A stretch of DNA of 64,000 bases. Source: Halichondria panicea. Its lineage: Eukaryota; Porifera; Demospongiae; Suberitida; Halichondriidae. How positions within the stretch are numbered: the first letter of the stretch is position 1; the number at the start of each line of letters is the position of its first letter. A model generated the notes under the pieces. It searched no databases and was not told the DNA's origin. It saw only the letters and a program-made list of their open reading frames with translations. Of this stretch, positions 1 to 64,000 are shown piece after piece. The translations under genes and the position numbers were made by a program. The stretch spans positions 2,272,800 to 2,336,799 of the forward strand of contig NC_087388.1 in assembly GCF_963675165.1 (NCBI RefSeq), given 5' to 3'.

Positions 1-943
1 AGAGCATCAAACATAATAATTATGCGAACTTTAATTGCGAGTGTTGATCACTTTGCAACAATAAAATCGCAAAAACCTAAACTGACTGGTACGTATGACA
101 CATGATCTCCCTGCCAGACTGCAATAGTTAGATCGCAAAGGATCAACTTCTCTGCTCATTCGCAAAAGTTTTTCACCTCAGAATATTCTACTGGTAATAC
201 GGTAGCTCAGTAGAATCCTTGTACATGACTCTAGTTAGCTGGCAATTTAGTTTCAGAAATAGCTTCTCTAGCTCTGTTTAGGCATATAATTCACAACGAC
301 TATATATATATTAGGCGTGTAAACCATAATTATGTCCTTGAGCCAAAGTTCTTTGTGTATGCACCACACCTATATAATGACCTAAATTGCATGGATTAGC
401 TAGCGATGTGAAACATTCTCCAAACAAGACCACTAGCTCGAGTCAGAGACCGGCCCCCACAGCCACTAACAGACCCAGACTGTTGATTTAATGTGTAAAG
501 TTATTTTTCTAGTGCTTTTCGAGTTTGCAAAACTGGTGTTTGGACTTGCTATCAAAGCTATCAGATAATGTACGTGTCCAGTGGGCCATTGTCGACCCTA
601 CATATCTTCCTTTGTACCGTTATGAGCTCTGATACTACATTAGCCTCGATCCCAGGCCGCACTTCGAGTGGGCCTGGTATAATTATATGTATATTCTTTG
701 TCAGGATATTTTCTCTGATAAATATCCATAATTTTGCGCATGCGCAAGCAGCTTAGTCAGTAGCAGGTCTTCTCTTCAGGGGAGGCAAGTGAAGGAGGCT
801 AATACTACGTAAGGATAAAATTCAATCCGTATACTCTAGGGTACATATACCGTACACCGTCCAGGAATGTACACCCATTATTAGGGTACATTAAAGCGCC
901 CTCGGGTACAAATCCCATACACTCTAGAAATCCATGGTACAAC
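1..943. other. No gene recognised
   Basis: AT-rich sequence with short open frames only. None shows splice-compatible ends, a signal peptide or a recognisable motif. It lies downstream of R1 (minus strand) and probably includes its 3' flank. Confidence 0.5.
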
Positions 944-1183
944 CAAGGGCGTATAAAGCTAGAGAAGAGGGCATGCAACTACAATCTATCGTATTATAAG
1001 TGGGCGGGGCTTATGTCTAAAAATAGTAAAAAATGCATTAATTGCACGTGCACTTTATACTCTAGACTACCCTTCTTTTTAAATCATGGCTAAATATAGC
1101 ATATCCTGCTGACTCATCAATAATATGACGCATACACAGTATACATTGTGAGTTGCATGCCCTCTTCTCTTGATACGCCCTTG
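944..1183. mobile_element. MITE, CAAGGGCGTAT family
   Basis: About 240 bp bounded by inverted repeats of roughly 33 bp: the left end reads CAAGGGCGTATAAAG and continues through AGAGAAGAGGGCATGCAACT, and the right end is its near-perfect reverse complement. No coding capacity. A related, diverged element lies at 15850-16196. Confidence 0.75.
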
Positions 1184-1563
1184 GTACAACTATATCACAT
1201 AACTCCTTGTATAGGCACATTTGTGGCTTTTATGTTATGCTGCACGTACACATTTAAACCAGAACAAAGGGATGGGGGTTTTTACTACAGTTTAGAACTC
1301 TGGTGCATTTGACCAAATAAGGGCATTGAGAGCTGCTATACTAATCGGACGTATTATTGCCAATACACCGTACATCTATCCTTGACTCAGTGGAATAATA
1401 ATTTTAGTATTGCAGTGGCTGTATATATATATATACAGGTAAATACACAGTTCAACACCTATTTTGTTAATGTACTCCATGTACAAGAGCCTCCTATAGT
1501 AATGACCGTTAATTGTATATCCATACCTGTCCACCTAAGCCATGCAGACATAATTATGAGGAA
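1184..1563. other. Intergenic, 3' flank of R1
   Basis: AT-rich sequence with TATATA runs between a MITE and the last exon of R1. Nothing else supported. Confidence 0.4.
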
Positions 1564-2600
1564 TTATATGGAACTTCTTCGACAAAGCGTATGTCTTGGC
1601 TCAGTAAGAAATGTGTGATTGTCATCTTTGCTCATTTGCTCCATAAGACAGACACTGTTCGTCAACACTGTGCCTTCACTGTCCATATCAGTGTTCCTTG
1701 CACTTTGCTTTTGGGCACCACCTGTAAGTCTCCCGATGATCCACTTCACCACTGGTATTGTAATAGTGTACAGTAACAGCAGAGCAAATGACCCAACACT
1801 GCAAATCATAGTGGCTAGGATGTAGACTCTATGCTGAGAAATTTCCGTAGTTTTTTCGTCAATGTCTGTATTAATTAGCAAACCAATATCAAATTGATAT
1901 AGTATTAGCTATAGTTATAATTATACCTGAGATCAGTTTCTGTATGTTGAAGGAGTTAGGGACATCATCCTCTGTACACAACAAAACTTTTAGTCTAACA
2001 TAATTATTTACGAATGTGTACCAATAATGTGCTAAGATTAACCTACCAATAACTTGTATCCTGAAGCTTTGATACTGTGGATTAGTCAGTTTATCGCCAA
2101 GAAACGGGACCGAGCCGGTACTCTCAGCAGCAAGATGAAGGCATTTATCACTCAAAGCCATCACACTGTTATTAATAGCATCATCACCGCGGATTGAAAC
2201 GATAAGACGCTGGCAAGAGGAGTGTCTTTGCTTGACTAGTTCATCTGGAGGACAATGGCTGCTAGAGTGAAGCCTAAAGTAGGGGTGATTTAGGTTAGGG
2301 TAAAGTGGATCAATGCACTCTCTCATTAAGTGATAGATGTATAGCGTATCTGTATGTTGTGTCTTCTTCTCCCTCTACATAGATTATTCCAAACTGGATC
2401 TCTGTCCAATTGTTTCTTTCAATTTGAAGGATACCATTTTGTACTTGAGGAGTCTTGAACGTGTCTATATACCAGTATGATATAGTAAGTGTGTGTACGC
2501 TGCATGGTTTAAACTCACCTATTACACGTGGGATCTGCTGACTGTAGTGCACGAAACAAATGAGTAGCGACAGAAACGTTGCTACTGGTTTTCGACTCAT
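1564..2600 (-). CDS. R1: single-pass membrane receptor-like protein, unknown ectodomain, frame break in exon 2
   Basis: Minus-strand model of four exons: 2600-2519, 2464-2047, 1971-1927, 1865-1564. Exon 1 starts at ATG 2600 and encodes a hydrophobic signal peptide (MSRKPVATFLSLLICFV). Exon 2 is an ectodomain I do not recognise: FKTP near the start, then W-T-E-I-Q-F-x-I-x-Y, a CP pair, and C-Q-R-L-I-V-S-I-R-G. R3 and R4 share this order. Exon 3 is a 15-residue linker. Exon 4 holds the membrane helix (SVGSFALLLLYTITIPVV) and a tail of about 65 residues. All introns are GT-AG and phase 1. Exon 2 is 418 nt, not a multiple of three: its two halves sit in different frames that meet at the CT run 2318-2324. 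Without that break the protein would be about 280 residues. It may be a pseudogene, a polymorphic allele or an assembly error. Ligand and function unknown. Confidence 0.68.
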
Positions 2601-2754
2601 TGCTTTTAAATTACTACAGTAGCTCAATCTTACTTAGTTTTATAGACATCACATCGACAAAAGTTGTTTATCACTTCAGAAAAACAATCCCATGAATTCT
2701 AGCGATAAACACAAACAACAATGCACATAGGAATGTGCTTAAGATATTCATTGA

Positions 2755-2961
2755 TTAATGGGGAAGTTCTGTCGAGTGACTGGTGTCGTTGTTTAGATTA
2801 GTTTCCAAAGGGACAATAGAGAAACAAACGAAGTTTTCATGATTATTTCTTGTAGCTACTTTTAAACTTGTGTGTAATGGTTCTATTTTTAGCACTACCT
2901 TGGGAATTTGTCTAGCCAAAAAGTCCCTTGCAGTAGTCAGTTTGTCTGCTTGTGGTCTCAC
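2755..2961 (-). CDS. Possible orphan cytoplasmic-tail exon
   Basis: Open frame of 68 codons on the receptor-cluster strand, between R2 and R1, ending in TAA. It is hydrophilic in its C-terminal half and resembles the last exons of R1 and R4 in size and composition only. No membrane exon, linker or signal exon was found just upstream, so if real it is a relic of a decayed receptor copy. Could equally be a chance frame. Confidence 0.15.
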   Translation of the reverse strand: MRPQADKLTTARDFLARQIPKVVLKIEPLHTSLKVATRNNHENFVCFSIVPLETNLNNDTSHSTELPH

Positions 2962-3949
2962 TACAATAGGGTGATGTTACCATCATTGCATTGTTATGCT
3001 TCTGTTGTCTGTTGTAAAAATGGACGATTGTGACAAAAAATTTCATGTGACACTATCGGTTGTTGCTTAGCCTCCTGGTGCTTGTATTTCATGTAATTTG
3101 AATCTATGTTGTTTGAAGCCATGGATTGTTTTCGGAGTATGTGGTGTCAACGATTTGCTGACCTATAATACGTTGAAATATCTGTTTTTGTGTATGGCCA
3201 GAGAATTAATTTGTATCACATTTTGTGTGAGGTTTGTATTTAATGTGTAATGTATTGCCGCCTGAGCAATTGCATTTGCACAAAATGGTTTTTCAGATTC
3301 TTGTTGTGGCTGTTTTCTGACAATAGATTTGCTACTGTAAACATAATTATAAAATTATGAATATACAAATTACTGATATTAAATTGGTGGTAAATGATAT
3401 GGTTACTGCTGGACGGGCATAAAATCTTGGCTCGTAAGTATTCATTAATTATAGCCACAGAAATTGTACCGTCGCCCCGGAGTACAGCTTGATACCAAAC
3501 TAATAGTTAAATCACAGATGGATTCTTAAAAATCAGATATCAAAAGAGCTGAGCATTCCTACTAACCTTTGTTTACAGATACACAAGTCTTGTTCCCATG
3601 CATGCAGGGTATTCCCTTATATACTCTTATCAAGGTGTTAGCAGATGGTAAGCTGCATGGTCTAGCTCTGTTGATTACTCAGCTGACAATTAAGGCAGTG
3701 CGTCTCAGAGAAGTATGGCTCCTGCCAGGCTAGGCTAGGCTAGCTGGAGTCGACTCCAGCTAGTCAGGGTACATGATAGGATCCAGAGTCAGCCAACAAC
3801 CAGTCACAATTTTAGCTTTCTACTTTAGTGACCCTGTTCCTTTGTTCCTTTTTTCCTGGTACGGGATCATTTCACTTGTAAATACGTAGGCTATCTCGAA
3901 TAATGGCTGCGTGTGCAAGTTCAAGCTTAGCTTACAAACCAACAGACTA

Positions 3950-4088
3950 CAGTGGTGGATCCAGGAATGTTGAGAGAGAGGTTCCAAAACAGTTAATTTT
4001 ACTAAAAAAAAAAAAAAGGGTCATCACTTTTCCTAAGCAATGAGCATGCGCATTAGAGAGCCCTGCAACCTGTCTGGATCCGCCACTG
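3950..4088. mobile_element. hAT-type MITE (CAGTGGTGGATCC ends)
   Basis: 139 bp with inverted ends CAGTGGTGGATCCAGG and GTCTGGATCCGCCACTG. The CAGTGGCGGATCCAG terminus is a common hAT-superfamily end. An internal A-run follows at about 4004. No coding sequence. Confidence 0.7.
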
Positions 4089-4828
4089 GACTATTATACC
4101 CGTATGCATGAGGTTGAGTAATTTGAACTGATTTTTCGCGTAGTTTGGAAACCATCTGAGTATGTGCACAGTGTCCACAATTTGCTAATTAATGTGCATA
4201 GTTTTGAATGTTCATAGTCAGATCGAGCATTCATATCACGTTTGTGTGAGGTCGTGTGTTAAAGGTGTGAGCTAGTTGCATTGCACTAAATGTTTTTTTT
4301 TAGAGATCTGCTATAATTATAATAATATGGTGGCTATTTTCTGACCATTGCTACTGTAACAGTAACTGTAATATAATTATTGCGGTAGTAAAGTTAGTCT
4401 GAGTGATAGTTATAATTAATATAATCATCTTTGAGTTTGTGGCTGGCTAACGTGCACTGCTGATCGGACTATACAGTACGAAACTGGTTCGTATATAATG
4501 ATAACTACATTTAATGTAGATGGTCATGCATTCTAAGAGCTCAGCATACCGTGTACATAACTTCGTTTACTATAAACAATCATGCGGGTTAACCCCAGGG
4601 CATTCCCCTATACTGTCAACTGTTATCAATTAAGGTGTAACTGCATGCGTGCATGCAGTTTGTTGCTTCCAGTCTAGCTTCTGTTGATACGATCTGTTCT
4701 TACAACAGTTACAATTAAGCACTACCTTTGACTGGTTATAATAAATAAATAAATAAATAATTTTTAAAAAATTCATAATGTCATAGGGTGCTTTGACTAT
4801 GTATCGTCTGTTGTAAGTGTTGTGAGTT

Positions 4829-6472
4829 TTACTGTACCAAAGCAATTAATGGATTAATCTTCACAACTCCTCCTATACTAGGCTGTAGCTCTAGGCCAGA
4901 TTCAGCATATCGATTGCCATTAATCTCGTTTAGTTCATGAGCTGCCGGACTGTCTGTGTCTGGCTGATTGTTTGGTGTATGCTGGTTTGTTATAATAATG
5001 TGCTCGTGTTGCTGGCTACTTTCTGCTGAAGAATTTTGAGCATCATTTTCCATCTGAATCTCTATTTCAACGGTCGGATGGCTCAAATCTATTTTCTCAT
5101 GTACTTCATCAGCCTGGCTTTCACCTTCCTCCATATCCTTAATCGACTTTCTCTCTGTTTTGTATCTTCGTAATTTACGACCACAGACTGCATTGAGTAC
5201 TAGTAGAAGCAGTAGAACAGTTTGTAGTGAATTGGTCAGCACGTTGTACATTGAAGCACTGTCTGCAGCTATGCTGAGCTCTGGTAAACCTGTGTTTTGA
5301 AATTTAAGAACAACAATTATAAGGGTGTGAGCCATTAGAAAAGTAGAAAATTTTAAGGTGGGTTAAGGTTGGAGCATATATACATTGTATAATGTAATGT
5401 GCAACTAAAGTGTGTGTTGACTGTGATATGCTTCTTTCCTAGCAGAGAAGCCTTTCCATCCAACCAATGTTTGAAAATTTCTTGAATTGGCTAATAATTA
5501 GTATTAGCTTTCTTCGTGCATATTTTGTATTGCTTCCAACTATCCCTGGGAATTACCTCTATGCGTGTGCATGCATGCGTATACCTTGACCCAATGTAAC
5601 ACCAGGAGAGCTTGTAGTAGAATCAGGGGTTGTGCAGGTCTGTCCTTTCACAGTGGTTGATTCTGGAGTTGTGGTTGTTTGTGTGCCATTGCTTGTTTCG
5701 GGGGTATTCTGCGTAGTCGTGGTGGGTGTACTGGTGTTTGGAGTCTCTGGTTTAGGTGTGGAGTGAATAGGAGAGAGTATAGATTATCTGGCATGTATGG
5801 ATATAAGTAACTATGGTTTTTGTGCATTGTTATGTTACAGTAATTGACATTCAAGTTATTGTTCCTTACCTATTGTAATCCTGATTTCAGTTGAGCTACA
5901 CGCTAAATCTATACGACTAGCAACATTATTGTTTAGCAAAGTGCACGCTTTTATAGTTTTATTGTCAAGTTTGTTTGATCTTGGAAGAAGTATGATTATC
6001 ATACTGTCACAATTTGAGTTGTTTGAAAATAGACAAGGCTGTTGAGAAGATATGGAGGATGTTGTGGTTGTTACTTCTGGATGAGTACGCATATGAAAAT
6101 TATCGATTAGTAGATGCCAGTTTTGCCTTTCGAATGAACTGTTATGTTGTCTTTCGCATATATAAAAAGCACGCCCATTAATTGGCACATGGAGTGTTCC
6201 ATCATCGTCTAGCGGAGGTTCCGTTGTACATCTGACAACTGGATGGTTGTGTGCAAAAATGAAAAGTGACAGCATTTGATAGACTATATAGTTCATCAGC
6301 TAGCTGTTATAATGCATGCAGTCCATGCAATCCTAGTAGTATCGATATATTAAATTGTAATAGGAAAGGTGTGCCCTTGATTAGTGTTATGGAACTCACT
6401 TTGTGCATTTACTGCACAGAAGTGCAAGCAGCCAATCGTTAGAAATAGAGCTGTTACTGTTCTTGATACCAT
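4829..6472 (-). CDS. R2: Ig-like domain single-pass membrane receptor with mucin-like stalk
   Basis: Four exons: 6472-6400, 6238-5870, 5746-5585, 5289-4829, together 354 codons with an intact frame and phase-1 introns. Exon 1 (ATG 6472) is a signal peptide, with TVTALFLTIGCLHFCAVNA as its hydrophobic core and cleavage region. Exon 2 (about residues 25-147) is Ig-like: a YIC cysteine, a W-H-L-L strand motif, SMIIILLP, two later cysteines and several N-glycosylation sites. It aligns in pattern with both ectodomain exons of R5. Exon 3 (about 148-201) is a Thr/Pro-rich, mucin-like stalk with four-residue Thr runs. Exon 4 has the membrane helix (LQTVLLLLLVLNAVCG), a basic stop-transfer KLRRYK and an acidic tail of about 115 residues ending near LELQPSIGGVVKI, a motif repeated in the tail exon at 63365-63556. 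Likely a cell-surface recognition or adhesion protein; ligand unknown. Confidence 0.78.
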
Positions 6473-6894
6473 CTTGGAGCAAAGGTTAAAACTGACTTGA
6501 CTGCTTGCTTGGCTGCTTTAGTAACCATCAGAATGCTATAGGGTATATCCCCCTTTGTGCAGTGTCATCACTAGTTAGCCTGTAATAACAGAAAGAATTT
6601 ATCACCCACTTGAGTTTAGTATATCAAATTTCAATGTATGAGAATATTTATACCGGTGCCTGTCTCAGGACACTTCCAATTGACTCCAAGTTCATAAGAG
6701 GTAACCTTTCATGTCGTAAACATGTTTATTTTTCTTTGTGTTCATACCTTCACGCATTATTTACCAGATATAATGTGCCGTAAAACGGGGAAATTTGGCA
6801 AGTATTATAATATTGGCAAATGAGCCACTTCAACCGACTTGGTGTTTTTTTATTTGACGTCTCAGGTGTGGCTACTACAGCAATGATGTGCGTA

Positions 6895-7197
6895 CAGTAG
6901 AACCTCAATTATCCGGACACCTTGGTTCCAGAAGGAGGCTGGATAAGTGAATATGCCGGATAATCAAATAGATAAACCACGCCTTGATCCACCCACTTTA
7001 TTGATAAACAGCAGTGCCACATGGTTGTCTGCGCATGCGCAGAAGATAAGCAGGCATGTCTCCATGGTAACAGCTGCAACGCGCATGCGCATTTGAGGGA
7101 CACGCTCATTTTCTGAATTATTATTTAAAAAGAAAACTGCCAAGCCGGATAATCGAGGTTCCGGATAATGGAGGGCTGGATAATCGAGGTTCTACTG
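6895..7197. mobile_element. Tigger/pogo-like MITE with TA target-site duplication
   Basis: 303 bp with ends CAGTAGAACCTCAATTATCC and GGATAATCGAGGTTCTACTG, flanked on both sides by TA (6893-6894 and 7198-7199). Termini of the form CAGTAGAACCTC with TA duplication fit pogo/Tigger elements of the Tc1-mariner superfamily. No transposase inside. A truncated transposase of this superfamily sits at 61090-61812. Confidence 0.75.
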
Positions 7198-7476
7198 TAG
7201 TTAAATTTGACGATCTTCGGAAAATTCGTCATATCACCACGTTATACAGTAGCTACTATTATGCCTTGGGTTTCAGGCCCCATATTAAATCTAAAGTGAG
7301 CTCCCTCTTGTGGAGGGTTTTACTTTAGTGTACGAGTATGATGTCAGTTAGGGCCACATGCATGCCCCTGTGCCTTCATTATTAACCCGAGGCTGGGCCG
7401 TGGCCAGCGAGTAGTCAGTGCCAGCGAGGTCAGTTTGTTTGTTTGTTTGTGACATCTGAGTCTATATATACATTTA

Positions 7477-7677
7477 TCGTCTAGGTAATTTTCGTGGGGC
7501 AAAATATGTGTGGTTGTCGTGGTTGAACACCGGACCACGAATATTTTACCAACAAATGAACAACCTTGCCTCTACCTTTACCTGCAGCAACCACAAAAAT
7601 ATTATCTACAAGTGACTACAATAATGATATTGTTCAACCACGAATGTTTTGCCACCCGAAAATTACCCGCTCTACGG
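7477..7677. mobile_element. MITE, GGGTAATTTTCG family
   Basis: Inverted ends containing GGTAATTTTCGTGGGGCAAA and its reverse complement (CCGAAAATTACCCGC). It shares its interior (a Pro/Thr-coding-like CTACCTTTACCTGCAGCAAC stretch) with the element at 30441-30648, so both belong to one family. The left edge has decayed and its exact base is uncertain. Confidence 0.65.
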
Positions 7678-8250
7678 TATACTCACTCTCATGCATTCTG
7701 GGAAGCTTCGTTGTCGAGGAAGCTTGCATGAACTTGCACGCTTTGGCTTTATGGCTGGCTAGCTACACGCGGCCTTTATTTGATATACATACTTGCAGCT
7801 GAAGTGATCCTTTACCAGTATCAATGGAAAAGGGTCCCTAAAGTAGAAAGCTAGAACGGACTCCAGGCTTCCATTGTTGACTTTGCACAGCATATGTTTC
7901 ATGCATCAGTTCTCAGCATGCCTTTAGTTTACTGCTCCGTTACTTAATTGCTGCCTATAGCCAGCTTTCATAATCATATATACTACCAGGAGTGCATGAA
8001 TCCTTTTTCGGAGAAAAAGGCATCTGTTCCATCTCCTCTATTGCACACAAATGAGCTGGGAATTCCTGCCTCTCTTTGTCCATTGAAATTCACTTCCTCA
8101 TCTCTTGTTCACATGTTCATTTCTATCCAATAAGTCATCTGAGTGCTAAAATCACAACGGCCAGCAGAATTGTCTGTATGCAGGTTATTGGCAATGTTGA
8201 GTAAGACAATACTGCACTCAACTAAGCTACTACAAAGAATCTCCCTATAA

Positions 8251-8620
8251 TTACCCGAGGCGCGCGTGGGCGGCCACGGGTATAGTAGTCCGTTGGTTTG
8301 TTTGTTTGTTTGTTTGTTTGTTTGTGATGGGCTTTTCTACTCACCTGGATGCCACAGCACTGCGTTTGCAGCATGGATAGCCTTCACACAACAATATCTT
8401 GGTTTAAATAGTGGCAGATTTTGATGTTAAAGCTTCTTTGTCGAGCAAAAGCTAAGAAGCTTGAACAAGCTTGTGACTAGGTCTGTTTACCTGGATGTTC
8501 TAGCACTGCGTTTACAGCATGGGTAGCCTCCACACAACAAGTTAATACTTTTGATAGTGGCAGCTTTCGGTGTTAAAGCTTTTTTGTCTAATAAAAGCGA
8601 GCAAAATGTGCACATGCGTT
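8251..8620. repeat. Dispersed repeat, TTACCCGAGGCGC family
   Basis: Starts TTACCCGAGGCGCGCGTGGG, contains a GTTT microsatellite and CACTGCGTTTGCAGCATGGA, and ends near an ATAAAAGCGAGC motif. Related copies: 37584-37770 (same strand), a short one near 7383, about 27130-27200 and an inverted one at about 63690-63930. No coding frame. Confidence 0.65.
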
Positions 8621-8635
8621 ACTTATAACTGAAGT

Positions 8636-8775
8636 GATCCTGTACCAAGAACAATGGAACAGGGTCACTAAAGTAGAAAGCTGTATATACCAGAAACAAT
8701 GGAACAGGGTCACTAAAGTAGAAAGCTGTATATACCAGAAACAATGGAACAGGGTCACTAAAGTAGAAAGCTTGA
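8636..8775. repeat. 45-bp minisatellite, three copies
   Basis: Three near-identical tandem units of 45 bp, each containing GGAACAGGGTCACTAAAGTA. Single copies of the unit occur near 7810-7860 and, inverted, near 3810-3880, so the array grew from a dispersed repeat. The 45-bp period keeps one frame open, but there is no sign it is coding. Confidence 0.85.
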
Positions 8776-9185
8776 ATTATAGCTCCTGCTGCTTTCTCAC
8801 TGCGATCTAGCCTCGATTCAAGGCCGATTAAAATACAATCGGAAACAGAAACAAGGCTAACTGGGATCCTACTCCAGGACCTGGAGCCATACTTCTCTGA
8901 GACTCCAGGCTTCTTTGCTGTGATCCTAATTAATCCACAGTGCATATATCTATAGTACCTTTCAGCATGCCCCCAGTCTGGTTTAGTTTATTGCTCCTGA
9001 GTTGCTGTGCAAGTCATACATGATAACAACATCACTATATGCACTGCATTATATTTCTGATTTCTTTATAATCATGTCACCAGCCGAGGGTTTGCACTTT
9101 AGTGCTCTAGTTACATGCAGTTGGCCTGAGCTTTTATCACCCTTACAGTTATAGTTATTCATTGAATAATGTCATTGATGAATCA

Positions 9186-10790
9186 TTACAATTCATGATT
9201 GTATAAAGGATTTTGACAGTTTTCTCCTAGTCTGATATCGTTGTTAGCTTGAGTTCCTTGGGGTGGTCTTCTGCAGGCTACAATTGCCACTAATGATAAA
9301 AACTGAAGTGTCGCTGATCCAATACTAACAAAGAAATGAATTTCACTGTTGCCCGTTATCCTACGAATATCTGAATAAAAGAAACGTTGCATAAGAAGTG
9401 CTCTATTGTAGCATTCATGAGTTTTATACCTGAAATTTCTTGTAGAACTATTTCAGGGGATTCAATGACTAAGCTTTGTGCTTGTGAGCAGGAATAGTAT
9501 GGTGGTGTTGAATCCTTTCTTGTTGATGCACTGGTTGGAGTGATACCATTATTATCAGCTGGAGTAAAAATATATTGATGCCATACAGTAATTTGGAACA
9601 TATGTATAATTATTATCGCTACGTTTTCATACTATTTTTAGGACGCATTTTACATTTTACTGTTGGTTCTACGTATTATACGCTCAGTGCAACAGCACAT
9701 GTACATGTACATGCATTTAAATATGTAACCATTAAACAACCAAATCTATATGACGTAAAATGTATACACCTGAAACAGACGTCGCTGTGATTATCAGTGT
9801 CGTTGCTTGGGAGGTAGATGTCGTCATTAGGGTTGGATCTGTGTGACAAAATTAACGTGCTAAGTCGTATAGGTTGTTCATGCGCTTGCAAATTTATGTA
9901 TATAGTGGTAGTTTTAAAGTGAGAATTTACAATCAACAGCCATGTATAGTTTACTCTGAACATGCTAACTTTATTATTGAGTTTTGCGTTGCAGAGAATG
10001 TACAGCATGTATAGCCTAACTCGACCTTTTAATTATGTATATGCCTGTACACAAAAGGTGCATGTGCTTATAGGGTCTGTAACCTTTAACTCTCAGAAGA
10101 AACTGCTCTTCCAGATTTATAGTCCCATTGAAGGTGTTGTTGAAAAACTTGTGTATACACAATGAAATGACCATATCTTGAATATGAAAGGTGCCTTTTA
10201 TAGCAATAACTAGTCTATCACAGGTTAGGTTTTGTCGTTGAAGTACATATGGACAGGTTACATTAGAGAGAAGGCTAGCCTTGTATGGAAATTCTGAGCT
10301 TGCAGTTTCCGGGTGTGATATGCAGATTCCTCTGTTTTGTATACTTATGCGATAACCGATCATTTCACGTTGAAGGTACGCAATTGCAAAATGAATTTCC
10401 TCCCACATCCCTTTCTCAACTTCAATTAAATCCAACTGAGGGGACTTGAACCCATCTGTATTTAAAATCAATTTCCTAGTTTTGTTTTGCATAATAATAA
10501 TGTGTTCATTGGACCAACACAGCTCATACTCTTTTTTTTTTATAAAAATTCAGCATAACAGCATAGGATATTCACAATTAGCTAGTAGCTAGGTGTAAAG
10601 TGCATCCTAAACAGAAACATCTGACAGTAACAGTATCTTCTATATGATACGTATACAGTATCTGCATTGAGCAGTTCATACATTGCATTCAGTACTTACG
10701 TAGCTCATACTGCAGTCCATAATGTGCATAGCTTAAAACTAGTACTAGTACTGTCAACGACTCTCTTATGATTTGGCTACAGCAAGGCAT
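9186..10790 (-). CDS. R3: single-pass membrane receptor-like protein, unknown ectodomain
   Basis: Five exons: 10790-10700, 10455-10084, 9838-9770, 9558-9430, 9370-9186, giving 281 residues with an intact frame. Exon 1 is a signal peptide (ATG 10790; core LTVLVLVLSYA). Exon 2 (about residues 31-154) is the best-preserved copy of the unknown ectodomain: GFKSPQ, then W-E-E-I-H-F-A-I-A-Y, NVTCP, C-D-R-L-V-I-A-I-K-G and SLCIH. Its donor reads G|GTTACA, an unusual sixth-base context but at the same aligned place as in R1 and R4. Exons 3 and 4 are Thr/Ser-rich linkers. Exon 5 carries the helix (about 231-253; SATLQFLSLVAIVA) and a short tail of about 27 residues ending NPLYNHEL. Introns are all phase 1. 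Function unknown. It is probably the functional reference for this ectodomain family in the window. Confidence 0.77.
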
Positions 10791-11917
10791 GATATTAATA
10801 TTACTACTATTAAGAACAAGACTGTGATCTGGTAGCTGCTATATGCAAATAAACTTCACTTGCTATAGCTATATAGTGTACACAACCATGCACCTGCAGC
10901 CTCACATGAGCCAATGAATGCACTTCTTCAAGGTATGAATTTCGTACACTTTGTTGTGTGGTGATGTGGGATATACAAAATGGGTGTACTTGGAATTTGA
11001 ATGGTCGTAATCACATACCAGTACATTGCATCACTTAAGCCTCAATCATTGACATAAATCATACAAGCTTCAAATTAACGGTTTTAGGTGAGCTAGCTAG
11101 ACGTCAACCTCATGCATTACTGGGTTCTACATCTTTTACTGCATGGTATTATCAAGGGCGTATACAGCCCTTGGTATTATTTACAGCATGCTGCATATAC
11201 TACATGTACATACTTGTGTAATAATTTACTTTCCAATCAGATTGCAAGATTCTATACTCAACTGCATTGAGATTCGCCACGCATCAATGCACTGTAGTAA
11301 AAGCAATGCAAGCTAATAGGGTGGTGCTTTAGGTTGAATCGGTATACATCCCAGAAGAGGTACGACATGCAGGAGCAATTAGATGTAGTTGGCAATGCAA
11401 GTTTTGATGAGTCAGCAAATGTGTTTAGATACAGCGTTTGTAGAGTCCTACGGCTAATAAAAACAACAGGCAGCAATTAATTGCAAGATCACTTCTATTT
11501 AGCTAACCTGTTAGTTCAAGGTCACTGAATTGAGATTCACGTAGCTACACATAATTATTTACTGACTCGACGTGTAGGACAATTACTATACACTTTGTAC
11601 CTGAGAACTAACAGGCTAGCTACATAGAAGTAATCTTGCAATTGCTGCCTGTTGTCTGTATTTACAACACTGTCAACAGTAGTATAATCCTTTGATGTCT
11701 GACCACAACGAGCAATAAATTATATACATATATACAGCTAAGCAAAATAGTTTATGTCCATCGTAAGCTATTACAATTGTATGCATGTTAATTGGTAGGG
11801 TAGTAATCTTGCATGTTGGAGCTTGTCACTTTTAAAGGCAGCTCGATTTGACTATTTCCTTCTTTGAAGGAGTGCGTATTGGACTGTATGGTGTAGCCAT
11901 GCATGCAGGCATTTCCT
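10791..11917. other. Intergenic between R4 and R3
   Basis: AT-rich. Contains a very short CAAGGGCGTAT-type inverted repeat near 11154-11177 and the foldback at 11463-11656. No exon recognised. Confidence 0.45.
11463..11656. repeat. Foldback inverted repeat
   Basis: Arms of about 55 bp. The left arm contains CAACAGGCAGCAATTAATTG and AACCTGTTAGTTC. The right arm is its reverse complement with a few changes (GAACTAACAGG and GCAATTGCTGCCTGTTG). The loop is about 85 bp. Probably a small non-autonomous element. Confidence 0.7.
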
Positions 11918-13479
11918 TTATTTGTTAGCAGCACACCATCTAGAACGCTCGTCAGCTCCCTCACAACTTTTATCAATTGGTGGTTTCTAAATGAAGAAAA
12001 TATAATTATGTACATGCAGCCTAACTCAGTAAAGATTGTGCACTAATTTTGCCAATAGCCTGTGCTAACACTACACGTATAGTATTACTTTATTGGTGTA
12101 TAATTCATGTCTCACCTTAGCTATACACAGCAATATGAATATGATAAAAGCTGCTCCTAGCAAAAGTATGATGAGTGCCCCAATAGGAACCACCAGAATA
12201 GCAACATTAATCGTAATCTCTCCAGTCCTATTGTCTATTGGTATATAGACACATAGATTAGTTCAAAACAAGTTGGAAATTTAGCCGGTATACGAGAATG
12301 GAATGCATTACGTACAGTACAGCAATCTATCTTATACATGTATGTAATTGTGCATCTCCCCACTTACTATAGCTAGGCCCTGATAAATTATGCTCAGAAT
12401 AATTTTAGCATCCGTAATAGGTGTCTAAAGAATAATTGGCATCAATGTCAATTTATGGTAAAGATTAATTACATTAAGTTTTGCATAAAACATGACAAAA
12501 ATGGCTGAAGGTGAATATTATGGATCAGTTTAAGTCAGCAAGATAACACGTACTAAGAATCGTAATTATGTCTTGTGTCAGTTGTATCAATTACGTAACT
12601 TTTTATGAGAATATTAGGCACATTTTTCAGGAATTAATGGGTGAAAAAAAAGAATGATTTATCAGGGCCTACCACTTACTAGGTAGTGCTATGTTCTCGA
12701 TATATCCTGGATGAGTTACAGGAGTTTCTGTAAAGGTATATGCATAAATTACACATGATGTATTTATATCACGTTGTCAAGGTAAAAATAATGATTTCTA
12801 CCGTGTTATTTTTGTTATTACACGCTTACGAGGCTCAGCATAATTGGTATGATATACATGCAATAATTATACAGGCAACTTGCCCTCGGGATTGTGCCTG
12901 TGTATTTCATACAGCACTCGATCTCATGCTCATAATTACAGTACCTACGTACCTATAGAAAGAACCTCAATGGTGAACTCTTGTGGTAGGAGGATGTTTA
13001 CGCGAGTCGTTGTGTGTAGACACAAGCTGACTATTTGCCCGTGCAAACTTTGCTGACCTTGCACTAGAACCACTATCCTATCACAGGTGATATTGTGGTG
13101 TCCCTGCTCATTAAGCACCCGTTCTGGGCAATAGGTACGTGCTCGGAAAGTTGAATATCTCAAATGGGAAGCCTGCCCCCTCAACATTAGTAGCACACTT
13201 AGATTTGAAAAATACACGCGGGAAATACCTCTCTGACGATGTATTACGGGGAGTATCATAGGAAATTACAAATTCCATTTGTTTCCATTTCCCCACTTCG
13301 ACTTGCATCGTGTCTGTGTCTGGTGCCTTGAATGAATCTGAAAGGTACAGTTTGTCAGTGAATAATAATTATTTACTTTTTAAGATGAGCTAGCTAGGCA
13401 GCCACTTACTCGGCAAACTTTGTGAGCGTACTGTGCTAGAGTACAGTATAACGAAGATGAGCTCTCTGAGAAGTATCAT
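11918..13479 (-). CDS. R4: single-pass membrane receptor-like protein, unknown ectodomain, frame break in exon 2
   Basis: Five exons: 13479-13410, 13337-12953, 12727-12680, 12234-12116, 11986-11918. Exon 1 (ATG 13479) is a signal peptide (core LIFVILYSS). Exon 2 has the R1/R3-type ectodomain: DSFKAP, W-K-Q-M-E-F-V-I-S-Y, YCP, C-D-R-I-V-V-L-V-Q-G, SLCLH. Exon 2 is 385 nt, one more than a multiple of three. The reading frame before and after the C5 run (13176-13180, plus strand) differs by one base; discounting one base makes the whole model 229 residues. Exon 3 is a 16-residue linker. Exon 4 carries the helix (VVPIGALIILLLGAAFIIFI), and exon 5 a 22-residue tail beginning KPPIDKSCEG. The tail exon is the least certain part because a longer alternative frame exists there. 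Either a young pseudogene or a homopolymer sequencing error. Confidence 0.68.
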
Positions 13480-13562
13480 TGCGATTGAACTGGTGTGTTA
13501 AATGATTTAATTACCTAATATTTATAGGGCAACATGTGTACTTTGTTGGGAATTCCCCAGGT

Positions 13563-13965
13563 AAAGCACCGGGGGGGGGGGGGGGGGCCATGAGGTGTAT
13601 ACAGTAAACAGTTCATTAATATGAATGAATCCATTTTAGTTAATAGTCACTGCATGATGCAATTGGTATGTACTCATCAACGAATATCAGTCCTTAGAGT
13701 ACGTAAACCTGTGAACAGATGGTGGTATAACATGTATACATTTTACCTATAGCTCCTCTAACTTGTACTTACCTATAATTATATGGTAGATGAGTTTGAA
13801 CTTAATAGTCACTAAGTATGCAATTGATAATGTGTTCTGTCAACTGTCAACGATGGTAGTATGATCAGTCCTGAGAGTTAAACCTTTGAACAGTGGGTAA
13901 TAATTATGAACATCTACCTCCTCCAAACTTGTACTTACCTGTGAAAGATGAGTTTGCTTCAATAT
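13563..13965. repeat. Poly-G tract and about 150-bp tandem duplication
   Basis: A G-run at about 13571-13588, then two adjacent diverged copies (about 13630-13800 and 13801-13965), both carrying TAGTCACT, ATCAGTCCT, AACAG and a splice-donor-like GTACTTACCT on the plus strand. The second copy includes the last modelled exon of R5 (13939-13979), so the first copy may hold a duplicated or decayed exon. Confidence 0.6.
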
Positions 13966-16900
13966 CCAAATCCAATTTTCTGGATGTGATAAGATGAATA
14001 TGCCTGCATTCTCATATAAAAAGAATCGAGTATACTCACCTTTTAGATTTTTTCCTCCACCAAATATAAAATAAAATAACTCCTCCTAACAATAACAGTA
14101 TTACTATAAGAACCAGGACGATTGAGAGGCCTGTACCAAGGCCGATGTTGAGACTATCTAAAATTTAGTGTGTGTGAAGTAATCGAAGAATTATAGCTTG
14201 TTTGAGCCTCATTGAAGTAAGTACCTATAATGAAAGGTGTGTCATTGTTGCAGTTTTTGAGCTCTTGAGCTGGTTGCAACCATGAAACTGTATACACATG
14301 GAAGATAGAGCACTTGAATTATTTTACTTGAACAATAGTACAGACTACAACCTTTTTCACCTCACTTGAAATATCAGTTTAAAAACAAAAAAAGAAACAT
14401 ACCACTAATTGACCTCAGGTATGTGTATATATAGTAATGGTCAGAGCTGGGCATGCTCACAGTTTCAAATTGTAAATGAATGATTGGTTGTGCAAGACCT
14501 ACATCTATTTTTAGAGCGTTGTATTGATGTGTTTAGCCTTCTTTCGAGTGAATCCTAGGCGTTTAAGTAGACAGTATAATGTGGCAGCACTTTAGATCTA
14601 CCAGTAATCTGAAGCAATTGGGTCAGAATTTTAGGTAGTCGGCTTTTCACAAATAATTTCAATTCATCGTGAGATCATATAGACAGTGCTCCCTTGGGCT
14701 GGCTTTATAAGCAGCGACACATCTCCAGTGAATTGAAATCTATCAACAACCCCCAAACATGTAGTAGCTTCAGCAACAAACAATCTATCTGCTGCTTCCC
14801 GATGGTACAGCAATTGACAAGCTTTTTCCATACCATTCTCCACCTCAGATACAAGGATTATAGGATTTTGCACAGCCAGGTTCCCCCATTATTACTACTG
14901 TGAGCATGCTCAGCTCTGACCATTACTATATGTACACATACCTGAGGTCAATTAGTGGTACATTTCTTTTTTTGTTTTTAAAATGTATATTTCAAGTGAG
15001 GTGAAAAAGGTTGTAACATCAAGAGTTCATTAGGAAGAGTACCATCTCCACTTAAAACCATCTAGGTCACAACCACATGCTGTTATATAAACTGTGAAAT
15101 CTTGATTTAGGACATGAAGAATAGCATTAGTATTTCATCACTCCTAAGGTTTACAATAGCGAGTATTTGTGACGTACACGTAGGTCTGGCAGAATGCCTC
15201 CTGTGTACAGTGTATATTTAAATTCATTTGCTTATACTTTCCTTGAACTCTTGCTAACCAGAGGAGGTGGGACATGCGTCATCAGTACGTCACATGGCAA
15301 TGGAATGTGTGGCATATACAATGTTTACGTTAGGCTCTTGACCTTAAACATTTCAGTGTAGCTATGGTGCCTGTGGTAGATCTACTGTTGTGCTCTCTAG
15401 CAAGCTCACATCACTTTCTAGTCATCTCAAATATTGTATATAGAAGACGGCAACCAATCTGAGTAACCCTCCCCCCCTTCCTAGATGGTATCCATAGTAG
15501 CCTTATGTACAGTGAAAACCTACTAATTGCTGGTGCATTTTTAAGCTATTGAGCTGGGATCGCTGATCCACAAGTTAGTACCATCCTTTCACTAGATCGA
15601 GAAAGTGACCGTGGGATTGCTACTGTTTTGGCAGTTTAAAGATTGGCACTTTTTCATGCACAAATCCTTGTCTAAATTAACGTGGATTGTTAATTAAAAC
15701 ATATGTTACTCACTGCTAATTGTTTATGTGTGTGGGAGTGGTGGTTGGCTTGAAATTCCCTGGATATTTCCCTGGGTATTTCCCTTGTTGACATGTCAAC
15801 AAAATTAATATTTGTTGGCCTGGCATATTTTATTATCAAAGCCTACTATCAAGGGTGTATACAAAACCTTTGCAACACACCAGTAAAAGCGTAGAGCGGT
15901 ACGCGTTCCTTTGTGTACACACTGTGGTCTGTTTTACTACTTAAATGTGTGAGTATTTCCCATATAAGGAATCGCAGTGCTCAACACTTTTATTCGCAAA
16001 GATACTGCAAACTCCAGTAAAGGAGAGGGCATGCAGCAAAACTCCAAAATTAATTCAAATCGTGGGCGAATGAACGCGAATGAAGTGCTAAAATTAGATT
16101 TTTCTATTTTAGCACTTCATGTAAATTCCACATTCATCTGCCCACGGTTTGAATTTATGGCCGCTACGTGTAGCCCTCTTCTTTTATACGCCCTTGCTAC
16201 AATATCTAGAACAGTATCATAGATTGAGTAAAGAGGTCGGTGGCATTTATAAATAATTATTCTGTCTGCCATGCTCTTAATTGCTAATTGTTTATGCAAC
16301 TTGCCTGTGAGATTGAGGTTTATGCAGGTTTGTTTCTGTTCCTGCTGGTGCATTTTTTTCTCGAGTGCACATACTGGTACTAAAGTGTTATTGTTAATTG
16401 CCAGAATTGTTATTAAACCGTGACTACTATATTGTCCTGCATCAGTCGTATTGCTAAATCTTGTTATAGTATATGACTCTGGACTTGCCACTATTTTATT
16501 ATTATATAGTAAGTGCAGTACATCATATCGAGCCAGGGGTCCAACTGTACATTCCACTTGGACATACGCACTGCCATTGTTCTGTCCGATTTGATATGCT
16601 TGACAGTTAGGAGTAGTTCCAGATAGCGCAACTGTAGAGACAAACAGACCAGTGTTCATGCATACTGCTTCATATTAAACATTGCGTATCTGGAAATTAT
16701 ATATACATCAATGATTACATCCATGATAACATACCAGACACATTCAGACGCTTGTCTTGATTAATTTCGTCACAGCTGTCGTTAGTTGGTTGTGGTGAGA
16801 TAGTTGGGAATAGTAGTGCTGGTATATTTGGGGAAGAATTTAGGAAACATGCATTAACGCTGAGCCAATAGAGGGGAGAGGTGTGCATAACAAACCAATA

Positions 16901-18391
16901 AGTGAGTTTTTAAATTACCGAAGAGGGCACGGCCTCGCTACTGGAAGGGCAGAGCCTTCGCTAATCAATAAGGGATTTAACCCCACCTATAAAAAGCCGG
17001 TGATGCACAGTGAACCCCCGGCCGGCCTGAGAAAGAGGTATGAATACCCCCCCCCTGATGGAACAAGGGAGGGAGGCGAAAAATCACAGGCAATAAGCAG
17101 CAGAGATAGAATGGCGATTAACTTTGCAGAGATAGAGTCACATGGAGTTGAATCTACTGCCCATGCCCGAAATATCCGAATAATTAGAATACCTAACCAT
17201 AAGGCGACCCTGTGCCAAATAATATAACAATATCTATACGATCACTGCTCCTAATAACCCAAGCGCTCTCCCCCTTTGCTCCCGTTACAAAACACCCATT
17301 AATTTCTGTAAATCGATCCTACTGTTCTATTATACCTGCCCCTTGATATGGGCTTATCTATAACCAAGCACTCTCTCAAATCGAATTATAGCCCAAGGAG
17401 ATTCCGGGGCTGCAAATTGATAACTAGTATAATCCACCCCAAACTGACAAACTACTATGATTATGCAGCTCTGCACGGGACAACACTATAGACTCGCTAT
17501 ATATACCCAGTCAGTCCCATCCGCAAGGGAAGGGACTGGTCAACTGGCTTTAGTTGTATGACATCATCATGTGGTTTGTGTGGTTGATCAATGTTGCGTA
17601 ACTATCAAGTGAATGTGTCCGTGGTTATTCTAACACAGCATTAGCTCCAGCCCAATTACGTAGACGAAGTATGTTATTATGCATAACATTGCTTCTGCAC
17701 TGTAATTAGTCATCAACTTCAGGTAATGAGAACAATCAACTCGATGATTGGCAGTTGACCAGTCCCTTCTCTTGTGGATGTGGGACTGGCCAGCAGGTCT
17801 AAAACACCCTTCTATATATTAAAGACGTTTGCTAATCAACATTATTTTATTTTAGGCTTATTTGAAATCTCAGTAACTTACTTGTGTAGTTGAGGACCCT
17901 TCTAAAATCCTGCAAAAGAGGTTGATCTGTTTCGTTTTGGAATTTCCATGCCACAACTTCTATTTTGTTACTGTAGTTGATTTCAAGCTTCAGAATTGAC
18001 TCCAAAACAAGTAGATTTGGTTCAGGATTAGTACGCATCACCTTAGTTACAACAGCTGGCGAAGGATACTTTCCTTGTGTGCTCCTCTTCTGTAATACAT
18101 CATCAAAAAGGAGTTCCAGAGTGTCGTATCGAGAAGTGGGAGCCTCACAATTAATTTTGTAGTAACGTTGAGAATTATTCAGTTTATATTCTTGACATTG
18201 AAGACTGGATGAGCAGTAACCTGCAGTGAAAATGTTCCAAGAGCAATGATTCTGTTTATAGATTGAACTGGCATGTGAATCATTAGACTATAGCTACACT
18301 TATAATAGTTGCATGCAAACAATAGATAGACACATACATTTTTACCTGCAGTGATGGTGGTAGCAAGAAGCAAACAAAGTACTCCTCTCAT
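13939..18391 (-). CDS. R5: membrane receptor-like protein with two Ig-like domains (3' end unresolved)
   Basis: Exons: 18391-18346, 18220-17882, 16818-16735, 16631-16305, 14157-14040, 13979-13939. The first five junctions agree in phase, giving about 318 residues so far; the final exon was not found. Exon 1 is a short signal peptide (MRGVLCLLLATTITA; a GTG-initiated extension is not needed). Exon 2 (about 16-128) and exon 4 (about 157-265) are homologous Ig-like modules sharing C-Q-x-Y near the start, a Y-x-x-x-x-C strand and R-Y-D-x-L-x-L-L. Exon 3 is a linker rich in Pro, Thr and Asp. Exon 5 has the helix (LSIVLVLIVILLLLGGVILF) followed by WWRKKSK. Exon 4 uses a GC donor (G|GCAAGT). The long intron between exons 4 and 5 contains two foldback elements, and that between exons 2 and 3 another. 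It could instead be two genes, but no second signal exon was seen. Confidence 0.6.
14346..15015. mobile_element. Foldback element, about 670 bp, with long inverted arms
   Basis: Arms of about 120 bp (14346-14472 and 14898-15015) are near-perfect inverted repeats; both carry CTAATTGACCTCAGGTATGT or its complement and a TTTTTTTGTTTTTAAA tract. The interior is not palindromic and holds a 69-codon open frame on the minus strand (14664-14873) of unknown meaning. It lies in an R5 intron. Confidence 0.75.
15850..16196. mobile_element. MITE, CAAGGG family, with internal hairpin
   Basis: Ends CAAGGGTGTATACA and TTTTATACGCCCTTG. The interior has a perfect-looking hairpin around ATGAAGTGCTAAAATTAGAT and TTTTAGCACTTCAT (about 16078-16121) and diverged repeats ATTCAAATCGTGGGC versus CCCACGGTTTGAAT. 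Same family as 944-1183. In an R5 intron. Confidence 0.65.
16819..17508. other. R5 intron: long stretch without family assignment
   Basis: Intron sequence with a locally higher G+C block (about 16920-17200) that is open for 115 codons on the plus strand (16883-17227). Codon content looks unlike the neighbouring exons, and there is no motif or splice evidence. It could be part of an old repeat. Followed by a MITE. Confidence 0.35.
17509..17791. mobile_element. MITE with about 37-bp inverted ends
   Basis: The left end contains AGTCCCATCCGCAAGGGAAG and GGACTGGTCAACTGG. The right end is CAGTTGACCAGTCC followed by the complement of the rest. Total about 283 bp; no coding sequence. Located in the R5 intron between exons 2 and 3. 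Confidence 0.75.
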
Positions 18392-18698
18392 TGTCTTCAC
18401 TAGTCTTATTTAGCAAGGCCACAATAATTATTCCTAGCAGATAAATAATGTCAAGAGTAGATAAGAGTAAGAGTAGGAGTAACTGCACTTGATAGTAATC
18501 AGCAGTGCTAATTTGTTACGTTAGCAATTAACATGTGCACTTCCTGTGATTGCACAGTTCCAGTTCAAACCACAGACCACTTACGTAACAGTTCAAATAG
18601 ACTGAAGCTTAAGCAAATACAAACATACACTAGCTGGTACAATTAATCCTGTCTTGGAATAATTAATATGAATAATTTTTGTTTAAATCTCTATACAG
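18392..18698. promoter_or_regulatory. Head-to-head intergenic region between R5 and the FN3 receptor
   Basis: About 300 bp separate the R5 start codon (minus) from the first recognisable exon of the plus-strand FN3 receptor. It has GAGTA-type short repeats (18455-18480), so a bidirectional promoter is possible, but no signal-peptide exon for the plus gene could be found here. Confidence 0.3.
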
Positions 18699-21600
18699 CA
18701 TGTCCCGTTGGTTATTTCAACTCTCGAAATACTTCCACCTCCTGTCTAGCGTGTCAGGAGCTGTACACCACCAGTGACACTGGCTCTACTGCATGTGATA
18801 CCTGTCTATACTCCAGCCCTAGCCCTCTGGGTTGCTTTGGTAAGCCTGTATACTGGTAATATTGTGACTCTATGTGTGATATCAAAATACATCATTGTCT
18901 TACCTCCATGCAGCTGGTATGTCCCATATAGTTACGATCAATCAGTTGCATGGTGTTTTATTGCATTCTCTTTGTCTAGTTTTCGACACAACAGTGAACT
19001 TCTTTGAGCCGATCACCAATGATGTGACTATTGTCGCTGGAGAAGGGACAGTACTAGTACGCCTCACACTTCGTTGGCCAGCTGTGCCTCTATCAGTGGT
19101 GGATATTGAAGGCAACCAAGTTGGCCAGTCAGTGAGGATTAAGATCAACTGTGCAGTAAGTGGATATGCTAGCTACATGACATAATTGTATGGAATAGTC
19201 AGTTATGTATATATTGTCACTGAACTAAGTATTGCATCCCTGGTTGTTGTTTCAATTCGAACAATGTACAACAAAATAATGAACAAATAGTTTGAGGTGA
19301 TAATGAATTAAGGCATTAGTTTAGGTTAGTGTTAGCAATTGTTAGGTCTACAGTCGCTGCGAGCTGACGGTTGAAGCTGTTTGCGGATGACCTTGCTCCT
19401 CGAATGCACATGATGCATGTGATCTCAATAGGGAGAAGGAGATACGGCACCTCAGCTACCGCATCTTGCGGCCATAGGATTGTTTCCACTTTTCGGATAA
19501 TTGGGAAGCAAATGTTTTATAAAAAGTGGTTGCAATTGGGGCCAGTCCTCCAGTCAGCGAAAACACAAGGGGGCAAAATGAGGAGTGTTCTATCTCACGG
19601 ACTCTTTGTTCGTGTTGTTTCTTTTCTTTTTCGTGGCTCCTGTATATGGCGGACATCGAGCGCTTTTGGTTAGAGGGGGCTGGTGAAGACCTTTGACACT
19701 AATATCCTCCTCTGGAGCCCACAACTGGGTGGATTTATTGACACTCACGCATTTCAGTGATTTCACAAAGTTGCTTGCTTGCATGTATGATAATTATGTG
19801 TCACCAGGCAGGGTGTCATACAGGATTTTGAAGTAGTTAAACTGTTATTTCAATACCCAGCTATGGACACTCAGTCATAATTGAAAGGGGTGGGAAATTG
19901 GAGCTAGGGGGGTATCCCCCTTTTCCCTAGCTGTATGACACCCTGCCAGGAGTACATTAGGAGGAGTATCCAGCTGGGCAGTTGTAGTGTAAACCACGAG
20001 TATGTCAAACCATGCACGTCACTATCAGCCACATTTTAAGTGGGTGCATTTTAAGTGTGTGCGTCACTCTCAGCCCTCAGCCGCATCTTAAGTGGGTGCG
20101 GAGGTGTAGTGGTTAATTAGTTAAAAATGATATCAGCACACACACATGTGGTTTGTACCTCTAGCCCACATTCATGGCTAACAGTTTACACAACTAGATG
20201 TACATGGAATGTGCTGGGAGTTGCGCATACTCCTCTTAATGTACTCCTGATGTCACATAATGTACCCACGCACACACACAGGCTGCCGAGGGGATCACCA
20301 GTAGCCAATACTGTACTAATGACAACACTCCTCTCATCGCTGATCTGAATGGTATCTCTGATATCATGTATACAATCGAATTGTTGGGACTTGTGCGATA
20401 TACCTTTAATTTCGTAATCGTTGCTGGAGTGAATAGCAATTTTGCAGATGGACCACCTGGAGAAAGCCTCTCCTTTACCACACCAGCAACAAGTACGTAT
20501 GTATTAATGTTTTACATCATAATATACTTACACTCTTGCACAAGCATGCAACTGGCTTTAATTATGACAAGGTGTATATTGTATCCATAAAATTGACCAC
20601 TGAACCCCCCCCCCCCCCCCCCCCCGGCCATTCAATTTAGCTTGGTTAGAAGTAACACATTAGCAGCCCATTGTGGTATCTATAGTTTACACAATGGTTG
20701 AGTTATTGGATTAGCCCACTTGATAGTTTCCCTTTATGCTTAGCTATCAGTGTATGAAAACAACCCCATCACCTCACAGATGACAACGATGTCCGGCTGC
20801 CCAGAATCTTGTCAATCTCTGCCTCGCCCTCAGGCTACGTAATAGTTTACGAGATGGACTTTCAGCTGGCCCCCATACTGACCTCCATAAGCAGTCTCTA
20901 CAACTCACAGTCAAACCCAAACACTGTCTACAATGGCCTGCAATTGTCCAACGATGTAGTGGATATACCAGTTACCGGCACTTTAAATGCAACCACTTTA
21001 ATAGCAGCTGATCAAGTGGTGGACTTTGTACTAAACACTGTCGTTGGGTTGTACGTGTACAAATCTCCTGTTTATACCCTGAATCCAAACATTGTAAGTA
21101 CATGTAAACATCTTTGTGGTGGTTGATGTTTGTATAGTGCGTGTGTAGGTTATCCCAGTTATCCCACTTACTGTAAAGTATTGTAAGTGTATACAAAACT
21201 TAAAAGTGTATTCGCACTATGTTAGATTCATCAACAGATGATCAATTTACACTTTTACCTGCATGTATTTATACGTAACTACATGCACACACTCAGATCC
21301 ATGCACGCATCTAGCAAACATCCCTTACCCTCACTCCACACACTCTATACACCTCTCCCTATTAGATGCCACTGAACAACATTCTCCCACCAAGTATCGA
21401 CTTCTCTCAGTCGACGGTCCTGAACAGCTCTTCTGTGCTCATAGTGTGGTCGGAGGCGGAGGGTGCCTCCTCGTACGGTGTGGTAGTCGACAGGGTGGTC
21501 GGAGGTGGTGGACTCTCCAGGGTCGTCAGAATCACTGTGAGCTTGTGGAATACGTCTGTATACTCTCATCACTATTACATTTACATGTGTGCGGCGCAAT

Positions 21601-24570
21601 ATGCTTGATTTGGTGGTTACATTTTGTTAAATGCATCTTTTTTGTCGATCCATGCCGATTAATATGTAGCCATGTACGTATATGTGTCATATTTTCCTGA
21701 AGAATAAGCCGCCATACTTCTGTGATATGTAGAAACAACGTATTATGGCCTGTTACTATATCTTACAGTGTAATTTAACACTCCTAAATTTGATTATTTC
21801 CACCATTCTTTCTCTTACCAGACAACAAGCCTCTCGCTGGTGGTAACCATGCTTACCCCCTCAATGAGGTACACAGTTAGAGTGGCCTCTCAGGACCAGG
21901 CAGGCTTTGGTGGACCTCTCACCAGCCCTTTCACATTCATCTTACCAGAAGACCGTAAGTGTCTGCGTCGTCATGGATTCCCAGTGCTTATATGAACTGC
22001 ATGCATGCATGTACTTGCTCACTTGATCTTAGTGGCTTTCTCTCAGAGTTTTGTTTGCTCTGCATAATACATGTTGTTAATTTTTACTCCACAAGTTTCT
22101 GAGGTGATCAAGTTTATGCAAGTCATCTACATAATATCATTTGTTTACCGGGAAAGTCTAAATTGTTAAACATAATTATTCTGCAGCTACAACGTTATAG
22201 CTTCTCACAAATTAATTTCCCCACATGCACAGTCCCTGGACCTCCCAATTCTGTTACATTAGTGGTGGATGGGAGCTTCATTGACATTTCTTGGAACCCA
22301 CCAACGTCACCGAATGGCATCATCACCCGTGAGCTAAAATGACAATTAGCCAGAGATTCTGTTCGTATCAGGCATAGTTAAATGCATGCAGTTTGTGGCA
22401 ATAATAATGTCTATTGTGCAAAATCACCTATCTGTATAATTATAAGTATATAGTAGTTTACTCTTGTGCTTTCATTGGTGCTGTTAATTGCCCACTCTGC
22501 TGATACAGACTACAATGTGATATTGACCCTCTTGACTGGAACCACCACATTCAACACTGACAACCTCTCATTCCGACTACCCAAACCTGACATGGCCTAC
22601 TCTGTGGGAGTGCAAGCAGTCAACAGTGTAGGGAACGGGGAGACCATTTTCGCTTTCGACAGTAAGTTGATTAGGCAGTGATAATCAAAAATTATAGTAT
22701 TATACTAGGCCATAATTAAATGACTGTTACAGTAGTAGTTGGCTAATTTCATTTTCACCTAGGCCTATTGCTAGAATGCTTGTATTGTATGTTGTTAGGA
22801 CCGCGCATTCCCACGTACTTTGATTCACTAAATGGCATTGCATGTTTGTCTTAATTTACCGGTATATAATATAGACCTTTTACAATCTCCCAACAGCCAT
22901 AAGTACTGATGCCCCTACTACTGATAGTCCCAGAATGGAAGGACTCTCCATGGAGATTATCATCGCCATAGCAGCAGCAGGGGGTGGGGCACTTGTGCTA
23001 GGGCTGGTGCTCTGCTTGCTGTTCATTGGTTGCTGTTGCTACTATCGGCGAAGGTCACGGAACGCTTTCAGCATGTAAGTGTACCAATACATGTTTCCAA
23101 ACACAGTAAATCAAAGAGCTATAGGTTTGTGTGAAGTAGACACATGTATCGGTAAACGATTTTTCCAATCAATTACTAAACGGCCAGTTGTATGCACATA
23201 CACACTATAATCAAATCACAAATGTTTGGATAGTACACCATGCATTCTCAATTTACAATGGATGCATGGGATTCGAGGAGGTTCGGGATTCTGAAGGGGA
23301 GGTCTACATAATTATGCTTCATCGTGCCGTACCAGAGCATTGAAAATGTACATCGAATTTAAGTGTTTATTGAAGCTATTATTTGGTAGATACTACCAGG
23401 AGCACATTACAGAAGGAGCGTCTATCTCTGCATGCGTTCGGAAATCGCATCTCGGTTTCTTTTCCTAAACGCCGCATTGCCTAAATAAGAAACGTGTGTA
23501 AGTACCGTGTGTATATATATACATAAATTACAGACCGCGGTCAGCCTGTGAATATCATTATGAACGGATTTGTATGTAGTGCAGCAGCAGGAGAGCTAGG
23601 TTGAGCCAAAAAGAGCTAAAATGAATAGCTAGGTCTTTGATGGATGTTGGTATACATGCGTCATGGAAGAGACTGTCATTGGTGAGGTACATTGGTGAGG
23701 TACAGAAAATTCTAAAAGAGGAGCATATCCAATTACTTTGTAAAGAGAAAGTTTGCTAGACCTAGACTAACACATACTATAGGTGCTTTGTTTTTGCAGT
23801 AGGGAGTCTTACTGGGGTTCTTATAGAAGAGAGAGCTTACTACCAGGCCTATAGCTAACTAGCTAGCTGTAGCTTTTCATTTTTATTGACCTATGTTCCT
23901 TCTGTAATGTGCTCCTGGTACTACCATAACCATAATTTATACAGGGAACATTGCGAGTGTTAATGGCTTCTCTCTATTCGGTACACAATCCTTGCCAGAT
24001 CGCAAAGTGCCAAAAATTCTGCTGATTTGGCTCAATTGCAAAGTTTTATCGTTTTTCGGTCACAAACCAGTGGACTAAAACATGAACAGAACCATTGTAA
24101 AAAAAATTTACAACAATAACGGTGTGCATGTAGGAAATACACAAGTATAGACTTAGTATATACGACTTTTCTGTGCTCGAATTATGGCTTTCTCGTCATG
24201 ATAGTACAACAATTGAATGGATGGACCCTGTATATATATACACTCAGAGTGTCAGTATACATGCATAAAACAAGCGGGATCTTAACATTAATTTTGGTTA
24301 AAAGGTTTTCGATTCATAAACACATGCAATCATGACATGGTGCCTAAAGTCATTTCAGTAACAGTACGGCATACATAATTATATAGTTTCCAAATTCATT
24401 TACTATAATTATATTGACTTGAAAAGAAAAGTTGTATTTTAGCTAGTCTTAAGTCAATACAAGCGACTCGTATAAACTTCCGACCGATTGAACCCAGCCC
24501 CATGGTGGACACACCCACGACGCCGTCTCCATTACCTCCAGAGATATACCAACCGATCCTCCTCCCCTAG
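18699..24570 (+). CDS. FN3-domain type I membrane receptor, 5' end missing
   Basis: Ten consecutive exons: 18699-18839, 18980-19155, 20282-20492, 20780-21093, 21366-21536, 21822-21954, 22233-22328, 22509-22661, 22897-23074, 24447-24570. All junctions agree in phase and give about 565 residues. The first exon is cysteine-rich (CPVGYFN, CLACQ, ACDTC), like EGF or ephrin-receptor-like GCC2/GCC3 repeats. The next three are beta-rich extracellular sequence without a clear family. Exons 5-6 and 7-8 are two fibronectin type III domains, each split mid-domain (VLIVWSEAEG with YTVRVASQDQAG; PGPPNSVTL, ISWNPP with YSVGVQAVNSVGNG). Exon 9 has the helix (ALVLGLVLCLLFIGCCC) and a basic YYRRRSR. The last exon is proline-rich with an EIYQPILLP end. 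No signal-peptide exon lies between here and R5, so the 5' end is unresolved or lost. Probably an adhesion or signalling receptor without its own catalytic domain. Confidence 0.72.
19335..19735 (-). mobile_element. Retroelement C-terminal fragment
   Basis: In an intron of the FN3 receptor, inverted to it. The minus-strand frame reads KKQHEQRVREIEHSSFCPLV followed by a GG-x-A-P-x-A-TTFYK block and SEKWKQSYG, then continues after a stop as LRCRISFSLLRS. The same signature (GGMGGTLFYKRLSSLLAHKW, WLRYR) occurs at 56280-57275, so both come from one retrotransposon family that carries this block near the C-terminus of its polyprotein. Degraded. Confidence 0.6.
19807..19948. mobile_element. Small MITE
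   Basis: 142 bp with inverted ends GGCAGGGTGTCATACAG and CTGTATGACACCCTGCC. No coding sequence. In an intron of the FN3 receptor. Confidence 0.8.
23391..23924. mobile_element. MITE, about 530 bp
   Basis: Inverted ends TACCAGGAGCACATTACAGA and TCTGTAATGTGCTCCTGGTA. No open frame of note inside. It lies in the last intron of the FN3 receptor. Confidence 0.75.
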
Positions 24571-24626
24571 CACTCCCGTCTGTCCGACAGACTCGTTGAT
24601 CAGTACGTTAGAAGGGAGGAAATGTG

Positions 24627-25195
24627 ATTATGCCTCGGTGCGCATGCGCAAGCGAGGTATACGGTAGTGTGTTTGTGTGTGTGTGTGTGTGTGTATATAG
24701 ACTGCATGCTACAGCTGCTCAAGGATCAATGAAGTGCGAGTAAGAGTTTCTATAGGCTTCTAGTCATTGTTTTCTTGGATTTTAAATCGTGGATTTGTAA
24801 AAATTAATAATGCTTCGTTCTCGAGATATGCCTAGTTTTGCTTACTCGGAATGCTATTGCAGCCTTTTCAGAAGAGTGCGTAGTGAAACTTGTTCACCGA
24901 GTGTTGCTACTCTATTTAGTAGTTAGCTCTGCACTATTGGTAGCTACAAGAGTGAGAAGAGAGCTGCAAGGCTCTGCTGATGGCAGCCATTTAGACTTGA
25001 ACTTTTGGCATCGATCGTTTTTAACAACAATCATCGTCAATCATTACCCACTCTTCGAGTTTTCCTGCAGCAAAATAAATTATAATGCTCATCTGATCAT
25101 AATGTGTGTTGCTTTATGTTATGTGTGTAGCTTTGCACCTCCATGCACTGAGGCATCAGCACCCGCGGTGCTTTCGGTGCTTTAATTACCTTAGT
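24627..25195. repeat. Dispersed repeat, CGAGGTATACGGTAGTGTGT family
   Basis: About 560 bp, highly similar to 34085-34630: shared GTTCTCGAGATATGCC/GTTCTCGAGTTATGCC, AGAAGAGAGCTGCAAGGCTC, and a common end GCACCCGCGGTGC/ACACCCGCGTTGC. Shorter relatives lie near 27360-27420, 51585-51740, 52860-53000, 54100-54320 and 55355-55450. It contains a short (GT)n. Probably a non-autonomous element. Confidence 0.7.
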
Positions 25196-25440
25196 ACCAT
25201 ATCCTGTACTATAATTATATACTTTCTTGTTCTGATGTTTTGTACAGGCATGGTTTCTCTTTACAATATTACTTTCTTTTGTATAGCTCTCATTGTTTTG
25301 TACTCTAGCACGGCTGCATGTGCTCTTAGCGACGCCCTTTGTTATTGGATCCAATGTCTTTGTTGTAACTAGACTAACTATACTAGCTATGCAGTATGTG
25401 TTAAAAAACAAAACATACTAAATAATGACACTATAGAGTC

Positions 25441-26050
25441 ATGTACAGTGCTTTTATGCATCTTTGCTGGTATCGTATAGTAAACCACAAATAGCAAACC
25501 ACAGGCTGCTACAGGCAAGGAGGAAGTTGTGATATTGTCTCGTTGATGAGCTGCTAGCTGTTTAAAAGGATGTGTTCAATAAAATCTAAGGAGGTGGGAA
25601 GGATGATACACTAGAGGTGTGACCTTGGGTTATCATAACAATAGCTGAAAATCTCAATTGAACCCCTCTACTGTATGCAGAATTGTGAGGCTTTTTTAGG
25701 AAACTAGCATGGTTGAAAACATTGAAGGGTACCACAAAACTACTACTAAAAGACTAAGTGCCAGAGATGAAATTGTTCTTCTTGAAGCTGTTTTAGAAAC
25801 GCGTTAAGATAAGGACATAAGGTCACACCTCTGGTGTATCATCCTCCACCTTATGTCCTTACTGTAAGCCTTAGATCTTAAATTTTCTATTGAACACATC
25901 CTTTAAGCAGCTCATCAACAAGACAACATCACTATTTCTCAAATTCCAAATTTCCCTTGATAAGGCTGTAGCCTGTGGTTTGTATGTTTACTATTTGTGG
26001 TTTACAATGTGATACCAGCTTGTTGCAAAGGTGCATAAAAGCACTGTACA
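25441..26050. repeat. Foldback inverted repeat next to a GPCR relic
   Basis: Arms of about 200 bp. The left arm begins TGTACAGTGCTTTTATGCA and includes CACAAATAGCAAACCACAGG and GATGATACAC. The right arm runs the complement, ending TGCATAAAAGCACTGTACA. Loop about 180 bp. The right arm abuts the broken 5' edge of the GPCR pseudogene. Confidence 0.75.
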
Positions 26051-26082
26051 GTCTAGAGTCAAACACTCTATGTTTTGTGTAA

Positions 26083-26569
26083 CTATGGTGACTGTGATTT
26101 CTTTTTCAGTTTTCACTTTAGCACCTGCTTTTATCATCACCATAGTAACTTCAATATGGTCACTTCGAATATTCAAGAAGAGCTTCATAGTTTGATCCGA
26201 TAACAAGAATGAGATTGCATTGAATCAACGGATGATTTTACTGCCTATACTGATGGCTGTTCTTCTAGTTTGCAATAGTTTGCTTGCCTATATTGCCACC
26301 ATAACATCAACTACTATCTTAAATAATTCGGATGTGGGGTACTTTTACGGCAACTGGTCTAATATCATTGCTTGCTTGGAGTACGCTTTGTTTGATATTT
26401 TTAACGGGCTATCATTTCCGCTTGTTCTTCTATATCTCTACACCCACGTCAGAGACACCTGGAAGAGGCTAGTATGTAAATTATTGTGTTGCAAACATGC
26501 ACAAGCTTTAGGCTCTCAAAATAACACTCAAAATAACACTCAAATAACACTGAATAGCCCAGCCCGTTA
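26083..26569 (+). pseudogene. Truncated 7TM receptor (3' half only)
   Basis: Matches the second half of the intact receptors at 29265-32827, from the transmembrane-5 region (TLAPAFIITIV) through transmembrane 6 (LLPILMAVLLVCNSLLAY) and 7 (LFDIFNGLSFPLVLLYLYT) to the tail. The first four helices are missing, and an in-frame TGA follows KKSFIV. It keeps the long tail ending NTQITLNSPAR. It is adjacent to the foldback at 25441-26050, which may have caused the truncation. Confidence 0.85.
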
Positions 26570-28440
26570 ATTGTACATTTAGTTTTTTGTGCAGTCAACT
26601 TATTTAAGCACTGAGAAATCATTGTGTTTGAATATTGATAATTGTAGCCTAACTGTAATTCATTGATGCATATACTTATATCATATTTACGTCACCATGC
26701 ACTAAATGATTTTATTGGCAGAAGTATATAACCGCATAGATTTCAAGGTGTATTGCAAGCTTTTTATTAGTTCAAGAAAGCAAGCAAAATTATATTGAAC
26801 TCTATAGTTTACGTATATAGTTATCATGTTCATAATTATGGCTTTCCCAAATCCATGCCTCTGCTATTAGTACAACAATTTTATATAGACATTGTATGAC
26901 ACTCGGGAGACTCAGTACTTAAAACAAGTAACTTAAAATTTTGTAAACATGTGTAAGTGTATCTGAAATCGTTTTTCAACTAGATGTTTCCCATCTGTAA
27001 ACATTAGTTTTGCCTGTTTTCATTTCTAACCCAATCATAATGTTTACAGAGCCAGTTTGAAGCAATAAATTATACATATACATTGACTTCTTGTGTCGTA
27101 TAGAAATGAAATTGTTGTCTTGTAATATCTCGAGTCTGCTCACCTGGCTGCTAAAGCGGTGCGTTTACTGCATGGAGAGCATCAACACTACAAGTTATTA
27201 ACTTCTAGGGTGACACGTGTCATGGGGCGAGCGTACATGTACATGCAGCTAGTGTGGCTTTGTAGCTCTATTTTCACTCTTGCAGCTAGGGTTCTAATGC
27301 AGCGCTGACTATACTAAGTAGAATAGCCAACAGATTTTGCTACGCAAGACGAAGATTCTACAAACACACTACTGTGTACCTCACTGCACATGCGCAGCAT
27401 TGTATACACGGTAGTGTATTTGTGCATGCATATGAAAATTCCGATTATACGCCGCAGACGACAATTGGCGTGCAATTGGCATGCAAGTATGTTTGGTCAA
27501 ATTTTTCCCTATATAAATTGTAATAGACCAATATTGAGAAGTAAGTGTTGGAAGGTACGCATATAGCCATTGCAAGATTGGAAAACCGCTCCTAAACAAG
27601 TTAACAGTTAACAGCATCTTAACCAAAGATTATGCGCAGCAGTAACTACATGGCAAAAGAGCTGGCTGCATGCACAGACTAACGGAGAAGCACACAATAC
27701 CATAATTGTCCCCTGGACCCTATAGTAGAGAAAGTAGCCAAACTTCGATAAGCAAATTAAGTTACTTCCAGTCCTATAAGTGACCTCATGGAGAAAAAAA
27801 AAGCTTTGATTTTTTGCCAGAACGTACTGATCCCCGTTTTCAAACTACACAACTAGAGCTAACTAATACAAGCCGAGATGAGTGCAGTACAGAGTGGAGA
27901 AATTCCCATTAACAGGGAGCTAGCCTTGCAAAACAGAGTTAGAGCTGTTCCTTATGACCATTAAAAAATGTGCTGAATGGGCAATTAGCCTGTGCAGCCA
28001 TGCTATGAGCTCCAGCAGCTAGGATGGGTGGAGCTCATATTGCTGTTTTAGTTTTTTCTGTGGCATCACTAAGAGTATAGGTATAAGCCATCTTTAATGG
28101 TTCTTCCTCTCTCTTATAATCCTGTCCACAGACTTCATTCCAGAAACTTTATAGAAAGCGGCAGATCCAGGGGGTGGTTTTGAGGGGCTAAAGCCCCACC
28201 CCTTTTGAAAAAACTATATACCTATGTATTGCTAGTCTGAGGTTACCACAATTTTGCTACCAACCTTGTTACTTATGTATCTACATGTATAGACTCACTG
28301 ACTTAAGAGATGCTATAGACAACAGCCATGCAGGTCTAGCTACTAAGAGTATAAAGGATCTAGGCTAGCTGGACCTAGCTATAGCTAGCTAGCTAGACTT
28401 ACACTTTCAACAAAGTATACTAGTTTAAAGTGCATATATA
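26570..28440. other. Intergenic
   Basis: Begins with the 3' flank shared by all receptor copies, then a short piece of the CACTGCGTTTACAGCATGG repeat (27130-27200) and a CGAGGTATA-family fragment (27360-27420). A PTER relic lies at 28085-28150, followed by a half hAT-type end (GGCAGATCCAGGGGG, about 28160). Otherwise nothing recognised. Confidence 0.45.
28085..28150 (-). pseudogene. PTER relic (last-exon 3' piece)
   Basis: Plus strand carries AGCCATCTTT, ATAATCCTGTCCACA and CAGAAACTTT in the same order and near-same spacing as the 3' coding end of the intact PTER gene (38792-38870). Only about 65 bp survive and they are not functional. Confidence 0.6.
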
Positions 28441-28776
28441 CCGTAAGACCTCGATTTAAGGCAACCCTCCAAATATGCGACACATAGGAGCTTCAGCAAT
28501 TTTCTGACCTCTAAAAATAGCGACACCTGCGTTGACAATTATTTTTTAATGTCGCATTCTAAATGTAGCCACTCCCTAGCCTTGATTGTAGCCCACTGGA
28601 AAATCAATGTTTTTAAGTGGCCTGAAATCGAGGCAAGTAGACTCTGTAAGTTACCTCCAATTAGATGCGACCTAAATATGCGATACCCGGACTTCAATAT
28701 AATTTTTCAACCTCCAAAAGAAGTGACCTCTGGCTTCATAATTATTAAAGTGTCACTTTAAATTGAGGTCTTACGG
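28441..28776. mobile_element. MITE, CCGTAAGACCTCGATTTAA family, TA target site
   Basis: 336 bp with ends CCGTAAGACCTCGATTTAAG and TTTAAATTGAGGTCTTACGG, flanked by TA at both sides. Interior shared with 39991-40330 (CTCTAAAAATAGCGAC, CCTCCAATTAGATGCGAC, AATATGCGA). No coding capacity. Confidence 0.85.
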
Positions 28777-29178
28777 TAGGTCCACTATTGCTGTTGCTGA
28801 GTCAGCTCTGCAGGTCCTAGCGCAATGTTTGCAACTGTCATAATGTGCATGCTGCTGCAACATGGAATTCTGGAGCACAGATCTCAGATTTTTTCAGTCA
28901 GTTGCAAGGAAGCAGCCTCACCCTCTCTCACTCTCAGTGCAGTCTGGGTATATGCAATTCTTTCATTGTACATACATTGTACATACATACATGTTTATGG
29001 CCTAATATGGATTAAACCAGCCATTTGTTATAAACTCACAATAAACATGTGTATATAACTATTGTACAATAAGAGAAGAATGTTTTATAAACCGTGGGTG
29101 GCCCTTATGAAGTATGCATAGCCATATTTGGCTATTATACAGTGCAATATATAGCTATTGTAAAAGGTGCCCTCTCTA

Positions 29179-29189
29179 GAAACAGTTTC
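29179..29189. promoter_or_regulatory. GAAACAGTTTC palindrome upstream of GPCR1
   Basis: Imperfect palindrome GAAACNGTTTC, followed by AGTA, 76 bp upstream of the start codon. The same element precedes GPCR2 and GPCR3, and a decayed form precedes the GPCR pseudogene at 37207. Candidate shared transcription-factor site. Confidence 0.4.
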
Positions 29190-29264
29190 AGTAGCTTAAT
29201 GTGCTGTTATAGAATTTGTTGTAATTAATGCTCTTGCACTATCGTGAACCTCTGACAAATTATT

Positions 29265-30236
29265 ATGAATGCAACTTCTCTAAATGATACTGTGGAGTTA
29301 CCTCATTGGGCACCACTGACTGTTGTCAATGTGATCATCTTCATTGGTGTGCTTCTTCCAACTACACTTCTCATGAATATCTCTGTTTTGGTGGCTCTAA
29401 TCAAGAGCAAGGTTAAGTACAAGCCGTTGCTGGTCCTTTTTGGATCCCTTTTGATTGGTGTCTGTATAGATAAAGTGATTATATGTGTAGGCCAGTGTGT
29501 CATTTCACCCTCAGCTTTTCGCTACTGTCGTTGTGTTAAATTGACTGTTGTTCTATTCCAAGCTCCAAGGATTTTCTTTACAGTATATCCAATCATCATT
29601 GTGACCTGTCTCAGCCTCTCACAGTTGTGGTTAGTGAAAGGAAAACTGTCAAACAACTACAAGCAGCCTCTCATTTGCTTGGTGATATCGGTTTTTGTCT
29701 CTGCATTTTGGACTCTTGTATTTATTGTCGGGAATGTCTTGAGCAAATTACCATTTGGTTGTTACACTCTCTGCACAGTTCCAGTTGGATTCAGTGCAAC
29801 TATGGTGGCTGTGATTTCTTTTTCAGCCATCACCTTCGCACCTGCTTTTATTATTACCATAGTAGCTTCAATATGGACATTTCAGATATTTAAGAAGAGC
29901 TTCATAGTTCGATCCAATACCAAGAATGAGATTGCACTGAATCGACGGATGATTTTACTGCCTATACTGATGGCTATTCTTCTAGTTTGCAATAGTTTGC
30001 TTGCCTATATTGTCACCATAACATCAACTACTATTTTAAAGAACTCGGATGTGGTGTATTTTTACGGGAACTGGTCTAATATCATTGCTAGCTTGGAGTA
30101 TGGTTTGTTCGATATATTTAACGGGCTATCATTTCCACTTGTTCTTCTCTATCTCTACACCCACGTCAGAGACACCTGGAAGAGGCTAGTATGTAAATTA
30201 TTGTGTTGCAAATGTACACAAGCTTTAGGCTCTTAA
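29265..30236 (+). CDS. GPCR1: single-exon 7TM receptor, sponge-type
   Basis: 323 residues. N-glycosylation sites NAT and NDT lie before helix 1. Approximate helices: 20-45, 55-77, 91-124, 136-159, 173-206, 229-253, 271-298. Cysteines at 88/90 and 166/170 could form the usual extracellular disulfide. Helix 3 ends in LSLSQLW rather than DRY. Helix 7 has D-x-x-N-G-L-S-F-P-L-V-L-L-Y, an NPxxY-like variant, then a basic stretch and KLLCCKC, a likely palmitoylation site. Overall rhodopsin-like, but I cannot assign a ligand class. It is nearly identical to GPCR2; the tail is 17 residues shorter because the CAA codon after ALGS has become TAA, with the old tail still readable downstream. The start ATG is conserved in all copies. 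Presumably a plasma-membrane G-protein-coupled chemoreceptor. Confidence 0.9.
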   Translation: MNATSLNDTVELPHWAPLTVVNVIIFIGVLLPTTLLMNISVLVALIKSKVKYKPLLVLFGSLLIGVCIDKVIICVGQCVISPSAFRYCRCVKLTVVLFQAPRIFFTVYPIIIVTCLSLSQLWLVKGKLSNNYKQPLICLVISVFVSAFWTLVFIVGNVLSKLPFGCYTLCTVPVGFSATMVAVISFSAITFAPAFIITIVASIWTFQIFKKSFIVRSNTKNEIALNRRMILLPILMAILLVCNSLLAYIVTITSTTILKNSDVVYFYGNWSNIIASLEYGLFDIFNGLSFPLVLLYLYTHVRDTWKRLVCKLLCCKCTQALGS

Positions 30237-30440
30237 AATAACACTCAAAATAACACTCAAATAACACTGAATAGCCCAGCCCGTTAATTGTACATTTAGT
30301 TTTGTGTATAGTCAAGCACTTAGAAATCATTATGTGTTTGAATATTGATAATTATAGCCTAACTGTAGTTCATTGATGCATAATTATACTTATATCACAT
30401 TTGCGTCACCATGCACTAAATGATTTCATTGGTAGAAGTA

Positions 30441-30648
30441 CCGTATATAGCGGGTAATTTTCGGGGGACAAAATATTCGTGGTTCAGCAATATTGAGACA
30501 TTTCGTGGGAAATATTTTCGTGGTTGCTGCTTGGATTGTAGGTAAAGGTAGGCAAGGTCGCTTCATTTGTGGGTAAAATATTCGTGGTCAGACCTCCAAC
30601 CACGAAAATCACGAATGTTTTGCCCCACGAAAATTACCCGCTATACGG
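30441..30648. mobile_element. MITE, CCGTATATAGCGGGTAATTT family, TA target site
   Basis: 208 bp with ends CCGTATATAGCGGGTAATTT and AAATTACCCGCTATACGG, flanked by TA (30439-30440 and 30649-30650). The paralogous position in the second duplication unit (near 32976) reads GAAGTATATAACCG uninterrupted: an exact empty site. Family members: 7477-7677 and, with related ends, 58736-58960. Confidence 0.95.
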
Positions 30649-31039
30649 TATATAACCGCATAGATTTCAAGGTGTATTGCAAGCTTTTTATTAGTTTAAG
30701 AAAGCAAGCAAAATTATAATTATTGAACTCTTATAGTATACGTATAGTTATACCTTGTTCATAATTATGACTTTCCCAAATCCATGCCTCTGCCATTAGT
30801 ACAACAATTTTATATAGACATTGTATGATACTCGGGAGACTCTACTGCAAACGTACTCAAGATTTAGGCCCTCAAAATGACACTGAATTATAGTCCGTTG
30901 TACATGTAGTCAACATTTTCTGATTTAAGTCATTGATCAGAAATTGGTACATGTATATATATCAGAATATACCTCTGCAGTCAGTGTATTCCAACAGTTG
31001 TGTGCATACATGTATAATCTATAAAAAGTACATTCTGAT

Positions 31040-31137
31040 GGCGTGACCATGCACGTACTTTGCGGGAGTAGAAGAAGTCTATGATTCGGAAAGAGAGGTG
31101 ATTCGTCTTGGAGCTGTCTGTATTGTCACGCCTGTAT
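31040..31137 (-). pseudogene. PTER relic (start of last exon)
   Basis: Minus strand reads a splice-acceptor-like end, then a frame V-T-I-Q-T-A-P-R-R matching VAIQVAPGR of the intact PTER last exon, then frameshifts before FRII. Also duplicated at 33364-33466. Confidence 0.75.
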
Positions 31138-31720
31138 ACTGTCACACAAAATTAGTAGAATGAATGGCGCGTCAAAGAAAGATGTGGCAAATTTGTTGGG
31201 TACACACTTATCTATTGAATTGGGAATATACACATCGTACACGATGCTTTCTTAGTCATACTGTATAAACTCTCGCTAATCCGGCTCTCTGAATTACGAT
31301 CACCTCGAATTGTTTCGTTTGGCACACATTGCTAGCTTTAATAATTTCTGCACAAAACAGGTCTGCAGGTCCTTGCGCAATGTTTGCAACTGTCATAATG
31401 TGCATGCTGCTGCAACATGGAATTCTGGAGCACAGATCTCAGATTTTTTTAGTCAGTTGCAAGGAAGCAGCCTCACCCTCTCTCACTCTCAGTGCAGTCT
31501 GGGTATATACAATTCTTTCATTGTACATACATGTTTATGGCCTAATATGGATTAAACCAGCCATTTGTTATAAACTCACAATAAACATGTGTATATAGCT
31601 ATTGTAGAATAAGAGAAGAATGTTTTATATAAACCGTGGGTGGCCCTTATGAAGTATGCATAGCCATATTTGGCTATTATACAGTGCAATATATAGCTAT
31701 TGTAAAAGGTGCCCTCTCTA

Positions 31721-31731
31721 GAAACAGTTTC
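31721..31731. promoter_or_regulatory. GAAACAGTTTC palindrome upstream of GPCR2
   Basis: Same element as at 29179, 74 bp before the GPCR2 start. Being inside the duplicated unit, it is not independent evidence of conservation; GPCR3 is the better comparison. Confidence 0.35.
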
Positions 31732-31804
31732 AGTAGCTTAATGTGCTGTTATAGAATTTGGTAATTAATGCTCTTGCACTATCGTGAACCTCTGACAAAT
31801 TATT

Positions 31805-32827
31805 ATGAATGCAACTTCTCTAAATGATACTGTGGAGTTACCTCATTGGGCATCACTGACTGTTGTCAATGTGATCATCTTCATTGGTGTGCTTCTTCCA
31901 ACTACACTTCTCATGAATATCTCTGTTTTGGTGGCTCTAATCAAGAGCAAGGTTAAGTACAAGCCGTTGCTGGTCCTTTTTGGATCCCTTTTGATTGGTG
32001 TCTGTATAGATAAAGTGATTATATGTGTAGGCCAGTGTGTCATTTCACCCTCAGCTTTTCGCTACTGTCGTTGCGTTAAATTGACTGTTGTTCTATTCCA
32101 AGCTCCAAGGATTTTCTTTACAGTATATCCAATCATCATTGTGACCTGTCTCAGCCTCTCACAGTTGTGGTTAGTGAAAGGAAAACTGTCAAACAGTTAC
32201 AAGCAGACTGTCATTTGCTTAGTGATATCGGTTTTTGTCTCTGCATTTTGGACTCTTGTATATATTGTCAGAAATGTCTTGAGCAAATTACCATTTGGTT
32301 GTTACACTCTCTGCACAGTTCCAGTTGGACTCAGTGCAACTATGGTGGCTGTGATTTATTTTTCAGCCATCACCTTCGCACCTGCTTTTATTATTACCAT
32401 AGTAGCTTCAATATGGACATTTCGGATATTTAAGAAGAGCTTCATACTTCAATCCAATACCAAGAATGAGATTGCACTGAACCGACGGATGATTTTACTG
32501 CCTATACTGATGGCTATTCTTCTAGTTTGCAATAGTTTTCTTGCCTATATTGTCACCATAACATCAACTGCTATTTTAAGTAACTCGGATGTGGTGTATT
32601 TTTACGGGAACTGGGCTAATATCATTGCTAGCTTGGAGTACGGTTTGTTCGATATTTTTAATGGGCTATCATTTCCACTTGTTCTTCTCTATCTCTACAC
32701 CCAAGTCAGAAGCACCTGGAAGAGGCTAGTATGTAAATTATTGTGTTGCAAATGTACACAAGCTTTAGGCTCTCAAAATAACACTCAAAATAACACTCAA
32801 ATAACACTGAATAGCCCAGCCCATTAA
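31805..32827 (+). CDS. GPCR2: single-exon 7TM receptor, sponge-type
   Basis: 340 residues, same architecture as GPCR1 with only scattered substitutions (for example KLSNSYKQTV and VGLSATMVAVIYF). Keeps the full-length tail ALGSQNNTQNNTQITLNSP with an Asn/Gln/Thr repeat. Lacks DRY at the end of helix 3, has the NGLSFPLVLLY motif in helix 7 and the CCKC palmitoylation candidate. Frame intact and start conserved. It is the second unit of a recent tandem duplication, so its flanks match those of GPCR1. Role presumed to be surface chemoreception; ligand unknown. Confidence 0.9.
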   Translation: MNATSLNDTVELPHWASLTVVNVIIFIGVLLPTTLLMNISVLVALIKSKVKYKPLLVLFGSLLIGVCIDKVIICVGQCVISPSAFRYCRCVKLTVVLFQAPRIFFTVYPIIIVTCLSLSQLWLVKGKLSNSYKQTVICLVISVFVSAFWTLVYIVRNVLSKLPFGCYTLCTVPVGLSATMVAVIYFSAITFAPAFIITIVASIWTFRIFKKSFILQSNTKNEIALNRRMILLPILMAILLVCNSFLAYIVTITSTAILSNSDVVYFYGNWANIIASLEYGLFDIFNGLSFPLVLLYLYTQVRSTWKRLVCKLLCCKCTQALGSQNNTQNNTQITLNSPAH

Positions 32828-33363
32828 TTGTACATTTAGTTTTGTGTATAGTCAATCACTTAGAAATCATTATGTGTTTGAATATTGATAATTATAGCCT
32901 ATCTGTAGTTCATTGATGTATATACTTATATCACATTTACGTCACCATGCACTAAAGGATTTCATTGGTAGAAGTATATAACCGCATAGATTTCAAGGTG
33001 TATTGCAAGCTTTTTATTAGTTTAAGAAAGCAAGCAAAATTATAATTATTGAACTCTTATAGTATACGTATAGTTATACCGTGTTCATAATTATGACTTT
33101 CCCAAATCCATGCCTCTGCCATTAGTACAACAATTTTATATAGACATTGTATGATACTCGGGAGACTCTACTGCAAACGTACTCAAGATTTAGGCCCTCA
33201 AAATGACACTGAATTATAGTCCGTTGTACATGTAGTCAACATTTTCTGATTTAAATCATTGATCAGAAATTGGTACATGTATATATATCAGAATATACCT
33301 CTGCAGTCAGTGTATTCCAACAGTTGTGTGCATACATGTATAATCTATAACAAGTACATTCTG

Positions 33364-33466
33364 ATGGCCTGACCACGCACGTACTCTGCGGGAGTAGAAG
33401 AAGTCTATGATTCGGAAAGAGAGGTGATTCGTCTTGGAGCTGTCTGTATTGTCACGCCTGTATACT
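33364..33466 (-). pseudogene. PTER relic (start of last exon), second copy
   Basis: Near-identical to 31040-31137, carried along by the segmental duplication. Same frameshift, so the decay predates the duplication. Confidence 0.75.
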
Positions 33467-33586
33467 GTCACACAAAATTAGTAGAATGAATGGCGCGTCA
33501 AAGAAAGATGTGGCAAATTTGTTGGGTACACACTTATCTATTGAATTGGGAATATACACATCGTACACGATGCTTTCTTAGTCATA

Positions 33587-34003
33587 CAGTATAGACTCTC
33601 GCTAATCCGGCTCTCTGAATTACGATCACCTCAATATACCAAATTGTTTCGTTTGGCACACATTGCTAGCTTTAATAATTTCTGCACAAAACTCGCTCTG
33701 AAAATGCAGCCACTCGGTATTCCGTATACTGATCCGTTCTTTCTGGCTTCCCCAAACTGGATTTTTAATGTACGTTTATTATAGTAGGATATATGATATT
33801 TGAGTTTGGTTTGACAGATGAAAATTGCCGGGATACACTTAAATATAATGCATTATCCTCGAGACAGAACTGCAAAATGTTAGTTATTAGATTTGAGGCA
33901 GGACCGCTATTTAGCCGCGGCTATTTTCTGAAATGCAGCCACATCGCTATTGCGACCAAACTGCACTGTCACAAGGGTGACCGGATTAACGCGAGTCTAC
34001 TAT
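33587..34003. mobile_element. Tigger-like non-autonomous element
   Basis: Ends CAGTATAGACTCTCGCTAAT and TTAACGCGAGTCTACTA are inverted, with CCGG inside each. The left half recurs at about 31261-31361, cut off at the duplication breakpoint. A 70-codon frame inside has no recognisable motif. Confidence 0.65.
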
Positions 34004-34084
34004 AAGTATAATTTGTTTCCAGGCTCGAATTGTCTGTCTGTAATGTTTTGTTTTCGAATACATGCGTGCATGGCCTTTATAATT

Positions 34085-34630
34085 GCATAATTATATGCCT
34101 CAGTGCGAGGTATATATACGGTAGTGTGTTTGTGTGTCTGTGTAGACTGTTACAGCTGCATGCTCAAGGATATGAAGTGCAAGTAAGAGTTTCTCTAGGC
34201 TTCTATAGTCATGTTTTCATTTTAATTTTGGATTTGCAAAATAATGCTTTGTTCTCGAGTTATGCCTTGTTTGTTTACTTGGAGAATGCCATTGCAACCT
34301 TTCAGAAGAGTGCGTAGAAAATATTGTCCTCTACTTAGTAGTTAGCTCTGCACTAGAACGCCAGCTATTGGTAAGCTGCAAGAGTGAGAAGAGAGCTGCA
34401 AGGCTCTGCTGATGCAGCCATCCTTTCATTTTTGGCATTGATCGTTTTTAACAACAATCATGGTCGATCATTACCCACTCTTCGAGTTTCTCCGTGATTC
34501 TGCCTGCACACAGCAAATTTTATTACTTACATAAATGCAAAAAATTTTCCTAATAGCTTTGTGCTATGTAGCTTTGTCACCTCCACCGAGACATCAACAC
34601 CCGCGTTGCTTTTACCACAGTATATATAGA
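34085..34630. repeat. Dispersed repeat, CGAGGTATACGGTAGTGTGT family
   Basis: Second long copy of the repeat at 24627-25195, same strand, with several small indels. Both copies flank the GPCR block, so they may have taken part in its rearrangement. Confidence 0.7.
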
Positions 34631-35362
34631 ATGCTTTATAGATGCTTTATACACTAAGGAATGTCAGTAAATGACCTGGCGCTATTGGTCAATATTAGCT
34701 ACTTTCTGTTAGACCTTTGTAAATTTGTTGGTTGTATGTAAAATATTTAGGTAATTTATTGCCAGGAACATCGAGGAAGAGTGCATGCATGAGGAAGCAT
34801 GGAGGAGAGTACATGGGGGAGAGCATGGGTTACGGTAAACTATTTACTCATGAATATCTTATAGTGATTTTTGTGAAACTATAAATGCCATGATAGCAAT
34901 TTTAAAACAAGTATCTTTCTGTACGACAAGTATATCATTCTGTATGACAAGCATTACTCTTCAAAACATGAGAGATCATCAAGTTAATGGATAATGGTGT
35001 TGTTAATTGTTGGCATTTGTTAGAAACTGACCGTAACAGTCAACAATGTTGAATTGATGGTAACAGCATGCATGCGTCACTAGCTGTTGTTCGATTTAAA
35101 AGTGTGGTTAGGTATATAAACTGGGAATTAAGTGTGCAGCTAAAATAATCATTCATCATGATGTACTGTACTCAATATTTAGTGATGCATGACCTGAGCT
35201 TAATTGGCAACTGAGGTTCTGCATTTACTATACAATAGTTTATACACTCTTACTCTTATCTATACTAGAACGAATGTTTTATATAAACGTGGGTGGCTCT
35301 TACAAATATGCATGCCCATATTGGGTACAGTGCACTAGCTATTGTAAACGCTGCCTTATCGT
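34631..35362. other. Intergenic upstream of GPCR3
   Basis: AT-rich with a TACGACAAGTATATCATTCTG-like direct repeat near 34920-34955. The last part resembles the GPCR 5' flank. No other gene recognised. Confidence 0.4.
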
Positions 35363-35432
35363 GAAACAGTTTCAGTATAATAATATAGCTGAATGTGCTG
35401 ATAAAAGCTATACGTTCTCTAGAAACTGTTTC
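35363..35432. promoter_or_regulatory. Two GAAAC(A/T)GTTTC palindromes upstream of GPCR3
   Basis: GAAACAGTTTC at 35363-35373 and GAAACTGTTTC at 35422-35432, both followed by AGTA, 108 and 49 bp before the start codon. GPCR1 and GPCR2 have one such site at about 75 bp. Confidence 0.45.
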
Positions 35433-35480
35433 AGTAGTGTGATGTACTGTATAGAATTTGTCTAATCGTGAACCTCTCAA

Positions 35481-36482
35481 ATGAACGCAACTTTTCTAAA
35501 TGATACTGTGGAGTTCCCTCATTGGGCACCACTGACTGCTGTTAATGTGCTCCTCTTCATTGGTGTGCTTCTTCCAACTACACTACTCATGAATATCTCA
35601 GTATTGGTGGCTCTAATCAAGAGCAAGGTCAAGTACAAGCCCTTGCTGGTCCTCTTTGGATCCCTTTTGATTTGTGTCTGTATCGACAAACTGATTATAT
35701 GTGTAGGCCTGTGTGTCATCTCACCTTCAGCTTTTCGCTACTGTCTTTGTGCTAAGTTGACTATTATTCTATTCCAAGCATCAAGAGTTTTTTTTACAGC
35801 ATATTCAATCATCATTGTGACCTGTCTCAGCCTTTCACAGTTGTGCTTAGTAAAAGGAATACTGCCAAACAACTACAAACAGACCATCATTTGCTTGGTA
35901 GTGTCAGTCCTTGTTTCTGCATTTTGGACACTTGCATATATTGTTGGAAATGTTTTGACCACTGATTCACAAATTGGTTGTTACACCCCCTGTAGTACAG
36001 TTTCAGCTGGATTTACTACAACTATGCTCATTGTGACTTGTTTTTCAGCCATCACCTTAGCACCTGCTTTTATTATCACAATAGTAGCTTCAATATGGAC
36101 ATTTCGGATATTCAAGAAGAGCTTCATACTTCAATCCAGTAACAAGGGTGAGATTGCGCTGAATCGACGAATGATTTTACTGCCTGTATTGATGGCCATT
36201 CTTCTAGTTTGCAACAGCTTGCTTGCCTATGTTGTCACCTTAATATCAACTACTATCTTAAATAATTCGGATGTGATGTTTTTTTACGGGAGCTGGTCTA
36301 ATGTCATTTCTAGCTTAGAGTTTGGTACACTCGATATTTTTCATGGTCTGTCATTTCCACTTGTTCTACTCTATCTATACACCCAAGTCAGAGACACCTG
36401 GAAAATGCTAGTCTTTAAATCCTTGTGTTGCAAATGTATTGTAACACAAGATTTAGCCTGCTCTTACAAAGACACTGCATGA
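35481..36482 (+). CDS. GPCR3: single-exon 7TM receptor, sponge-type
   Basis: 333 residues, the most diverged intact copy. Same seven helices and Cys pattern. The second extracellular loop is longer (TTDSQIGCYTPCSTVS) and the tail differs (KCIVTQDLACSYKDTA). Helix 7 has HGLSFPLVLLY in place of NGLSFPLVLLY. The inner half of helix 3 and the third intracellular loop (FKKSFILQS) are strongly conserved, suggesting the same G-protein coupling but possibly a different ligand. Frame intact, start in the same context as the other copies. Confidence 0.9.
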   Translation: MNATFLNDTVEFPHWAPLTAVNVLLFIGVLLPTTLLMNISVLVALIKSKVKYKPLLVLFGSLLICVCIDKLIICVGLCVISPSAFRYCLCAKLTIILFQASRVFFTAYSIIIVTCLSLSQLCLVKGILPNNYKQTIICLVVSVLVSAFWTLAYIVGNVLTTDSQIGCYTPCSTVSAGFTTTMLIVTCFSAITLAPAFIITIVASIWTFRIFKKSFILQSSNKGEIALNRRMILLPVLMAILLVCNSLLAYVVTLISTTILNNSDVMFFYGSWSNVISSLEFGTLDIFHGLSFPLVLLYLYTQVRDTWKMLVFKSLCCKCIVTQDLACSYKDTA

Positions 36483-37206
36483 ATAGTTTCTGAATAATTA
36501 TGCGCAGTCTGCATGTTTTTAGTTTTCCTAGTGGACCTTATGCATAGTCAGTATACCTTAATTTATGGCGTGTATAATTATGTGTATATAGAATATAACC
36601 TTTCAGTCATCAAAAATTTCAACAAAAATCATGATATTGTATTAACTATTTAACATGTCTCTGTTCCTATAGCACTATATATATATACCTACCCTTCGTG
36701 AAGTTAATACTGTGACCACCATGATCTATATAATTATGGTTGTTTTATGCTTTGGCATAATTATGTATCTCACGCACATTGTACCTATTGAGATTAAGCT
36801 ATATAAGGAGCATGTAACCGCAGCAAAAAATAAATAAAAATATTTTATGCTCGCATTTATTTCTAGCACTACTACGGTAGCTCGGAAATTTTCGTCACAT
36901 AATTATACGCCGATAAAATGCAGGTTCTATGGCAACGACATCATGCATGCCATCAAATTATATCAAACATCACTGCCCACTGTTTGTGGAGGAGGGGGGT
37001 TCATGCATACATCATGTGAACCATAATTATGCTGATTGATCATGGTCCTTAGTTACAAATGCATGTAGCCATTATATTTTGTTAGTTATTGTAAAAACTG
37101 CTTTCATTATATGCTGCTGTCTGTGAACAGTTTCAGCCTAATGTACACATTATTTTGCTGTTAGAGAGTTTGTCATTTACTATTACACTAGTCGTGAACC
37201 TCGGAA
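36483..37206. other. Intergenic between GPCR3 and GPCR4 relic
   Basis: AT-rich. Its last part has a decayed version of the GPCR promoter flank (GAACAGTTTCAG at about 37125). Nothing else supported. Confidence 0.4.
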
Positions 37207-37583
37207 AATATGAACACTATAATTATATTATAGATACACATTGGGCACCTTTCACTGCATTACTGCTGTGAATATGCTCCTCTTCATCGGTGCATGTGCT
37301 CTTTCCAACTACACGAATGTCTCAGTATTGGTGGCTCTAAATCAAGAGCAAGGTCAATCACAAGCCTTTGCTAGTCCTCTTTGGATCCCTTTGATTGGTG
37401 TCTGCAGTATAAAATATGTCTGTTCACCTTCAGCTTTTCACGTTAAGTTGACTGCATGTTCTTCTATATTCCAAACGCCAAGGATTTTATTTGCAGCACA
37501 ATCAATCATCATCCTGCCCTGTCTCAACCTCTCACAGTTATGTAATTATTGTAAGTACAATAATTTAAAGCAGATCATCATTA
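37207..37583 (+). pseudogene. Decayed 7TM receptor copy (GPCR4), 5' half only
   Basis: Homologous to the intact receptors from the N-terminus (HWAPF-like) through VSVLVALN, the helix-2 region, PSAF and the helix-3 region (SQLC), but with several frameshifts and small deletions. It stops at about 37583, where a CCCGAGGCGC repeat begins, so the rest was lost or displaced by that insertion. Confidence 0.8.
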
Positions 37584-37770
37584 TTACCCGAGGCGCATGT
37601 GGGCAGCCACGGGTATAGCTAAGTCTGATATCTGAGTTTGCTTATCTGAATGCCATAGCACTGCGTTTACAGCATGGATAGCCTTCACTCAGCAAGTAAT
37701 AGGGCACGTTTCGATGTTAAATCTTCGTTGTCATATAAAAGCGAAGCTAAGAAGCTTGAACTTGCACGTT
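37584..37770. repeat. Dispersed repeat, TTACCCGAGGCGC family
   Basis: Starts TTACCCGAGGCGCATGTGGG, contains CACTGCGTTTACAGCATGGA and GAAGCTAAGAAGCTTGAACT. Same family as 8251-8620. It interrupts the GPCR4 relic. Confidence 0.65.
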
Positions 37771-38044
37771 GGCTAGCTCTACACGCACATCATCTAACCC
37801 ATTTAGATCCCAAAACCTTGGCTACTAGAAAATGCACTAGTTAGCAACAGTCAACCTATAGCAACTGCATCATTTCTTTTGAAAATTAATATTTGAAAAG
37901 TTGGCATCTCGTGGCTCTACTAAATCTGTGTCTCTATTCAAGTCTACTCACAGTAAGTTATAGTCCTAGCGCCACCCACAAAACGGAAACATCCAGCTCA
38001 TCCCCGCTTTTGCAGCAAACAAGCCTTTGGTATGCCATAGACTG

Positions 38045-38480
38045 ACTCGTACTACTCTCGAACAAAGCGAAAGGAATAAACTCAAGCTAGAATTTGCAGC
38101 ACAAGCCCAGCATATGAGCATCTCTTATACTACTCTCGAACAAAGCGAAAGGAAGAAGCCAAAGCTAGAATCCCAGCACTTCCCTACATCCAGCTCCTCC
38201 CCCATGCAGCCTTGCCGTAAATACACTGCCCAAGAAAGGAGCGCGGCTCCTACTACTCTCGAACAAAGCAAAAGGAAGAAACTCAAGCTAGATTTTGCAG
38301 CAAACGAGCGGCTCCTATATTACTCTCAAACAAAGCGAAAGGAAGAAGCCAAAGCTAGAATCCCAGCACTTCCCTACATCCAGCTCTTCCCCCATGCATG
38401 CAGCCTTGCAGTAAACAAGCACAGCACACTGCCCAAGAAACAAGCGGCTCCTACTATTCTCGAACAAAACCAAAAGAAAA
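38045..38480. repeat. Tandem repeat, about 200-bp unit
   Basis: About two and a half copies of a composite unit that starts CTACTCTCGAACAAAGC and includes CCCAGCACTTCCCTACATCC. Each unit has two sub-repeats (periods about 80 and 120 bp). One frame stays open for 183 codons (38027-38578) because unit lengths and changes happen to avoid stops; the resulting Lys/Glu-rich peptide has no known domain. Confidence 0.75.
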
Positions 38481-38774
38481 ACTATAGAGCTTCCCTCTTC
38501 CATTGTACGAACTGTATATATACTGTGCATCTAGCTACACAACCAAAAATACAATATTACATGTGCATCTACTTGTAAATGACAATACAATAATTATATG
38601 TACATAGCCTAAAGCATTTAATAGAGCACGTTGCCAAGTGCTCTATCAGAAATAGAGCACATAGCAACGATAAGCAAAAAAGTTGCACCATGCATGCATA
38701 ATCAGTTTAACGAAGTATGTACACACCATAGTAATTCAATATTATTATACTCAATGTACAGTTGAGGTTCAGTT

Positions 38775-40693
38775 TCATCTAAATTCAGAGCAGGTTAGCC
38801 ATCTTTGAGGGTTCTCTCTCATAATCCTGTCCACAGTAGCTCTCTGGAAACCTCTGTTCAGAAACTTTGGGGCTATGTGGTCTAACATGTGACCATAACC
38901 GTAACCACCATAACATGCCCACTCATTCCGACAGACAATATCATGTGACACAAGCAGATGATCCAAACATCCCCTGTCGACAAGAGCCTTGATCCGGGCA
39001 ATACGCTGAGCATCGCTAGGGAAGTCGAAATCTTCATTACATGGATAGTGTGAGCATTCTTTTCCAAAAAGGGAGTGGTTAATGTAGCAACCACGGTGAC
39101 ACAGGTCACTCATTAGTTTGAGGTTAGTTTCACAGTCTGAGAATGCCCGATCCACATGAGACATACTGATAGCCTGGCCATGCACTCCATAGGAATAGAG
39201 GCGGTCCAGGATTCGGAATGGGAGGTCTGTGGTTCGCCCTGGAGCTACCTGTATTGCCACACCTATATATGTGCACATACAAATAACACACACCGTGACT
39301 TAATATAATTATAATTATAGTTCCTTATGCATTTTTAGGATTTTTCGCATTGCATCTTTAAATTGTAAAAAAGTCAGGTGACAAGTTTTACTTAATAAAT
39401 TTACGTATAATTATAGTCTGTATAAGCGTGCAAAAAACCTACCCATGCAGTGTAATAATACCTGTTTCCTTGTGTGTGATGGCAGCTGCCTCCAGAGCTT
39501 TCTTCTCTGTTTCTTTAAGGGGATCTGAGCATGCAATGTACATGACCCCGCACTTCAATCCCATCGGTCCACTCCCTATCGCAACCTCTGTTTTCATCAA
39601 CTCTGCCATTGATTGGACGGACATTGTTTTAATCTCAGCTGAGAGGAACGACTCGCTATAGAATCCTGTTGTCGATACAATATGTACACCCGTTGCCTTG
39701 GAGATGCGTGCTAAGTCGTCGAAAGAGTGCTCCTTTCTTCTCATACCCACCACAGACATTTCACAGATACAGCCCCCACCAGACGTCTTGTATAGCCCCA
39801 CTTCTGTCTCTGCTTTTTCGATCTCATCAAGAACCACATTCTCACGCACACTGTACCTACATGTATATTATAGTTATAAAGTAAAGTATACATGTAGGTA
39901 TACACATAGAATGTTTAATACTATAGCCTCTGTTAATGGTTCTGCTAATTACACAATTGAAGTAATACAATCAAAAGATTATGAGGGCTACCGTACTTAT
40001 TTGATTTAAGACAACTCTCCAAACATGCGACACCCTCGAGCTTAGGTAATTTTCTTACCTCTAAAAGTAGCGACTGCTGCATTGACAATAATGTTTTATG
40101 TCGTGTCCTAAATAGAGGTCAAACTATAGCCTCGAATACAGACTGCTAGAAGGTGAGAAACAAGGTATTTTAAGCGGCCTGTCATCGAGGCTAGTAGAGT
40201 AACCTCCAATTAGAGACGACCCTCTAAATATGCGACACAAGGACCTCAACATAATTTTTCAACTTCCAAAAGTGGTGACCTCTGGCTCCGTAATTATTTA
40301 AAAGTGTCGCCTTAAATCGAATAAGTACGGTATACTCAGTACACAGCTGACCACAGTGTGAATGTATTTAATAACACTCTTAATTGAGGCTTAAGGTTTT
40401 TATAATCTTGTTGTGGTTTGGCTATAACTAGTAACAACGATCGTCTGATTGTTGCGTACATACATGAATCGTCTTGTGAACCCCAGATTCTCCATAGTAA
40501 CAGGTAGCCCTGCAACGTCACGGCCATTGAGAAAGGATGTGGTGGTATCAAGTCCTGTAGTGTAGTCTACCAGGATGTGTTCATGAGGAAGAACCACACC
40601 CAACTCTTCCGAAGGGACTTTCCCTAACACTGACAAATTATTATAAGTGTTAATAAAGTGTGATTGTAAAGTCTTACCTGTTTGCACTGCCAT
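38775..40693 (-). CDS. PTER: Phosphotriesterase-related protein (amidohydrolase superfamily)
   Basis: Four exons: 40693-40678, 40629-40464, 39856-39462, 39262-38775, total 354 residues, close to the usual family length of about 350. Splicing joins MAVQT to VLGKVPSEELG and KETG to VAIQVAPGR, matching the family. Visible motifs: PHEH at 20-23 (HxH metal pair), MSHVDR, VSHD, YGGYGYGHML and NPQRWLT at the C-terminus. The family is a TIM-barrel metal hydrolase; the human member has been reported to act on N-acetyltaurine. Odd: the position that normally provides the bridging Glu (GEIG) reads VMYIACSD, and the usual His before PGR is Ala (VAPGR), so two expected metal ligands appear absent and activity is doubtful. 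Introns contain a MITE (39991-40330). Divergent with the kinase gene 394 bp away. Relics of the same gene lie among the GPCR copies. Confidence 0.9.
39991..40330. mobile_element. MITE, CCGTACTTATTTGATTTAA family, TA target site
   Basis: 340 bp with ends CCGTACTTATTTGATTTAAG and TTAAATCGAATAAGTACGG, flanked by TA. Same interior as 28441-28776, but the terminal bases differ. Inside PTER intron 2. Confidence 0.85.
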
Positions 40694-41087
40694 TTTACAG
40701 ATTACATCATACAACTACACTACATTATTGTGGTTCTCACTGAGATTGTAACCATGGTAATGTAATGGGAAGTGACTTTTTAGTACCATGTCAAATCTAA
40801 ACCCATATTGTGTGCATTATAGTCACATGTATTATTTTTCCTCTCATGCAGCAATACTAGCTTTGCTACCAAAAATATGAATTTCGAGTGTGAAATGGAA
40901 GGAGTTACTGCAACTAAATTGGAAAGTGAGTGAAAAGTGACATGAGACATGTGATTTCTAGTATAGACCCGAACGTAACGAGGTAGATTGTAACTTGAAT
41001 CTTTCACAAATAATATGAGCCTGTGTGTGAGCATTGCAGTATAATTTCCTATGTTACCACACTTAATTACCCCTCTCCCCAGGATCA
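40694..41087. promoter_or_regulatory. Divergent intergenic region, PTER / tyrosine kinase
   Basis: 394 bp between the two start codons. A strong splice acceptor (CCCCTCTCCCCAG at about 41070-41082) directly before the kinase coding start shows that the kinase has an upstream exon not identified here. Hence the kinase promoter probably lies in or beyond this gap. Confidence 0.4.
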
Positions 41088-44000
41088 ATGATGTCATCTA
41101 GTTCCCTCGCTCCTCTTGTCCCTATACGCTACACTAACCAAACCACTGCTACCGATGCCAGCATGTACGCTGAAGTGAACGAAATGCAGATGCTCAAGGC
41201 CAGGGAAACAGTAAAACATGCTACACCTTTACCGTGAGTAGGTTACCGTGTAGTCCTGAATGCTCTAGCTCACTACTTGTTCATAAGAGACCACGAACAC
41301 AGTCATGAGTATAGCATGCTACATCTGTGTATGGTTATGAGACCAAAAATGAACGATTAATGTAACCTACATCAGCTTCTGGTGTCATAAATGCTTTTTT
41401 ACGTGGATTGCATAAAAGTTTCATTCCTCCAAGTGTGTGTTGCCCTCCATAGATATGAGGAGTTTCTGCCCAAGAGAGAAGCTACTCCTGATGATTATAA
41501 TAATGAGGAACTCTACATGGAAATGGGAAAGATTTACTATGCAGTGAGTAAAGGTCTTCTAAACTGTAATTTGTCCCCATCTACATGAGTTAAGGTAGCT
41601 AGGTTTAGGGCAAAAATTAAAACTGGCAGTTATTGGGAGAACTCTGTCTTTTGTGAAGATTTTGGAGTGTGATGTATATTTTAAAACATGGTTATAATGA
41701 CTTATAATATTATACAGTACACAATAATAAATGGTGATATTCAGTTTAAATGGCCATGGACAGTAAACATCATACAGTGCATCCTCACAACACATGTACA
41801 TAATTATACAGGATATTAACAAGACTGACATACTGTCTACGTATGAAGTGGATAGGTCGGCCATTATAATCCAATCGGACCTGGGTAAAGGACAGTTTGG
41901 AAAAGTCTCTCAGGCCAAAATGAAAAATGTTTTACTCGGCAAAGCAGAAAGTGTAGTGGCCGTGAAAATGTTGAAAGGTAAATGTGTGCATGTATATAAT
42001 TATATATACGCACTTGTTCACTGAGCCAGAAAACCATCCTATAGTGCATGCATGCTTGCAAGCTGGAAGGAAAATTGTAACACCAAATTCAAAATTAATG
42101 TTGCTTTTCTCTTCTAATTCTCTCCAGAGGGTGCTACAGACAGTACACGAAAGGATTTTCTGAGTGAGGCTCAGATGTTGGCTGCTTTTGACCATTCCAA
42201 TGTGTTGGGGCTACTCAAGGTGGTGACCAAGAGTGAGCCAGTCCTCGTGATTATTCCATTCATGGTCAATGGAGACTTGAAGAACTATCTTAAAAGGTAG
42301 GGAAGCTTTGCATTTGCATTGTCGATGGTAAATTGCCAATTGCTAAATGGCAACGGAGCTCAAAAACTGACTAGCATATGTATTCAATTACTATATAATA
42401 GTTAGACACTGTTTTGGAGGTGTCCATGGGATTTAGAAGCCCAAAGGCATTGATTTAGTATCCCGAGCGTAGTGAGGGTGCTAAAGTGGCTGAGGGCTTC
42501 TAAATCACATGGACACCAACAAAACAGTGTCTAGATACTAGTGTGCATGTGCAAATCGTTTGACTACAATACAATCACTTGATAACAGAATATAAGGTAT
42601 ACTAAGTAAATTTGCAGGTATACTAAGTCCCATAGTATACCTGCTTTGAGGCACTTTTCCCATGTACTTCCCATGTAGATCTTATCAACTAGTGTCTAAT
42701 GGCAGTTATAACCCTTTCCCTCCTATTGACGCTTTAAAGCGCCATAAATGGTACCCTGCACTTGCGACCATCATAAATGTCAGACAGTACCCAAATGTGC
42801 TAAAATCGAGGCATCTTGTAAAATGTCCTGTGTGTAGCAGCTGGTTACTGTCGTAACCCTTGTTCCTCCCAGTATGAAGAAGAAGCTTTCAATACATGCT
42901 TGTGATAACCAGAGAGCTCAGTTTGGAGTTCCCAAGCAACTACACATTGCTGAGCAGGTAATACTTGCAATAAGGCGTAAGATGTTGAAAATGAGATATT
43001 GTTTTTGCCCTCTTATAATATAGATTGCAGGAGGTATGGAGTACTTGGCTGCCAAATTCTTCATTCACAGGGATCTAGCTGCAAGGTACCGGTATAAACC
43101 AGAGACAGCGTGCTACTAGTTAGCAAGTTTACATAATTAAAAATTTTATAGGTGAAGGTCCTCTCAATAGAATGTGCACTTGTGTCATATAACATACATG
43201 TGTGCCATTGTGTCTCCATCACTGTATCTGCTGCATCCTAGGAACATTCTTGTTGGCGAGGACAACCACTGCAAGATAGCGGACTTTGGCCTGTCCCGAG
43301 CTCTGGCTCAGGAGGACACATACTACCATGTCAGTGAGGCCAGTCTGTTGCCTGTCAAGTGGATGGCCATTGAGTCACTGTTCTACAGGAAGTTCAGCAC
43401 ATATAGTGATGGTACGTGTGTTAATTGTTGTGGAAGTTTAGGACTATAATTATTTTTATGACGGCACATGCATGTGCATGTGCTAGCTGTGCTAACATTC
43501 AATTCCAATCATTGTCCTCCTAGCTGAATCCGAAGAATGATAACCATTCGTGTCCAAAAACTTATAAGTACTGTATGGAAGTGCATGTTAGTACGACATA
43601 GATCACTCTTCTCTTTTTTCACAGTGTGGTCTTTTGGAGTGGTTCTTTGGGAGATTTTCTCTTATGGTGCAGGCCCATACAAAGTAAGTTTAAGCTAATC
43701 TGTGTATACATGTGGAGATTGGAATGTGTAGAATTAATTCGTTAAACTGTAGCACACACAACGCGTGTGTTTACTGCATGTGACTACTTTAATTGTACTA
43801 CAGGGTGTGAGTCCCGTTGGCATCCCCACCCACATTCAAAAAGGAAACAGATTGGAGTGCCCTGAGAAATGCCCTGCTGAAGTGTAAGCTATATCAATAC
43901 TGACAGTTTATTGTATAGACCCATCGGTGTGGCATAAAGCATTCCGTCCTCAGGCCAAACACCTCATAACAACTGAGTTTGGTGCACACACATTTAATTT

Positions 44001-44317
44001 AGGTGTGAAATTAACACTTGTCATTCCATGTGTACTTTGCCACATCGGCTAAAATTGTGGACCATCAGCAACTTTCATCCGTGACATTGTATTAGAGCTG
44101 CATGCCCACGAGTATAATATTTTGGCCCGGCAGCTGCTGTAGTTATCATTGCTGAACCACACCCCCCTTTAGGTATGAGATGATGAATAGATGTTGGGAT
44201 GAGGTGAAGGAGAAGAGAGGTACCTTCTCTCAGATTAAACTCCGCCTCAAGTCCATCACCATCAGTCTGCGGAGGTCAAAGGATAAGAATCAACTTGAAG
44301 AGGACGTGTACATTTGA
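41088..44317 (+). CDS. Receptor-type protein tyrosine kinase (cytoplasmic part; ectodomain not found)
   Basis: Ten exons: 41083-41233 (first ATG 41088), 41453-41543, 41812-41977, 42128-42296, 42873-42957, 43024-43085, 43242-43411, 43625-43683, 43804-43883, 44173-44317; 390 residues from that ATG. Residues 1-95 are juxtamembrane-like with several tyrosines in SH2-site contexts (MYAEV, PYEEF, ELYMEM, IYYA). Kinase domain: glycine loop GKGQFGKV (104-111), Lys131 in VVAVK, helix-C Glu148, HRDLAARN (Asp236), DFG (Asp254), activation loop [19 protein letters not shown] and [20 protein letters not shown] with PVKWMA is the signature of receptor tyrosine kinases. The C-terminus is EEDVYI. All catalytic residues are present. 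An acceptor before the first exon implies 5' exons; I saw no membrane helix, so it is either a partial receptor or a cytoplasmic offshoot. Confidence 0.87.
42403..42533. mobile_element. Small MITE in a kinase intron
   Basis: 131 bp with inverted ends TAGACACTGTTTTGGAGGTG and CACCAACAAAACAGTGTCTA. Inner arms are GATTTAGAAGCCC and GGGCTTCTAAATC. A half copy (GATTTAGAAGCCCAAAGG) is at about 57458. Confidence 0.85.
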
Positions 44318-45130
44318 TTAACTGTTGATATTAGAAACACTTTTTATTCACAGGAAGTTTTGTTTTATTCCCTTGTAAATGCCACAACGTCGTGTATTGT
44401 GTTTTGATGATTATAAGCACTCTTATAATTATATACATGTACTGTATAGCGTGTATATTAATTTGAGTTTTCGCTAATTAAGCATGTGCACAAACATTAA
44501 ATACCCACGAATTTAATAATGCATGCTGCAGAAAGGCTGCTATTCTGTGAAAATTAAATCTGCGAAAACCGTCATTCCGCGACAGTTTATCTCGAAATAA
44601 TTATACCTGCTATAAAATTATGGTAAATTGTTGGTGTAATAATTATACTATCACACTATATTTTTTACAGCTAGGCTGCATGGACTGCTTACAAATTAAG
44701 CTGCACAACCTTATAAGTATATACTAATAACATGTTTGCAAAGAATGGCATCGTCCTCGAGCTCACAAGATTAATATTCCTCCCCAAGGGCCTTGAGGGT
44801 AAAGAAGACGGAGAGGATGGACCCCTATATTGAATAAACCAACTGGGAGCAATGAGTTGGTGTCTAGCGTTTGGTTGTACGTGTCTATAGTGCTTGTCGT
44901 TTGTGAGTTTGGTCACCAAACCCTTGCTGTGTCATCAAAGAGGCCAATTAAAATCATAATTGTATAATTATAGACAAACTAGCTTTATAGTATAGTAGTT
45001 TCTAGTGTTAGTGTTCGTTCGGTGATGAGTAGATCTACGTGCAATGGGTAAACATAATTATACAGAAAAACAATAAAACGAGTACAAACACAGAAAGGAT
45101 ATTGTGTGATTGTGTTACCCGTACTATTGA
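44318..45130. other. Intergenic, converging 3' ends
   Basis: Between the kinase (plus) and the ROCO gene (minus). AT-rich; a GCGAAAATTAAA/TCTGCGAAAAC stretch at 44490-44620 looks like a decayed TTTTCGCGGA-type MITE. No gene recognised. Confidence 0.4.
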
Positions 45131-55971
<10,841 letters not shown>

Positions 55972-56279
55972 CTACAGTGTATTGAGAGAAGCTAGGTCAA
56001 CAATGGAGGGAAGTATTTTGAATAATTTAAGACTGTTACTGTAATCTCACTCTTCAACTATAGTTAGGTGTGCCTGTATTTACGCCAATCTTAGGATCTA
56101 GGTAAATACCTTCACTTGCTAGCTATACATCTAGACCAAGTTTGCAGCTAGCTTCTGTGTGGACGTTACTATATGAAATACTGGATTCAATAAGAATTGC
56201 TCCAGCTAACCAAAGCAAGTAGATTTTTGTTGTTGAATGTAAATGTATAACATGTAGGTGTTTTGGTACAGGTAAACTG

Positions 56280-57275
56280 GCGCTTGCCTTATATCCAAAC
56301 TAAACTGATATCAGACATTTACCGGAATACCACCGTTGAATGCAACCTATACGCTCTACAGGCTCGGTTCGGCGGACTGGCAATAAAAATCCTCCCAAGT
56401 TAGCTGACAAAGAACTGCACCATGCACTCTCTAACAGTCGCCTTATCCCTCACTGACCATATTATCCTGACTAGTCCGTGATCAGCTATTGAAGAGAGCT
56501 GAGGTCAGTAAGGACAACAGAAGAGACAGGCAGCCTCTATACATCTACAGCTACTGGGCTGGCTCCAGAAGGCAGTGGAGTTGTCCAAGACAAAAGGAGC
56601 CTCCACTTGGCTCACGGTTATCCCACTAACAGAATACGGCTTCACACTACATAAGCCTGTCTTCCAATGCCCTGGCACTATGGCTGGACCCCAACTCGCC
56701 TACCCGACTCCCTCTCCTGTGCCAAAGGAGGGTTTCCTGCACTAAAACACAACGAAATAAGATACTACAGCATATCCTTTTTCATTGTGTGTGGAGCCCA
56801 ATCTACAACCTGTGAGCGCTGACCAACTCAACGGTGCCTCCGCACGACTGAATATATCGGCCAATGGTGTATGGGGGGGGGGGGCAGATTTCCGGTTTCA
56901 AAAAACATACTTTTATGAAGAGTATTCAACCCGCTAGCCCCCTCCAACAGAAACCAGCCACAAGTAGCAATATAATTATACAGAAAGCATAAACTGGAAA
57001 AGAAACGGGCATACCAGCAAAAAATTCAGGAAGTTGACCACCTTTTTTTCACACCTTTAGTCTATCAGTAACAGGAGGCATGGGAGGAACACTTTTCTAC
57101 AAACGTCTGAGCTCACTACTCGCCCATAAATGGGACATCACTTACAACAAAATCCTGTGCTGGCTAAGGTACCGCCCAACCTTCTACGCTCGGCCATCCA
57201 AGCAATCAGAGGTGCAAGATCGTCAGTGGGACACGCAGCAAGGGCACCCACTGAGATTGACCTGATCTCAGCAGA
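56280..57275 (+). mobile_element. Retroelement fragment (post-RT region)
   Basis: Broken frames give, in order, LQARFGGLAI, a block around [15 protein letters not shown] with [20 protein letters not shown], and then GGMGGTLFYKRLSSLLAHKW followed by ILCWLRYRP. This order matches the region after the reverse transcriptase of a non-LTR-type element common in marine invertebrates. Several stops and frameshifts. Related pieces at 19335-19735 and 61881-62570. Confidence 0.7.
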
Positions 57276-57955
57276 ATCCTATTTCACAATGAATGGACAG
57301 TACTAAGAGCGACGCTCGTTGGTATTCAACTAGTAAGCTGGAAAATGTATCTACAATTCATATACGCGTACCCTTAAGGTCTATTGTCGCTCTTATATAC
57401 TACTGTACATGCATGTCATTCTATAAAATAATAGTTAACACAAGTTTCTACATGATTTAGAAGCCCAAAGGGCTGGTTGTAGTATCCCGAATGCATGCAG
57501 TGAGTTATCAGTGATATTATTTCAATCAGTAGGTTACTTGTTAGGATTGGCAAAGCGTTTGTTGTTGCGGGTTAGGGTTGGATAAAGAGTACATTAAGGT
57601 CACACACAATATTGGCTTCTGTGGGTTAAAATAACTTGAGCTAATACCTCACTTGGGGTCTTGTATCATAGCAACTGGGTGGGGTTAACTGCATGCAGTT
57701 CTAATTTTATAACAAAAACAATTATTCCTCGAAAAATTTCACTCACTTAGTAAAACACAACAACACATGATCAGTATAATTATGGAATGTTGTGTACATG
57801 CATGGCTTCTATTAATTAATGATTTAATAATGAGGATATGCGATGGCCACACAAAGTCCAGTTTCTCATACACTTCTTGCAGGATGCTGGGCGGGTGGTC
57901 TTTATTCATTGGTTTATGACATCTCCCTGGCCCCCAAAGCTATACTTATTCACAC
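57276..57955. other. Intergenic, repeat debris
   Basis: Contains a half copy of the 42403-type MITE (about 57458-57500). The final 100 bp may be the degraded start of the following LINE fragment. No gene recognised. Confidence 0.4.
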
Positions 57956-59190
57956 ATGGCTTCATTTGAGTGGCAAGATGAGATCAGCAATATGTTTCGT
58001 GCAAGCTATCTGACCAACAGAGAGCAAAGGGTAGTCCTGGAGGGAACTATGTCAGACCCTGTTGCAGTGACCTCAGGTGTCCCACAAGGGTCAATCTTAG
58101 GACCGCTATTATTTAACATTTTCATGAACTCAATTGCTAACATCATGCAACCTGTCCACCAATGCCAAACTCATTCTATACGCAGACGACATCCTTCTCT
58201 ACAAGCCCATAAACTCCACAATCGAAACTCAGGACCTACAGGGAGACGTCAATGAAATCAACTCCTGGATGCAATCTCACACGGCCTCACAGCAAACCAC
58301 TCCAAGACCAAACTAACTCGCTTTAGACGCACTATCCCAGTGAATATAGATATTAACAACCATGCATCGGATCTCCCCATGTGATACTGAAAGTACCTTG
58401 GTGTAACTATCAACAATGATCGAAATGGGCATGTCATCCACAACACCTGCAAGAAGACCAAACAACATCTTGACTTCATCCATCGCAAGTTCCATCAATC
58501 ACCACCTCAGATCAGGAACAAGATCTACCGCACTGCTGTTCTGCCTAAGTTAGACTATTGCGGTGCAGTCTGGGACCCTCATCATCACACAGATATGGAA
58601 AGCGTTCAAAAATGTGCAGGGAAAATAGTAACGAAGCAGTGGAGGGCAGAATACCCTGACCTGCTTGCCTCCTTAAACTAGAAACCTCTGTCATCTCGAA
58701 AGAAGAACCAAAAACTGAAAGTCTGCTTTAATATACCGTATAGCGCGAAATTTTCGAGGGGCTTAATTTTCGCGGATTTCGTGGGTTAGAATTCTACACG
58801 AAAATAAGTCCACGAAAATTTTTCAATTACCTGCTATAACGTGCAAAAATTTAAGGCGTGGCTTCCGGTTAGCAGTCATTCCGCGAACATTGTGCAACGA
58901 AATGGCTTTTAGAGGCCAATCCACGAAATATAAGTGCCTCGAAAATTTCACGCTATACGGTACTTAATAATTTATCTATAATATCTCCCAATGTTTTCAC
59001 CCTCCATCCTCGCCCTTCCCCCCGTCACCCTCACAATCAAATTATTTTTAAACCATTTGTTAACACCCTAGCCCATAGACATTCCTTTTTTGTAAGCGTA
59101 ATCCCTATTTGGAACTCCCTTCCCCTAAATGTTATCAGTAGCCCTAGCCCATCTGTTTTCAAACTATCCCTGTCAAAACTAGTAACATAA
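57956..59190 (+). mobile_element. LINE reverse transcriptase, degraded, with nested MITE
   Basis: RT core motifs in order across frameshifts: REQRVVLEGTMSDP, VTSGVPQGSILGPLLFNIF, then KLILYADDILLYK (the catalytic YADD), SWMQSH, YLGVTI, RTAVLPKLDYCGAVWDPH, and after the MITE VIPIWNSLPLNVIS. This is the Jockey/CR1-like LINE arrangement. Multiple frame changes and stops show it is dead. The MITE at 58736-58960 interrupts it. Confidence 0.88.
58736..58960. mobile_element. MITE nested in the LINE, TA target site
   Basis: 225 bp with ends CCGTATAGCGCGAAATTTTC and GAAAATTTCACGCTATACGG, flanked by TA. Removing it with one TA restores a continuous LINE frame (CFNI to LNNLS), which fixes both edges. 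Confidence 0.9.
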
Positions 59191-60996
59191 GTTCCTTTTT
59201 TCCACTTAAGTACACCTGCACCTTTACTTTTCGGTTATGGGCTGACTTCATTATTAGCTTTATTTAGCTACCTTGTCATATCCTGTACGCTTCCTTTGCA
59301 TCAAACGAAAAAAAAAAGCGGTAGGAGCGGGCAGGTATGAGAAACTAGTTTGTGTGGCTTATTAATAAACCACTGATCAAAATGATCGTAGAAAGGGGTA
59401 GGGAATGTCTAGCACTTCTGTTGGATGATATAAAAGTAAATAGAGCCTCGGGTTGGGGCATGCCCAACTACGGTGTTGTATAGCGGGGCACCTCAAACTG
59501 GCTCTGTACATAAACTTATACATAGACAGGCCAGACTGATAGATCTCTAGATCAGAGATCTATCTGACTAAGTATCTAGATCTAGATCTAACCAGCACAG
59601 TGCTTTTCAAGTAGGTTGAAGATCATTCAAAGTTTTCAAGTAGGTTGAAGATCATTCAAAGTTGAATGTTGAAATGAAGAGTCCCAGCTTTGTGGTTTTA
59701 ATAGTGGCTTGTAGATCTATCTACTCATTTCAACATTCAACTTTGACTGTAATAGATATTCTACACCCTAGCCCTGTAGTTGTACAAGCTCACCTTGTTG
59801 CCATAGGCATAGTACAAGCTCGCCCTGGAGCGGCCATAGGACTGACTGGCTGGCTGGTGTGCAGGGACAGGGGCACTTAGCTGAATCTATAATAATTTAT
59901 TTTATAGAGTTCGACTGAGTTTTAGGCAATCTTTTGAGACCCGCCCCTAGGCCTATTTTCCGATTAGTCTACGTAGAGTCTATATCTAGTCCGTTAGATA
60001 TTATAATATAGGTCTGTAGGTCTAGGAAAACATTGCACTGGAAGCAAACAAAGGATTCGCTATGCAATCCACTGAACCAGCTGATGGATCTTCTTGAGAT
60101 TGCATCCATGTAGTCTAAGTATTAATAGAGTAATCAATCGAATATCGGGCGGCACCTATTTCCGGACACGGCCACGCCTAACTAGAGAACAGCTGTGATC
60201 ATTTATTGCCAGCAGTACATAGCAGGGGCCCCTACTAACCTGGACACAAAATTTCGAGTCGTATCATTAGTCTTAGTAGAAGCAAGAGCTCTTGAAACGC
60301 AAAATACGGACATACGCATGATCATCCAATCTGTTGTATTCTCGTTTAGCCACTGCAGAGACCTCTTGTAAAGAGCAAACAGAACTATAAGTATACCTAA
60401 AGAAAGATAGACTACTGTGCTATACAAACAGCATCTAAACAAAACTCTTGGTGCTATACAAATTACACAGTTCAAGTAATCGTTGTAGTGAAGGTTAAAG
60501 TGCGGACATCTTCTCTTCCATTGCTGCCTCCCTGATCACACTACCTCGCAGATCAATTTCAAACACGTGGATGGATTAAAGTTAGCTGATGAACTTGTGC
60601 ATGTGAAGGGCTCTGTACTGGACCTTTAGCTTGCTTTGAAATTTGTGAGTTACACTTACTTGGTTGTAATGTTTTTGTACACAGTGTGTATGATTAAACT
60701 GTTACATGAACCTGAGACTTTCTGAATAATAGTCAGATGCTCTTACTACTGAGCTACCAGAGCTCTTAGGCATTGGAACGGAGAATATAATTTCAAATTC
60801 AAGCCTAGAGCTTTGTAATAGGCCATATGTGTAGTTTAGCCTGTAAAGGGGCATGTGATTGGCATGCCAGCACACCTAAGGCCAGGCACGTGTGTAAAAG
60901 TATGCCCCTTGAATAGAAATATAGTGCTAGCTATTCTGCACATACATTTAAACGTACATAGTCTCATGCCCAGCCACTTTACCTGTGGTAGGCTAA
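59191..60996. other. Intergenic
   Basis: Includes an A-run (about 59309), a short direct plus inverted repeat (59608-59750) and a 91-codon minus-strand frame (60203-60475) with one hydrophobic stretch (VVYLSLGILIVLFALY) but no recognisable family or clear splice partners. I do not call it a gene. Confidence 0.35.
59608..59750. repeat. Short direct repeat and hairpin
   Basis: GTAGGTTGAAGATCATTCAA occurs twice in tandem (period 32 bp). Then TCAAAGTTGAATGTTGAAAT (59656) pairs with the inverted ATTTCAACATTCAACTTTGA (about 59729), giving a 22-bp hairpin stem with a loop of about 50 bp. Confidence 0.8.
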
Positions 60997-61089
60997 TTGC
61001 AAGAACCTGCTGTTGTGGGTATAAGGCACAGGATACAAAGTATTCCTTTGGTTTTTAATATGCATATTTTTGTTGTTTGCAGTTGTTTG

Positions 61090-61812
61090 ATGGCTCAGCT
61101 CAGCTTGAATGACCGTGTGTTTGTCGCACGAAGAACTTTTACTCTCTCGCCACCGCGATCGTCTTATATACCCACAGTTGCGAAACGACCAACCTCTTAC
61201 AAGTCATGGACTGAAAGTACCCTCTATAAAGCATACTTAGCACATATTGAAGATGGGCTCTCAGTACGAGATGCTGCCGAGGCATATGGAGTACCTAAGT
61301 CAACTCTTCAGGATCGCGTCAGTGGACGAGTTAAGTTTGGGGCGAGAAGTGGCCCACCAAAGCTCCTCACTGATGAGGAAGAGAATGAACTTGTTAGTTT
61401 TCTCTGTGGTTGTGCATCAATGGGCTATGCAAAATCCAAACAGGAAGTTTTGGCACTGGTTCGTAACATTGTTCAAACAAAAGGACTTCGAACTGCCGTA
61501 GTCACTGATGGGTGGTGGACCTCGTTTAAGAAGAGGCATGGTGAACTAGCTGTACGTGCTGCAGAGCCATTATCATACTCAAGGGCTGTAGCAAGTTCTC
61601 CCCAAGTAATTTCTTGCTATTATGACTTGTTGGAGCAGACGCTGACAGAGAATGATTTACTCGATTGCCCATCCCAAATCTACAACATGGACGAAACAGG
61701 CATGCCCCTCGACCCTGCACCTCCAAAAATCATCACTGTCAGAGGTGTAAAACACCCAATAAAAATCTCAACCGGAAATAAAGCACAGCTTACATTTTTC
61801 CCATGCACGTAA
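61090..61812 (+). pseudogene. Pogo/Tigger-type transposase, C-terminally truncated
   Basis: About 240 residues from ATG 61090 (an in-frame upstream extension to 60997 exists but lacks homology-like features). A Psq-type helix-turn-helix (GLSVRDAAEAYGVPKSTLQD) is followed by a CENP-B-type second helix-turn-helix (GWWTSFKKRHGELAVR) and the first DDE block (IYNMDETGMPLDPAPPKI). The frame ends at TFFPCT just after the first catalytic Asp. The second and third acidic residues are missing, because sequence of another retroelement starts about 70 bp downstream. The protein would bind DNA but could not catalyse transposition. It might be a relic or, less likely, a domesticated DNA-binding protein. 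Confidence 0.87.
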
Positions 61813-61880
61813 ATGATAGTGGAGGGCACTCCAAGTGATACTCCGGTTTCCGCATCAGATTTTGTTCTATTTTTTTTCCT

Positions 61881-62570
61881 TCATGTAATATCAAACAGTA
61901 CAAATGTACAAAAGCAACAAACCAAAAGATAAGAGGGGGGGGGGGCATACAGTTTAGCGGATACCATCCGCTGAAGGAGGTAAAGTTTGTTGGCGATGAA
62001 ATGTGCAATGGCCAGGCGATGAAACAGATGCTTCTTGGTGGAGGATGTAGAATGCGTCATAGTTACTCTCCGGTCGATGGCATTTCCGATGGCACCTATG
62101 ATGTTGATTGTTTCTTCGCCTAGACCTCCTAGTGTTTCTGCCACAATAGGAATGAAGTTTACACCTATGGAGCGGCAGGCCTGTAGATGGGTGGTGAGCT
62201 TGCGCCTTACTCCAACTTCTAGGGCGTGTCCAGGGGAGAAGGCAGCTTCATGAATGAGGGTTTGCTGGAGCGGTGAAATTACATGGACGTCTCTGCCGCC
62301 TTGCCAAGTTGGGAGGAAGACATCAGCGGGTCTTGACAGGGATTCTGGAATTAAACCTTGGGCCTCGCGGGATGGTCTGAGAGCTGCAGATTGAGCGGCT
62401 GAGAAAATAACATCTCTGACCGCATTGTGGCGGGTGATTCTGGTCACCATATTCGCCGGCGGAGGTGCGACATGCTGGGCAGAGGTGGGGGGCACTGTGG
62501 AGAGGGATGCCGAGCCAATATTTCAAGCAGCCGTTGAATTCCTTGTCCTGCATGTGGAGGCCAAGCACAT
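61881..62570 (-). mobile_element. Retroelement C-terminal fragment
   Basis: Minus-strand frames with one shift near 62470: NGCLKYWLGIPLHSAPHLCP and a C-x-x-C motif, then TRHNAVRDVIFSAAQSAALR and a block around SRPADVFLPTWQGGRDVHVI, ending near NIIGAIGNAIDRR. The R-H-N-x-x-R-D and R-P-A-D-V-F motifs are characteristic of the C-terminal part of a widespread invertebrate reverse-transcriptase element. The CP-x-C block and the later frame belong to one protein split by the frameshift. Confidence 0.75.
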
Positions 62571-62863
62571 CTGATTTCTACTACGCATGCGCAGAATGGC
62601 CCACATGGTACAAAAATAGTGTGGTAATGATAATTATTCATTTGCAAAATAATGAGTTCATGAGGTGAAAACCAATGACATACTGATAAAAACCGTCTGC
62701 CTGCATGCTAGAGAAACCTCAGTATCACTAGTATCAGTATCAGAAACCAGAGTATCACTAGGAGTGGGCCTAATCAGTCTTTCTTATTATACGTAAAATT
62801 TCAGAGAGATGCTTGAAACAATTAAGTGCATGTATATACTGATCCCCCTACTGCATGTATATA
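62571..62863. other. Intergenic
   Basis: Short sequence with AGTATCAGTATCAG-type repeats near 62725-62760. No gene. Confidence 0.4.
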
Positions 62864-63124
62864 ATGCACTTGTCAAACTAATGCCCCCCCTACCGGGGAA
62901 AAGTTGGGGATTAGACTTGAAATTGCCTCCCTATACCTATAGGGGACTTATATGTATAATCCCTACATAACCCCCATGTTGTACTAGGATTCCTAGTGGA
63001 AGTACCAGGGGATTAGACCGACATTTATAACATGATATGCAGTGCCAGGGAGATTAGATCATGCGATTGGTCTAATCCCACCTATCCCCGGTAGGGGGGA
63101 GGGGCATTAGTTTGACAAGTGCAT
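62864..63124. mobile_element. MITE with about 50-bp inverted ends
   Basis: Left end ATGCACTTGTCAAACTAATG then CCCCCCCTACCGGGG; right end CCCCGGTAGGGGGGAGGGGC then ATTAGTTTGACAAGTGCAT. 261 bp, no coding sequence. Confidence 0.88.
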
Positions 63125-63364
63125 AACTTAACACACAATCATGTATATATGTGCATGCTTTTTCACATGCATGCAGTATTATATATAACTTCTACGTTTC
63201 AAATTGAACATACCTGATAATCATGAGAACTCAAATTATAAGGAAAACATTCGATTCCCATAGTTGACACGAATTCGAATACATATATATAATGATTTGA
63301 TTGTAAGCTGAAAGACAGTATAATAATTATAACACCTCACAAAACAGGAAAATACATGCACAGC

Positions 63365-63556
63365 CTACAATGAAGTGGTTTCAGAGTTTTGAATTGTTTT
63401 ATACTCAGTGGAATCATTAGTTAACTCAATGTTAACCAGTCCGCCAATGGGAGAGAGCTCCACGGCTTTTTCTTGATTGCTCTCATTCTCCTCTGTGACG
63501 AGGGAGTTAATATCAACCTCATTTTGTATTGTTGCACTGGAGTTAGTCCTCCATTT
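63365..63556 (-). CDS. R6: cytoplasmic-tail exon of a receptor-cluster gene (rest beyond the window)
   Basis: Last exon of 63 codons plus TAG, preceded by a good acceptor (TTTATTTCCACAG). It begins KWRTNSS, is acidic and polar, and contains VELSPIGGLVNIEL, closely similar to LELQPSIGGVVKI near the end of R2. Its phase (0) differs from the phase-1 membrane exons but is like the split tail of R4. On the same strand as R1-R5, so it is probably a sixth member whose upstream exons lie past 64000. Without them this is a prediction from tail similarity alone. Confidence 0.5.
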   Translation of the reverse strand, partial: KWRTNSSATIQNEVDINSLVTEENESNQEKAVELSPIGGLVNIELTNDSTEYKTIQNSETTSL

Positions 63557-63689
63557 CTGTGGAAATAAACACACATAGCAAGCTGCATGCATGCAGTATT
63601 AATAGTAGACGATTTAGTTTCATGGATTTTAATAGCTTTTTCATAAACAAAACTAGAGCACTGAAGTGCAAACTCTCGGCGTTTTGATT

Positions 63690-63930
63690 TAGTGAGTCAA
63701 CAGCCTCGAGTCATGGTGTAGGTCAATGTGTAGGTTCGAGCTTTTTAGCTTCTTAGCTTTTTACAATTTACTCGCTTTTATTCGACAACGAAGCTTTAAC
63801 AAACTACTTCCTTGTTGTGTATAATTGGGGCTATATACATGGTACAAACACAGTGCTATCACATCCATGCAGGTGAGTAGACTCAGACAGACAGACCGAC
63901 TACTATAACCCGTGGCGCCTCGGGTTATAT
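63690..63930. repeat. Dispersed repeat, TTACCCGAGGCGC family, inverted
   Basis: Ends CGTGGCGCCTCGGGTTA and contains GACAACGAAGCTTTAACA and GGTGAGTAGACTC, the complement of the 8251-8620 family. It lies upstream of the R6 tail exon, probably within its intron. Confidence 0.6.
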
Positions 63931-64000
63931 CAATGTATACAATGATTGTTGTAATGTTCTAGCATAGTTTATGGTACTAGCTATACATTTCTCTGTTTCT

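Follow-up and report, generated by a model that had tools for sequence, protein, structure and literature searches.

The window analysed here is a stretch of 64,000 nucleotides (C12:2272800-2336799, C12 being contig NC_087388.1). It holds five minus-strand genes, G1 to G5, which start at positions 18391, 13479, 10790, 6472 and 2600, the last of them ending at 1564. As a preliminary description of this DNA had proposed, all five follow one plan in our exon models, in which a signal exon is followed by ectodomain, linker and membrane exons and then a tail. The models combine splice consensus, reading frame and conservation among paralogues, and their boundaries were picked with the frame in mind. 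Signal exons measure 46-91 nt in these genes, ectodomain exons 327-418 nt and linkers 45-162 nt. There is one ectodomain exon per gene (two in G1), and the models contain one or two linkers per gene, which corrects the earlier count of 0 to 3. The exons are listed below in window coordinates; each rests on the exon model unless other evidence is given in brackets.

18346..18391, minus strand: G1 signal exon, 46 nt
17882..18220, minus strand: G1 ectodomain exon 1, type A, 339 nt, phase 1-1 (matches G1 ectodomain 2, E 0.0016)
16735..16818, minus strand: G1 linker between the ectodomains, 84 nt
16305..16631, minus strand: G1 ectodomain exon 2, type A, 327 nt, phase 1-1, GC donor (low-confidence Ig-like model)
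14225..14287, minus strand: G1 linker, 63 nt
14040..14157, minus strand: G1 membrane exon (19-residue hydropathy 3.35)
13904..13979, minus strand: G1 tail exon to the stop, tentative
13410..13479, minus strand: G2 signal exon, 70 nt
12953..13337, minus strand: G2 ectodomain exon, type B, with frame shift (exon model and frame comparison)
12680..12727, minus strand: G2 linker, 48 nt
12116..12234, minus strand: G2 membrane exon (hydropathy 3.31)
11918..11986, minus strand: G2 tail exon
10700..10790, minus strand: G3 signal exon, 91 nt
10084..10455, minus strand: G3 ectodomain exon, type B, 372 nt, phase 1-1 (exon model and G11 match)
9770..9838, minus strand: G3 linker 1, 55% Ser/Thr (exon model and composition)
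9430..9558, minus strand: G3 linker 2, 29% Ser/Thr (exon model and composition)
9186..9370, minus strand: G3 membrane exon and tail, with NPLY in the tail (hydropathy 2.0; motif scan)
6400..6472, minus strand: G4 signal exon, 73 nt
5870..6238, minus strand: G4 ectodomain exon, 369 nt, phase 1-1, perhaps a diverged type B (shuffle test 5/1000)
5585..5746, minus strand: G4 linker, 53% Ser/Thr (exon model and composition)
4829..5289, minus strand: G4 membrane exon and 118-residue tail (hydropathy 1.91)
2519..2600, minus strand: G5 signal exon, 82 nt
2047..2464, minus strand: G5 ectodomain exon, type B, with frame shift (exon model and frame comparison)
1927..1971, minus strand: G5 linker, 45 nt
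1564..1865, minus strand: G5 membrane exon and tail (hydropathy 2.27)

Junction phases and extent of the cluster

The claim that every junction before the membrane exon is in phase 1 held inside and outside the window. Phase 1 was found at all 12 such junctions in the intact window genes G1, G3 and G4, and at 33 of 33 in the ten intact genes modelled (five in G1, four in G3 and three in every one of G4 and G6-G12), a tally in which the membrane junctions of G10 and G12 were read by eye and duplicated genes are not independent. The domain exons of all ten have lengths of 3n, and ectodomain and linker exons lie between phase-1 introns, as in class 1-1 modular extracellular proteins (PMC8001218). 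According to excerpts of the same work, extracellular proteins of animals follow the rule of class 1-1 exon shuffling, and introns near signal-peptide boundaries are in phase 1 more often than expected (PMC8001218). Such symmetry is therefore normal for animal extracellular modules and is not evidence of recognition. Unlike the recognised class 1-1 families, the ectodomains here belong to no Pfam family.

The suggested extension past the window was carried out on both flanks, reaching 100 kb below the window and 20 kb beyond its upper end on C12, together with 80 kb around a match on C16. A comparison of the 4985 frames of at least 30 residues in these regions, window included, with the exon proteins revealed five more genes, G6-G10, on the same strand and with the same plan, all of them below the window (the membrane exon of G10 was read by eye). 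The description of five genes in 17 kb thus fits the window, but the cluster exceeds it, comprising at least ten genes over ~49 kb (C12:2242464-2291190). G9 and G10 flank a sushi ORF on the plus strand.

We further searched the genome (131.5 Mb, 39 contigs) with nine ectodomain protein queries, namely G3, G1b, G11, G7, G10, G4, G1a, G12 and the G5 piece; the ectodomains of G2, G6, G8 and G9 were outside this query set. At E < 0.001, these searches detected two members outside the cluster. G11, on C16, has every kind of exon in the plan from signal to membrane but almost no tail, while G12, on C17, is 65-66% identical to G6 and G8 and was read up to the start of its membrane exon. Weaker matches were found at C12:5653417 (E 0.10), C16:828012 (E 1.46), on C1 (E 1.71) and on C11 (E 4.83). 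A search for COX1 yielded a single short fragment containing two stops. The G1a, G1b, G4, G10 and G5-piece queries retrieved only themselves at E < 0.001. Members are therefore often too diverged to detect one another, and the 12 known genes are a lower bound.

Two members, G2 and G5, had been described as looking broken, and in both the ectodomain exon is indeed frame-shifted: its length is not divisible by three, and it contains stops in the expected frame. Their signal exons are in order, and the linker and membrane exons downstream of the shift are open in the expected frame. The shifts may be real or may be assembly errors. Overall, the picture of a tandem cluster of modular single-pass genes is supported, as a tandemly duplicated and strongly diverged family, some members of which are broken.

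As read from the sequence, the gene plan is beyond chance, because unlinked genes have the same plan and three pairs of older paralogues show coding constraint (see below). The plan and phases common to unlinked genes, and the constraint, also speak against a gene-prediction artefact, in which chance ORFs would have been joined by splice consensus; although the exon boundaries were chosen by eye, we consider this barely credible. Splicing presumably proceeds as modelled, and the family is presumably specific to its lineage.

Ectodomains, stalks and tails

The preliminary description distinguished two ectodomain types mixed between genes. We recognise three types, and G1 carries two ectodomains. 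Type A consists of the two domains of G1, which are 30% identical to each other. Type B comprises G2, G3, G5, G10 and G11, and type C comprises G6-G9 and G12. Within type B, G3 and the unlinked G11, which has the same exon plan, are 28-29% identical (E 9e-7). Within the 4985-frame set, G3 is also matched by pieces of G2 and G5 (E 7.5e-6, 4.2e-4, 0.0024 and 0.029). G10 was placed in this type because it shares the start and the Cys motif and weakly matches a G2 piece (E 0.14).

Profile comparison of types A, B and C gave no significant relationship (hhalign P 0.11, 0.44 and 0.21). Two results stood out among 24 profile-against-sequence shuffle tests, one of which returned no score: the score against the B profile was reached by 0 of 1000 shuffles for G12 and by 5 of 1000 for G4. 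The remaining four C members (G6-G9) do not score against the B profile in these tests. A Cys-Cys motif common to B, C and G4, defined post hoc, occurs in 9 of the 13 sequences tested and is absent, in the form counted, from G11, G1a, G1b and the G2 piece; its sharing is suggestive only. It is plausible on these comparisons that B, C and G4 form one superfamily, in which G4 would perhaps be a diverged type B, while type A is separate from the other types by sequence.

Pfam returned only chance-level names for four window ectodomains and the G2 piece. In 10 of the 11 intact ectodomains (all except that of G12), it reported no Ig family at E <= 10, a search in which filters drop most matches above 0.1, and neither a sushi domain nor a known microbe-binding domain was matched among the ectodomains scanned. 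A PDB profile search gave no matches with A1 and three rows with A3 (E 1.1-1.4), two of which are Ig chains by title. Sequence profiles in Pfam and the PDB thus did not place the family in the IgSF.

Structure prediction, which had been proposed as a check, was run for two domains from the window sequences. The AlphaFold model of the G3 domain (pLDDT 32.9) was too poor for structure search. Six strands make up the low-confidence model of G1 domain 2 (mean pLDDT 50.3), which contains no helix. Cys27 lies on the second of these strands and Cys87 on the fifth, and we read the two as Ig strands B and F. Foldseek returned 1000 matches to this model at E <= 10, the best at E 0.045 and none at 0.001 or better; 41 of the 50 matches listed (the best 50 of 1000) are IgSF by title, in a PDB that is rich in Ig domains. 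An Ig-like sandwich in G1 domain 2 is thus a weak lead from this model. The cluster represents a family of surface domains that escapes Pfam, and we recognised no published description of it among our literature search results.

N-glycosylation sequons occur in all 11 intact ectodomain exons. Ser/Thr content is at least 37% in 8 of the 14 linker exons, reaching 68%, and the other six are not Ser/Thr-rich. A hydrophobic 19-residue stretch (hydropathy 1.91-3.52) was present in each of the ten membrane exons tested, those of G1-G9 and G11. Nine of ten tails measure 7-60 residues and that of G4 118; for G7 and G9, the final tail exon was identified by eye. None of the ten tails tested, again those of G1-G9 and G11, contains an ITIM or YxxΦ motif, and that of G3 contains NPLY. 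The tails thus give no sign of direct tyrosine signalling, and the term "receptors" used in the preliminary description goes beyond the evidence.

Divergence and duplication history

Ectodomain pN/pS in recent pairs was 0.74 for G6-G8, 0.70 for G7-G9, 0.72 for G8-G12 and 0.77 for G6-G12 (transition bias ignored), and neutrality was not rejected in any of them (P 0.32, 0.20, 0.13 and 0.14, respectively). Three older pairs, tested out of six possible, gave 0.46 (G6-G7), 0.49 (G8-G9) and 0.59 (G9-G12), with P printed as 0.000, 0.000 and 0.001 by counting tests that ignore transition bias. No pair tested exceeded 1 over the whole ectodomain. Higher values appeared only where counts were small: 1.22 in a 15-codon window, 3.94 in a 7-codon end window with one synonymous change, 1.63 in the G7-G9 signal exon (five versus one changes) and 1.03 in the G8-G12 linker. 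We discounted these as signs of positive selection. Judging by these ratios, the ectodomains of recent duplicates are loosely constrained, and recent copies may be evolving neutrally or under relaxed constraint. The label "fast-evolving" thus suits the recent pairs (0.70-0.77, neutrality not rejected), but it sits less well with the constraint in older pairs and with whole-ectodomain ratios that never exceed 1.

One explanation of this pattern is that the genes encode ordinary adhesion, surface-coat or gamete glycoproteins, in a cluster decaying under relaxed constraint whose diversity has no recognition meaning. We regard this as possible, if unlikely: the unrejected neutrality of recent ectodomain pairs, the two frame-shifted members and a phase 1-1 plan that is generic in animals (PMC8001218) all fit it, but the three older pairs tested are constrained, and frames are open over the exons read in 10 of the 12 known members.

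The type C genes divide in the same way along their length. Signal exon, ectodomain and linker all separate G6/G8/G12 from G7/G9 (five genes), and the membrane exon separates G6/G8 from G7/G9 (four genes). G6+G7 and G8+G9 therefore look like a duplicated two-gene block. Exon swapping among these genes was considered, but the modules compared split as block duplication would have them. The notion of interchangeable exons survives as a possibility.

G12 shows a less uniform pattern. Within G6/G8/G12, the ectodomain favours G6-G8 over G12, whereas the signal exon does not. The signal exon of G12 is 96% identical to those of G6 and G8, compared with 76-77% for the ectodomain (Fisher P 5.5e-6 and 1.1e-5) and 77-83% for intron 1; synonymous divergence is 0.36-0.39 in the ectodomain versus 0.05-0.08 in the signal exon. 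This suggests either that the parts have separate histories, through conversion or exchange, or only that the signal exon, being short, carries little information. The excess ectodomain divergence was seen only in comparisons with G12. Similarity between G6 and G8 is fairly even along the gene (0.89-0.96), and between G7 and G9 it is intron 1 (0.60) that is less alike than the ectodomain (0.86). Alignments of G8 and G6 with G12 beyond the ectodomain were unusable because the second intron of G12 is much longer.

Putative role and comparison with known systems

We propose, with a probability of about 0.6, that the cluster is a multigene family of stalked, type I single-pass surface glycoproteins that act by ectodomain contact. 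A signal peptide would direct each protein to secretion, and one domain of ~110-125 residues (two in G1), which may fold as an Ig-like beta sandwich, would be displayed on a short, often Ser/Thr-rich stalk that is presumably glycosylated. One membrane helix would anchor the protein, followed by a usually short tail without the tyrosine motifs looked for. The ectodomain would contact a partner on another cell, or a microbe, and signalling would need a partner protein. Copies would arise by tandem block duplication, as may be the case for G6+G7 and G8+G9, with occasional dispersal (C16 and C17); weak constraint would afterwards let their ectodomains diverge, and some of the copies would decay. 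The role that we infer as likeliest is recognition or adhesion through contact.

An alternative would make this an innate immune or microbe-binding family, including decoys or symbiont adhesion, with diversity maintained by birth and death. Tandem expansion, broken and dispersed copies and loosely constrained ectodomains agree with such a role, but Pfam finds no known microbe-binding domain, and we consider it rather doubtful.

In Hydractinia, the polymorphic ectodomains of Alr proteins bind homophilically and determine whether fusion or rejection follows; the tails of these proteins carry tyrosine signalling motifs. In the portion of PMC11067881 that describes them, the Alr genes are clustered single-pass genes with low identity and many presumed pseudogenes, and AlphaFold supports their place in the IgSF. 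The genes reported here are likewise predicted from sequence to encode single-pass type I proteins in a genomic cluster, with low identity and broken copies as in Hydractinia (PMC11067881). They differ from Alr in that ITIM and YxxΦ motifs are missing from all ten tails tested and the Ig fold is a weak lead only. An allorecognition or histocompatibility locus of the Alr kind, with polymorphic ectodomains that bind like to like and control fusion or rejection, would be in keeping with this broad resemblance (PMC11067881), with the divergent ectodomains and with the hint of a mosaic history in the one comparison of G12 with G6/G8. We nevertheless judge it improbable: one 341-base G1 query matched a single genomic location, the ten tails lack the motifs, and no whole-ectodomain pN/pS exceeds 1.

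To our knowledge, sponge recognition genes outside the aggregation-factor family are poorly known. The boldest proposal, which we hold to be highly improbable, is that this is a sponge recognition locus, a lineage-specific, cryptic Ig-like family whose individual-specific ectodomains would control whether tissues fuse or reject each other; the phylum would thereby have its first locus of this single-pass kind. The genes assembled here form a candidate set of surface genes that can be tested against sponge fusion and rejection phenotypes. Should they prove monomorphic and conserved, they would be an ordinary adhesion-protein cluster.

Returning to the preferred reading of stalked surface glycoproteins acting by contact, the cluster may, by analogy, work like the Alr or fester families. 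Botryllus fester and the fester co-receptor, as presented in excerpts of PMC12065747, belong to clustered surface families with shared architecture and little amino-acid homology, and the same can be said of the genes here (PMC12065747). Unlike fester, which combines Ig with sushi domains and has three membrane helices, the present proteins have ectodomains without a sushi match and a single helix, and unlike in the Botryllus system, we recognised no partner with tyrosine motifs. Among sponges, an adhesion molecule of Geodia cydonium is a surface protein for which PMC11999971 mentions Ig-like domain sequence; any likeness of the present proteins to it would be one of general description.

Short elements and other features among the cluster genes

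By eye, a short element with inverted ends (approximately AGTAGAACCTCGATTATCCGG) was observed amid the single-pass surface protein genes at two sites, window 6900-7200 and about 9200-9530 of L014, a piece of the contig below the window. This element looks like a non-autonomous transposon. A second short element, with complementary ACCAAGGGCGTATAAAAGAAGAGGGCATGCA-like ends, recurs within or between cluster genes, again judged by eye. Its copies, together with two further features of the cluster, are:

window ~950-1200, second element
window ~16040-16220, second element
L015 (a further piece below the window) ~60-290, second element
window 8643-8772, tandem repeat (45-base unit, 2.9 copies) between cluster genes G3 and G4
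L015 3374-3628, plus strand, sushi-domain ORF between cluster genes G9 and G10, on the strand opposite to them

The sushi call comes from the one ORF tested there, which plus-strand ORFs adjoin.

A seven-helix-like array

The plus strand of window 26196-37618 carries a tandem array of seven-helix-like proteins, each a single ORF, their likeness to one another judged by eye:

29256-30236, plus, long ORF
31796-32827, plus, long ORF
35472-36482, plus, long ORF
at 26196 and at 37223, plus, fragments

None of the three long ORFs matched Pfam (one scanned at E <= 1, two at E <= 0.01). The array possibly encodes lineage-specific receptors.

Other coding sequences in the window

A large ORF is predicted from its domain matches to encode a ROCO-type protein: it has ankyrin repeats, a Roc match slightly under the cut-off and a weak COR-B match.

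47202-49448, minus, ROCO-type ORF
57920-58255, plus, reverse-transcriptase fragment
61003-61812, transposase-like ORF (HTH_psq match)
43171-43449, plus, tyrosine-kinase-like exon
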